This document shows positions 1 to 64,000 of a stretch of 64,000 nt of DNA, one piece after another. Source of the DNA: Antedon bifida (lineage: Eukaryota; Echinodermata; Crinoidea; Comatulida; Antedonidae). Each line of letters begins with the position of its first letter. Position 1 is the stretch's first letter. The notes beneath the pieces are model-generated. The model made no database searches, was not told where the DNA came from, and worked only from the letters and a program-made list of their open reading frames with translations. Both the position numbers and the translations under genes were made by a program. Location: the NCBI GenBank assembly GCA_963402885.1, contig OY727103.1, positions 8,966,501-9,030,500 of the forward strand, in the 5' to 3' direction.

Positions 1-317
1 AAGATGTCATAAAATGTACATGTGTTTGTCATTAAGCTTGTGTTTGCACACGATATAATATAATAATGAAGAATTATTCATACTGAAACTATAAGGGGAT
101 GGTTACGTTACCGCAGAAAATGTTAATATAGATAGCCAACACCGCACATAATTTTTCAATTGAATACGTTTGTATGGAATATACAATTACGTTAACGGTA
201 ATATTGATATTACGCCTGCCTATTAAGTTTAGGGATAATGTCAAATGCAATGTACATCCTATTTACATACTTTAATAATACTACTTTTATTAATAATTAA
301 CATATTGATAAGCATAC

Positions 318-463
318 CCTATGCGTTATATAGTAGTCCAATTGACCAGCGTAGTCCCATATGCTAGTTATTTCATTTGGAATACTCTCTGAATCATCAC
401 TTCCTATTTTACTTCTTATAAAATCTTCGAATTTGTTCCAGAGGCTCCGGTTTTCATTGCTAT
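318..463 (-). other. Exon of copy 1: Roc G3 motif
   Basis: 146 bp, phase 1 in, phase 0 out, ending ACGCATAGG before GTATGC. It encodes 48 residues plus the split Asp, and contains IWDYAGQLDYYITHR, the Walker B/G3 signature of Roc domains. Copy 2 has the same exon at 62307-62452 with one amino-acid difference (Ser to Asn). Confidence 0.88.
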
Positions 464-3400
464 CTATTGCAGGATAAACAAAAACACATGTAAACAAAAC
501 GAATTTGATCGCTGTCCAGTTTTTCAGGAATGCTTGTTTTCTTTAAATGTTAATTAGATAGAAAGTTTTATTTTGGGGGAGGAATCATATGTCAAATAAA
601 TAGAATAATTTTTAAAGGTGACCAAAATAACATTTTGACTTGAAGTTTGACGTATTCACATGAAAATAAAACAATTCGTTTCAGAAGGTTTCAATCTGAT
701 TTTACGGATGGTTGTAGACCTACATACATGTTTCGTGAAGCATTACCCATTATCATTGTGAGTCTATTTTACCCTCTTTATATTATGTCAATTTTTTTTT
801 AAATACTATCCTATGATTTACTATTGCCAGTACTTTTCATTTGTATTTTTTTTAATGTCATGTTTTTTAATTTTATTGTCACGTTTTTTTAATGTCATGT
901 TTTTAAATTGATAATAATCATGTGATTTTTTTCACTATGGTGATCCTAAATAAAACTTTTAAAGTTCACCATTTTTATACTATTGTCTAGGGTATTGTAT
1001 TATTCCTTAATATCCAATCAATAATCTACAGTTTCGTTTATCATAATTGATAAATGAAAGGTGAATACATTCAATTGTTAAACAAGCTTCCATTATTTTT
1101 GCTGTACATACCCTGTTTTAACTCTTTGTCAACTTTTTTTGCTAATGCATTTTCACGCATTTTCTTTGTTAGCTCAGAATCTGTACAAATAAACCAATTG
1201 GTAAAAAATGAAGATCGTATACAAAGATGTTGTTTGAAGTTTATCATAAAGACGGAGTTAATGTTAACATGTATCATGTCATTTAAACATTCACAAACGC
1301 GGTGTCTATTCCTGACACAGAGTTTATCAATGTTAAAGAAATATAAATAAAGATTATAAAGGAAGCAACACAAACATTTAGAGTTTGGGTAATCACATTA
1401 TTATTATTTTTTTTCCAACTTTATTTATAGAGGGTAACCCTTCCAGCTGAACCCGCAGGCCAGCTGATATTCAGGGGCCCTCTTAAAAATGACAAAATAT
1501 ATAAAACTATACTTAACTAATACGAATCTACTATATACATTTAAATTTAAAACTATTATATAAAAAAATAATTATCCAAAACATTCAATTAGACAATTAC
1601 GATAAAATGTGTTTTTTAAAATTAAATTTAAACGAGTTAATATTGGTACATTCTTTCAAAACAGAAGGTAATACATTATATAAAATACTAGCAGAATAAA
1701 TAAAAGAGCGCCGGAAACATTCCCATTTAACTTTGGGTACCAGTAAGTCTCCCCTGGAAGCAGCCCTAGTCCTCATAGAGTGTATCGGAACAGTGGAAAA
1801 TCGTTGGGCGATGTATCGAGGGGCAATATTGTTCATAGCTTTAAAAGCTAGGCAGCCTACCTGGTACTGCACCCTCTGTGACACATTCATGATGTGTAGA
1901 GATGTTAGAAGAATGTGAGTGCTGGTGCGAGGCGGAGCTTGAAGAACTACACGCATAGCGCGATTTTGAAGTTTTTGAATCTTATTAATGTTTGTTTTAC
2001 TTCCGGTGCCCCAGAGAAGAGCACCGTAGTCAATGTGTGGTAAAATTAATGTGTTGTAAAATAAATGTGCTGTACGTTTGTCAAGATATTTTCTAATTCG
2101 TGCAAGTGTGTGGATTTTGAAAGAAAGTATAGAGCTCAACTTACTGACATGGGTATGCCAGTTAAGTTGATTGTCAATGTGCACACCTAAGTGTTTGTGG
2201 TTAGTTACTACTTTGATCGGTTGTGCAGCAATCGATACGTCTATTGTTTTGTGTTTAAGCCGCTGAGGGACGCCAATTAACATCGCCTCAGTTTTGTCAG
2301 TGTGTAATGATAATCGGTTAGAGGTGAGCCATGTGTTAATTAGTGAGAGGTCAGAGTTGATGTTTCTGTTAATTATATGTATGTTAGAGTGCGAATAAAA
2401 GAGGGTGGAATCATCAGCATAAAGAGTGCCATGTTCTGGAACAGTGGCAAAATCATTGATGTAAATTGTGAATAACAAGGGTCCAAGAGGTATACCGTGT
2501 GTTATGGTGAGAAAATTAGAATAAGTGTTTTTGAATTTAACTGTTTGAGTGCGGTTAGTTAGATATGATGTGAACCACTCGATGCCAGATGAGGATACAC
2601 CACACCGAGTCAATTTTCTAAGCATGATCTTGTGGTTGACCGTGTCAAAAGCTTTTCTTGAATCTATGAAAACTGACCCGGTGAGGCGACCCCCATTCAT
2701 AGCATCGAGCCAGTTGTCACATGTGTTAGTAAGTGCTGTAGTGGTAGAGAAGTGTTTCCTAAAGCCTGATTGGTTATCTGAGAGAATGTTCTGTGCTGTA
2801 AGATAGTCATAGAGTTGGATATGAGCAGCGCGTTCAATGATTTTAGAAAGGATTGGTAAAACGGATATAGGTCGATAATTGTTGAGTTCGTCCTTGGCCC
2901 CACTTTTATATATGGGAACAACTTTGGCGATTTTTAGGTCATTTGGAAAAATACCAGATGAAAGTGAAAGATTACAGATAAATGTCACAGAAGGCGCAAT
3001 AACAGGGGCTGCCAACTTGAGCAATTTGATAGGGTAACAATTTACTCCAAGCGACGTTCCTTCCACAGTCCAATCGACTAAGCTGCTCCAGGATAGACTC
3101 ACAAGATACCCTCTGAAAATCAAATTGAGAATCAAATAAAGGTAAGTAAGAACATGGATCAACATTATTAGCTGCAAGTGCATTGTCAAGATGAGTAGCT
3201 ATATTTACAAAATAATCATTATATGCATTACTAATTTCATTTTCATTACAAGAAGCATGACCATTGATCCTAACAGGATCTTTACCGTTTTCCTCTTTAA
3301 TCTTCTTCCATTTACTCTTTCCAGTTGCTTTAAACACGGTAGCTGTAACTATACCATCCGTCGATGGTTCTTTGGAGTTGAATCTATTGTAAACATGTAC

Positions 3401-6400
3401 GTTGAAGTTGAAACAAAATTCATTAAATACTTTTAATCCATTACATCCAACATGCAAGGTTAACGAAGTGAAATTATCAAACTAGTTGATGCAAATCAAT
3501 TTTAAAAAGCTTTAGATTATACAAATTCAAGAGAGGCAACCAATAGTCAACATAATACACGTATACATTTACGTTAAAAAAATTGATTAATAATGTTACC
3601 TTATGTTAACACATATTATTCGTACCAATTGTATTTTGTTTACCTCTCTCTAAGCATGGACTTTACGCAGCTTGTCTTACCAGCACCTTCCTTCCCAAGA
3701 AACATACATCTTGAATTCACAACTGCAATTTTACCATCTTTCAATTCATCTTTATATATCTTAGTAGCTTCTTTACCCATGGCAAATATTTCTGGAGGAA
3801 CTAGCAGTTCTAATTATAAAAAAAAACCGCATAACATACATGTATAATTTCGGTTTTCGAATTCGTGGTTTTATGTAAATGGATATTTCTAATATCGAGA
3901 ACCTTTTTCTCTTTAAAGTTAAAACAACTTCAATTTTAATATAATGTTTTTAACTTACTGTCAAAATACTCTAAAATCATGATTTGTTTTGTTTTTTCTA
4001 TTTGCGTATTTTCTTCTAAAACAGATACTGCTGTTTTTCCTTCCTATAAACATAAAAGTATATTAGATATCTAGGTCATTCGCGTTCTAAACAATTTCAG
4101 CCCACTTTATTAATCATACACGTCAGATGTGTTATATGCGCGGTTCTGGTTAAATTTGGTTAGAACCAATTGATTAAATTTGATGATTCTGGAGTGATTC
4201 CGATGATGATGTAGCCAAGTGGGAAGCTATTTTTAGTATAGCCAAGAACAAGTATTTGCTTTCGAATGTTGTAAGTTACATCACACCAAAACATTACATT
4301 TTTAAATATGGGGTAAAAAACAGATAAATAAACACAATTTCGCCGTAAATTTAATATAGAATGACAATTCTTCCAATTTGTAGCTCCGCGTGGTACGTGT
4401 TTACATCAATCACGTGACCAAACTAATATTACGCCTTTCTTGCCTTAGTAAAAAGTAATAAAGGTATGATAAGCCTGATAATAATTAACTATCATTACCA
4501 TACACTATGTACTATTTAATTACTAAATTAAATTTAAACATAGTAAAAATTCCGTGAATACGTTTTAAAAGCTAAATATCTTCAGATAAACTTAAAATTG
4601 AGTGCAGCCTTCCATACAAAATAAGTGTGCCCTCAATCAGGTAATAACTCAGGCAATAATAAACTACGTCTCTTCAAAGGTAACTAATTCACGCAATAAA
4701 GTTATAGTATTTATAATTAATGTTAACAAAATGATGTTGTTTTTAACTGTATTTGCAATCAAGTTTGAAGTAACATTTAATGAAAGGCATTTTCGTACTA
4801 GTATAGTGTACATGCATGGTGCATGGGCGACGTAGTCAATTTGCTAGAATTTTGATTATATGTTTTTGAGGAAACAAATAAATAAATAATACACAAAAGA
4901 AATTGAAATAAAAGGTTTTGCTGGTGCATATACTGTAAACGTAGACCGACTTATATCAATTGTCTTTGTATTCCTTTAGTTTGCAATTTTACTGAAAAAA
5001 GAAAGTATAATCGTGTAGTTTATACATACAGGTTAATGTGAACATTGCTTTCTGTCATGATTCTAAAATTTAATTCTATTTTATAATGACATGTATACAT
5101 AATACATAGTTAAATTAATAATTTCATTGCTAAAATATACCAATCTCGCAAAAACTGTAGGATCTTGTTTAATTACTAAATTAAACAAATATGTTTGCGG
5201 CGCAGATCATACGTACGTTAGGTGTAATCATATCAATTATTTCTAGTCCTATATTACCTTATTTAGTGCTGTTACGGATGTACCTTGCTTCGTGAGATAG
5301 TCTACTACTTCTAAGGTAGGTTCATTCGAACGCATGTATTCATGCAGCGGGGTGTTTCCGTCCTTTAAAGAAAGTATAATCATGAAGTTTATACAAACAG
5401 TGTATTGCAGCAAATAATTATAGTTAGATATTGATAAATAATACACAAAGAAATTGAAATAAAATGTTTTTCTGGTGCATATGTTGTGAACGTAGACACA
5501 CTAGTGATCTGGTGTGTGTTCGAGTTCCACCCAAGAATTACACAATGTTAGATTACGAGAATATAGGCTCACTCTTATGTACATTACCTTATTTTGTAAT
5601 GTTGGAGATACACCAAGTTTAATGAGATAAGTCACTATTTCGAACGTAGGTTTAACATATATTCCACTTAGATGTACATGTAGAGCATTTGTTCCTTCCT
5701 AAAAAAAAATGTTATATTTTTAATAAATACATATTTTTCTGCATTATGCAACATGGATAACTAAATCAAATTTATCGAAAGGAGTTAAAATGTTTAAATA
5801 TACCAAGATCAGTTGCATAATGTTAATAATAATTAAACAACATACAGTACATTACCATCTTACATTTGAAGGTAATAATATGATGAACAATAAAGAAGCA
5901 AAAAAAGAATCTTATTAAGCATACGTACTATTACCAGTATGCTATATTTCAATTTACATTTTTTTGTCGAATTATCTCTTTTGTTAATGCGGGTGATACA
6001 CCTATGGTTATCAGACAGAACAATATCTCTAATTTAACATCATCACGCTCCAGATAAATATGTATCGGTGTGTATCCATTCTGTGAAGAAGTCATAAACA
6101 TCAAATATAATGTGTCTTATAAATAACTTTTGGGTTGGGTCAACCAGCTCCGCTACAGTGATTTAGTTCACTTAGGTTGACCTTTTTTTTGTTATGTATA
6201 TTGAAATAAACCGACTAAATAATAAAATGAAATACTGGTATATAGGCATAAAGTAACAACTGAAAACATAAATACTCATACTCTATTATTTGGCTTGGTG
6301 AAATGCGGTAAGAAACTCTGAAAGTTTTAGATAACTTGATAGTTTGATCATTTATATGGAAATTTGAACCGGTAACGTTGAACTGAATTTGCGGACCAGA

Positions 6401-9400
6401 TTGAAAAATCAAAGTTTGCCGAATATAAGCGACTCTTGAACAACTACCGTACACCACCACGCTTGGAGTAAATCTAGATTATTACAACGTACTCATAAGC
6501 TCGTGGGGCATTGCATCTTACATTTGGCCCAGTTGCTTAAAATGGTTCTAGCAAATCTAAAAATGGTCCAAAAGATGATCACCAATGGTGATAAGAGATG
6601 TATTAGAAAGGGATATGGTGAGGATGATAATAAAACTACTAAAACTACTAAATGAAAAGTGGAAAAGCTAGATTGTTAGATATATTTAAAACAGAAAACA
6701 TATCATCATTATATCAAAAAAATATCAAGATCAAATGTGCTGCTCATAGCGTGAGACAACAACATTACAGCCAGACCAAAAAGGTACTGTTTAATAGATG
6801 ATAACAATCGTAAATTTGACATATGGTACCAAATTTAATAAGAACAGCAGTTTCACATTAAATTAAAATTGTCCGACAAACAGCTAGAGAATCCAGTGGC
6901 CGTATTCACCAATCTCACTTAGGCTAAGGAAAATACTTACCCTTAAAATTTAAGAATTCCCTTAACAAAGGGAAACACTTAAGGGGTATTCACAAATGAG
7001 TTAAGGGATCCACTTACCTAAGGGAAACCCTTACTTTTAAGTGAAACACTTAAGGGAAAAATATTTATAAATATTCATGAGTTTTCCATTGTCCAATCAA
7101 AAAGGAGACAATGTGTCCAATATCCAATCACTTTCCCTCATTCAAACCTCATTTGCATATTCAATAAAAACTTTTGCTGGCAACAAAAATGGCAGCAACA
7201 AAAAGAAAACCTAATTGGAAAGACGAAGAAAAAGAGGTCTTAGTATCCGAATACGGAAAACGAAAGAAAATTTTAAGATCTGCGTTTGATAGTAAGATTA
7301 CATTCAAGCAAAAAACACAAGCCTGGGAAGAAATTACAGCTGCCGTCAAGCAAGCAAATCCAACGGCTGACAGGGACCAGCAAAATAGGAACATCTTGTG
7401 TCGCAGGCTATGGGTACAAAAAAGACTTAATGCAAACAGGTAAAATTTAGTTTAATATTATGACTGTTTGTAGTCCTATAAATACGTTTAAAGGCCAAAA
7501 TATAGTTGTTGTTAGGGAAAATCACTCCAAGGCCGATATGCTTCTTACTTTGACTAACTTTAATTAGTTTTTTGGCGGAGGTAGGCCCTAGAGGGCGGGA
7601 GGCCTTTTATTTAAAAACAAAGTTGATCATGATTGATTAGTTAGGCGGACTCGTGAGTAGGTTGAGTAGTAAAAACACTGCCGAATTTAAAATAACAATG
7701 GTTTTAACAGTTTATTTAAACAAGAAAACACAAGCTAAGTTGTCTGATATTACCACAAGTTGCTTTTTATGCAACAATTAAAATTAGATAGAATACTAAC
7801 GGTGATACTAGCCAAACCTAGGGCCCTAGATATGCCTATGCGGGTAGGCCTAGTAGGGATTATTCTCATAGTAGGCCTAAGTATAAAATGTAATAAATAA
7901 TGTAAAAATGCCACCCTCTCCATGCCATCCAGCCTGGCCCTACTGTTATTATACTAGCCAACAGCCATAACCATGCTAGCTAGGTAGATCTTGATCTTGA
8001 TTTAATAATTGATAGGCTAAACTCCAACTGGAGTATCACTCAATGTGTGAGTAGAGGTTGAGGAGGGGAGAGCTAATCATAAATTAGTTTGGAGAAGAAG
8101 AACAGAAAATAATAATAATGTAAACAGGCCTACTACTAGGCCTAGTAGTATAGTACTAAATAGTACTATTTGTATTATAATAGTAGTACTATTAGGCCTA
8201 GCCTAGTAGTACTTCACTAGGCCTGGGCTAGCAAAGCTAGGCCTAACAAACTAAAGGGCATTCATATAGGACTGTTGTCTAGAGTCTATGCTTTAATAAA
8301 TACAGTATAAATAAGTAGTTAGCCTAGTATTATTATTTCTTATCAGGTGGTGGCCCTCATACAATTCCAGAACCATCCGCTCTTGACAGGGCCATAGAGG
8401 GAATTTTAGGACAAAGTTCGCCCGTCTTTGGAGGTATCCAAGGTGGATTAGATTCTGGAACAGCGACTGACTGTAGGCCTACACATTCATTACTGACTGC
8501 AGTCAGTTTTGATGACATTGATTTAAATTTTTCGTAAGTGTTAATTGATGTTTATTAAATCGCAAATAAATGTTTAAAACAATACATAAATTAATCAAAT
8601 AACTGCTTAGTCTTGTGTTAGTTTATTGTCAGACTATGTAATTTTTATTTAACTGCATTTAATTAACTGCATCAGAACTGTATTTTAGACAAACTGCAAT
8701 TAAGATCATTAACCATCTAGACTTAACACCATTTTCTTATAGATCTCAAGATACAGGCATTAATCCGATGCTTTCAAGTGAGTATGCCACTGTACCAGAA
8801 CCAACATTCACATCAAGTAATTCCACCACTGCAATTCACAGGAAGTTGATATTGATTGAGATGGAGAAGATAAAAGAAGAGAGAGACAAAATCAAATTAG
8901 AAAAAGAAGTTTTACTTTTAAAAAAACAATTAATAATCAAACAATTAAATGAATAAGTAAGTTGTGGGTTTTCCATTTAAAAAATATTAAACTGTCTCCC
9001 TGAAAAAATAATTCTTTAAAAAATTGTTGTTGAATATTCCATTTTTATTGTAACATAATAGTTATCCACTTTGACCAAAAATTGGATCAAAAAAAAAATG
9101 TATTTACCTGAAAAAAATGTAATTTAAATAAAAAAATGGACAAATTTATTTTGTAATTTTACAAGTGAAAACATTATTTTTTTTATATGGAAGTGATTAA
9201 CTTTATTAAAACTACAAAATAACATATTCAAAGTCTGATTTAATTAATCTTCATTTTTCATGTTTTTGGGGGACAATACATCTTTAAAAGAACAGTGATC
9301 CAATTTATAAAATAATAATTCAGTATAAATTGAGTATAAATTAAACATTCTGTACAATATCATATTCCACATGAAAGGCCTATTGTAAATTTTTTAAAAA

Positions 9401-12400
9401 TAATTTTAGTATATTGTGTATTTAAATATACAATCATATAAAGTTTTGCAGTACACCATGCATTTCCAAAAACCAAGTTTAACGCAAGGTTGAGAATGTC
9501 TGAACGTTTCAGATGAACTTCAACCGACTTCTGGAGTAACTAAAACGTTGAGACATTCTAAATCTTACTGTACGTTACACTTGGTTTTTGCAAACACAAG
9601 TTGTTCCGCAAATCTAACATGCAAACCTTAATAAGTTATTATTGTATAATAAAGTTAGTACCAGATGGTAAATTAAATATAAAATGTACTGCAAATAGTT
9701 TTTATTACCTTTTACTGATTAAAAAATTGTTCAACTAAGCGCTGCCTTGCAAGTCTACCATTCATGTTTGCACCTTCTGCATCTGGGAGAGGAATATGAG
9801 GTGGTTGTTGGTAATGATTCAATGGGTCATTAAAGATGTCGGGCATCCTTCTTGCTTTTGCAAAGTTGTGTATTGCTGCTGTTGCTGCAATAATCTGAAA
9901 GCACTTGGCTGGAGTAACTCGGAGTTCTGCATGAAGAGAGTGGAATCTTCTTTTCCATACACCAATCACATTTTCCACTATGCAGCGTGTGTGTTTAAGG
10001 GCTGCATTATATCGCTCTTCCCCTCTATTTCTTGCATGTGAAATTGGCGTCATCAAGTATGGAAGGCATGGGTAACCACTATCACCAAGAATTATTCCTC
10101 TTCGGTCTCCCCTTGCAAACTGTTCGCCTAAAGCACTCTCCCGCCAAATTCTTGCATCATGTGCATTGCCAGGGTGTCTAGCGACTATGTTCGTAATATA
10201 CAGTTTAGCATCACATACAACTTGCACATTAATGGAATGGAACAGCTTTCTATTTACGTAGACTTCTTCATGTTCGGAGGGAGATTGGATTTTGACATGG
10301 GTTCCATCTACTACCCCAACGATTCCAGGAAAACCCGATATCTCATAAAACTCCTGCTGAATACGAACAATGTCCGCATTGTTTGGAAATCGTACAACTC
10401 TTGGAAATACGTTTTGAATGATAGAATCAGTTACCCTCCAAATAATACGGGATACAGTTGGCTGTGAGATTTCACTTACATCTGCACAAACACTTTGAAA
10501 TGATCCAGTCGCATAAAATCTTAGAGTTGTGCACACTTGCAAAATTGGTGGTACTGGCTGATTTCGTTTAGATGGTGATGTTAAATCAGCTAATAGCAAA
10601 TGTGTTAACTCTCTCAAACCAGCACCGTTCATGCGAAATCTCATGTAAAGTTCGGTCTCATTCCATTTTTCTAAGGGATTCTGCCGGTCCAGTATAACCC
10701 TTTCTCTTCTTAGTGCTCTTTCTATTAAAAAGAAATGAGCAGCCATCTTCAACGAAAATAATGTCTAAAACAAAACAAAAATAATAATATTGTAGTGACA
10801 TTTGATACCCCTATGTAAGACTTCGACACCCCTTTCCTAATTTATGGAACAGTCTGGGGGAGACTGCTGATTGGTGGATGTAACATTAGAAGAAACCCAC
10901 ATGCTAATCAGTTAGGCTCCAACCACCAAAGATTACAGACGTACGTAGTATAGGGTTATTACTGCACTAAATTAGCTACATCATCTCTATTATTAGTATT
11001 GAATCTTAGGTAGGCATTACATCGTTATCACTGTGTACACTATTGAAGTTGAAAGGATAATGAAACCATTTAGCAAGGTTAGTATATACAGTAGTGTGTG
11101 TTTCTTTATCATCTGGAATGATTATCGTCTTCGGAAAACACAGACGCCCGGACCCACTCTTGCTCACACCGCGACGAGGCAGATAAAACTTTACAATATA
11201 GTCCTAGGCTTATACTAATTTGTATGATGAAGATCAAGAAACATAGATCTAGATGCTATTAACAAACCAAACTTCGGCCCAAACTTCTGTGCAGGCCTAA
11301 ACCTGTCGGTGTGCATATGATTCCTAGGCTGGTTACTGGGTAGACCAACAGGGGGCCTAGCATCTCTACCTAGCCTAACTGGGGCTATTTTCTATATACA
11401 GCCATCTTCCACGAAAATAATGACAGTCAAAACAATAACAAATAAGTGAATATAGGCCTAGGCATAGACTAATTTGTATGGTGAGGATCAAGAAAATATA
11501 TCTGATATGCTACTTACAAACCAAACTTCTGTGTAGTTAGGCCAAACTGTCTGTATTGAGGAATATTATGAATCCTAGGCTGGTTAACTTAGCACTCGCA
11601 CTTGCAGAATCGTCAACAAAACCAAGGTACGAATAGAGTTAAGGGAACTTCTAAGGGACCTCTGACGTCCCTTAAAAGTTAAGGGGAAAATAGACCAAGT
11701 TAAGGGTTTCCCTTAACCTTAAACCCTTTGTGAATACCACTTAAGTGAAACCCTTAATATTTTCTTGATTTAAGGGAAATTCTTAGGATTTAAGGGAAAT
11801 ATCTCACTTAAGTGTGATTGGTGAATACGGCCACTGAGGAAGGAATCGGGTGGTTAAAGGCTTCCAGGTTGTACATTGATGTATGGCCATATACTACTAA
11901 TAATAATTATTATTGTTAATTAAAGATGTATTGTCCCCAAAATCATGAAAAGTTATAAAGTCAGACTTTGAATAGACCATTTTGCAGTTTTAATGAAATT
12001 ATTCACTTCCATAAGAAAAAAAAACAACAAAATAATGATTTCACTTATTCATTGTCTGCCATTTACCATTTTTCATGTTTTGCTTTACATTACAGTTTTC
12101 TCAGGTAAATAATTTTTTTTTTCGATCTAAATTTTGGTCTAAGTAAATAACTATTACGTGGCATTATATATATTAATTATATCAACTAGATTTTTATTTT
12201 TTTGACTGCATATATTTTCAAACATTCATTTTGCAGTGAGCACTAATATTTTTTGCGATGACTCTGCAAATTTGTATTTAAAATTGCTGCTTTTAGAATT
12301 AAAACAAAATAGACACTTAACCCTTTGAAGACGTGGCCCGTATCCCATACGGGGGTAATTTACTGTCCCAACGCGAGGCCTGTATATATACGGATTACTT

Positions 12401-15400
12401 TCTGGGGTTACTGAATTGCATATTATTTTAACATTTGACCTTTGACCTAGGTAAAAATAATGCATTTTTTCGGAAAAAAAAATGTATTTAATCGCATGCA
12501 ACGCGAATCAACAGCTCACTATGTCGGTAGGTTGGTTGGTCGGTCGGTCGGTCGGACGCGAGTACAGCCATGTATATGGCCTTGTTCCTATTAAAAATAC
12601 CTTATTTAGCTTTAGTCATTTGAGATAGAAACCTAGCCTCTTCAAATGGTTAAATAAAAAAAGAATACAGCATGCATATATTATTAAATGTCTTTCTTTC
12701 TTAAACTTCCTTGTAATATAAATTCTGTATAACGTACCTCTCAGCACTATACATCCAAACCGAAGATATGCCCTTGTCGGTAACCAGGGTTCGGTAGTAA
12801 ATTGAAACCTGGTGAGAACCCGATTATCCCGGACTCGAGCGCCTCAAATCCTAGCAGGCCTAAGGAAACTGAAACTCATAAAGTGAATAGGTTTACTGTA
12901 CTCTTAAGTTAGGGAAGACAGATAGTTTTTTTCCCTATTCACACTTACAAATACTGTAGTTTGATGTATTGGCTGATAGAACAATTAAATGATTGAACTT
13001 TTCGGGCGAGTGGTACAATTCTACTTCTATTTTATATGCTATAGATGTTCAATTAATTCATCATATAACAGAATAACATACGATGTTAAACTGTATAACA
13101 TATATGTAATGTACACACATTTTGTAAATTTATTTATAGGGACAATTTGAGGCCAATTTGCTGTTATTAGAATCGGCAATGTCAGTTTCGGACGAATCTT
13201 CTGCTGGAGCAAGTGTGCCTTTTCAAGGTGTTGCATGGGTTATAAGGAAGTCTCGCTTCATGTTTGTTCGGAATGGAACATATATTATTAATGGCGATTT
13301 TGTTATCGGTGTCGTTCCGAGTCTTCCGGTCTCGGGTGTCAATATCATTTTGGAAATTATTAGGCCGGAGAGTGACAGTAGAATCGGGTGTAAAATGTGT
13401 GTACAAAATTAATTATCACACATGCTGCCATCATGTGAGGTGGCGCAATATATAGCATAAAACCATAGATGTTATTCATGGTCTGTGATTGCTTAGGGTT
13501 TAGCCCATTTGAGTTGCTGTATGGTCAAACGGTTTGAGTCCCTCTCAAAATAGTCTGAGACTGTTTGGGTATTTAGAGGAGTCTGTATCAATACTTGATT
13601 ATGTGTCTGAAATTTGTGATTAGTTAAATCGTGCACGTGAGATGATAAACAGAAATTAGGTAAATATTCAAGTTAAAATGAAGAGAATGTTCGATAGAAA
13701 AGAAGAGAATAGAGGTTTTAGTTCAGAGAATGACGTGTTGGTTATGTTGCTTCTTTCCAGTCAACTATTGTTTGCAAGAATTGCTGTTCCTTACAAACTA
13801 GGAAAAGTTGATTATGTGATAGATACTATATACTCCAGTTTGTCGTAAGAAGAAGCGACTAAACACGTTGAAACTGTACACGAGAAAAAATAAGATAATT
13901 GATACCGTCGAAGACTATTACGTGTGCTGTGGAAGATAATTCAGGGATCCTGATACATATGTTAAGTTTAATCATTCAGATTGTTTTGAAAAAACAGCAT
14001 TGAACACACATTTTTTCAATTGTTTACGTGATCAGACGGTTGAAATTGTTAGTTTGATATTTGGAAATATGCAGTTTCGGATGTTCCAGGTCGAACAAAT
14101 AATAGTAAAACACGTTGTTGTCGAATAAAGAAATGAAATGAAAATGACATACAAACAGCTGATAGTCATCAGTAAAACAAAATCCATATAGGGCAAATCC
14201 TAAAAAAAATTTAATGACTGATTAAATGCCGTAATAATCGAATTTAAAAATCAACAAAATATATAAATAGTCTAACATCAAAATGTATGAATTGTTTAAA
14301 AAAATGTGTATACAGAAATAAAATGTACTATCCTTAGTAGCATTATCCATTATCGATAGAGGTGAAATGTTATGTTTCTTTTTAATAATCACATTATTTA
14401 TTCTCTAAAAAGTTCAACAATTCAAAAATACTTTAAATAGTTTAAGACTAACATTTTAGGCGTAATCGTTACAGTACCGTTTCGTTACAGTACCGTTTCC
14501 TGTGTGTTGTCAGTGCCATAATGTAATTCAATGTACATGCTTGTGCTCGAGAGAACGTACGAAAGAACAAACATCGAACCATGACATTAAATTGCCTGAA
14601 ATTTATTTATATAATTAGCTTACTTTATAATTTAGAAATAACCACATAAATCAGTTTTTACTGGGTAAAATACTGTTCAATATTCTATAAACTATGCTCT
14701 CTTACATCGCGCGACTGAACATTAGCCATAAAGTAATGGAATGTTCCAGATACACAATAAACCAATAATATCACTTGCAATTAGTGACGAATCGCATATT
14801 CGCCGTTTATTGAGCCGCGTAAACAGTGTGCGCGATGCGCGTTTTCCTCCTACGAAGTGACGAATCGATATTCGACGGTCAGTGAGACGAATAATTATAA
14901 TATCATACAATATTTGCCAAATTATAATTAAAATAATTAATTAATAAAATAAGATACGCAGTTGATATTTGCATCAATTGTTCTTTAGAATAAATACTTT
15001 CTAAATATACAAAAACAAATTTCGCGCCTAAATGACGATTCGCCGGTTCGTGTGACGGGTGACGATGACGGTATGATTAGAAATGATATCATAGAGCCTA
15101 GTTGCAGTACTTTATAATTCTCCATGTGTATTCGTATAACTTCCAACGCAAGATAAATCTTATCCTTTTTGCAATGATTATCGGAACGTTAATATCTACT
15201 ACAGATTCATATCTCATACCGAGGATAGAGAACTGTAATAATCGTGCGGCTAGTGCTTTGTTTGAGAGTATTATGATGTCATAATTGTTTCTACAAACAC
15301 ATGTCGTTCATGACATGTCTTCATTTATTTTTTCATTCATTCAATAACTGCTTTTAGAATTCGCAATAAATAATTATAAATAAGTAATACTTAATATGAA

Positions 15401-17816
15401 TGAGGTCATAAATGGAATAGAGATGTTTGCTGGAACCGATAATGTTTTATTAATACTGGCATGATATACCTATTATTGTATGTTACCTTATTTTGTGATG
15501 TTACTTGTGCGCCATTTCGTATGAGAGAAGCCACTATTTCTGTTGTAGGGTTGGCATATCGTAAATACGTATGTAGTGGAGTGTCTCCAAGCTAGAAAGA
15601 AATCATAACCATGTAGTAGTAAATATCAATTCCAGCTGTAATGTAATCATATATTTCGGTCATGCCACATTGATAATGGTTGTAAATTGTACATTGTTAT
15701 GACAAAATCTTCTGAGTGTACAAAACAATAAAAACCAGCTAAATTCATTCGTACATTATTTACCACACATAGCTTGTTACATAGCATACCGTACTGACCA
15801 ACGTCAACGCAACAGTCTACTTGTCTACGCCTTTATAAAATAGGACCCAAATAAAATAGTTCAAGAGTTGATTTTTATATTATATAAACCAACTTAAACA
15901 GACTAGACAGATAAATTAAAGTGCTACTATAATTGTAATACAATGTGTGAATTGATATTAATTGACTTTATGCAATGTAATATTGTTTCTAAAAATACAT
16001 GTCGGTTATGGCATGTCTTCATTTCTTGTTTCATTCAATATCTGCTTCTAAAATTCGCAATAAATAATTCAAAATAATTAATATTAATTATAAAATACAT
16101 ATGAAATAGAGATGTTTGCTGGAACAGATACTGTTTTTATAATAATTACATAAAGACCACTATGATTGTGTGTACATTACTACATGTTGTGATGTTACTG
16201 ATGCGCCATACTATGTGAGACAAGTCACTATTGCTGTTAGAATATCGCAAATACATATTATAGTGTAGTGTCTTCATACTAGAAAGAAGTCATATTCATG
16301 TAATGTATTCATATTGTTTTGTTATGTTAAATTAAGACCCAATGAAATTAGTTCAAGAATAATAATTATATTCTAACCAGCTTAAAAAAAAATAGACAGA
16401 TAAATTGAAGAACTACTATAATTGTAATACAAATGTGTGAATGACAATCGATTATATGACGTCATAATTGGCGAGACGCACTTAGTTATACCATGGAATA
16501 ATTGTTTTTACAAACACATATCGTTCATGGCATGTCTGCATAATATAGTTTTTAATTAATTTATTTTTTATTTAATAACTGTTTTTGAATTTGCAATACC
16601 TAATTCTAAATAATTCATATAATTATAAAAGAGACGTCATAAATGGAATATAGATGTTTGCTTGAACCGATAATGTTTTATTAATACTAGCATAATAGAC
16701 CTCCTAAAATTGTATGTTACCTCATTTTGTGACGTTGCTGATGCGCCGTGTTGTATGAGATAATCCACTATTTCTGTTGTAGGGTTGGACCATCGTAAAT
16801 ACAAATGTAGTGGAGTGTTTCCATTCTAGAAAGAAATCATAATCATGTAGTTTATAAATATAGATTACAGGTGTAATGTAAACATGTTTTTTATTCATGT
16901 CAAATTGACAATTGTTGTAAATTCAACACTGTTATTATATGACTAAAATCAGTTAAATTTATACTACGTTTAATAACATGTTAATCTTACAAATCATGAA
17001 AAACAAAAGCACAAACAAACAGTTATTGTACAACCCTGAAGTAAATAGTTGTTATAACTATAATGATAAGCGAAAAAGTGAATACATAGTTGTTGTTGTC
17101 GACTGTCAAAGAAATGTTAGTCTACTGTAGTCACTATTATGAATTATCTGTATAATTATTTCGAAAAAGTCTTACTAGATTGGATGTAGATGAACTCAAT
17201 TATGCTCTTGAAGTTTTTTATTCACATACACAAAATGGGCTCTTGACTTGAAACTGTCATTCTGACCGTCTACCTAATCGGCCAACCCTCTACAGTAACT
17301 GTACACACCGATCTCATTATTTAAAACAAACATTAACAATAGGCCTAAGTACTGATTAATATCGTCACTAAGTTTATTTAATTTGCAACATTCGTCAATG
17401 AAGCATGTGTTATTGATCCAGGGTATTATACAGTAATCATTACATTTGAATATAGGCATAATGAATACAGTTTTACAATTTACATACATGTAATGGTCTA
17501 GGCTAATTGACTAACTAATTGAATGAAAATAATTTGTTATTAGTAATATGGGAGTCCTATCATTATTTTGTCTTACCCAATATTTGGTTTTCAAAATATC
17601 TGGCTTTCTTTTACATATTTCTTTAATTTGTTGCAAGTCATTATTCTCGAGTGCATTTTCTAATCTGTAACTGTAAAGGTAAAGGATATAACATGAATTA
17701 CATCAATACATTAACAAAATAATGATACCTTTGTTTATAGTCTCGTTCGAAAATGTATTTAATATTCGTAGGCATATAGTATTGTTTATCTTCAACTTTA
17801 CAACTCACCTCCACAT
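318..17816 (-). CDS. Ankyrin-Roc GTPase (Roco family) gene, copy 1, 5' part
   Basis: Multi-exon gene on the minus strand. Proposed coding exons are 17809-17816, 17577-17670, 16721-16825, 15487-15591, 5958-6080, 5588-5698, 5258-5362, 3959-4043, 3644-3809, 3286-3383, 1112-1180 and 318-463. All have AG acceptors and GT donors, phases join without a break, and the total is 1,215 nt (405 codons). The product starts with an ankyrin-type helix pair, then about five ankyrin repeats with TPLH-like cores, a degenerate cap repeat, a Walker A motif (GKEGAGKT), a switch I-like STDGI and the Roc G3 motif WDYAGQ. The rest of Roc and everything downstream lies beyond the left edge; the paralogue at 50970-63796 shows what follows (COR and a DED-like pair). 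Such proteins are expected to be cytosolic GTPase scaffolds. The start (ATG TGG AG then GTGAGT donor) is the weakest part: an upstream exon cannot be excluded. A 9.4 kb intron (6081-15486) is full of transposons. Confidence 0.78.
1112..1180 (-). other. Exon of copy 1: Roc linker helix
   Basis: 69 bp between TGTACAG and the donor GTATGT. It encodes about 23 residues, mostly Lys and Glu with a KKMRENALAKK stretch, predicted helical. The protein sequence is identical in copy 2 (62990-63058). Confidence 0.8.
1402..3277 (-). mobile_element. 5'-truncated CR1/L2-like LINE inserted in copy 1 intron
   Basis: The boundaries come from the paralogous empty site: copy 2 reads straight through AATCACATTATCTTTACC at 63291-63308, while copy 1 has about 1.88 kb inserted there. 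The element is antisense to the window. Its 3' end, at the low coordinate, is a short A/TAA-rich tail. The endonuclease region is missing, so it is 5'-truncated. No clear target-site duplication is visible. It sits eight bases inside the intron, leaving the GTAAAGAT donor intact. Confidence 0.9.
1597..3277 (-). pseudogene. LINE reverse transcriptase remnant
   Basis: The main open frame (1597 to about 3060) contains reverse transcriptase blocks in order: NNYRPISVLP, a VFIDSRKAFDTV block (first catalytic Asp region), HGIPLGPLLF and YADDSTLF (catalytic YADD), then a thumb and C-terminal region ending in a basic segment. The upstream part (about 3060-3277), with a NAYNDYF motif, lies in another frame, so there is a frameshift near 3055. 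The Gly-rich block before GPLLF looks about three residues short compared with the usual QGS-containing motif. The block pattern fits the CR1/L2 group rather than L1 or RTE. Judged dead. Confidence 0.85.
3286..3383 (-). other. Exon of copy 1: Roc switch I (STDGI)
   Basis: 98 bp, AG acceptor ACAATAG, donor CG|GTAAAG. It encodes EPSTDGIVTATVFKATG; STDGI is a typical Roc segment between the P-loop and G3. Copy 2 (63308-63405) differs at three residues, two of them Lys to Glu. Confidence 0.85.
3644..3809 (-). other. Exon of copy 1: Roc P-loop
   Basis: 166 bp, phase 1 in and phase 2 out. It encodes an amphipathic lead-in and then MFLGKEGAGKTSCVKSML, a canonical Walker A (GxxxxGKT) of a Roc domain. 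The matching copy 2 exon is 63631-63796, with one Thr/Ile change. Confidence 0.9.
3959..4043 (-). other. Exon of copy 1: capping ankyrin-like repeat
   Basis: 85 bp, phase 0 in, phase 1 out, donor ACA|GTAAGT. It encodes EGKTAVSVLEEN then a basic stretch and MILEYFD, resembling a degenerate last ankyrin repeat before Roc. No counterpart is visible in copy 2 before the right edge. Confidence 0.7.
4046..5257. other. Intron of copy 1, no further feature seen
   Basis: AT-rich intronic sequence between two supported exons. Only short frames are present and I recognise no transposon. Confidence 0.6.
5258..5362 (-). other. Ankyrin repeat exon of copy 1
   Basis: 105 bp, phase 0-0. It encodes 35 residues with DGNTPLHEYM, EVVDYLTKQG and a closing ALNK: one ankyrin repeat, one exon. 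Confidence 0.88.
5588..5698 (-). other. Ankyrin repeat exon of copy 1
   Basis: 111 bp, phase 0-0, donor AAG|GTAATG. It encodes 37 residues with EGTNALHVHL and EIVTYLIKLGVSPTLQNK, a slightly longer ankyrin repeat. Confidence 0.85.
5958..6080 (-). other. Ankyrin repeat exon of copy 1 with shifted donor
   Basis: It encodes NGYTPIHIYL and ILFCLITIGVSPALTK. At the place where sister exons end in AAG|GTAA, this one reads AAAGAGATAA, with no GT. A donor AAT|GTAAAT 15 nt further on keeps phase 0 and gives a 123-bp, 41-codon exon. It may be functional with a five-residue extension, or be decaying. Confidence 0.65.
6090..6893. other. Intronic stretch, nothing recognised
   Basis: Sequence between the 5958-6080 exon and the Harbinger terminal repeat. 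It has no convincing coding or repeat feature. Confidence 0.5.
7189..8956 (+). CDS. Harbinger Myb/SANT-like DNA-binding protein, 3 exons
   Basis: Exon 1 (7189-7439, Met in a MAATKRKPNW context) encodes a helix-rich Myb/SANT-like domain: NWKDEEKEVLVSEYGKRKK, a TQAWEEIT helix and NILCRRLWVQKR, ending at a GTAAAA donor. Exon 2 (about 8347-8536) carries an acidic, Pro/Ser-rich linker ending at GTAAGT. Exon 3 (8744-8956) joins in phase and ends with a charged coiled coil (KIKEERDKIKLEKEVLLLKK) and a stop. In known Harbingers this protein takes the transposase to the nucleus and binds the ends. The exon 1 to exon 2 junction as I read it is out of frame by one, so there is either a different splice site or a frameshift. 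Confidence 0.7.
8991..9283 (-). mobile_element. TTAA-flanked miniature element, copy A
   Basis: It is flanked by TTAA at 8987-8990 and 9284-9287. The right end reads GGGGGACAATACATCT and the left end is a degraded complement. Its body matches copies at 11934 and 32660. It is nested in the Harbinger. Confidence 0.75.
9712..10746 (-). CDS. HARBI1-type DDE transposase
   Basis: An intact 344-residue frame; I chose the Met of MAAHFFLIERALRRER (10746). A helix-turn-helix-like region (SEISQPTVSRIIWRVT, about 90-106) precedes the DDE_Tnp_4 nuclease core. The catalytic residues are visible: Asp147 in VVDGTH, Asp222 in LGDSGY and Glu258 in CIVENVIGVWKRRF. The length fits the roughly 350-residue family. 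The protein would excise and insert the element together with the Myb-like partner encoded at 7189-8956. It has no internal stop or frameshift, so this copy could still be competent or recently active. Confidence 0.93.
   Translation of the reverse strand: MAAHFFLIERALRRERVILDRQNPLEKWNETELYMRFRMNGAGLRELTHLLLADLTSPSKRNQPVPPILQVCTTLRFYATGSFQSVCADVSEISQPTVSRIIWRVTDSIIQNVFPRVVRFPNNADIVRIQQEFYEISGFPGIVGVVDGTHVKIQSPSEHEEVYVNRKLFHSINVQVVCDAKLYITNIVARHPGNAHDARIWRESALGEQFARGDRRGIILGDSGYPCLPYLMTPISHARNRGEERYNAALKHTRCIVENVIGVWKRRFHSLHAELRVTPAKCFQIIAATAAIHNFAKARRMPDIFNDPLNHYQQPPHIPLPDAEGANMNGRLARQRLVEQFFNQ
11205..11590. repeat. Tandem duplication upstream of the HARBI1 frame
   Basis: Two direct copies at a spacing of about 258 bp: ACTAATTTGTATGATGAAG at about 11213 and its variant at about 11469, each followed by an AACCAAACTTC segment and CCTAGGCTGGTTA. 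The second copy is preceded by a sequence like the transposase start region (GCCATCTTCCACGAAAATAA near 11401, compare 10743). Confidence 0.7.
11934..12165 (+). mobile_element. TTAA miniature element, copy B (right end lost)
   Basis: TTAA at 11930-11933 is followed by AGATGTATTGTCCCCAAAAT and a body like the copies at 8991 and 32660. I see no right terminal repeat, so the right boundary is approximate. Confidence 0.6.
12321..12649. mobile_element. piggyBac-like miniature element
   Basis: It is flanked by TTAA at 12317-12320 and 12650-12653. The inverted ends CCCTTTGAAGA and TCTTCAAATGG match at 10 of 11 positions. It is 329 bp, with no coding capacity, and contains a short GGTC tract near 12531-12555. 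TTAA with short inverted ends fits piggyBac or Kolobok. Confidence 0.7.
13140..13900 (+). pseudogene. Gypsy-like pol remnant
   Basis: Two pieces are recognised. At 13158-13412 there is a frame with FVIGVVPSLPVSGVNIIL, resembling the C-terminal part of a retroelement aspartic protease. At 13480-13880 a broken frame with LGFSPFELLYGQTV and then MKRMFDRKEENRGF resembles the integrase C-terminal region of Ty3/Gypsy elements. The reverse transcriptase and RNase H that should lie between are missing, so there is an internal deletion, and stops interrupt the integrase part. No LTRs were found. Confidence 0.6.
13901..15486. other. Intronic stretch, nothing recognised
   Basis: AT-rich. Around 14780-14900 there are several imperfect palindromes of the CGAATCGATATTCG type, without other support for a function. 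Confidence 0.5.
15487..15591 (-). other. Ankyrin repeat exon of copy 1 (duplicated unit 3)
   Basis: 105 bp, phase 0-0. It encodes LGDTPLHTYL, TTEIVASLIRNGAQVTSQNK. Flanks from about 15290 match those of the exons at 16.2 and 16.7 kb. Confidence 0.87.
16188..16283 (-). pseudogene. Dead ankyrin pseudoexon (unit 2)
   Basis: It is clearly the same exon as those at 15487-15591 and 16721-16825, flanks included, but shorter, with in-frame stops soon after the TATGAAGACACTACACTA start and no AAG|GTAA donor (it reads CATGTAGTAATG). Splicing probably skips it. Confidence 0.8.
16721..16825 (-). other. Ankyrin repeat exon of copy 1 (duplicated unit 1)
   Basis: 105 bp, phase 0-0. It encodes NGNTPLHLYL and TTEIVDYLIQHGASATSQNE, the best-conserved ankyrin repeat of the gene. 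Confidence 0.9.
17577..17816 (-). other. First two proposed exons of copy 1
   Basis: Exon 17577-17670 encodes LENALENNDLQQIKEICKR, typical of the first helix pair of an ankyrin domain. Its phase needs two bases from upstream. ATG at 17816-17814 followed by TGGAG and a GTGAGT donor supplies exactly these, with a 138-nt intron. An unseen upstream exon remains possible. Confidence 0.55.
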
Positions 17817-17829
17817 CTTAATTACTATA

Positions 17830-18629
17830 CTGAGTCTTCATTTAGCTTTTTTCTTTCTTGGTTTCGTTTGATTTGTTTCTATGAAGATGATATAATTAAT
17901 GTCTTTTGATGCGACAATAATATATTTTGTGCATGTTGACATAAATGTGAAATATGAAATTATCCTTAAAAAAAGTAATGTAATACTAATTAATTGGTAC
18001 ACAACATTTAAGGAAAATAATGAAGCCCAGCTGCATAAATGTAACACCAACACATGTGTGACTATTACTCATAATGAGAATCTGTACATTTAATAAGTAT
18101 TATTTTTGACTTTTGTCATTTACCCATATTGGTAGTGTTTTACAGATCATTCAATCATACAATGATAGAACTGTTAAGTACAATAATTAATAAGACTAGC
18201 TTTGTCAGGAATACCTTATAATAATACATTATTCACTTTTGTGAATTTTACAATTAAAATGTTGTTTCTCCTATAATACTCGTTTAACTTGTTGTAGAGA
18301 ATAAATGTATAGGTATTACAAAAACCTTTGAGGACTCTTAGAATTATTTTTATTTTAGTAGACAAAACTGTATATTATAATAGGCCTAAATATTTAAAAA
18401 CCCGAATAGTCTGATAAATGCATTTACATTTACTTTAAATTCATAATTTCATCCAAGCAGAATACTACGAAAGATATCCTACCCATGAGGAGGCAATGTA
18501 GTCCTGAATAACATGTATTATATTTTGGCTAACATTGGCCAGTACAACGTACAATAATATAGAAACAAGATATTCCACTCTAACATAAATACGTTGCTTT
18601 CAATCAATGTATATTTTATACATACTTGC
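17830..18629. other. Putative upstream region of copy 1, nothing recognised
   Basis: 800 bp of AT-rich DNA between the proposed start of copy 1 and the piggyBac element. No clear core promoter motif was identified. Confidence 0.4.
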
Positions 18630-18633
18630 TTAA

Positions 18634-21304
18634 CACATTGACTGCCAAGGCATTTTCCGTAATTTCTGTCCCAGTGCCAAGTCCCGTTTACATATTAAAT
18701 TACAGTTTGAAAGTGTAACATCTGGTCACAGACTATCATGATGTCATTCAAAATACGATGGCGGGAAAAACCGTTGAGACGTATAAATACGTCACTGGCA
18801 ATGGTCCAACAATTTTATTGACTTTGCCAGGAACGTAAATATACGTCGGGGATTTTCCGCGCTAAAATCGGTCAAACTGTTCATATACGTCATTGTCCAC
18901 GCTCATACGTCATTTTCCACGTGCATGCGGTACATCATTGCCCACATTGCTGTTCACAATGGCGGAAAACATTAGTGCTGACCAAGCTATAGCTATACTT
19001 ATGGCAGACGATGAAGATGATGTAGATACAGATTCTGATATGCGATCAATTGATGAATATAGTGAAGATGACATGAGTAGTGATTATGCAGATAGTGATC
19101 ATAGTATCACTTCTTCGGATGACACAGACGTAGGCCCAGCAGTGGTGATGCGTGGTAGACCTGTACCCCGCGGGCGTGGCCCAAGAATGAGAGGATGGCG
19201 CGGACGAGCAGTCGGTCGCGGAAGGAATGCATCTCCAGTAGGAAGTCCAAGATGTGGTCGTGCACCTCGTCGTGTGCCGCGTGGTGCTGCTGCTCGCCGT
19301 GGTGCTGCTGCTCGCCGTGGTGGTGGGCATCATGTATGGACAGACGTTGCAGAGGACCCACCAGATTTTATATTTTCAGAGATCCCTGGATTAAAAATCC
19401 AAATGCCAGATGATGCATCACCCTTTGATTTTTTTGAATTGTTTATTACGCCACCGATAATAGATATGATGGTTACCGAAATGAACAAATATGCTATATC
19501 GGAGATCAATAAAAACAGACCGTTGAAACGTTCTTCACGTATGCATGCCTGGTACAATACGAACGCAGTTGAGATGAAGAAGTTCCTTGCTCTAATGATT
19601 CAACTTGGTCCAAATAATAAACCAACATTGGAGCACTACTGGAGCTCTAATGTCTTGTACAAGAACACATTATTCGGCGGTGTTATGTCCCGTAACCGTT
19701 TTCAACTAATGTTACGATTCTGGCACTTCGTTGATAATGAAGCACATCATGATGATAGATTATACAAGATACGACCTCTTGTGGATCATTTCAATGACAC
19801 GATGAAGAACATTTATTATCCAACAAAGAAATTGTGCATTGACGAATCAATGGTACTTTGGCGCGGCAGGCTACTATTTCGACAGTACATAAAGAATAAA
19901 CGCCACAAGTATGGGGTGAAATTTTATGAACTATGTGAATCGCGAGGTATGATCATAAAAATCGCTATATACACTGGAGCTGGGTTTATTGAAGATAATG
20001 AAGACCTAGGACTGACTGCAGCTATAGTTTTAGAACTTATGAAAGATTACCTTCTGTAGGGCTGACAAAACACCTAACCCAGCATTCTACATACTTATGT
20101 GGAACGCTCAGATTTGATCGCATCGAAAACCCCAAGGATGTGGTAAACAAAAAATTGAAGAAAGGAGAAATTGAATGGAAACGGTCCGAATCAGTAGTCG
20201 TTTGTAAATGGAAGGACAAACGAGACGTGCTAACAATATCGAACATGCACAGAGTTGAGATGGTCGATGTTACGAATCGAAATGGTAAAATTCAGAACAA
20301 ACCAAATATTATTGGCGACTACAACATGGGAATGTCCGGTATTGACAAGTCCGACCAGATGTTGTCTTATTATTCTTCTTTACGTAAGACGCTTCGCTGG
20401 TATAAAAAGATAGGCCTACATATAATCGAGATGTGTATTATAAATTCCCATATAATGTATAAAGATAAAACCGGGAAAAATATGTCACTTTTGGAATTTC
20501 GTGACAGTCTGGCAGTTAGTTTGTTAGGAGATGCATATACTGCTCTTCAGGAGAAAGGGGACCCAGTCCCAATCCCACCTGCCCCGGCCGGGGCCGCATT
20601 TCATTACCTTGATGTGCTGCCAGCTTCGGAAAAGAAAGCCAATCGTGCCAAAAGATGCGTTGTCTGCGCAAATGCACAGGTTAGAAAAGAAACACGCTAC
20701 TACTGTCCTGTCTGCCCTCAAAGACCCTCCCTCTGTGTAGTCAACTGCTTCAAAGCATATCACGAGTAAATAAAATGTGTACCGGTAATCCAAAGAGATG
20801 AGAAATGACCGGCTGTGTATTACATGCCATTTTGTGTTATTTTAAAATAAAAAATGATTATTATTATTATAGCGTAATTATAGTATTTATTTCCAATGAC
20901 GTCACAAGCTGGGGTCAATATCTGACCCCCATCCTCTGACCCACCCTATCATCGAGAGATAAAAACAGTAAACCACACTGAATCATTTCATCCTTTATTA
21001 TTTTTATTTACTATTAGCGCAATTTATGACATGTTTGAGATGATTATATTGAGTGTGAGGGCGCCATCGTATCAACCATATTCAATGCATGAGGGAATAA
21101 ACACAAACAAACATATGACATTTATTTTTAGATTATCGTTTACGTACATCATTCATAAACTGCCATGCGATAATTCCTATTCCAATCACCACTGCCAGCG
21201 ATTCTACATACAATACAAAAGTGCTACGATTTTGACGTAGTATTACGTCTTGGCAAGTAGCGACACGCAATTTTTGACGTATAAATACGCCGTGGCAGTG
21301 AACG
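18634..21304. mobile_element. piggyBac transposon, defective
   Basis: The left end follows TTAA (18630-18633) and starts CACATTGACTGCCAAGGC. The right end, at about 21304, reads as the complement of CGTTCACTGCCACGGC, followed by ATAA, a degraded TTAA. Both subterminal regions carry repeated ATACGTC/TACGTCA words, probably transposase-binding sites. It contains one transposase gene, inactivated by deletion. Confidence 0.85.
18959..20769 (+). pseudogene. piggyBac transposase, broken by deletion
   Basis: Start at MAENISADQA (18959). An acidic N-terminus (DDEDDVDTDSDMRS) and an Arg/Gly/Ala-rich segment precede the DDE_Tnp_1_7 domain. The first catalytic Asp is in LCIDESMVLWRGR (about residue 295). 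The frame then runs into a stop at 20057-20059, while the natural continuation (TKHLTQHSTYLCGTLR) is in another frame from about 20053. The segment that should hold the second catalytic Asp, the DNFYNS-like motif, is absent, so roughly 40-50 bp have been lost together with the frame. The second part (to 20769) retains the third Asp (GIDKSDQML) and a C-terminal Cys-rich domain (CVVC, CPVC, CVVNC). Transposition from this copy should be impossible. Confidence 0.9.
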
Positions 21305-22800
21305 ATAATGATAGTTTTAAAATAATCAGTTGAAACAGTATGAGGATTGGATTTTGATTGAATTTTACCGTTTATTTTTTCTTTTTAAGTGAAACACTAC
21401 GAAAGTGATTAACTTGATTAAAACTGCAAAATTACCTATTACCTTTTCATGTTTTAGGGGTAAAAAACATCTTTAAGTGAACATTGCTAGTCTACACATA
21501 CCGAACGACAGTTTTGTATAATGTACGGTATACTAAATAGTACGGACATGGCAATAATCTAATGAGTTGAATATATAATATAAACCTTCCTAATTATTCG
21601 ATCGTGTGTGATCCGATGTGGCCTACGTTATACCAGTGTTACATTGGTACTAGTAAGTTGCTACTTTTAAACAGACGGTCCAATTCATCAGTAGATTGAT
21701 TTGATAATAGAGATAGAGAGGTAATAACAATAGTATTTCCAAACTGTTTCCTATCTTTTCGTGTTTGTGGCTGGCGTATATATCGAAAATAAAAACTATT
21801 ATAGATTTTGATCTATTTTATCACATTTTTGTATTAAATAAAGAATGATTATGATCATAATAATAAACACATATTTGTCAGATGTTTTGCCCTACTCGGA
21901 CGTTTGTACTATGTAGGCCTACATTGAGAAAATATTCGCAAGTAATTACACAATAACAATCCTGCTTAGGCTCGAATCTCACCCTTGCCAGCTTTGTGAT
22001 CTAGATGTATGAACGCCATGGTAGAGATCTTGAGGTCATGGGATAAATACACCTTGACCAATTGTTGTTGTAAGTTTTCTTAATGTACTTAGTACAAATT
22101 AGGGCAAAACTGCCTGACGCAAAGCTACTCCACAGTAGTTAGCAAGTAAATTCCTGTTGGTTCAGTACCCGCTGCACTATTAATTTTGTTACGTGTGCTT
22201 TATCAATCTGATTTTACGCCTTCAAATAATACGTACCTGTACTTGGTTTACATTTTACCGCCGCTTTCATATTTTTGGACAGTACGTGCTCTCAATATGT
22301 CGTTGCCATTATGCGAATACGTTTTTATGACGTACTAGTTATCGTATTCCTAAGGTTGCGAAACCTCCCTAATAACTGTATTATGACGTATTCTAATTAT
22401 AAGTTTAAATACACCGTGAATGTTTTCGTTGTCAACAACGACGTATTTTAAAGTATTTTCTCATTTTAGAATCACTTTTTTGCAAAAAAAAAAAAATATA
22501 TATAAATGGAATAGAAAATAAATAATAAAAAGAAGATACAATTTCGATAATTTTCTCCAAATTAATTGTTGAAATGTCATTGCCCAGGATATAATAAATT
22601 CTTTAAAACCCGTTTTTAAAAAGGCCGCAAATACATGGTGTTCAAATAGCGTTTATTTGATTGACAACAATGCTTTAGTCAGATTACTTCCCAATATAGG
22701 CCTAATGAAAACTAAGGTGTGGCGAAATTGTTGCGCCTTTTGTAGAGTTTAAACATTGCTTCAAAAAGTATGTACGTTGTTCATATGAATGTGAACTTTT
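21305..22800. other. Intergenic, mostly unrecognised
   Basis: It holds a truncated TTAA miniature element at about 21400-21472 (its right end TTTTAGGGGTAAAAAACAT, then CTTTAAG, matches copies A and C). Otherwise no gene or repeat was recognised. Confidence 0.5.
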
Positions 22801-22804
22801 ATAA

Positions 22805-23060
22805 CTAAAACAAATATTTTAATAAATAACAGATAAATGTAAAGTGGATTGAAGGAGAGAAGCCGATTATACTGTGACCATAAAACATCGCTATTTGTGA
22901 TAACAAAAAAACCAACAGGCATAACTTTATCTCCTTATGTATATTCATAACGCCCTCTGCAGTTTCTGCCTTAGCATGCTTGAAAACAAAAATGCTGCTG
23001 AATGAGGGCATGCTTATCCGAAAGCGACTTTTCAGTTTAAACTTTTTGTTAAAACAAAGT
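22805..23060 (+). repeat. Array repeat, outlying partial unit
   Basis: It contains the repeat's GTGACCATAAAACATCGCTA and AAAATGCTGCTGAATGAGGG words, seen again near 28450-28610 and 42775-42935. No protein is supported here. Confidence 0.75.
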
Positions 23061-23184
23061 ACACAAACCTGAAACGAATGTTTATTATACAACATAATCG
23101 TGGACAAAGACAAAATCGTGGGTGAAAATTGACAATTCTGGTGTGCTCAGATATCGATTGAAACGACCTATACATTACTTATAG

Positions 23185-24028
23185 AGCCGGGCGTCCGACC
23201 GAGGGCACTTGGCGAAATTAGATCAAAATGGGAGTGTATATGAAACTGATAAATCAGTACTTACACTTAAAGATCTAATGAAAAGAATAAAACTAATAGG
23301 CCTAGATGTGTGGAGGTTAAAGAATGAAAACAAAAACCAATTTACATGGCGACAAAAAGTTAAAAATATTTATCGTAGGTTAGATTACTGGTTTATATCA
23401 AAAGAACTAAATGGGGATGTTAAGTCTTGTGACATTCGGCCTGCGATCTTAACTGACCACCAGGCTGTATCGATTAAATTATACATGCATGAACCAAGAC
23501 GAGATCCTGGTATGTGGAAATTCAATAACAGTTATTTGCATGCAAGATCCAACGTATACAAATCCAATAATTAGTATAAGTGTAAAAACAATATCAAGAA
23601 ATTTAGATGTATTGGGTTTACCTAGTCAATTGGAACTTATAAAAAAAGATAGACATAAAAAACAAATTTTAAAAAAAAGAAAAAATGACAAATATATACA
23701 AAGATAATATACAAATTGAACTAAAATATGTTTAAAGATGGAATTTATTATATGGATCTTGAAAAAATAAGAACATATATATGAAATTGAAAGAAGATTA
23801 AGATCTAGGAAAAAATGGGTTGTTTGCCTTTTTTTGGGTCTTAAAAAATCAAATGGTAATAAAAAAACAAATTAGGAGAATGTTAAACAATAAAGGAACT
23901 ACAGTAAAAAAGCCAGAATATATAGTTAGTATACATCAAGAAACGCACTTTAGCCAAAAGCAAATTAATTACTACCTTAAAAAAACACAAGTGAATACTC
24001 TATCCGAGAAAGAGAACGAATTTTAAAA
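23185..24028 (+). pseudogene. Tx1-clade LINE ORF2 fossil
   Basis: 23209-23574 encodes the C-terminal part of an apurinic-type endonuclease: FTWRQKVKNIYRRLDYWFIS and SCDIRPAILTDHQAVSIK, matching ORF2 at 46313-50017 (FTWRRK, YRRLDFWLIS, SCDIRPAIFTDHQAISIK). Frameshifted pieces to 24028 match the following linker (YYLKKT and LSEKENEF against YLNKT and LTEKEKS). The reverse transcriptase is absent. Confidence 0.82.
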
Positions 24029-24690
24029 GTTAAATGTATTATTCTGGTCCTCAAGCTTAACTGGACACTGAAGGAAATCGGAGTAGGCCCTCCACGGACA
24101 CACGGCAGCCAGAGAAAATCCCCTTTTTTTTATTAGTGTACCAAACTCTTTAACGTGCACTCTTAAGTACACAGTAATATCTTTTGCTTTCTTTATAGCA
24201 GTTTCAATGTATTTCTTCTTGTAATTTATATTCCGGAGATATCCGATTAGTTTTCTGTACGATTCTGAAAATCTAAATCTGAAGAAAATATACGTCTGAT
24301 ACGTAATGCTTGACTGTACGGTATGTTTTGGTACAGTGTCGGGGATGACAACTGCTAGGTAGCAGGTACATATTTTTATCCGTGGGTTTACGGAATAGGT
24401 CAGTTTTGAGTGTAACATTTCCTATGGTCACTATAGTGTACAAAAAGTCAACGCTACTAGTGGATTTAGTAGCTGTAAAGTTGATAGTTAGGTGAACTGA
24501 ATTAATATTCAGAAGAAATGAATCCAGATTTTCTTCACCACGGGTCCAGATCATGCAGATGTCTTCAATGTATCTCAACCAAACAAGTGGTTTATTAGCT
24601 TGGAGGAACAGAAACTTGGCCTCAAATTGTCACATCAATAAATTTATAAATGGCGCCATTTTTGTGCCCATCGATGTGCAATAAATTTGG
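24029..24690 (-). pseudogene. Penelope-like element reverse transcriptase fossil
   Basis: Reading down the minus strand from 24690: CTSMGTKMAPFINLLM (the family's GTxMGxxxAP block), RYIEDICMIW (the YIDDIF catalytic block, with Glu at the first Asp position), NSVHLTINFTA, LFRKPTDKNMYL and SSCHPRH. This order of blocks is characteristic of Penelope-like retroelements. A stop and a frameshift break it. No endonuclease or LTR-like end was seen. Confidence 0.78.
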
Positions 24691-25209
24691 AGGTAATATC
24701 TATAGTTTATTTTTATTGATTCATTTTCATGATTGAAAACAAAAATGCTGCCGAATGAGGGCACGCGTACCCGGAAGTCACTTAATTTAGTAAACAAACC
24801 CTGAAGTGTCAGGAAAAATTAATTTATCACAAAAAGTAACTATAATTTGTGAAAGTGACAAATTCGTTTGATTTTAGATTAGGTGTCTACAACAAACAAA
24901 CAAACATGGAAACTTTTAACATAATACTCCCTATTAAAGATCAACACAAAAGCTAAACTAACTGTAACATTCCCTAAATGGATTAAACATTGGTCCAAAT
25001 AACTGTAAAACTGCACATTACTTGAAAATATTAACCTTATTAATGAAATTGAAACGGCATTGTCACAATAATATAAATACACTAATGGCCAAACACATAA
25101 AATACATACCAACAAGAGGCAAGCAAATAAAAAAAAACATAGATGAACAAAATCCAATATATACTAAAAAGGTAAAGGTCACTTATTCAATTCTAAAGAT
25201 AGGGTAATG

Positions 25210-25945
25210 AGCTGTAAAGTATGTTTTCCTGTTGACGTTATTCTACGCAATCGTTAACAATAATCGGCGATGTTCTACGTAAACATTAAGATGTTACCGA
25301 TTTACAGTACTTACGTACTTTTTTAACTTACGACGATACAAAATGTCGGCAATTTACAGGAAAAGGGGTAATACTCGACAGTAATCGACTCTACAAGACA
25401 CGATAGTTGACAATCGCAAGAGTTGAATCCAGTTCAACTCCATCGATATCGCAACGCTAGAACGTAAGAACTGACCAATCACCTTGGCGATATAGCACAT
25501 GACGTCACATAATTGATTTCTGCTGACTACAATTATTTTGGTTGCATCGCGGTGCGGTCAAAGCTAGGCCTAGCCTAGCCAAAGTGACTATAGAATGATG
25601 TTCCGGAAAGTAGGCGTGGAGATATTAGGTAGGTCTAAGTATTCAGCCTAGTCTAAACTGCTATTTGGGCTAAGATATGCCTACTGAAAACGAAGAACCA
25701 TTATATAGAGATATTAGGCCGACGTCTCATACACTGTGAGCCTACTAGTAGATGCAGCTGAGTCTTATATTCTTTTGTTCGCCTTACTGCGACGTCGAGA
25801 AAGAAGACAGGAGTTTCAACTCTAACGTTCAACGCTAGAAATCAAATGTTCGCGCTATCTTTATCATTTCAACCTAATCGTTTTTAAACGATCGTTTTTG
25901 AACTTTTAACGATGATAGAGTCGACTAACATCGACAAGAAAACAG
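25210..25945. other. Non-array insert, unrecognised
   Basis: About 740 bp between array segments. It contains AGGCCTA words but no coding or terminal-repeat signal that I can recognise. Confidence 0.4.
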
Positions 25946-25952
25946 ACTTTAG

Positions 25953-26132
25953 GAGCTAATTCGACCTGCCCCGGCATTTTGCGTTAGGATAGCCGGTTCT
26001 TTTCCACGCCGACTTATCCTCCCTAGTATTGTCAACCAGGTACTCATACAACTGAGTAGACTGGGAGTTGTGGGGAATTGAACTCTCTGTGTGACAGTCA
26101 AGTATCCTAACTAAGTGTACTACCAAACACCA
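25953..26132 (-). mobile_element. tRNA-derived SINE, copy 1
   Basis: On the minus strand a tRNA-like head (AGTTAGGATACTTGACTGTC and a box B-like GAGTTCAATTCCCCAC) is followed by a body (GTACCTGGTTGACAATACTA, GGAGGATAAGTCGGCGTGG) ending near GAGCTAATTCGA. The same order occurs at 29121-29450. The box A region is degraded in this copy. Confidence 0.65.
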
Positions 26133-26488
26133 TTTATATTAGCATACAACTTACATATAACTTTATGACGATACAACAGTATAATGGCTACGCTTACTAA
26201 ACCCATACACAAAACGTTTGCGTTAGCGAATTTTAGTTAGCTCAATTCTTACGTCACGCATTATGGATATGACTAATGAATATTCATGTTTATTTTTTGA
26301 CGTTTCATGATGGGTCCCAGCTTATATAGCTACCTGTAAGCCACTTAACTAAGTAAACCAACTTTGAAGTGTCAGGAAAATGATATGTTATCACAAGGAA
26401 CAAGGAAACTTTACATTATAGACTCACTATTAAAAGTCAAAACAAAAGCTAAACTAAATGGAATATATTCCCTGAATGAATAAGCATT

Positions 26489-27586
26489 CGGCCGTTCCAA
26501 GGCAAAACCACGTAACTCGCATTTTTGTCAATTTTGAGATTTTTACATTTGGGGAATTATTACAAATTTATGAACAACCTGTAAAAATTTCAGGTTTCAG
26601 AGATCATTATTTTTAGAGATAGTACCACGTATCTTTAAGCAAAAAAACAAATAATTCTGGTATTTTCCAAGGCAAAACAACGTATCTACCAGATACGTTG
26701 TTCTGCCACGGAAATGCATACGATTTTCGCTTCAAATTCTCACAATCAGCTAAGTTACGTAATTTTCAGACAGAAACCGCTGATGCATGACGATATGCAT
26801 AGCAACGATCTTAACTAAAAGTAAAAGATATATTAAACAATACTAGGCTTATTAGGCCAGACAACTAATTTAATGTATTAAAATTTATTTATTTACGAAA
26901 AAGTTCAGGCAAGCTTGAAACTAGGCTAGGCTATGCTATTATTTTTGACAGACCTACCTAATCTAGCCTAGGCCTAGTACCCCAGTACTGTGAATGGAAC
27001 TAGGCTAGGCCTAGGCTAGTAGGACGGCCGTTTTTGCATTGTTGTACGTCGGCCTTGTAGTAGCAGGCTAGTAGGTAGGCTATAACATAATAATGTAAGT
27101 AAGTCTATATCATAAACAGTAGATCAAAATGGCTAAGTCTAGCTTCAAATGCACTCTTTGTTAAGCCAACCTAGTTCGTAGGCATTATTAGTGATCGCAG
27201 CCCTCCCTGTTGTTAAAAAAGAGTTTCAATCCATTGTTTTTAAAATCATCACAGTTACGTTGTTTTGCCATGGAATGACCACAGTTACGTTGTTTTGCCA
27301 CAGAATATCGCAGTTACGTTGTTTTGCCTCAGAAATGACTTTCATTCTATGCACGTCATTTCCAAGGCAAAACAACGTATCTTTTAAAAGTGGTAATAAC
27401 TTTTGATCAAATTGTTTAAATTATTTAACATTTCCTATTTAATAATAATTATTATTTATATATACTCATGCAAAATTTCACATCATTACGATAATTTGTT
27501 GTTGAAATGCAAACACTCAAACTTTAATTCAATTTTTCTCGAAAAGCAACATTTTGTAGTTACGTTGTTTTGCCTTGGAACGGCCG
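26489..27586. mobile_element. Non-autonomous DNA transposon with 4-bp target duplication
   Basis: Inverted ends CGGCCGTTCCAAGGCAAAAC (left) and its complement (right, GTTTTGCCTTGGAACGGCCG). CATT lies directly outside both ends (26485-26488 and 27587-27590). The array copy at 43318 shows the uninterrupted site (AAGTATTGGTCCCGAT). Inside, the word GTTACGTTGTTTTGCC occurs three times at about 27251-27330, plus inverted copies near 26670 and 27365. There is no transposase. A 4-bp duplication points to Sola, Chapaev, Ginger or Academ-type enzymes. Confidence 0.88.
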
Positions 27587-28949
27587 CATTGGTCCCGATA
27601 ACTGTAAAACTGGACATTGATTGAAAATAAATAAGCTTAACTACGGCAAATAAAAAAATAGTGAACAAAATCCACAACAACAAATGTAATTTATACTAGC
27701 ATACATGTAGGGTAAAACTAACCAGTAGAAACTGTAGAAGCAACTTACATATAATTCCACGACATTCCAACAGTATAATGGCTACAACCATACATATTTA
27801 GGCTTTTATCTGTATAACCGTAGCTTTTTGTTTAATTGTGATTGTGAACTCGGTCGTTATCATTCAAAATAAAGAGGTTTCGCATGACTACCAAACAGAC
27901 GGAAGTGAATGAATATTTGTTAAATAATAATAGACTTTGAGTAAATATCTATATTTATAAAATTAGAGTTGAAATCATCATGTTGACGAATTATATATCA
28001 TGTACTAGCAATAAAGCTCTAGACTATGGAAATACGGTTCACTTCTGCATTCCACAAAACGTTTATTTTCTGTCCGGTCTCCGATTAGTACTGAAACTAG
28101 ACAACACTATAAATTTGACTATTTAGTATGCGTACATATTCAATTACATGTATGAGGTGGTGAATACTAACTAACATATACATCTTTTCTTAAAAGGTGT
28201 GAGCCAATAATTACATTTCTAGCATTTTATCACCATGTCAACTAATGTTGATTATGAATAATTAATGCTCAACGTAAAATTTACCAATATAAACTGATTT
28301 ACAATAAATAGAATACAGGTAATTTGATTATTTGTCTTGTTTCAGTGTTAAAACTCTTTTTCAGTTGTTAGGGAATTTCAAAGGAAGTTATTATTATTCA
28401 CTTTTCTAAAACTGTATTGTAGAGACTAGAGGCCGACACACAATGTGACCAAAAGAACATCGCTATTCACGATAATAAAAAGCAACAAGCATCACGTCAT
28501 CTCCTCATGCATATTCAATTGACTCGATAACGCCCTCTATAGTTTTTTTTTTTTTGCATGATTGAAAACAAAAATGCTGCCGAATGAGGGCACGCGTACC
28601 CGGAAGCCACTAAACTAAGTAAACCAATCCTAAAGTGTCAGGAAAATTATATGATATCACAAAAAGTATCTATAATTTGTGAAAGTGACGAATTGGTTTT
28701 ATTTTAAATTAGTTGTCTACAACAAACAAACAAACGAGGACACTTAACATAATACTCTCTATTAAAGGTAAACACAAAAGCTAAAATAACTGTAATATCT
28801 TCCCTGAATGAATTAAACAATGGTCCCGATAACTGTAAAACTGCACATTGATTGAAAATATTAACCTTATTAATGAAATTGAAACGGCATTGTCACAATA
28901 ATAATTATAAATACACGAATGGCCAAACAGAGAAAATACATACCAACAA

Positions 28950-29000
28950 TTCAATTCAATTGAAAATTCTTTAATCATCCCACACGGGGCAATTCAAACC
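28950..29000 (-). mobile_element. 51-bp Rex1-type LINE 3' tail
   Basis: The sequence AAAATTCTTTAATCATCCCA and CACGGGGCAATTCAAA with a TTCAATTCAATT tail is the 3' end of the LINE at 33413. The array copy at about 43425 shows the empty site (ACCAACAAGAGGCGAGAAAT). It is an extremely 5'-truncated insertion. Confidence 0.85.
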
Positions 29001-29120
29001 AGAGGCGAGAAAATGAAAAAAAAACAACAAAAAAACATGGATAAACAAAATCCAAAACGGTTTATGTCATTTATACTAAAAAGGTAAAGGTACCGTATTC
29101 AATTCTGAACATAGAATAAT

Positions 29121-29450
29121 GAGCTAATTCGACATGCCCCAGGCATTATGTGGTAGGGTAGCCAAATCCTTTCTACGTCGCCATATCCTCCCTAGTATTT
29201 TCAACCAGGTACTCATTTACATCTGAGTAGACTAAGCGTTGTGGGGAATTGAACCCAGGTCTCTCTTTGTGACAATCAAGTGCCCTAAGCACCTGGGTGA
29301 CAGTCAAGTGTCCTAACCACCTGGGTGACAGTCAAGTATCCTAACCACCTGGGTGACAGTCAAGTGTCCTAACCGCCTAGGTGACAGTCAAGTGTCCTAA
29401 CTACCTGGGTGACAGTCAAGTGTCATAACCACTCGACTACCAAACTTATT
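29121..29450 (-). mobile_element. tRNA-derived SINE, copy 2, expanded head
   Basis: The minus strand begins TGGTAGTCGAGTGGTTATGA (box A-like) and has box B GGGTTCAATTCCCCAC, then the same body as the SINE at 25953. Between the boxes the anticodon-region segment is repeated six times (29269-29436), so boxes A and B are pushed about 140 bp further apart than in a normal head. Confidence 0.75.
29269..29436. repeat. 28-bp tandem repeat, six units
   Basis: Unit GTGACAGTCAAGTGTCCTAA followed by CCACCTGG. Units differ at one to four positions; the first and last are the most divergent. It arose inside the SINE head. Confidence 0.95.
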
Positions 29451-30800
29451 TATACTAGCATAGGGTAAAACTAATCGGTAGAAGCTAAACCAACTTACAT
29501 ATAACTTCACGACACCCAAATATAATGGCTACGTTTACTAAACTCATACATATTATCTGAAGTTTTCTTGTGCATAACCGTAGCGCGTTGTTTAAACAAA
29601 TAAAGTGTAGGGATATTGTGATTGTAAACTCGGTCGTTATCATTTAAAATAAATAGGTTTCGCATGACTACCAAACAGAGGGAAATGAATATTTAGTTTA
29701 ATAATAATAGACTTTGAGTAAATGTCTATCATTGCATTGACTACCGTGTAACAACATACGTATTATTTATAAAATTAGAGTTGAAATCATCATGTTGACG
29801 GATTATATATCATGTACTAGCAATAAAGCTCTAGACTATGCAAATGCCGTTCACTTCTTCAGTCTACAAAATAAAGTTTATTTTCTTCCGGTCCGGTTTT
29901 ACTGAAACTATACAACACTTTAAAGTTGACTATAATCATGAGTACCTATTCAAATACATGCATGAGGGAGTTAATATGCCTACCAGCCAAACTAAAATAT
30001 ACATCTTTTCTTAAGGTGTGAGCCTATAATTAAATGTATAACATTGTATCAACATGTCAACTAATGTTGATGATGAATAAATGCTCAACGTAAAATGTAC
30101 CAATATAAACTGATTTACAATAAATAGAATACAGGTACTTTGATCATTTGTCTTGTTTCAGGGTTAAAACCCTTTTTCAGTTGTTAGGGAATTTCTATGG
30201 AATTCATTATAATTCATTTTTCTAAAACTGTATTTAACAAATAACATATAAACGAAAAGAGAATTGGAGGATAGAGTCCGACATACACTGTGACCAAAAC
30301 AACATCGCAATAACGATAACAGGCATATTCAATTGACTCGATAACACCCTCTAAAGTTTTCTGTTTTAGCACGATTGAAAACATAAATATTGCAGAATGA
30401 GGTCACGCGTACCCGGAAACCAACCAACAAATCATATTTATCACAAAAAAGTATCTCTAATTTGTGAATGTTACGAATTAGTTTTATTTTATTATGTGCG
30501 CACGAAAAACAAACAATAAAACGTATTTATTATATTATAGATTCTCTATTAAAAGCCAAAACACAAGTTAAGATAAATGTAATATATTCATTCGCTGAAT
30601 TAATTAAACATTCGTCACGATAACTGTAAAACTGCACATTGATTGAAAATATTAACCTTATTAATAAATTTGAAATCAAAACATAAGTAAACTTGACTAC
30701 TGCATTGTCACATTAATATAAATACACTGTTAGCCAAACAGAGAAAATACCTACCAACGAGAGGCAAGAAATGAAAACAGTATAGTGAACAAAATCCAAA

Positions 30801-31268
30801 ACAACAATGACGTATGCTGTATTAAATTCAGAATATAATTTATACTAACATAAATGTAGGGTAAAACTAACCAGTAGAAACAGTAGAAGCTAAACAACTT
30901 ACATATAATTCCACGGCACTCCAACAGTATAATGGCTACATTACTAAACCCATACATATTTAGGCTTTTATCTGTATAACCGTAGCTTTTTGTTCAAACA
31001 ATAAACTGTAGGACTATTGTGATTGTGAACTCGGTTTCGCATGACTATCAAACAGACGGAAATGAATAAATATTTAGTTGAATATAGACTTTGAGTTAAT
31101 ATCTATCATTGCATTGACTACTATCATACATATATTTATAGAACTAGAGTTGAAATCATCATGTTGACGAACAACAATGACGTATGCTGTATTAAATTCA
31201 GAATATAATTTATACTAGCATAAATGTAGGGTAAAACTAACCAGTAGAAACAGTAGAAGCTAAACAAC
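30801..31268 (+). repeat. 370-bp tandem duplication within the array
   Basis: ACAACAATGACGTATGCTGT starts both 30801 and 31171, and about 95 bp are nearly identical, followed by the same array anchors. This is a local duplication inside the longer repeat. Confidence 0.85.
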
Positions 31269-31920
31269 AACTACATATAATTATACGAAACTCAAACAGT
31301 ATAATGGCTACATTTACTAAACCCATACATATGTGTTCTTTCTTCTGTACAACCGTAGCTTTTTGCCTATAAACAATAAAGTGTATGGCTATTGTGATTA
31401 TGAACTCGGCCATTATCATTGAAAAAATAGGTTTCGCATGACTACCAAACAGACGGAAATGAAATCATCTTTAGTTTAATAAAATAGACTTTTAGTAAGT
31501 ATATCATTGCATTGACTATTTTGCAGCATCATACATAAAACTAGTGTTGAAATCATAATTTTTACTACTTATACCAATAAAGCTCTTTTCCCTGACGTTT
31601 TTTGGATCCAGAAGCTTGGACCTATATATTAGTCGAGTTTACAAAATACCAAAAATGTCGGCCATAGATAAAAAGCTTTCCGCTTGATATAGCTTCTGAA
31701 TGAGTAGTCCTCTGGTGATATAGCTGGCTAAAGCAGCGGCGCGAAAGGCAACAAGCATAACTTCATCTTCTCATGTATGTTCTATATTTAATTTTTTAGC
31801 ATGATTGAAAACAAAAATGCTGCCGCATGAGGGCACGCATACGCGGAAGCAATGTTTGTTCGTACATAAGTGAAAGATAGTTACTTCCGCAATATAACTA
31901 AACCTAACTCTCTATTTATT

Positions 31921-31942
31921 ATCTCTCTCTCTCTCTCTCTCC
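31921..31942. repeat. (TC)n microsatellite
   Basis: About ten uninterrupted TC dinucleotides at the edge of the left array block. Confidence 0.95.
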
Positions 31943-32659
31943 GTCATTATAACGTAAACACAAATTACCCATGGGATTCGAACCCCATAATCTAATCCAC
32001 CCGACTATAAAGACGGCCCCAAAGTTTATATTATGGATATGACTAATGAATATTCAATAAATAAATCATTTTGTTTGACAAATCCAAAAGAAATTACTCA
32101 CATTCTTTAGCTTTCGCCATCTTGGCTGATGGCTTGATCACAAGTGATCCGGTCCGGTCACGATTTTTTTTTCCGTACGAGAGTTCCTCCATCGGTTCGT
32201 TTCGACCTCAATCGACTCTCTTCGGTATTCGGTAAGTCAGCTCACTGATGCGTGACAACATAATACTGTAGAATTTCCAAACCGCGAGTTACTTTCACAG
32301 GCTCTCAGTCTCACAACAGTAAAAAGAATTTACACTAAATACGAACTTTGATTGACATTAATTAATAAATACTAGGCCTAGGCCTACTAAGTAATTACAT
32401 TAAGAACCCAATAGCATTTTAAAGATATTTAGGCCTAGGTCTACGACCCAATAGTAGATATTTAGGCCTAGGTCTAGGTATTGTAGTTATATGGCTAGCC
32501 TAGCCACGCTTGTGTAGGCCTATGCCATGTATTACTTTTGAATTTAAAATGATTATGTACAGTAGGAATTCCTATGCACAGTGTATGTTTTTTATACTTT
32601 TTAAAATAATATTATTAAATTAATATTTATATTGTAGGCTGATGGAAATTTTACGTTAA

Positions 32660-32971
32660 AGATGTATTATCCCCAATCATGAAAAATAAAGATTTCAGAC
32701 TTTTAATAATAGGCCATTTTGGGAGTTTTAATTCAATAGAAAAAAAAATGATTTCAATTATAAAAAAAAACAAAATATACAGTTAAATCTAACCAAAAAC
32801 CCATTGCCTGACAGACAATTTGACACTTTAAATTATAGTTTTTTCCGGTAAATAGTTATTTTGCCAATCCAATTTTTGGTCAAAGTGAATAACTATTATG
32901 TGACATTAAAATAACATATTCAACAATAAAATGTTTACAAAAATTGTATTCTTCAGGGGGATAGTATATCG
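32660..32971 (+). mobile_element. TTAA-flanked miniature element, copy C
   Basis: TTAA at 32656-32659 and 32972-32975. The left end is AGATGTATTATCCCCA and the right end GGGGGATAGTATATCG. The 312-bp body is AT-rich and shared with copies A and B. It is the best-preserved member. Confidence 0.85.
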
Positions 32972-33412
32972 TTAAAATTAAAAACTTATATTTTCCAAGA
33001 GTCTAGATTCAAGAAATTGTATTGGCCCACTTAAAATGGAAATTTATTATATTTTTAAGAATAAAACAAATACATAAAAAATAATATAGCCTAAATCCTA
33101 TTATTATTACAGTATATCATATTAAAAAATCAAAATATGAATATCATTAAAATAAATTAGGTCAATTAAAATCCTAAAAATACATTACAAAAATAACTGA
33201 TACGTACTAACATCTTGTCATAATTTTATTTGAATCAAATTTCTTGTATGAGTAAACATTTCTTTCAATTACGGTAAGTACTTCTCTACGTTGAAAAAAA
33301 AAATAACAGAGAGTTTGCGAAATGTACTAATATTTTATTTGGACTTATTTATAAATAAATGCTGATGCTGTGTGTGTGTGTGTTTACTGTTTGTGAATCT
33401 GATTCAATTCTA

Positions 33413-34874
33413 ATTCAATTCAATTCAAAATTCTTTAATCATCCCACACGGGGCAATTCAAATAAAAAGGTCTGGATTAAAATGATCTTACAAAATATAC
33501 AAGATATCACAATACACAGTACAAAATAGAAAAAAAAAAAAAAGAGTCAAGGTTCAAGGATTTAAGAGTCGAATAGCCACTGGCAAAAACGAATTCCTTT
33601 TCCGGTTTGTTCTACATGCCGGGCATCGAAAGCGACGCCCATGAGGCATGAGCTCGAAATCACTGAACAAGGCATGGTTAATATTTTTTAGAATAGCTCT
33701 ACTTTTTTCTAGAGTTTGCATGTCACAGAAAGAAGATAAGCTAAGAAGTTGACAACCTATTAATTTAGAACTTAAGTTAACAATTCTTTGTAGAGTTTTT
33801 CTCTTTGACCCTAAGACTAAAAAACCAGCATATAAAGGAAAAAGTTAAAACGTTCTCAATAAAGGAATTATAAAAAACCCTAAGAATTACTTTATCGACA
33901 TTAAAATGGTTCAGCTTCCTTAACAGATAAAGTCTCTGGTGTCCTTTCTTTACTATTGCCTCTGTGTTTAATTCCCAGCCGAGATTGTCCTCAAATATAG
34001 TACCTAGGTATTTAAAGGAATGGACAATATCGACTGGTTCGTCATTTATAATGGATACCCAAGGGTTGCGTCCTTTCTCCTTCCTAAAATCTACAATCAT
34101 CTCCTTGGTTTTGGTCACATTGAGTTCCAAGTAGGAGTTTCCACAAAATTGAATAAAATCATCTAAAGCGGAACCATGGCCGTCCTGTGAATTTTGAAGG
34201 AGAGACAGCAAGACAGTGTCGTCAGCAAATTTAACAAGATTACTATTGTCCTGTTTGCTGCGACAGTCATCCGTGTATATAATATACAGGAGATGAGAGA
34301 GGACGCAACCCTGGGGGGATCCAATACTTGTCATACGTACATTCGAGTGTCTTTGGTTAACTAAGATCCTCTGACATCTGTTCGTAAGAAAACTTATAAT
34401 CCATAATACAAAATCACGTTGAAAACCAAAATTCGAAATTAATTTGTTTCCTAAAATATAAGGGTGCATGGTATTGAAGGCAGAAGAGAAGTCGGCGAAT
34501 AACATTCTGGCGTGAGATCGAGGCAGTTCAAGGTGCTTGTACAATGTGTTTAATAAAAAAAGCTTGGCATCCTCAACACCTCTTCCAGACCTGTATGCAA
34601 ACTGCAGTGGATCGAGTTTAGACTCTACAACAGACGTGATGTAGGTTTTAACTATCTTTTCAAAGATTTTCATAACAAGATGTCAGCGCAATAGGGCGCA
34701 GATCATTCAGTTGTTTTATGACAGTCTGTTTAGGAATAGGTTTTATAATCGATTCTTTCCAAAGATTAGGAACTACACACTGGTTTATAGAGGTCTGGAA
34801 GAGGTACCGAAGGACACCACTGAGCTGATCCGCACACGACTTCAATGTTCTGCCCTCAATACCATCGGGACCAG
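33413..34874 (-). mobile_element. Rex1-like LINE, 5'-truncated
   Basis: A minus-strand element with a 3' tail of (AATTG)-type repeats at the low coordinate, preceded by a TGCCCCGTGTGGGATGATTA segment typical of its 3' end. It holds a reverse transcriptase and lacks the endonuclease. Its 5' side abuts the 8-bp-TSD element at 34883, so the true 5' edge is uncertain. Confidence 0.82.
33540..34870 (-). pseudogene. Rex1-like reverse transcriptase, frameshifted
   Basis: Blocks in order: SSGPDGI and SCADQL (about 34855-34815), NDLRPIALTS, DPLQFAYRSGRGVEDA, MLFADFSSAFNTM (first Asp), SPQGCVLSHLLY, VKFADDTVLL (catalytic FADD), LELNVTKTKEM and FKYLGTIFEDN. The SSAFNT and SPQGCVLS motifs are those of Rex1/Babar elements. 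One frameshift lies near 34665 and another near 33795; after the second, the C-terminal region continues in a different frame (a HGRRFRCPACRTNR Cys-containing segment). Confidence 0.85.
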
Positions 34875-34882
34875 AACTATTA

Positions 34883-36349
34883 GGCGCTAATGCAGTTTCG
34901 TACCCACCCCTTAAAATTACTCAAAATTGTTTCAATACTTCATCTAACCTACTCACGAGTTGTCTACAGCATTCTGCAAGCATAAAATTGTAAAATATCG
35001 ATAACTTTTTATTTATAAATATTTTTAATCAATTGATAATTGAGCACCCTTCAGAAATCCATCGCAAGCTTAGCTTCGCGAAAATCATCGCTAGGCCTGC
35101 CGATAAAAGTACGGAGGCCTCATAGGGCATCGATCAATAGAGGACGCTGTTATGGTCATATTATAATGTCTTTAAAAAATATTCCTCGTGAAACGAACTT
35201 TTAAGTTTTTTCATAAAGAAATATTTTGTGTTTAATTATGTTGTTAATTTTTAGAAATTCTTTTTAATTTGAGTGTTATTGTCTTGTCAAATTATATTTT
35301 TGTGAGGGTCTTTAATGATCAGCTTCGGCTGGATGGACCACCCTCGTAAAATATTGTTGAAATAAATAAAGGAACAGTTGCTTCATTATTAAATGTTATA
35401 TTTTTATTTTATTTTAATAAACACAACAGGAAAGAAGATAAAAAGGAAGAAATGAAAGACATGAAATGATGTTTTCAGTAATTGATGGAAAACATTTTTA
35501 TTATAATTATCATTTTATTACTGTACATTACATTTCAATAAATTATATCTTTCTGTTTTTGTTGCATTTCTTATTTCCATGTATTTGAAGAGGTCTTTCA
35601 TGGGTGAATAACAAATGTTAATTTATATACTTCTATAAAATCTTAAAACAAGGAAACCATTAGTGTTTCTAATATAGTGATAACATTACTAAAACAATTA
35701 ATTTGTCATAAGCTCCTTGTTTATTGTGTTATAACAATGTAGCTCAGGACTGAATGAAGTACTGTAATTCTTTTTATTTCATTTTATTTATTTATTTGAC
35801 CTACAAATCATAATGTAAAATAAACTAAAACAGAGGAAAATTGGTCTGTAGTACTTAAATCTTCAAGTCAGCAGTCCCATACAATTTATCTTCTTTCCTG
35901 TGTGAAATTCTACTATTAAAAATGAAAAACAAATTAAAAACATAACATATGATGATACCCACAATGATGAATAAAATAATTGTATATTATTTCTTTATTA
36001 AAAATACGAAATTCATGTCGGAAATAATGCAAATTATTATTTAGTGCGTGCTTTAAACATTAGTAAATTACGCCCTCTATAGAACGTAACTGTTTACTCT
36101 ATCAAGAGTTAATGTCCTGTGAGGCCTCCGTACTTTTATCGGCAGGCCTAGCGACGATTTTCGCGAAGCTAAGCTGGCGATGTATTTCTGAAGGGTGCTC
36201 AGTATTAATTGATTAAAAATAGTTACAAATAAAAAAAATATCGAATTTTTACAATTTTATGATTGCAGGATTTTGTAGACAACTCGTGAGTAGGTTGGAT
36301 GAAGATTTTGAGTAATTTTAAGGGGTGGGTACGAAACTGCATTAGCGCC
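34883..36349. mobile_element. 1,467-bp non-autonomous DNA transposon, 8-bp TSD
   Basis: A perfect AACTATTA duplication flanks it (34875-34882, 36350-36357). Its long terminal inverted repeats, about 230-240 bp (34883-35122 and 36120-36349), start GGCGCTAATGCAGTTTCGTA. The interior (35123-36119) is AT-rich with no transposase. An 8-bp duplication fits hAT, P or Merlin-type enzymes; inverted repeats this long are unusual for hAT. Confidence 0.92.
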
Positions 36350-36404
36350 AACTATTATTTACATTGGTTTGTGGCTGCCTATACAGTATTATATTATTAA
36401 CATT

Positions 36405-36425
36405 CTAGGCCTAGGCCTAGGCCTA
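36405..36425. repeat. (CTAGGC)n short tandem repeat
   Basis: Three and a half CTAGGC units, followed by an ATT run. Confidence 0.9.
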
Positions 36426-36524
36426 TTATTATTATTACACCCAATAATAATAATGCTCTTACCGTTACTAAAACTATGAGGTTCAGTACTACTATTAATA
36501 TTTATTATTATATTTACAGTGCGC

Positions 36525-36681
36525 CAGTAAGGCAAAAGGCACACCACAATAAAGACGACCGGACACGTAAGACTCAAGTAGAACAAGATCTTTATTCGTC
36601 AAAACCAAATATCACAATAACATAACAACCAGCGGCCATGATATATATGAGTCAACCCAGATAGGGGGCGCTAGACTGGCG
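36525..36681 (-). repeat. 3' LTR (157 bp)
   Basis: Starts CAGTAAGGCAAAAGG and ends CTAGACTGGCG on the plus strand. Read on the element strand it includes an AATAAA signal. Confidence 0.9.
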
Positions 36682-36793
36682 TAATCATTTTTTTTTCTCT
36701 TCTCATAAAACACAAAAACAAAACAAAGCAAGCAAAGGCACTCAAAATCTAAATTGAATGGTCGAAACTTAACTATATAATACGTATGAAACA

Positions 36794-39700
36794 TTATAAA
36801 TCAAGAACGTAGTCAGAGAGATGACTAGGAAATCTGCGTGAACGTGTGGATGTGCGATGAGACAACTGTGCTGGAACTTCCATTGGTGATTCTTCCGGGG
36901 TCTGTATGGATGATGACTTGTCGTTCACCTCATTAGGAGAGGCTGAAAGAGTTGACGGTACCTCAGGTGGAGGAAATGGAGACGGATCAACTGTGAAATC
37001 AGGTTCTTCATCACAGGTGTCGCAGTGGCGTTGTGAGGTTGGTGTGGGAGAATGATGAACGTCAGTCGGTACAGTAAAACACTCTGATTTCTTTACACGA
37101 TAAGTAGCGCTTCTCAATTGTGAGTGCGTAAACTTTCGGACGTTGTACCACTTGCCATCTACAGAAACAACGAGATAGCGAGCGATATCGTGCACAGGTC
37201 TTGCGACGATCTGTCCACAGGTAGACTAAATCACCAACCGCAATAGAAACGTCAGGTGCTGCACACGCGACGGGTGCCTTAGACTTTTCGCTGTGCGCGT
37301 GATTAGAGGCTCTGAGGTGCTGTTGGCTGATAATCAACTTGCGGTCAGAAATAGGGATTTGGTCATGAGTGAACTGATCTCGCTGTGTCCACATTTCGCG
37401 AGACGACAATCCTCGTGTTCGGATACGGGAGTTAAGACGAGATGTGGCGACAGCAAGCACTGTCGGTGAGATGGGACCACCACCAGGCTCTTGCCGAAGT
37501 AACTCTTCTGACAATTCGCGTACAGCTTTCTCTCCAACCGGGTTTTTGTTGATGTTCTTAACTCTGCCAATTTCGATCGAAATCCTATGTTTTTGTAAGA
37601 CGGGATCGTGGACGAGTGCCATGAAGCCCGGGGCAGGGTCTGTGCGGATGGTTGCTGAGGGACCCTCCACGGGGCACCCTCCACGGGGCACCCTCCACGG
37701 GGCACATGCCAATGCATAAGCGAATTAAGGTATCACGGAGAGTATCGTGCTTCTCATCGGTGATTAAACACGAAAGGGTGTAAGACGTCACCGTCTCTCT
37801 GACAACAAGAATAAGTTGACGCTCGCGTTTTAGGACATCGGCGGCAAAGGTGACTCCGAGCTTCGACGGAGGATCATCAGTGGACTGTTCAATTGCAGTG
37901 GTGGGTACAGTACGGATCGAGGCACAGTGATGACACGATTCTGACACCTGTTCGATGGTTTTGTCCAAGTCAAGCGCAAAGAAGTGGCGGCGAACGGATA
38001 ACTTAAGTTGGTGACTAGTTGGGTGATCTAGCCGGACGTGAAGTGATGTCAGCAGTCCGTTTAATACGGGGCGAGGGACAATGATACATTCATGCTTAAG
38101 TGAGAGTGGTTCAGTGCGGTTGACTACAAGGAGACCATCTCTTCCAATGGAACAACAGTTAAGGTACCGTTTAATGTCCCTGACACAGGGACATTGGTTA
38201 ACTTTTTAGATTGACGCGTTCCTTGAATAAGATGAGCTTTTACACGCCGAAGGTCTGGACACTCGGATTGGATGGCTAGCCAAGCTGGCCGACTGGTGAA
38301 CGGGAGTTTGGCGTCTCCAGTAATGAAATCACGTATCGATGAACGTAGTACCGTTGACTCTATCGCGCCGTTGACAAATGAGCAAACCTGACAGTTGTCA
38401 ACTGAGCATGGTGGAGCGTTGCGACTAGCAAAGTCGGATGGGACGTTGGCTGAGCCTGCCAGGTGCCGAATAGAAATCTGGTACCTGCTAGCGGTGGACA
38501 GGAATGTGGACACACGGGGACTGACTGAGAATTCTCCCCTGCATAGCTTTTCAAGCGCTTGGACGCATGGCTTACTGTCAGTTAGGACAAATGTGTTATG
38601 TCGAGACTGGATAATAAAAGGACTAAAATGTTTAACGGCTGCCGCGATAGCCAAAGCTTCGATCTCGCAGGGTAGCCATGTGACCTGACGTGCACGGAGT
38701 TTGGCATCGCACCAATGTATTGTTTCTTTGGACTGTAAGCCGGCTATGGCTTCTTCCAGTGGAGCGATGAGAGATGCGCACTGAGGTAAAACGCGTGCTA
38801 ACACCTTATATGCCCCGATAAAAGAGCGTAAACCTCTTACCGTCGGTGGTGGAGTGCATGCCTTTAACGTTGAAATACGATGAGTATTTGCGCGAATAGA
38901 ACCTAGGGACCAGGTCCACCCAAGAATGGTTGTAGTTTGTGGACAAATCACCGTTTTGCTAGCAGACAATAGCAGACCACACTTGTAAATGCATTGGAGT
39001 AGACGCCGCCAATTGTAAATTAACTCCTCTAAACTGTCCCCTCCACAATAAAGGTCATCCGCAAGCTTTGCTACTACTCCCTCCTTAATCAAATCCCCCA
39101 GTACCCGACAAGTCAGCTCTTCGAGGGCGGTCTCTGAACCAGGCATACCCATGGCACACCGGGCATAAACTCTCACACCTCGAAATGGTGTGGCAACGCC
39201 ACAGTACTTCATAGAAGCTTGAGACAAAGGAATCTGGTAAAAGGCCTTTGTGAGGTCAGTAGTGATTAAGTGCTTCCATTTTGCGATGTTACGTAGAACG
39301 GAGTTGACATCCGGCATAAGGGAGGGTTGGGGTTTCGCATATCGTCCGACCTCGGCGAATGCTGTAACCAGACGGTAACCACCACTCTCTTTTTTTGACA
39401 AGGAAAGATGGGTTAAGATATTCGACTTGGACACCGACGTCCTCGGGGCGAACAAATACTCCCACTTCCTCAAGCTCATCAAATTTGTCCTGTAGCTCAA
39501 CCAGTTTATCTCTGGAGTACTGAGGAACTCGACCTTTCCTCTGAGGAGGCTGTACAGGTCCCATGTTAACAACAGCCTGGAATGGGCCAACAGAGCCGTT
39601 GTAGGCTTTAATCATAGGATCGAAAACAACATCGTATTCAGTAAGAATGGATTGGAATTGGGATTTCACATTCTGTGGGAGGATATGGTCTGGATCTAGC

Positions 39701-40788
39701 TTGACATAATCAGAAAACGCGAAAAAGGAAGGAGGCTTACAGGGCTTAGATGGCGACTTTTGGGGAATAGCATTTTCGGTTGACAATGGCACAAAGGTGG
39801 GTCGGACTTGGCAAAAATGTTCGTGTCGTTTGATGACCTGAGGTGTGTCGGTGGAGTTTGGGATACGTACCCTTCCCGCAACACTAGAGACCAAGTCAAA
39901 CTTTGGCCAGGTTCGAGGAAACGTACCCTTACTATGTGGTTCGAGAGCAAACACGTCATCTTGTTGGATGAAGTCAGACGGAATGGCTACCTCGATAAAT
40001 TTTCCCGGCCATATAGTGGTCTCCCCTTTAGGAGCACGAAGCACACAAGCACGGCGAACCGTGTTATGGTGAAGGCCCTGTACCTGGGAACCATAGATGT
40101 ACGTGGTACCGTCACCCAATTTAATTTCCCGCTTCGCGGGTCGGAGGGCGATATCATTTAGCTCCATAAAAGGAGTTCCGGCAAGAATGTCGACATCGAG
40201 ACCCTCAAATTTGAATTCCCTGTCGTCCCTTGTGAGAATAATTGTGGTTTCGCCTACGACCGAAAGTGGGGAAGATCCGTCAGCCTGATGGGCAGACTGA
40301 GAGCTACTTTTAATGGTGGCGCCAAGGGCAGTGGCAGCAGTAAAGGCTATCATGTTTCCCGTAGCCCCACTGTCGAGTGTGATTCTGGCTGTGTGGTGTT
40401 GGTGAAATGTGTCAAGGTATGGGGACTGGCGAACTTGGACTCGTAAAGCTGTCGACGGTGCACTATTATCACCAGGCTCATCCGAGGTGTTATCATCATC
40501 GATGATGCCAACGATTTGTCGGGCTTTAGCCATGTATTTCCTGTCTGACTCGGTCAAATGAGGGCATTCACTGAGGAAATGCTTGTCGTCCGATCGGCCG
40601 CTCTGTTTACAGATAGGACAGGACTTGTGTTGGGAAAACTGTGGTCGGGAGAATGACTGCCAAGGATTGGAATTTCGGCGTGAATCAGTGGAGCGGGGTG
40701 TGAAAGCTGAAGGAGAGCGAAATGTGGATGACCGAAAAACACGCGCATCATCCGCAGTTCGTAACTCTTCTAAGAGAGAGTCTAAAGC
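36794..40788 (-). pseudogene. Retrotransposon Pol, multiply frameshifted
   Basis: From high to low coordinate: zinc knuckle near 40600; aspartic protease (ITLDSGATGNMI, about 40385); reverse transcriptase ([29 protein letters not shown] with the first Asp, [12 protein letters not shown] with the catalytic DD, about 39070); RNase H-like region ([14 protein letters not shown], about 38580); integrase zinc region (SCHHC, about 37930) and core; and a C-terminal domain with GDLVYLW. Breaks: a frameshift at an A7 run near 39393 just upstream of the first catalytic block, a 28-bp tandem expansion in the integrase core near 37660-37708, and another shift near 37190. The final frame ends in a Pro/Ser-rich tail at 36794. 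Confidence 0.87.
37664..37708. repeat. 14-bp unit in three tandem copies
   Basis: Plus-strand unit CCCTCCACGGGGCA in three near-perfect copies inside the integrase region. Two extra copies add 28 bp, which shifts the frame by one. Confidence 0.92.
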
Positions 40789-41271
40789 CTAAGAAATCTC
40801 CGGTTTCACTGACGCTAGAGTTCGAGTGCGGAGCTCAGTACCATACCTTTGCTTAACTAACTTAGGAAGGCCTTTGTGGATGAGAGAGAGCCAAGTAAGA
40901 ACTACCAAATTTTCCAATGAGGGTGAAAGTTCTTCGTCCTCCTGTATTTGGGCATCATGGTGGGAAATGCCCCCGTCTTGACGTAGTAAATTATCATGGA
41001 CGAAAGCAACTAAGCGCTGATAGAGATCTTCCGGCCTTTCATTATCTTGTAAATGTATATCAGCAAAATCTACCTCCTCATTGTCGTCAGTTAAGCCGCG
41101 AAGGGGGGATGCCCTGGTTTTGGGACGCCAAACAGAACCATCTAGGAGAAATGGGGCAAAATTTGCATCAAGTGAGAGTGTGTAGATAAGGTTTTGCTTC
41201 CAGTTTTCGAATGTATTTATAGTTTCATTCTTGGTTAAGCACCATTGCTTGGGTGCTCTAGTACCGGCCAT
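40789..41271 (-). pseudogene. Retrotransposon Gag (N-terminal part)
   Basis: Met at 41271 in a CCATGG context. 160 residues with a [18 protein letters not shown] capsid-like start and a [10 protein letters not shown] segment. It ends at an in-frame TAG (40791-40789). The same frame continues after the TAG with a zinc knuckle (CPIC, then His and Cys) and protease, so the stop either separates Gag from Pol or is a nonsense mutation. Confidence 0.75.
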
Positions 41272-41472
41272 GGTAAGAAATATATACAGAAGTCTAGGTG
41301 TTGTCAGTTGCACGTGTGAAGCAACAGCCGATCGGCGCCTGTGAAAGCGTAGAGTATGTGATGATATGCTAGCTCGATTTGTTGGGCTAGGCCTACAAGA
41401 TTGGGTAGGCTACTCACCAGTACTAGTCGAATAATGGTGGGTGGGCTCGTAATCGTATAGCTGCCACCACGT

Positions 41473-41627
41473 CAGTAAGGCAAAAGGCACACCACAATAA
41501 AGACGACCGGACACGTAAGACTCAAGTAGAATAAGATCTTTATTCGTCAAAACCAAATATCACAATAACATAACAACCAGCCGCCATGATATATGAGTCA
41601 ACCCAGATAGGGGGCGCTAGACTGGCG
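41473..41627 (-). repeat. 5' LTR (155 bp)
   Basis: Near-identical to 36525-36681; lacks one TA of the TATATATA run. Confidence 0.9.
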
Positions 41628-42049
41628 GTGAGTATAGTATAGTAATGTATAAATCACTCGTGAAAAAAAGCTGCTCACGTTTTGTCTTGTGGTTGTTGTC
41701 ACGCATCGGTGGCTTACCGAAGAGTCGATTGAGTCCGAAACGAACCGATGGAGGAACTCTCGTACGGAAAAAAAATCGCGATCCGGTCCACTGCTACTTC
41801 CTGGAAATCTGTTGTTATTGTTTCTAGGTGACGTCATACTTTTTCGTAGCAATGATGTGTATACGTGATCGAGATATACAGCCCCTTCGTCGCGGTTGAT
41901 TGCGTTAGCCCTCTCTTTCTGATTTGGATTGCCTCTATGATTCTACGCTTGAATGGGTTAGATTTATTTATTACCTACAACAATCCTACAAAATGCGCTT
42001 ATTCACGGATAATGAATATTCATGTTTCTTTTGTGACGTTTCATGATGG

Positions 42050-43857
42050 GTCTCCAGCTTATGCACTGTTGGCCATACAGAGAAAATACATACTAGAAAG
42101 AGGCGAAAAAATGAAAAGAAAAACACATGGTTGGTTGGACAAAATAAAAAAAAAACTTAACAATAATGTATTCTGCATTGCATTCAAAATATCATTTATA
42201 CACTAGCATAGATTAAAAAAAATCGGTAGAAGCTAAAACAACTTACATATAATTTCGAGACACTCCAACAGTATAATCATGGCTACGTTGACTAAACCCA
42301 TACATATCTTAGGCTTTCTTCTTCATAACCGTAGCTTTTATTAAAGTGTATAACTAATTGTGTTTGTGAACTTGGAGGTTTCATTTGAAATAAAGAGGTT
42401 TCGCATGACTACCACACAAACGGAAATGAATTGATTTTTAGTTGAATATATACTTATACTTATACTTAAATATATATCACTGTACCAGCCAAACTAAAAT
42501 ATACATCTTTTCTTAAAGGTGTGAGCCAATAATTATATTTCTTACATTGTATCACCATGTCAACTAATGTTGATGATAAATAAATGCTCAACGTAAAATG
42601 TAGCAATATAAACTGATTTACAATAAATAGAATACAGGTACTTTGATCATTTGTCTTGTTTCAGTGTTAGGGAATTTCTCTGCAATCATTATATTATTCA
42701 CTTTTCTGTATTTAACAAATAAGCAATAACATATAAACGTAAAGAGGATTGGAGGATAGAGGCCGATATACACTGTGACCATAACAACATCGTTATTCGC
42801 GATTATAAAAAAAGCAACAAGCATCACGTCATCTCCGCATGTATGTTAAATTGACTCGATAACACCCTCTATAGTTTATTTTTTAGCATGATTGAAAACA
42901 AAAAATGCTGCCGAATGAGAGCACGCGTACCCGGTAGTGTTGCTAATGGAATTCGAACCCCATAGTCGGCTCAACAGAAAACGTTTGCTTAGCGAATTTT
43001 AGTTAGCTCAATTCTTACGTCACGCATTATGGATATGACTAATGAATATTCATGTTTATTTTGTGACGTTTCATGATGGGTCCCTAGCTTATATAGCTGC
43101 CTGGAAGCCACTAAGTAAACCAACCCTGAAGTGTCAGGAAAATTATATGTTATCACAAAAAGTACCTATAATTTGTGAAAGTAACGAATTAGTTTTATTT
43201 TAGATGGTGTGCACGAAAAACAAACAAGCAAACTTTACATTATAGACTCTATTAAAAGTAAACCCAAAAGCTAAAATAAATGGAATATATTATTCCCTGA
43301 ATGAATTAAGTATTGGTCCCGATAACTGTAGAACTTCACATTGATTGAAAATAAATAAGCTTGACTACGGCATTGTCACAATGATATAAATACACTGTTG
43401 GCCAAACAGAGGAAATACATACCAACAAGAGGCGAGAAATGAATACAAAATAGTGAACAAAATCCAATACAACAAATGTAATTTATACTATAGCATACAT
43501 GTAGGGTAAAACTAACCAGTAGAAACAGTAGAAGCTAAACAACTTACATATAATTCCACGACACTCCAACAGTATAATGGCTACATTACTAAACCCATAC
43601 ATATTTAGGCTTTTATCTGTATAACCGTAGCTTGTTGTTCAAACAATAAAGTGTAGGACTATTGTGATTGAAACTCGGTTTCGCATGACTACCAAACAGA
43701 CGGAAATGAATAAATAATTAGTTGAATACAGACTTTGAGTTAATATCTATCATTGCATTGACTACTATCATACATATATTTATAGAACTAGAGTTGAAAT
43801 TATCATGTTGACGAATTATATATCATGTACTACCAATAAAGATCTAGACTATGTGAA
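42050..43857 (+). repeat. Array of the 1.4-1.8 kb repeat, right block
   Basis: Same anchors and orientation as the left block: the GGCTACGTTGACTAAACCCA variant (42280), GGTTTCGCATGACTACCACA (42397), GTGTGAGCCAATAATTATAT (42520), AATGCTGCCGAATGAGAGCA (42904), CTATAATTTGTGAAAGTAAC (43168) and GGTTTCGCATGACTACCAAA (43677). It ends at about 43857, where the fold-back element begins. Confidence 0.85.
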
Positions 43858-44633
43858 AACGACCATCGCTCACAAATTTGATAACGCCCACAAAGGTAAA
43901 CAAAATAGAGAATTTTTCGCCCACAAATTTAGAAAAAAAAAACAAATTTAGTGCTATGACTTAAGCAATTTTGATCGAGTTAATCATGATTGTATTGAGT
44001 TGTTGTGTGTTCACGATACGTCTGTTAGGGTCGTCGTCAACGCGTTGGATTATTACCATTTCTGTTCGTACGCGCGATATGTGCATGCTAACTTGTTGGT
44101 TTAATATACGTAATAGTTCAAGACGATATTTGTTAATTGCTAACATGCAAATATCGCGCGCACAAGCAGCAAAAGTAATAATCCAACGCGTTAACGACGA
44201 CCCTAACAGACGTATCATGAAAACACAAGTATTGAAACAAGTCAATACAATGTATATAAATACATTAATATTAACTCGATCAAAATGGTTTGGGCCTAGC
44301 ACTAAATTTTATTTGTATTTTTTTTTACATTTGTGGGAGAAAATGTCTCTCTTTTTTTTCACATTTGTGGGCGCTGTTTCACATTTGTGGGTGATGCGTT
44401 TTTACATTTGTGCTTGTTTTTACATTTGTGGGTGATGCGTTTTCACATTTGTGGTTGTTTTCACATTTGTGGGTGATGCGTTTACACATTTGTGGTTGTT
44501 TTCACATTTGTGGGTGATAAGTTTTCACATTTGTGGTTGTTTTCACATTTGTGGTTGTTTTCACATTTGTGGGTGATACGTTTTCACATTTGTGGTTGTT
44601 TTCACATTTGTGGTTGTTTTCACATTTGTGGAT
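43858..44633. mobile_element. Fold-back element with an expanded repeat arm
   Basis: An imperfect palindrome runs from about 43868 to 44385 with its centre near 44128. Arm words such as AATTTAGTGCTA, TTTTGATCGAGTTAAT, CGTCTGTTAGGGTCGTCGT and CAACGCGTTGGATTATTAC recur inverted. The left arm ends with about three CCACAAA-type units; the right arm continues into about fifteen units of the complementary word. Composition of short tandem repeats in long inverted arms recalls fold-back elements (Drosophila FB, sea urchin TU). No transposase is present. Confidence 0.78.
44327..44633. repeat. 18/23-bp tandem repeat array
   Basis: About fifteen CACATTTGTG units alternating two spacers: CACATTTGTGGTTGTTTT (18 bp) and CACATTTGTGGGTGATGCG with TTTT (23 bp). 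A long frame across it is a by-product of the repeat. Confidence 0.95.
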
Positions 44634-46060
44634 TCAACAAGGCACCTGAAAATCAGGGTAAATATGAAAGAAGCCCAACATTAAAGTTCCACGCAATAGG
44701 CCTATTGTTTGACGTTTAGTGCGGCATACACTTCAAACTTTAAATGTAAGCGTCGTCCTCAATAAACATAATTTTGTCGTCCTAAAATTGGCCTAAACAT
44801 AACTGTTATTTATGTCACTGGAAGGCAGCGCAAAAAGTCGAGACAAAAAGAAAGCACACAACTCCAAACTGGATGGCATATGTCATAATATTGAATGACG
44901 GAAACAATATGAATAAAACAAATTGGGCAGCCTCATCATAATATTTACATTACAAATCAAGACACAGTACTTGTATTACAAACTAAATTGAGATGCCCAA
45001 AAATCATATAATTAGATAATCGTATAACATAGACCTAATAAAAGAAAAACATATAATATCAAAGGTATGTTAAATGAAAAATACACATTTAGCAAAAGTA
45101 TATTACAAGCTTTTGCACTACAAAGCAAAAGCTATATATCTGGAAATTAAAAGATAACAAACATTGTAAATATTGTGGCATCACTGAAGGCGAAGTACAC
45201 ATGTTCTTCAAATGTAAACAGATTAAAAATGTTTGGAAAAAAGTAGGAAATATTCTTAAATCTGAATGATAACTATATGTTATATTGTACACCGTTTCTA
45301 ATTTGTACTTATTTCCTTTCAAAGAAAATACAAAACTGTATTTTTCTGCAGTTAAAGTGCCAAATGTTTCTTAGTTGCTGCTAAATCACGAATAGGCTAC
45401 TCGCGCATTAAATCACAGCACTGAAGAAAATGGAACATTTTCACCTGCATACCTGTATCAGTAAAATGAAAAAACATAGCCAGTAATTTATTGTCTTCCA
45501 TATTTACATAATTTGTTCTATACAAAATAATATTGTAGGCATACATGCACTGTACAGTTAAAAACATACAAATTAAATTTAAGATTTAAAATACAAAAAC
45601 ACAGTATAATATTGATGAAAACGTTAAAATATTTAACATAATAAAAGTTAGGAACATAAGATCACTAGAGCAACGATTATATTTTATTAAAAAAAACATC
45701 CGAAGTCGTAAAATTACCGATAGTCAATGTAACCCTTTGAACTTTAACCGTTTACGGTTGTTTAATTTGATGCTGGTAAGTCTTGCAGCAGCATTTATAA
45801 TTAATCTGTTAAGTAGCTTGTTCGGTAGGCCTTACAGTAGGGCTTGAACTATAATATAGTTTGTTCGTTTGTTGTTCATTATGTATTTTCAACACATTCG
45901 ACAAAATATATAGACATTTTTTAATTACAAAAATACAAAGCATTGAACACCCGGGCATACACACATCCTTAAAACATAGTGGTTATGATGGTACACTCCA
46001 TGTTCAAACTATAATAACAAATCGTAACTCTTTTAAAGGAGTTAAAGTATAGTAAACTAA
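44634..46060. other. Intergenic, with a Tx1 3' fragment
   Basis: At 45060-45270 (plus strand) a short stretch encodes DNKHCKYCGITEGEVHMFFKC and NVWKKVGNIL, matching the terminal zinc-finger region of the Tx1 ORF2 (CNNCDAFDDEKHMFFECP). The rest is AT-rich. Part of 45300-46060 may be the 5' region of the LINE at 46061; a frame at about 45900-46052 ends GYDGTLHVQTIITNRN and could be ORF1-related, which I cannot confirm. Confidence 0.55.
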
Positions 46061-46231
46061 ATGACGTCTACTAAATTTGACAAAGAGGTAGCAGAACAGC
46101 AGAAAGAAAACGAAACAAAATCAAGCAAAGATGACACCATAAACGAATCAAATAAAGTAGATACAGACACTGAAAGTCCTGTAGAGAAAAGAAAAAAAAA
46201 GAGACGACGAATGAGAAGCAAGTCAACTTAG
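46061..46231 (+). CDS. Short basic ORF before Tx1 ORF2, possible ORF1 remnant
   Basis: 56 residues, starting MTSTKFDKEV, acidic and Lys-rich, ending in a strongly basic KRKKKRRRMRSKST tail before TAG, 81 bp upstream of ORF2. A basic C-terminus just before ORF2 would suit the end of a nucleic-acid-binding LINE ORF1, but no RRM or zinc knuckle is present, so ORF1 is either truncated or encoded differently. Confidence 0.45.
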   Translation: MTSTKFDKEVAEQQKENETKSSKDDTINESNKVDTDTESPVEKRKKKRRRMRSKST

Positions 46232-46312
46232 ATACGATAAGTACTTGTTGCTTAAATACATCAGTAACACCCTATCGTAAATTATTAGCTGATAAGTAAC
46301 GCTACCTTATTC

Positions 46313-49300
46313 ATGTCTTCCATACATTGTATTTCACTAAATGTGAGAGGTTTAAGAAATAAGAATAAGCGAAGCAATATTATAAATTGGTGCAATGTCC
46401 AGAAAGCCAATGTGGTTCTACTCCAAGAAACACATTTCACATCTGGCGCTATTATTAACCATTTTAATAAAGTATGGGGTGGTGCATGTTACCACAGTTG
46501 TGGAACATCAAACAGTGCAGGTGTTTCAATTTTAATTAAAGATGAATGTGGCTTTCATGACATAGTTGAATATATAGACAAAAATGGAAGGTTTGTAATT
46601 GTAAAAGTAAACTTGAATAGCAAGTCATTGGTTTTCGTTAATGTTTATGCTCCGAATAACAGTAAAATCAGAAGTGCTTTCTTTAGAGAGTTAGACAAAA
46701 CATTAATGAAATACGTTGATTTGGATAATGACAAAATTATTATGGGTGGAGATTTTAACTGTATTTTAGACTATAAACTTGATCAAAAAAATAGCGCTGA
46801 CAGAAGCGATAAATCTGTTTATACATTAAAACACTTCATAAAAAAATTGAAGTTAAAAGATGCATGGAGAAATAAAAATCCAAATAAAATTCAATTTACA
46901 TGGCGAAGAAAATGCCACCAAGTATATAGACGACTTGATTTCTGGCTAATCTCAAACAATATTTTTGATCATGATGGAATAAAATCTTGTGACATAAGAC
47001 CTGCAATATTTACAGACCATCAGGCAATCTCAATTAAGATTGAGTTTATTGATTTAAGAAAAGGCCCTAGCTATTGGAAAATGAACAATGAACTATTACA
47101 GAATATTGAATATCGAAATTCTATTCGAAAAATAATTTTAAAAACACAAATAAATGAAAATAATCTTGACCCTGAAATATTATGGGAATTAATCAAAATC
47201 AGAGTTAAGAATATATCAATTCTATATGGAAAGAAAATAAATAAAAATAAAAATAAACAAAAAGAGAAACTACAAAAAGAAATAAAGCAATTAAATGATG
47301 CATTATTATATAGTTGCTCCAAAGAAACCATAGAAACAAACATTGAAACAAAAACTAAAGAGTTAGAAAACATTTATGATAATGAAACAAAAGGTGCATA
47401 CGTACGTTCAAGGGTAAAGTGGATAGAAGAAGGTGAACGTAGCACAAAATACTTTTTAAATTTAGAAAAAAGAAATGGTAATAAAAAGGTTATAAAAAGT
47501 CTTAAAAAATTGAACGGCGAAATTATAACAAGCTCAAAAGATATTCTTCGAGAAGAGGTTAGGTTTTATAAACAGCTTTATGCAAAGAAAGAAATTCCTC
47601 TTAATGAAATAGAATCATATCTTAACAAAACAGATATACCATGTTTAACAGAAAAAGAAAAGAGTTTATGTGAGGGTATTGTTACCTTATATGAATGTGA
47701 AATGGCAATACAAAGTATGAAATCAAATAAAGCACCAGGGTGCGATGGTTTGACAGTAGAATTTTATAAATGTTTTTGGGAAGAAATTAAAGAAAGCGTC
47801 TGTAGTGCTTTAAATTACTGTTATTGTAAAAAAGAAATGAGCACTACTCAAAAACGGGGTGTCATTAAACTATTGTACAAAAAAGGTGACAAAGAATTGT
47901 TAGACAACTGGCGTCCTATTACATTGCTTAACACAGACTATAAAATTCTGACTCACATACTATGTTCAAGACTTCAAAACGTAATTAAGACGCTAGTTAA
48001 TGAGGACCAAAAAGGCTATATTAAGGGTCCATTCTCTGGCGAGAATATTCGAATGATTAATGACATTCTTCATTACACTGAAGAAACAGAAACAGAAGGT
48101 GCTATAATATCACTTGATTTTAAAAAAGCTTTCGATTCTGTTAGCAGGGAGTTTATGTTCTGTGTATTAAGAAAATGTAATTTTGGCGAATCTTTTAGTA
48201 AATGGGTAAAAACATTATATAGTAACACAGAGTGTATAATTATAAATAATGGATGGACATCGAATAATTTTAAAATGGAAGGTGGAATAAGACAAGGTTG
48301 TCCGTTGTCAGCTTTGCTATTTATCCTTACAACAGAAGTAATGGCTTGTAATATAAGGAATGATTTAATCTATAAAGGAATACCAGTTCCTAAAAAAGAT
48401 TGTGACTTTGAAGAGGTGCGTATTGCGCAGCTTGCTGACGATACGGTGTTGTTTGTCGGAAATGACAAAAGTATAAGTAGGAGTGTAAAAATTGTAAAAG
48501 AATTTTGTAAAGTGTCTGGTATGTGTTTAAATGAGCATAAAACCAACGCTATGTGGATAGGTAAAAATAGAAATAGAATTGAGAAGCCTGGTAAGCTGAA
48601 TTGGGTAGATAAACCAATTAAGATATTAGGGATCTATATTGGATACAATACCAGATTGTGCAAAGAGTTAAACTGGGATTCTAAAATGATAATCTTTGAA
48701 AGATTACTTAATACTTGGAAAATGAGAGATCTAACATATTATGGTAAGGTGACAATTCTAAAAAGTCTCGCATTGTCAAAATTGATATACAATGCTTCAA
48801 TTATAGATGTACCTAACCATGTTATCGCGAAAGTAAATAAATTGTCATATGAATTCTTGTGGAATGGAACAAAAGAAAAAATAAAAAGAAAAACATTAAT
48901 TGGAAAACCGTTAGAAGGAGGCATTGGAATGCCTGATTTCTCACTACAAGTAAAATCACTTAAAATTAAATGGGCGAGAAATCTCCTATCGAGAAAACAT
49001 GTAAGGTGGAAATTGTTGCCTTTGCATTACATCAATAGAATAGGTAATAAGAATATTTTATTCAGTATGTCATGCATAAATCTCACTAATCAGAAGATCT
49101 TTCAAGGTATACCATTATTTTATTTAAAAGTTATTGAGAGCTGCGTCGATTTTAACAAGGTTGACGTTGAAACTATCAGTAATTATGAACAGATTGTTGA
49201 ACAATATTTATGGGGAAACAAGAATATTAAAATAAATAACAAGGCTTTATTTTATAAAAATTGGGTTTCATCAGGGATTACAAAAGTGAAACACGTTGTT

Positions 49301-50017
49301 TCCTTTAATCGTTTATTAAACCCAAGAGAAATAAAGAATAATTTGGGTATAAAAAGAAATTGGATTAGTGAATACACTACACTTGTTGAGGCAATTCCAA
49401 AAATGTGGATAAATGTAATTAAGAAAAACAATAAACAGGTAAATAATATGGTTACAAAATGTGACGTAATCGATACAATTTTAGGAACGACCACAAAAGA
49501 TGCATATTTATACTTTGTCGACAGCATTTTTATTCCTCCTCAATGTATATGTAAATGGGAGAATGTCTTTAAAATTACAATAAAATGGCCAGAAGTTTGG
49601 AAACAAAAAGTATTAAATGAAAAAAACAAAAAATATGCACAATTTAATTATAAATTGTTGAATCGAACTATTCCTACCAATAATCGATTATATATGTGGA
49701 ATATTAAGAGTACTAGTAAATGCAATAATTGTGATGCCTTTGACGATGAAAAACACATGTTCTTTGAATGTCCAGGTAACAAGAATTTATGGAGAAATAT
49801 AGATAAAATTTTTAAAAATATTGATGGTAGTAAAAGCTCTTTTAAAGAGCTCATTCTTGGCAGTGGAAATTGTACAAAAAAACAATTATATACCATCGCT
49901 ACCTATTCTATTTATAAAATAAAAATATATAATGAATTAAAAAAACCGTTTTGTCAAAATCCATGGGTGGTCTTTAAATCTAATGTAGTTGATATGACTG
50001 CCGTAGGTTTGATTTAA
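46313..50017 (+). CDS. Tx1-clade (L1 group) LINE ORF2, intact
   Basis: 1,234 residues with no stop or frameshift. Residues 1-240 are an apurinic-type endonuclease: SLNVRGLRN, LLQETHF (catalytic Glu), GGDFNCIL (about 145) and TDHQAISIK. Residues about 480-780 are the reverse transcriptase: NWRPITLLNTDYKILTHIL, LDFKKAFDSV (first Asp), GIRQGCPLSALLF and LADDTVLF (about 707). The C-terminus carries a Cys/His finger, CNNCDAFDDEKHMFFEC (about 1137), of the kind found in L1-group ORF2 proteins. The block pattern fits Tx1-like rather than classical L1 elements. The protein nicks target DNA and primes reverse transcription there. It lies between the fold-back element and the end of Roco copy 2, in the opposite orientation to the host gene. 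Confidence 0.93.
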   Translation: MSSIHCISLNVRGLRNKNKRSNIINWCNVQKANVVLLQETHFTSGAIINHFNKVWGGACYHSCGTSNSAGVSILIKDECGFHDIVEYIDKNGRFVIVKVNLNSKSLVFVNVYAPNNSKIRSAFFRELDKTLMKYVDLDNDKIIMGGDFNCILDYKLDQKNSADRSDKSVYTLKHFIKKLKLKDAWRNKNPNKIQFTWRRKCHQVYRRLDFWLISNNIFDHDGIKSCDIRPAIFTDHQAISIKIEFIDLRKGPSYWKMNNELLQNIEYRNSIRKIILKTQINENNLDPEILWELIKIRVKNISILYGKKINKNKNKQKEKLQKEIKQLNDALLYSCSKETIETNIETKTKELENIYDNETKGAYVRSRVKWIEEGERSTKYFLNLEKRNGNKKVIKSLKKLNGEIITSSKDILREEVRFYKQLYAKKEIPLNEIESYLNKTDIPCLTEKEKSLCEGIVTLYECEMAIQSMKSNKAPGCDGLTVEFYKCFWEEIKESVCSALNYCYCKKEMSTTQKRGVIKLLYKKGDKELLDNWRPITLLNTDYKILTHILCSRLQNVIKTLVNEDQKGYIKGPFSGENIRMINDILHYTEETETEGAIISLDFKKAFDSVSREFMFCVLRKCNFGESFSKWVKTLYSNTECIIINNGWTSNNFKMEGGIRQGCPLSALLFILTTEVMACNIRNDLIYKGIPVPKKDCDFEEVRIAQLADDTVLFVGNDKSISRSVKIVKEFCKVSGMCLNEHKTNAMWIGKNRNRIEKPGKLNWVDKPIKILGIYIGYNTRLCKELNWDSKMIIFERLLNTWKMRDLTYYGKVTILKSLALSKLIYNASIIDVPNHVIAKVNKLSYEFLWNGTKEKIKRKTLIGKPLEGGIGMPDFSLQVKSLKIKWARNLLSRKHVRWKLLPLHYINRIGNKNILFSMSCINLTNQKIFQGIPLFYLKVIESCVDFNKVDVETISNYEQIVEQYLWGNKNIKINNKALFYKNWVSSGITKVKHVVSFNRLLNPREIKNNLGIKRNWISEYTTLVEAIPKMWINVIKKNNKQVNNMVTKCDVIDTILGTTTKDAYLYFVDSIFIPPQCICKWENVFKITIKWPEVWKQKVLNEKNKKYAQFNYKLLNRTIPTNNRLYMWNIKSTSKCNNCDAFDDEKHMFFECPGNKNLWRNIDKIFKNIDGSKSSFKELILGSGNCTKKQLYTIATYSIYKIKIYNELKKPFCQNPWVVFKSNVVDMTAVGLI

Positions 50018-50969
50018 ATGTGTTTTATTATATCTATTTTACCATACAATGTAGTTATATATATTATAAGTTATATATGATATTGCATGAATTAATTATA
50101 AATATATTCATTTTATGTTACACAACAAAAGTGAAAAAAAAATCTGCAATGCAAATAGTGCTAGTTTTTTTTTAAACAAACAAATGAAAATGTGTAAACT
50201 ATTTTAAAACGGGATAGATGATAATGATGATCCTGTCAAGTCTATAGCAAAATAATAAGAAAATTAATGAAAAAGGGAGTAATATACAGAATTCATATAT
50301 GTAAATATGTTACTTATGAAATGTAACGACATTTACAAGTTAAATAATACGATTTTATGTAACATGAGATAATATGAATGTGAATAAAAGTGGTGTTTGC
50401 GCCACAAAAGAGAAAAAAAAAGAGGTAGCCTATAGGCATAGTATGGTAATTAAACGTGACGTGTGGACCATTTTTTTACGACTAATAACCTCCGGATCTT
50501 TCCAGTTTGCTGAAATGCATGAATGTTGATTTGTGAAGAGTTTTGTATTTGTACTGAATGGATACCAGCACTGTAAAGCATAACACCAAAGACACAGACG
50601 GATGTCGCGGGTTAAACTGTGGAGTTACCAATGTCCCATTGCCACTTTTAAGACAATAATGTACCAACTGTATTAAAGTTTAGTATTATAAAATCAATTT
50701 ATAATATCATACCGACATTTAAAATCTATAAAGCTACTAAATTATACTATACTACTGAATATTAATAATACAACTGTATTACGGTATTGCATAAGTATAT
50801 GACACTTTCGCATTGCATAAAAAAAATAATGCACAAGTAACACACATATTAAGACCAACAGTGCAAAAGGAAATATATGTACTGTAAATTCGTTTGTATA
50901 ATAATGCATAGTTATATTGATTGCAGTAGTGGTGAAATATAGACCACCGCAAGTCAGCATAATTTCCTT
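50018..50969. other. 3' side of Tx1 LINE and 3' flank of Roco copy 2
   Basis: About 400 bp of AT-rich DNA after ORF2 up to an A-rich run near 50410, where the LINE probably ends. The rest would be the 3' untranslated region of the minus-strand host gene. No certain polyadenylation signal was assigned. Confidence 0.45.
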
Positions 50970-51472
50970 TCATCTTTTCAACACGTCCTTCTCAACCGAT
51001 TCAAGTTTATCTTCACTCAGTAACCCGCGTGATTCCAAATCCAAAATCAAACTCCACCTGTCTTCATACTTCTTAAGAACAGGGAAGTTGTAACGTCCAT
51101 CAAGAGTTTTCATATCTGAGTCACTGAGACTTTTTCCCAGATTAAACAGATTTATGGTATGTTGTGAAAATGACAATGTAGATTGGGTCTCAAAACCTTG
51201 AAAAAAGGGAAGCTTATTTTTAACCATGTCCTCAAAGCCATTTTGTTTAGTTATCTGTATTGTGTCATACAGCACAGACAGATTTTGTCGACTCAACAGC
51301 CCAGAATCAGTTAACAGTGCTAACAGGTCGAATGTACTGGTAACTCTATTCATCGCATCAAAGTCGCCTAGCATTTCTTTGAACAGAATTTTCAGTCTGT
51401 TAAGGAGTTCACGTTCATCATACCATTGTGCAAACTCTGTAATTAACTGTTTAAACTCATCGTCCAAAAGAT
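50970..51472 (-). other. Last exon of copy 2: DED-like tandem domain
   Basis: 503 bp, phase 1 in, TGA stop at 50970-50972. The first half has the six-helix DED pattern: ELLNRLKILFKEML, DLLALLTDSGLLSRQNLSVL, DTIQITKQNGFEDMVKNKLP. The second half repeats it: LFNLGKSLSDSDMKTL, WSLILDLESRGLLSEDKLES. The GLLS motif in both halves is typical of DED helix 4-5. A death domain or CARD is a less likely reading. Such a tandem would recruit FADD or caspase-8-type partners, if it is a true DED. Confidence 0.65.
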
Positions 51473-54400
51473 CTACATAGTTAAGTAAAAAAAAAATTAC
51501 AATATTATGTAATCAATACAGTGGAATGGTTAACATGAATATAATCACTGTTGTCACTTGCTTTAAGATTATGATTATATCACTAAGTAATTAAACACCA
51601 CGTTGTATAGCATACTGTACACTTTATAGTAAACATTATATTATTTTGCATACATTTATAGGACTCTAACTTTATGAGTAACAGTATCATGGTAATTAAC
51701 AATTATTTGTCATTATCGTGTTATTCATTATCATGACCATAGGTATTGCATTGTAATCTTTATTTAGGTCTACTAGTAAGTTACCTTCACCTGGATGAAA
51801 TCGGTGACTCGATGATGCGCCTTCAATTTCGTCACTATTGCCTAAAAAGTAACAAAATGATATGTTAATTTATATGAATTTATTAAACATGGCACAGAAT
51901 GTTATCAATTGTTATATGTAAACAAAACACTCATATTTACAGTTATATGTTCTGTCCATAGGCATAATATCCACTTAATCTAAAAAGTTACCACAAATGT
52001 AACATACCTGGATAAGAACTTGATGCTCCAACAACATCTGCAACAAATACAATTCATATTGTCAAAAATCAATATTACAAAAACAATACATATTATAAAT
52101 CATAAAATCAATGCAAAGGAAAAAAATATGAAAAAAAAACCCTTAACATAATAACTCAATTCGTAAAACATATTCTTTTTTCTAAAATAAGTTTTAAAAC
52201 ATGTAGAGCCCCGTTAATAAAACAATATTTATGTTTATAAGGTGAGAGTGTGTAGGGCCGCAACGCAACTCGTAAAATAAACACGCGCAAAACGTAAAAA
52301 TTAACACAAAAAAGTCTTAAAAATTAACGCTTTTTTAAAACGAAATATGCTTTAAAACGTATAGAGCCCCAATAGTAAAATTAACTCAAACGTAAACATG
52401 AAAAAAACACTTAGAAAATGATATTATGAAACATATGATCACTACAAACAGCTAGATTGTAGGTCTGTTGTAATTACTAGCAGACAAAGCCAACTACTAT
52501 GCTTTGGGTAGTATTGTTATCTTAGTTATTGAATTGTAGAAAAAAATAGGTTATGTTATTATAAATTTAAACAAACAATCTTTAATTAGAAATGTAAAAC
52601 ACTAATGTGAAAAAAAATGTGATTGTTAACAAAATGCATACTGGAACAAAAAAGAAAGAGATTGAAATAAATAACATATTGGATTACAGACTATAAAGGT
52701 GTGTTATTAAAAGACTATTTAAAACTTCTGCTAGTCATAAATAGTACTATTATAGTTACATGCATGTCCTGGAGATGGCGTAATTGTTCACATCCCCACC
52801 CACCCCATTATCTTTTAATGGACGATGCACAGAATTGGTTTGCATGAAGTTGATAAATAATTAAAAATCACTGTTCGGTTGAAAAAATTTGCATTGTCAT
52901 CGTCATCATCATCATCATCATCATGACAATAACTATATCATTATCTTTATCTACTGGTAATTTACCTTCACTTGGATGCCTTTTGCGACACAGTGGTGCA
53001 CCTTCGCTTTCGTCACAATTGCCTAAAATTGATCAAGTGCGATGTTACTTTCAACATTATTGTAATTATCTAAACGTGTTCTATATTTGCACGCAATTAT
53101 TTATACGTATCACAAAATGCTTCATTACAGTTCCCTGTTATGTTCTGTTGATGTTTGAAAGTGAGTTCTTATTGAAGAAAGTTGTACATTTTAATTAATA
53201 ATCACTTTATCTAAACCAATACCATAATGAATAACATACCTGAAGTTGAACTGAATGCTGCAACAACACCTGCAACAAATAAAAAATACAATAACCATTT
53301 CCAGAAATTGCAGATTATTTGTGTTACATTATAATGATTAGGCATATACTGATCTGAAACCACAATTTTAGGTATTCTTAGTTACCTGCTAAATAATACT
53401 GCTAAATAATAATTATACTCAGTGTCTTATCAGAAGAACAAAGACATATGTGAAGGAATTCTAAACACTGATGAATGTAAGAACACGTTATTTTAAATGA
53501 AATCTAATAAGGCAGTGATGATTTATGAAACGTTTTGGAATTCCATTGACACCCTATGTAATGCTTTTAATTTTTATTTAAATGTCAATTATCAGTTTTC
53601 GCAACAACAAAGGAACAACAGAGGAATAATCTCTTGATTGTGCAAATATGGTAAAACAAGCTTTCAAAAGCAGGAGACCGATAATGCTATTGCTAATAAA
53701 TTAGAATTAATAGTTGGTGACGTAATAGATACTGATCAGAAATGTTATATTAAAGGAAGCTTCGCTGGTGAAAACAAGACTTGTTGAAATTTTACTAGAA
53801 TACATAGATAGTTTTAATAAATAAATTGACATTTGGTTTAGTTCAGGAACCAATACAATGGGTTGAGACTATCGATTACAACGAATGATGGATCATTAGA
53901 AAGGATTTTGTAAGAATATTGGTATTATACAAGGAAATGGCTATAAATGTACTAAGAAGCAACTGTAGGTTAACATTGCTCATACCTTTGGCTGTAGATA
54001 AAAACAAGTAGGCCTATTGAAACTTATTTAAATTAAGTTTGCAGGTTATATATAATATAATACATTTTCAACCAAAAATGAAAATCAAAGGAATGTTTAT
54101 CTTCAAAACGTTATGTTTGTAAACCATTTGGAATACAGTTTGTTGATGACCCTGTACATTCTTTTGTATTTTTTATGGTTATGATAACAAGAAATGCCAC
54201 AAAAATAATTGGGTTGAAAAGATCGAAAAAAATGGGGAAAAAGAAATGTTAGTATTTTGGTAAAGTAGTGGAAATTTTAACTTTCGAAGCTAGTTTACAC
54301 TACTGTAGTATATTAGATGTGCCCACAAAGATAAAATGTATAGTATTATTTGTAACAGAATGAGAAAAAATAATAATAGGAATTACTGTATGTTTCAAAA

Positions 54401-57400
54401 AATTAAAAACGGGGGAATAAAATTAACATGAATTATTGTAGTAAAATGGTTTTACCCGTATCATGTCATGTTCAGAGACATGAATGGGATTTACATTTTG
54501 CGACGACCCAGGATACTTAAAAAGTAACCTATGTAATGGAAAGGTAGTAGCAGACAAGTAAAATGCAGGTGCTGTTTATTGTCTCTAGACATAATAGGCC
54601 TACTGGACGATATAGTATTCAACAGGAGCAGCTACACTATATTTAATGTCAAGAGCCAGATTGGATGGCAGAGGATTTGTTCATCTCTTGAGTTATGTTA
54701 ATCAGTGATTTTACCCAAAAATAAGCAAATTAGAAGCAATGTGTCTTTTATTTGCTTAAAAATATAAGAGGTTGATATGATGTATTGTGTGCCTTCACAA
54801 AATATTCTCAACAGTCCACACAACCTTTGTTTTGTAGAAATCGTAGAGATTTTACATATTTTATATGAGAAAATTTACCAATATTATTGTATCCTGTGTG
54901 TATAACTATTGTATAGTAATTAATGGTAATATCTGTATTGTATATTGAATTTAAATATTGATAGTACTATTATTTCAATTACCTAACAGCTTACAAATGT
55001 TTAGTGACAGATTAGCTCTCACGGACACAGTATCTGAGTGACAAAGTTGTAAGAGATATATACTCTTTTGCTAAAAGAACAAACATCTTAGTTTTTGAAA
55101 TGAAATACAGGGGAACGATACCTGTATTATTGTTAAACTCTCAATGAAATAATATAGCAGCTCTTTAAAAGATTAAAATGTAAACCGATAACGTCAATGG
55201 TATGTGATGCATAACTGAAACACTTCTGCTAGGCGCCTGTCATTAGACTCATAATTTTTCAAACGAGGTTAAGTTAATTTTGTAGTGTGTTGTTGATGTA
55301 TTTATCAATGGTAATGACGAATAAAGATGATAAAAAAGATTGAGATTTAATTAAGATGAGGTAATTAAATTGACGAAGGAACATAAACAGAAAACAAATT
55401 TACCTTTAGAAAAATATCGCTTGATATGAGCTGTATTCATAGTCGTATCTTCTCCACATGGAACTACATCATTCTTCAAACACTTTTCAAGGTCAACTAA
55501 GTGATGTTCCTTTGGATTACAAGCATCGCATACCACACGTAGCTTGTAACCACTACCTTCGTATATGGTGCATACGGTTTCTAGTTGGTCCCTCAAATAA
55601 CTTAGTACCTGAACACATGGAAGTGGTGTAAAATATTACATTTAATTTACAATTATATTACACTTTGTTTGGAAGTGTTAATATCATGCATTATAATGAT
55701 TACCTCCATGCAAACACTCGGTTGCAGTTGTCGTTTCTTTGGTTTGGTGCCACCAACTTCTGAGTTATAACTCTGTTCTGTCCTACGATATATTTGAAGC
55801 TATTAAGTAATAATAAAAAAGTAAATGTTTGTTGATGAAGCCTTTCTTTCTTTATTAAAGATGTGTAAACCTCATTTGATAATTCGGTTGGTTGATTTGT
55901 GTTATTGTAAACGTTATTTTAATAGATATGTTAAGTTGGTAGTTATAGGTGCGTAGTGCAAGATGCGCTATGCAATCATATACTATAAGTAATAAATAGA
56001 CCATAGATTCTAATTGATCTTGTATTTATGTATATGCTACAAAAATAATACCTTAATTGCGTGTGGCTTTTCATTTTGACGCTTAATGTGTACGGCACCT
56101 AAACTGACTTTGTGATCTTTAAATTCAAAATCACTACGATTCCGGAACACCTGTGAATCATGACTATCTGTACCCGTCATCAATTCAAAAAATGCAACAA
56201 CTAAAGTGTGGTACACAGCCTCAGGAAGAAAGTCTGTTGGAGTCAGGTAAATGGATACCATCTGCATGTCATCTTTTGTCACTTCTAGACTAGTATTTGT
56301 ATAAACTTTCATTCGACATGGAACCAAGAATTCACGGTTACCTTCTTGTACCTGTTATTGTAAACATTGATGTTTGCATTTAAATGATTACACATTATTG
56401 ATGAGTGCTTATAATTATTTATTTAATCAATTGATACACATAATACGTACCCCCTTCTTCTCATAAAGCAACCGAAACACCCTCATCACTTCAATGAATA
56501 TGTCGAAATGATCTCGGTTTTGAGTTTTCCATAAATAACGTAGTAACTTTTCTTCAAGAATACCTTCTTTGTCAAGTCTTTTCAATAGCGTCTTCATTTC
56601 CCTCTAAGTAAGTAAGTAAGTATACACAATAATTACTACAAATCACTTCACAATTGAATACTCCAGTTGCCAACAAACTAGAATTTACATTTTATCTGTT
56701 TTGTTTACTATGATACTATGATTACTATGATAATTATTATGATTTGTCTACTTACATCTTCAATATCTGGTGGAAATACTGTGATCACAGTTGTCAACAT
56801 CTGGATCATCGTGTGAAGATTAGTTATTACTGTGTTTCTTAATTTCTTGTCTTTATTGGAATACATAATCTTTCCAATGTCATTCATATACCTTATGGCA
56901 ACGATGATCGCTTCTTCGGCAATTCCACATTCAGTGCAAATTCGAGAAGCCTAATAAAAATGAACATTTTATTAAAACGATTTTTTACCAATATATTGAC
57001 GAATAAGTAAATATAAACATTGTGATAACAAACTACAATTGTATTCATTATAAATGTAATTAGGTCTACACTTCTAATTACTACAATGCATAGTTTCCTA
57101 TTAAATGTTATAATGCAAATAGGGGAAAAATAAAAACAAAATTAAACAATTAGTAATATTATAATAATAACCACAAGGCTTATTTAACATTAGATTATAT
57201 TGATTTAAGCATTAGTTAGTTCATTAGTTTATAGTTTTTGATACGGCTCATATTGTATCAATTTCTGTATTTGAATGTATGATGATGATTCGTTGATATT
57301 TGGTTGTCACGCGTAAGTTGGTTAAGGTAACAGCATTGTGTTTTGATGTATTATTTATATATTTTTAATTTTTTTCGCAAAAACAATGGATAGTTTATTG

Positions 57401-60400
57401 TGTTATTAGGAGGGCGTAAATGTTTCACTTTAATACAATTATTGTCTGGTATATTAAAGCTCGGGAGCTAACGAAGTACTACTAAAGCTTAACTAGACTT
57501 AATTCGTCACTATGACGAATTATAGGTTATATGCATTGATTAAAATAAAGATAATTGATTTGTAAAAGATATATTGATTGATTGATTTTCTCAGAATGAA
57601 GAAATAACTACAAGGGAGACTGAATAAGTAGACGTACTGTAGGTTGTGAAATAAGAAATAGTATGATAAATACTTATGCTGCACTGTGAAGTGGACTAGA
57701 ATAGTGAAATTATTGTGGATTGTCTGCGGAAAATATAGTTATGCAACAAAAGTATAAGATTGTATATTATGTCTGAGACAACAATATCCAAAGAGATTGA
57801 AAACTACCGTGATCGGCATCGGCAATGAGCTTAATTTTTAGTTAAGATCAGTGATCCGTGAAGAAGGTTTCACCGATGAATGCACATGAATCCTTGTGAT
57901 CAACGGCTGGTAATTAAGGTAATGCGACGAAATTGGGCATAAACTATCGGAAAATATATTGATTAAAATTAATACGTAGTGTATATTTTTTTACAAATTT
58001 ACACACAACATAAATAAGTTAAGCTTCCCCAGTTTATTCAGAGTATACATATTTAACAATACATAATATTTATTTCTACTGATACTGTACAAGCAATGTT
58101 AAATACTACTAAAGCTTAATAATAAACTACATTTTGGCCTCTTGGGGGCTACCACTCATATGACATCGCTGTATTAAAGGTCCAGTGTGTGGTCACAGGA
58201 GCCAGTAAATCAAATGGTTGTTATTAAGTATTTATCGGTAAAGATTTAAGTAAATTGTGGAATTTAAAGGCAAAATAATTCCCCAGAATTATACCAGCCA
58301 AATAAGCGAATAAAATGAGTAACATATGAGTTGCGCCTGTGTTGAAGTTAGGTGTTGGATGATGCCGGGGGATGGCTGGGTGGGTAGATTGAAAGTTTGT
58401 ACAACTATTGAACGGCTAATTTAACAATGAAGTGTGCTAGTATGCATCTTAGTAAACAACTAAAAACACCCTGAATTGGTTGCCAATTAGAAACTAGTCT
58501 ATCCTTCATTTTTGTGGTTCTACTATTAGATATACCCGTTGGTCTACAGAAATAAAGTGTCAATAATAACTGTGGTTGGAACTTTGATAAAGTGTCTCCC
58601 TTGACTAACATTCACTTCTTTAATTACCATTTAAAAACAATATACCATTCATCCTTCTATTACTCTGAAATCTACCCACATTTATATACCACATCCTTAG
58701 TTAAAAGAAAGTACTTGTGCTGTGTATAAACTATAATTTATTACTTTAAATTTCCTTTAAAACAATCGAATTAAAAATTAATACATGCAGACGAAAATCG
58801 ACATATTTAGCTATTAATTTGATACGTGGTACAATAATATAATTAATGCGGTAGAGATTTTCTTTTAAATGTGATACAATTAAGGAGTGTATTTGGCAAA
58901 GCCTATAAAATAAGTAAAACAATCACGTATTCAAAATTAGGTTTTTTAAATAAATAATAAGAACCGAGAAAAATAGTTCTACTATCATACTAAAAAACTA
59001 CACTGTTTTTTCTACAGTGTCTTTTAGAGGAATTGCGAATCTCTCAAATACTTGTGTTTTTAGTTAGCCGTTATAAAATGATACACTATCATCTAACAAA
59101 CTGTTGGTATCTTGACGTGGTCTTCGAGTCCGACTATTCTTGAACGGACACGTGATTTGAATAAGAATGAACTCACCAAGAGGGAAATGGTAGATCAAAA
59201 GAAAACCGACATTTAATTATAATCCTTTTCCTTGGATATTGTTGTTTATTTTATTGTTGTTATTTTATTGTTGTTTATATGTAAAGCTCATGTTAGGTGC
59301 ATCTAACTAAGCTTAAATATTTGTGCACACAATAATTGCCATCACATATACGTAGGAATGGTATGACATTGATATTGATATTATACCATGGAAGCACAAT
59401 CAAGATTTACCTCATTAAAGGAAATGCACAGTCTTGTTTTTCCAATTGCTTGCAATCTTTCCTGAAAATCAAGCCACTTTAGAGGAATGACCTTCGTCCC
59501 TATTACATTCATGTATCTAACAACGTTTCTCTTAAGTTTCTCAATACCTTCGTGCGATTTCACCGTGTTGTTGACCATGTACATTTCACGATCTACATGT
59601 TCGGCATATTCCATTCTTTCCATTGTAGCAAAAATGGTCTTATACATATTTTGAACCTTCAAAATAATAACGGTACAGGTATTAATATTATTACAGTTTA
59701 CGTTTATAAAAAAATTAATACGTTTTAACTTTAATATATTGCAGTGTGTGTTTAATGTTGCCAACTATGCGTACTGCTAAAGTCTGTCAAATTTATAAGA
59801 TTCAATGTTTAATGTTGTTTCAGTGGAATACTATTTTTAATTAGGAAATCGTATGTACATGTACAATATATGCCTAGCGGTCCAGATGATACGAAGCTAG
59901 ATAACTGATATTACGTGAGATGTCCTATGTCGATACACACTATGCCTACAACCACGGTCGTGTCAATACTAAAATAAACTCTACATTTATCTTAATGCAA
60001 CCGTTTGGTTGTGATGCGCGAATACAGTATTATTATACAGTTACGGGGTATCGTGATTCATTTTAAATAAGCATCTACTGGTTCATTACTACGATTGAAT
60101 TGAAACACTTTGTGAGAAAGAGATATTTTCGGACACACACTATTCAAGCTAAAGGAAACGTTGTTGGCTTAACTTGAATTAGTCAAGTCAAATGGCCGAG
60201 CGGTTAAGGCAGGGGCGCCGTTTACCGTACCTAAAGACATAAAAAAAAAATTGTGTAAAGATAATGAGTCTAATAACATGTTGATAAGTGCATAAGAGCA
60301 AATTCGGCAAATAAAAATAAGAATAGTGTCAGTCGAACACAATTCTATTTTAAAAATTAGAGAGGGCGTAATTTCAACCTCTTCAATTTGGTCGCCACGA

Positions 60401-63400
60401 GGTTCAGACCTCCACATTTTGTAAGTAAGACATTTAATCTACCCTCCGGCCTACACCCTCTTACATAGTTTATATTCTATAGGGCTATTTTTTCTCGGAT
60501 GCGATGTTGATTTCAATGTATATGTGATGTATGTGTATTATTGTTTCAGACGTATCTTAGTATCAAAAAACTGTTGACATTTCATTTTAGTGCATTAGCC
60601 TGCAACACAAAACATTCATTGAAACACCTATCATTTTCTTATCGTTATCATTATACACGTTGTTGTTTGAAGAAGCACTAATATAATCCCGGCACTAATC
60701 AGTACTTAATTACACTCTTTTTTTCTGATATTATTATTTCTATTGATGTGATAGATGTGTGCTGATTATTTCCATTTTCTTGGAAAACCGTTACCCAAAC
60801 GCATAACAGTATATATTGATGATTTCTAAGAACTCATATATGTATACAACATTTGTCATTCTCCCGAAAAAAAAACCCCCAGGAATATTATTTTTGATAA
60901 TAGTGTAATATTTATTCTATTATACATCGTATCTGTGTATCTTGTAATACTCAACGTTATGACCATTGCTCTTCATATTATATTAATTATGTTTTTACAT
61001 ACTGCTACTTCAGTAAAACACTGCTATAAAACTAATAGACCGAAATAATCAATATATATTCATAAATCTTTATATTTCATTATTTTATTGTGGCTATTAC
61101 CTCTTTTAGCTTTTCTGATTTTGTCCCTGGCAATTTGTCTATATGAGTAGCAACCAAACTGATGGGAGGCGATTTTATCACTTTGCCTTCAATTGAAATG
61201 GTGTTTCCTGAAGCATGTTGTACCACAGTATGTTCATATACTGACCTTACCCAGAACAGAATGATGTCCAAATTAGTCATTCCTAACGGACCCTAAATTG
61301 AAATGTAAAATAGATTTTAAAAGGATATAATTATACTGTATTATTTTATATAATCAACGTAAATTATATAAACAATATTCTAATATTAGATTTTGATAAA
61401 ATGAGCATAATATAACGTACAGTACTTGGTGAACCTACCAATGCTGGGTTTCGTGCTTTAGCTAGTTCGTCTAATTTATCCATCGCACTAAACGCAACGC
61501 AGTACGATGCTGTATTTGTGAGGAAAAACTGAAAACAAAAAACATTGTAATTGATGTATATAACACTTTTGGAACATCATTTTGGCGGCTGGAGCATTCT
61601 CTACCTGTATGGAGGGCAACTTGTGGTTAATACTACTAACGCTATACACATGTAGGTTGTTTTAAATTCACTTTTAATTTGACATTTTCACTAATACAAA
61701 ATCTTTTTTATGGTATGTGCATGGTGGTCTATTCGGCACCTATGGACGGTCCGATTATGAATACAATTAAATGAAAAATGCTCCAAACGCCAAAATAATA
61801 ATGTATTAATGATGAATATATGAATGGTTGATTGGTAAATGTTATCTTATGTAATGTTAAAAAGATAATGATGATAATGCTATATTCGTTTCATTGCAGT
61901 GCAAAAAACGCAAGTACGTTGTGAAAGATACGGACAGCGAGATTTACGTAATGCAATATTTATATAACAGCATTGTTAAATAGTTAAAAAGATGTCATAA
62001 AATGTACATGTGTTTGTCATTAAGCTTGTGTTGGCACACGATATAATTATAATAATGAAGAATTATTCATACTGAAACTATAAGGGGATGGTTACGTTAC
62101 CGCAGAAAATGTTAATATAGATAGCCATCACCGCACATAATTTTTCAATTTAATACGTTTGTATGGAATATACAATTACGGTAACGGTAATATCGATATT
62201 ACGCCTGCCTATTAATTTTAGGGATAATGTCAAATGCAATGTACATCCTATTTACATACTTTAATAATACTACTTATATTAATAATTAACATATTGATAA
62301 GCATACCCTATGCGTTATGTAGTAGTCCAATTGACCAGCGTAGTCCCATATGCTAGTTATTTCATTTGGAATATTCTCTGAATCATCACTTCCTATTTTA
62401 CTTCTTATAAAATCTTCGAATTTGTTCCAGAGGCTCCGGTTTTCATTGCTATCTATTGCAGGAAAAACAAAAACACATGTAAACAAAAGAATTTGATCAC
62501 TTTCCAGTTTTTCAGGAATGCTTGTTTTCTTTAAATGTTAATTAGATATACATTTTTTTTTGGGAGGGGGGGGGGAGGAGGAATCATATTTGGTTGTAGA
62601 CACCTACATACATGTTTCGAGAAGCATTACCCATCAGTGTGAATCTATTTTACCCTCTTTATATTATGTCAAGTTTTTTTTAAATACTATCCTATGATTT
62701 ACTATTGCCAGTACTTTTCATTTGTATTTTTTTTTAATGTCATGTTTTTTAATTTTAATGTCACGTTTTTTTAATGTCATGATTTTAAATTGATATTAAT
62801 CATGTGATTTTTTTTTATCTTTTGGTGATCCTAAATAAAACTTTTAAAGTTCACCATTTTTATACTACCGTCTAGGTTTTATTCCTTAATATCCAATCAT
62901 TAATCTACAGTTTCGTTTATCATAATTGATAAATGAAAGGTGAATACATTCAAATGTTAACAAGCTTCCATTATTTTTGCTGTACATACCCTGTTTTAAC
63001 TCTTTGTCAACTTTTTTTGCTAATGCATTTTCACGCATTTTCTTGGTTAGCTCAGAATCTGTACAAATAAACCAATTGGTAAAAAATGAAGATCGTATAC
63101 AAAGATGTTGTTTAAAGTTTATCAGAAAGACGGAGTTAATGTTAACATGTATCATGCCTATTACTACGTGATGTCAGTCATTTAAGCATTCACACAACGC
63201 GGTGTCTATTTCTGACACAGAGTTTATCAATGTTAAAGAAGTATAACTAAGGATGATAAAGGAAGCAACACAAATATTTACAGTTCGGTTAATCACATTA
63301 TCTTTACCGTTTTCCTCTTTAATCTTCTTCCATTTACTCTCTCCAGTTGCTTTAAACACGGTAGCTGTAACTATACCATCCGTCGATGGTTCTTCGGGGT

Positions 63401-63796
63401 TGAATCTATTGTAAACATGTACGTTGAAGTTGAAATACTTTTAATCCATTACATTCAACATGCAAGTTTGACGAGGTGAAATTATCAAACTAGTTGATAC
63501 AAATCAATTTTAAAAAGCTAAAGAGGGAACCATTAGTCAACATAATATACGTATAAATTTACGTTGAAATAATTGATTAATCATATTAGCTTATGTTAAC
63601 ACATATTTGTATAAATTGTATTTGTTTTACCTCTCTCTAAGCATGGACTTTACGCAGCTTGTCTTACCAGCACCTTCCTTCCCAAGAAACATACATCTTG
63701 AATTCACAACTGCAATTTTACCATCTTTCAATTCATCTTTATATATCTTAATAGCCTCTTTACCCATGGCAAATATTTCTGGAGGAACTAGCAGTT
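50970..63796 (-). CDS. Roc-COR-DED-like (Roco family) gene, copy 2, 3' part
   Basis: Exons, high to low: 63631-63796, 63308-63405, 62990-63058, 62307-62452, 61439-61528, 61101-61292, 59411-59656, 56756-56950, 56451-56603, 56052-56351, 55704-55799, 55404-55608, 53240-53269, 52966-53022, 52008-52037, 51785-51841, 50970-51472. All junctions are GT-AG, phases agree throughout, and 876 residues are encoded in the window. Order: Roc P-loop (GKEGAGKT), STDGI, G3 (WDYAGQ), FFLTNTASYCVAFSA, G4-like (VATHIDK), a linker with IPLKWLDF, COR, an acidic/Ser-rich linker, and a C-terminal DED-like pair. The 5' exons (ankyrin in copy 1) lie beyond the right edge. DAPK1 shows a related ankyrin-Roc-COR-death order; a DED-like end would be a variant. 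Expected role: GTP-controlled dimeric scaffold in death or immune signalling (inferred). Confidence 0.88.
51785..53269 (-). repeat. Duplicated pair of micro-exons in copy 2 linker
   Basis: Exons 53240-53269 (30 bp) plus 52966-53022 (57 bp) encode VVAAFSSTS and NCDESEGAPLCRKRHPSE. Exons 52008-52037 (30 bp) plus 51785-51841 (57 bp) encode VVGASSSYP and NSDEIEGASSSHRFHPGE. Identical lengths, phases (all 1-1) and order show a tandem duplication of an exon pair, with about 1.2 kb period. Confidence 0.85.
52038..52965. other. Intron of copy 2 with a TCA microsatellite
   Basis: AT-rich; (TCA)n at about 52903-52924. No gene was recognised. Confidence 0.6.
53510..54700 (+). pseudogene. Tx1-clade LINE ORF2 fossil in copy 2 intron
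   Basis: Pieces in several frames match ORF2 at 46313: TFWNSIDTLCNAFNF, then CYIKGSFAGEN (against GYIKGPFSGEN), and later a degenerate ASLHYCSILDVPTKIK (against SKLIYNASIIDVPNHVI). Many stops and frameshifts show an old insertion, antisense to the host gene, between exons 55404-55608 and 53240-53269. Confidence 0.75.
55404..56950 (-). other. COR-domain exons of copy 2
   Basis: Five exons: 56756-56950 (AIRYMNDIGKIMYSN), 56451-56603 (GILEEKLLRYLWKTQNRDHF, then VMRVFRLLYEKKG), 56052-56351 (GNREFLVPCRMK, a YLTPTDFLPEAVYHTLVV helix), 55704-55799 and 55404-55608 (Cys-containing, VVCDACNPKEHH). The pattern of a helical DIGKI segment, LxxLW, and LVPxxM matches COR, the dimerisation module that follows Roc. 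Confidence 0.8.
56951..59410. other. 2.5-kb intron of copy 2, nothing recognised
   Basis: AT-rich with only short frames. It separates the Roc-COR linker exon from the first COR exon. No transposon signature was recognised. Confidence 0.6.
59411..59656 (-). other. Exon of copy 2: end of Roc and linker to COR
   Basis: 246 bp, phase 0-0, 82 residues. It includes MYMVNNTVKSHEG (a G5-like position) and KVIPLKWLDFQERL, the Roc-to-COR junction typical of Roco proteins. Confidence 0.8.
60193..60413 (+). other. tRNA-like A-box fragment in copy 2 intron
   Basis: TGGCCGAGCGGTTAAGGC at 60193-60210 is a very good Leu/Ser-type D-arm with box A. The nearest box B-like word (GAGGTTCAGACCTCC, about 60400) is 200 bp away, and no cloverleaf can be built. 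It is probably a tRNA pseudogene or an old SINE head in the intron 59657-61100; the rest of that intron shows nothing else. Confidence 0.45.
61101..61528 (-). other. Exons of copy 2: middle of Roc, G4
   Basis: 61439-61528 encodes FFLTNTASYCVAFSAMDKL, and 61101-61292 encodes LDIILFWVRSVYEHT and ISLVATHIDKLPG. THIDK is the G4 (N/THxD) position that reads the guanine base. Both are phase 0-0. Confidence 0.87.
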
Positions 63797-64000
63797 CTGA
63801 TTATAAATAATTAAAAATACGCATAACATACATGTATCATTTCGGTTTTCGCATTCATGGTTGTATGTAAAATGTAATGTATGAATAAAATTTGTTTTTA
63901 AAATTCAAATGTGTATTGCTAACATCGAGAACATTTCGCTTTATAGTTTAATCAACTTTAATTTAGTTTACTTGGTTAAAAATGGCATGTTTCACAAAAA
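61989..64000. repeat. Segmental duplication, right copy
   Basis: It aligns with 1-3850 without the LINE. It carries its own differences: a G-rich run at 62564-62579, the absence of about 120 bp near 62588, and about 20 extra bp near 63157-63178. It includes the exons 62307-62452, 62990-63058, 63308-63405 and 63631-63796 (P-loop GKEGAGKT). Confidence 0.95.

Follow-up and report, generated by a model that had tools for sequence, protein, structure and literature searches.

The window, a 64,000-nucleotide stretch of the Antedon bifida contig OY727103.1 (positions 8,966,501 to 9,030,500), carries two related genes on its reverse strand. Copy 2 consists there of 17 exons, running from 63796 to 50970 (-) with 17 AG acceptors, 16 GT donors and a terminal stop, which on conceptual splicing form a single 876-aa frame. 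The Roc P-loop exon (63631..63796, with GKEGAGKT; query for the genome-wide Roc count) is followed by the Roc exon 3' of the P-loop (63308..63405), an exon inside Roc (62990..63058), Roc exons with the G3-like DxxG motif DYAGQ (62307..62452), without a named motif (61439..61528) and with the G4-like THID (61101..61292), and an exon joining the end of Roc to the start of COR-A (59411..59656). COR-A continues in 56756..56950 and 56451..56603, and the COR-B region in 56052..56351 (query for the genome-wide COR-B count) and 55704..55799; the exon at 55404..55608 probably contains the end of COR-B (weak match, E 0.073) and a Cys/His-containing stretch. All exons from 63405 down to 55404 are supported by splicing, and by Pfam as well except for those starting at 62990, 61439 and 61101 and the weakly matching last one. 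A duplicated pair of linker exons comes next, the first of 30 bp (53240..53269) and 57 bp (52966..53022), the second of 30 bp (52008..52037) and 57 bp (51785..51841), all bounded by AG/GT and in frame. The last exon (50970..51472) has a phase-1 acceptor and encodes a tandem DED-like domain (tDED) and the stop. The ankyrin exons of copy 2 lie outside the window, at 65.2-107 kb in window numbering, and the complete order ankyrin-Roc-COR-tDED falls within one continuous predicted gene.

Copy 1 has 12 exons from the ATG at 17816 down to 318 (-), encoding 405 aa. The first coding exon (17809..17816) and an N-cap exon (17577..17670) precede five ankyrin exons of phase 0-0, A (16721..16825), B (15487..15591), C (5958..6080), D (5588..5698) and E (5258..5362), and the last ankyrin-side exon F (3959..4043) converts phase 0 to phase 1. 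Roc is encoded by the P-loop exon (3644..3809), 3286..3383 (with a non-LTR element in the intron right past its donor), 1112..1180 and an exon with DYAGQ (318..463), and Roc-COR extends past the lower edge of the window, as far as about -7.1 kb. The two copies share 154 of 159 residues where they overlap, and three blocks of their DNA, introns included, align at 89-97% identity. Rebuilding both genes returned the coordinates, strand and lengths given in a preliminary description of this DNA, which had also taken the copies as complementary halves of one joined architecture. The joined architecture is predicted as a whole in copy 2. Because a divergent Roc exon follows the COR of copy 1, this copy is unsuitable as the N-terminal half for the copy 2 C-terminus, and a tDED of the copy 2 type was not seen as its end in the sequence downstream of its COR.

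The domain calls of that description, including the least certain one, DED, are backed by profile, fold and paralogue evidence. In the 876-aa product of copy 2, Pfam matches to COR-A (4.3e-18) and Roc (7.8e-10) exceed the cut-off, and those to COR-B (0.0083) and DED (0.0032) stay below it; a 301-residue piece of copy 1 matches Ank (1.8e-8) and Roc (8.2e-7). Copy 2 thus has the Roc-then-COR order that defines Roco proteins. Its frame also has the GTP-binding motifs GKEGAGKT, DYAGQ and, later on, THID; in Roco proteins THxD replaces NKxD. Pfam scans of the 876-aa product, the 301-residue copy 1 piece and a 169-residue N-terminal copy 2 piece, which lie outside the middle of the copy 2 ankyrin array, revealed no kinase and none of the LRR, C-terminal kinase or WD40 features of LRRK proteins. 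The ATG exon of copy 1 leads on to ankyrin exons, with no DAPK1-type kinase ahead of them. The Pfam scans gave no match to the NACHT or NB-ARC ATPase typical of NLRs, and the 876-aa product none to a caspase domain, the tDED exon closing with a stop. The single C-terminal death domain of DAPK1 is replaced by a tandem DED.

The last exon alone matches Pfam DED at 2.2e-5 (25 bits), below the Pfam cut-off of 35.9. All 20 fetched paralogues align with this exon, and every one of the 21 aligned exons has a Pfam DED match with an E-value no higher than 0.1, the best being 1.7e-10. Structure prediction of the 50970-51472 product, proposed earlier, gave a death-superfamily fold, a tandem six-helix arrangement characteristic of DEDs, with caspase-8 tDEDs as the best matches. 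Relative to the window exon, dN/dS is 0.25-0.57 in 20/20 paralogue pairs. Chance as the source of the DED match is rejected on the grounds of the paralogue alignment, the consistent Pfam matches and these dN/dS values. The D/E-RxDL charge triad, described for DEDs in the part of the literature used here (PMC3877032), is absent, with R.D[LIVMF] in none of the 21 tDED sequences.

Were Roc-COR and the tDED exon separate, adjacent genes, the joined model would be a prediction artefact. Among the best 150 of 525 candidate tDED exons, most have no listed COR exon nearby (16/150 have one within 15 kb), and the 5.8-8.7 kb preceding five other tDED exons contain no Roc or COR homology to the window gene. 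However, the frame is unbroken across the COR/tDED joint, an in-phase acceptor occupies the same position in 18 of 20 tDED paralogues, and at each of eight loci COR and tDED lie 4.2-6.2 kb apart. For the same best 150 of 525 tDEDs, a COR exon lies within 10 kb in 13 cases (control 3), within 15 kb in 16 (control 9) and within 25 kb in 19 (control 11); the distinction from the control weakens at wider limits. Seen from the Roc side, a listed tDED occurs downstream within 25 kb of 19/145 Roc exons, as against 8/145 on the wrong side. Short-range COR-tDED linkage is present at several loci, and we regard separate genes as very improbable.

Both copies belong to a large family of animal Roco proteins that has duplicated in recent times. 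The preliminary description spoke of at least two copies in tandem, which proved an understatement: between 8.13 and 9.35 Mb, the window's contig has 14 Roc P-loop exons on a single strand that are 87-100% identical, each with a COR-B exon after it. In this cluster, named C16, four of the 14 have a tDED within 17 kb and a fifth has one at 31 kb, among the matches listed, and a sixth carries the divergent tDED of locus L058. A tail change can be followed at the DNA level in one pair of cluster members, and one ankyrin repeat type has a dN/dS above 1. Transposon-like frames occur within and around the copies. These frames would suit a view of most copies as dead repeats scattered by segmental duplication, as would stops in 2/150 scored tDED exons (best 150 of 525 candidates) and in the family match C16:8346663, and copy 2 ankyrin-like matches without usable splice sites. 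Against this, the other 148 of those 150 exons are stop-free and dN/dS is below 1 in 25/25 computed tDED pairs, which makes the view hardly credible.

Our preferred reading, to which we assign a probability of about 0.6, is that the window gene encodes a Roco-family protein of the order ankyrin-Roc-COR-linker-tandem DED, and working inside the cell as a sensor or a scaffold. Its ankyrin array would bind a ligand or partner, and GTP-dependent opening or dimerization of Roc-COR would gather the tails, so that the clustered tandem DEDs could nucleate a DED assembly. This assembly might recruit DED caspases, FADD-like adaptors or other tDED proteins, with cell death or immune signaling as the outcome. 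We infer a single transcript, ligand sensing, a GTP switch and DED assembly for the predicted protein, and an immune or cell-death role for the family is presumed. Alternatively, the proteins could be dampers instead of triggers: a tDED without a caspase could cap or divert DED assemblies as cFLIP or viral FLIPs do, and the family would then restrain caspase-8-type signaling or feed other pathways. Caspase-8 tDEDs head the fold matches, although a fold does not show function, and a GTPase-driven assembler would seem better suited to a trigger; we consider dampers unlikely. Less probable again are ordinary Roco scaffolds for the cytoskeleton or membrane traffic, with the tDED as an oligomerization handle. 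Such roles are described for other Roco proteins in the sections of PMC4104024 used here, but the family size, the exon-wise ankyrin expansion and the tail change would, by analogy, resemble a recognition and signaling repertoire.

As the ankyrin exons are phase 0-0, their duplication leaves the frame intact, and as the linker and tDED exons start in phase 1, a different tDED tail can follow a nearly unchanged GTPase. The parts look interchangeable, as though the animal assembled its own collection of cell-death or immune switches from them. More tentatively, and with somewhat less than even odds, well over 100 Roco proteins may have both their variable ankyrin arrays, with an exon for each repeat, and their variable tDED tails exon-shuffled around a near-constant GTPase, forming a further repertoire of modular cell-death receptors in addition to NLRs and Toll-like receptors and convergent with brown algal LRR-ROCO proteins. 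If so, shuffling would pair recognition with DED partners combinatorially. The tail change could instead reflect a deletion fusing a neighbor's tDED, or fast divergence, rather than true exon shuffling.

Several known systems share parts of this design. In DAPK1, ankyrin repeats precede Roc. In caspase-8, cFLIP and vFLIP, tandem DEDs stand ahead of a caspase domain or alone; the fold match to them spans 156 residues, but their RxDL motif is missing here. NLRs are built on the same principle, with repeats, an NTP switch and a death-fold domain, whereas here a Roc-COR GTPase replaces the STAND NTPase, the repeats are ankyrin and the domain order is inverse; DED-NACHT proteins are reported from amphioxus, sea urchin and Nematostella in the portion of PMC2575513 consulted. 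Like the window gene, DAPK1 combines Roc-COR with a C-terminal death-superfamily domain and no LRR, as far as the excerpted account goes (PMC6337361), but it has a kinase ahead of Roc-COR and one death domain, in contrast to two DEDs and no kinase in the scanned parts here. Trichoplax also has an enlarged Roco set, with at least 17 genes and Roc-COR joined to death-fold domains; the relevant sections of PMC4104024 list CARD, death, TPR, LRR, AAA and Ras-like domains and do not name a tandem DED together with ankyrin. Aplysia TIR-ROCO and MyD88-like ROCO proteins likewise fuse Roc-COR with innate-immune adaptor domains, according to extracts of PMC9334734, but these are TIR, LRR or MyD88-type death-like domains instead of a tandem DED. 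Bacterial AP-GTPase (Roc-COR) conflict proteins share the GTPase-COR core and a variable C-terminal domain, of at least 24 kinds in the part of PMC8195603 used; they have an N-terminal LRR, and tail variation here is confined to one domain type. LRRK2, a mammalian Roco protein, reportedly binds FADD and thereby connects to the extrinsic death pathway (PMC5823876). As the predicted protein here contains a DED module of its own, the effect of Roc-COR switching on an output domain could be tested directly, with DED assembly as a clear readout. Brown algal LRR-ROCO proteins, candidate immune receptors as portrayed in the sections used of PMC11378527 and PMC4104024, form a large clustered family in which each exon encodes one repeat and the repeat exons before Roc-COR are shuffled, with LRR instead of ankyrin and without DED. 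If tails and ankyrin arrays do shuffle around a constant GTPase, the Antedon family would be an animal counterpart of that exon-shuffled ROCO repertoire and would add a large branch to invertebrate immunity.

Two partial Roco genes had been proposed to lie in tandem in the window, and both could be rebuilt. Reconstructed from splice sites, copy 2 comprises 17 minus-strand exons (63796 to 50970; 17 AG acceptors and 16 GT donors) that form a single open frame of 876 residues, with a stop at its end. Its linker exons measure 30, 57, 30 and 57 bp, a duplicated pair, and like the last exon, which encodes the tandem death-effector domains (tDED; 50970..51472), they begin in phase 1 (frame offset 2). 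In the flank upstream of the window, the last ankyrin-side exon lies at ~65.2 kb, ankyrin exons extend from 67.5 to 106.3 kb, and at 107 kb there is an N-cap exon, directly preceded by an ATG exon that was read by eye from the flanking DNA. This stretch holds 22 listed ankyrin exons with AG and GT, three of them weak matches (39-42%), a count that excludes four more ankyrin-like matches lacking such sites. Typed after copy 1 exons A to E, their order is AAABABABAACDCDECDCDEEE. Together, the ankyrin exons of the flank and the Roc-COR-tDED frame of the window place all four elements within one predicted gene, with a span of ~56 kb and a predicted product of 1,709 aa in total.

Starting with an ATG at 17816, copy 1 has 12 exons down to 318 (405 residues) and, as the preliminary description had it, joins ankyrin exons to Roc. 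Its five ankyrin exons, found by hand, start in phase 0, have lengths that are multiples of three and follow the order ABCDE; a third array of 20 ankyrin exons is located at -56 to -72 kb. The overlap of the two copies has 154 identical residues out of 159 and 8 differing nucleotides out of 477, and three aligned blocks that include introns share 89-97% identity, which on sequence grounds identifies the two copies as the product of a recent segmental duplication. Past the lower edge of the window, the Roc-COR part of copy 1 runs on as far as about -7.1 kb. The next exon that can be recognised, some 0.6 kb past its last COR exon, is a Roc P-loop exon of just 47% identity (-7938 to -7738, in the fetched stretch L010); beyond it come Roc- and COR-like pieces (-11 to -16 kb) and then, at -28.8 to -29.4 kb, a tDED match. 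Copy 1 may continue into this divergent downstream Roc gene, or may be truncated. The proposed ankyrin-Roc-COR-tDED order is seen in full in copy 2, as a predicted gene, whereas copy 1 is not seen to end in this tDED. The order of the exons following the copy 1 COR, down to -28.8 kb, also suggests either that one product would contain Roc-COR twice or that a neighbouring gene is truncated.

Several other features were observed in and around the window. A segment at 15271-16935 is present in three duplicate copies around ankyrin exons A and B of copy 1, and the middle exon copy appears degenerate. The six type A exons (99-107 kb and 16.7 kb) gave a dN/dS of 1.61, with changes at few repeat positions, and types C, D and E gave 0.31, 0.79 and 0.49, all values being without a significance test. 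A non-LTR reverse transcriptase element (1402-3277) interrupts an intron of copy 1 no more than about ten bases from a splice donor, which it leaves intact, and is absent from the corresponding site of copy 2. A 1,242-aa open frame without internal stop (46289-50017) has endonuclease- and reverse transcriptase-like sequence and is presumably also a non-LTR element. We take the frames at 9712-10764 and 7168-7443 to resemble a Harbinger-type transposase with its Myb-like partner, two overlapping frames at 18866-20769 to be piggyBac-type transposase-like, and several frames at 36794-41409 to be LTR-type retroelement-like. Repeated segments of one satellite-like family, sharing about 75-93% identity, occupy 22.8-31.5 kb and 42.2-43.9 kb. 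In the flanks, divergent matches to the tDED profile lie at 155751-156383, 160354-161049, -29432 to -28782 and -52614 to -51961.

The Roc domain carries P-loop and DxxG motifs, and in sequence the solved structures nearest to Roc-COR come from bacterial Roco proteins (3dpu, 8e-12; 6hlu, 1.4e-10; 8r4b, 2.1e-10; 4wnr, 1.4e-6), after which the LRRK2 Roc ranks (0.0036). Six-frame searches of the assembly (315.6 Mb, 27 contigs), in which limited candidates were scored so that counts are lower bounds and refer to exons, not genes, gave at least 145 Roc P-loop exons (150 scored of 212 candidates), at least 102 COR-B exons (141 of 141), and at least 122 Pfam COR-A (150 of 248) and 149 Pfam Roc matches of any kind (150 of 299). 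Merging these COR-A and COR-B positions within 6 kb resulted in 161 loci. For Trichoplax and Ectocarpus, at least 17 and 37 ROCO genes, respectively, are stated in PMC4104024. The window corresponds to C16:8966501-9030500, and on this contig 14 minus-strand Roc exons sharing 87-100% identity form a cluster at 8.13-9.35 Mb. Each has a COR-B exon at most about 11 kb downstream; genome-wide, COR-B lies within 8 kb downstream of 61 of the 145 listed Roc exons and on the wrong side of just 1 of them.

Among 150 listed tDEDs (of 525 candidate matches), a COR exon was found upstream of 7 and on the wrong side of none within 5 kb, with 13 versus 3 within 10 kb, 16 versus 9 within 15 kb, and 19 versus 11 within 25 kb. 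Linkage of COR and tDED is thus real at short range, and the long-range counts tell little. The spacing is 4.2-6.2 kb at eight loci. Within 8 kb, a listed tDED is downstream of none of the 145 Roc exons, versus 5 on the wrong side; the counts are 12 versus 7 within 15 kb and 19 versus 8 within 25 kb, and the distance in copy 2 is 12.7 kb. Of the cluster's 14 Roc exons, four lie within 17 kb of a listed tDED, a fifth lies 31 kb from one, and a sixth has the divergent tDED of the locus at C16:9.34 Mb. Upstream of five other tDED exons, no Roc or COR homology was found in the 5.8-8.7 kb ahead of each.

The locus at 9.34 Mb points to a change of tail. Its Roc P-loop exon is identical to that of the window, and across most of 56232-52918, a region of COR-B, introns and one linker exon, its DNA matches copy 2 at 85% identity; outside this region there are merely short matches of 67-71%, and the tDEDs are 32% identical. 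Exon shuffling, a deletion joining a neighbour's tDED, or unequal crossing over would all produce this arrangement alike. On contig C7 there are two kinds of Roc exon, one sharing 78% and the other 40% identity with that of the window, and 10-19 kb downstream of them lie tDED exons that are 87-90% identical to the one in the fetched stretch L040. As four of these spacings are nearly equal, the four pairs probably represent one event; no COR was among the matches listed between the 40% kind and its tDED. As a terminal module, the tail exon appears to be portable, with Roco genes among its users. At the 9.34 Mb locus, an open frame of short VPEVAPVH-like peptide repeats (minus strand 3461-3901 of fetched stretch L058) sits between the linker and tDED exons of this cluster neighbour.

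In the mechanism that we propose, the ankyrin arrays would recognise, Roc-COR would switch and pair, and the tDEDs would nucleate assemblies that include DED caspases or adaptors. Caspase-domain matches in the genome (28 of 36 scored) are fewer than tDED exons, which leaves room, as a rival explanation, for tails acting as dampers or decoys.

Other loci carry related domains in different settings. Two intronless Roco frames of ~965 aa (L015:2-2896 on C15 and L017:313-3216 on C8) have a split Roc domain, in which a long insert separates the P-loop (near residue 60) from DFAGQ (near 475); COR-A is matched weakly, below the cut-off. The insert holds six or seven strongly hydrophobic stretches by Kyte-Doolittle only; a membrane region within a Roc GTPase, if true, would be very unusual. 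Two tandem arrays on C15 (13.46-13.55 and 17.2-17.33 Mb) hold many listed Roc matches whose frames are of comparable length; the split was read in the two frames named above. At C8:14.38 Mb, a 196-aa frame (L055, minus strand 7436-8023) resembles another tandem DED (Pfam DED 0.002, below cut-off) and lies ~0.6 kb ahead of a tDED exon of the copy 2 kind, possibly giving four DEDs in one small gene. On C10 (23163492-23255205), caspase-domain matches cluster on a single strand, and a COR-A match lies among them at 23192629.

Neither the combination of ankyrin, Roc, COR and tandem DED nor a change of tDED tails was found in the searches, which covered open-licence papers. Roco proteins with death-fold domains are already known: DAPK1 is a Roco protein with a death domain (PMC6337361), Trichoplax ROCO genes combine with CARD and death domains (PMC4104024), and Aplysia has TIR-ROCO and MyD88-like ROCO combinations (PMC9334734). 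Shuffled one-repeat exons ahead of Roc-COR are described for brown algae (PMC11378527). The binding of LRRK2 to FADD, reported in PMC5823876, provides precedent for linking a Roco protein to death signalling in trans.
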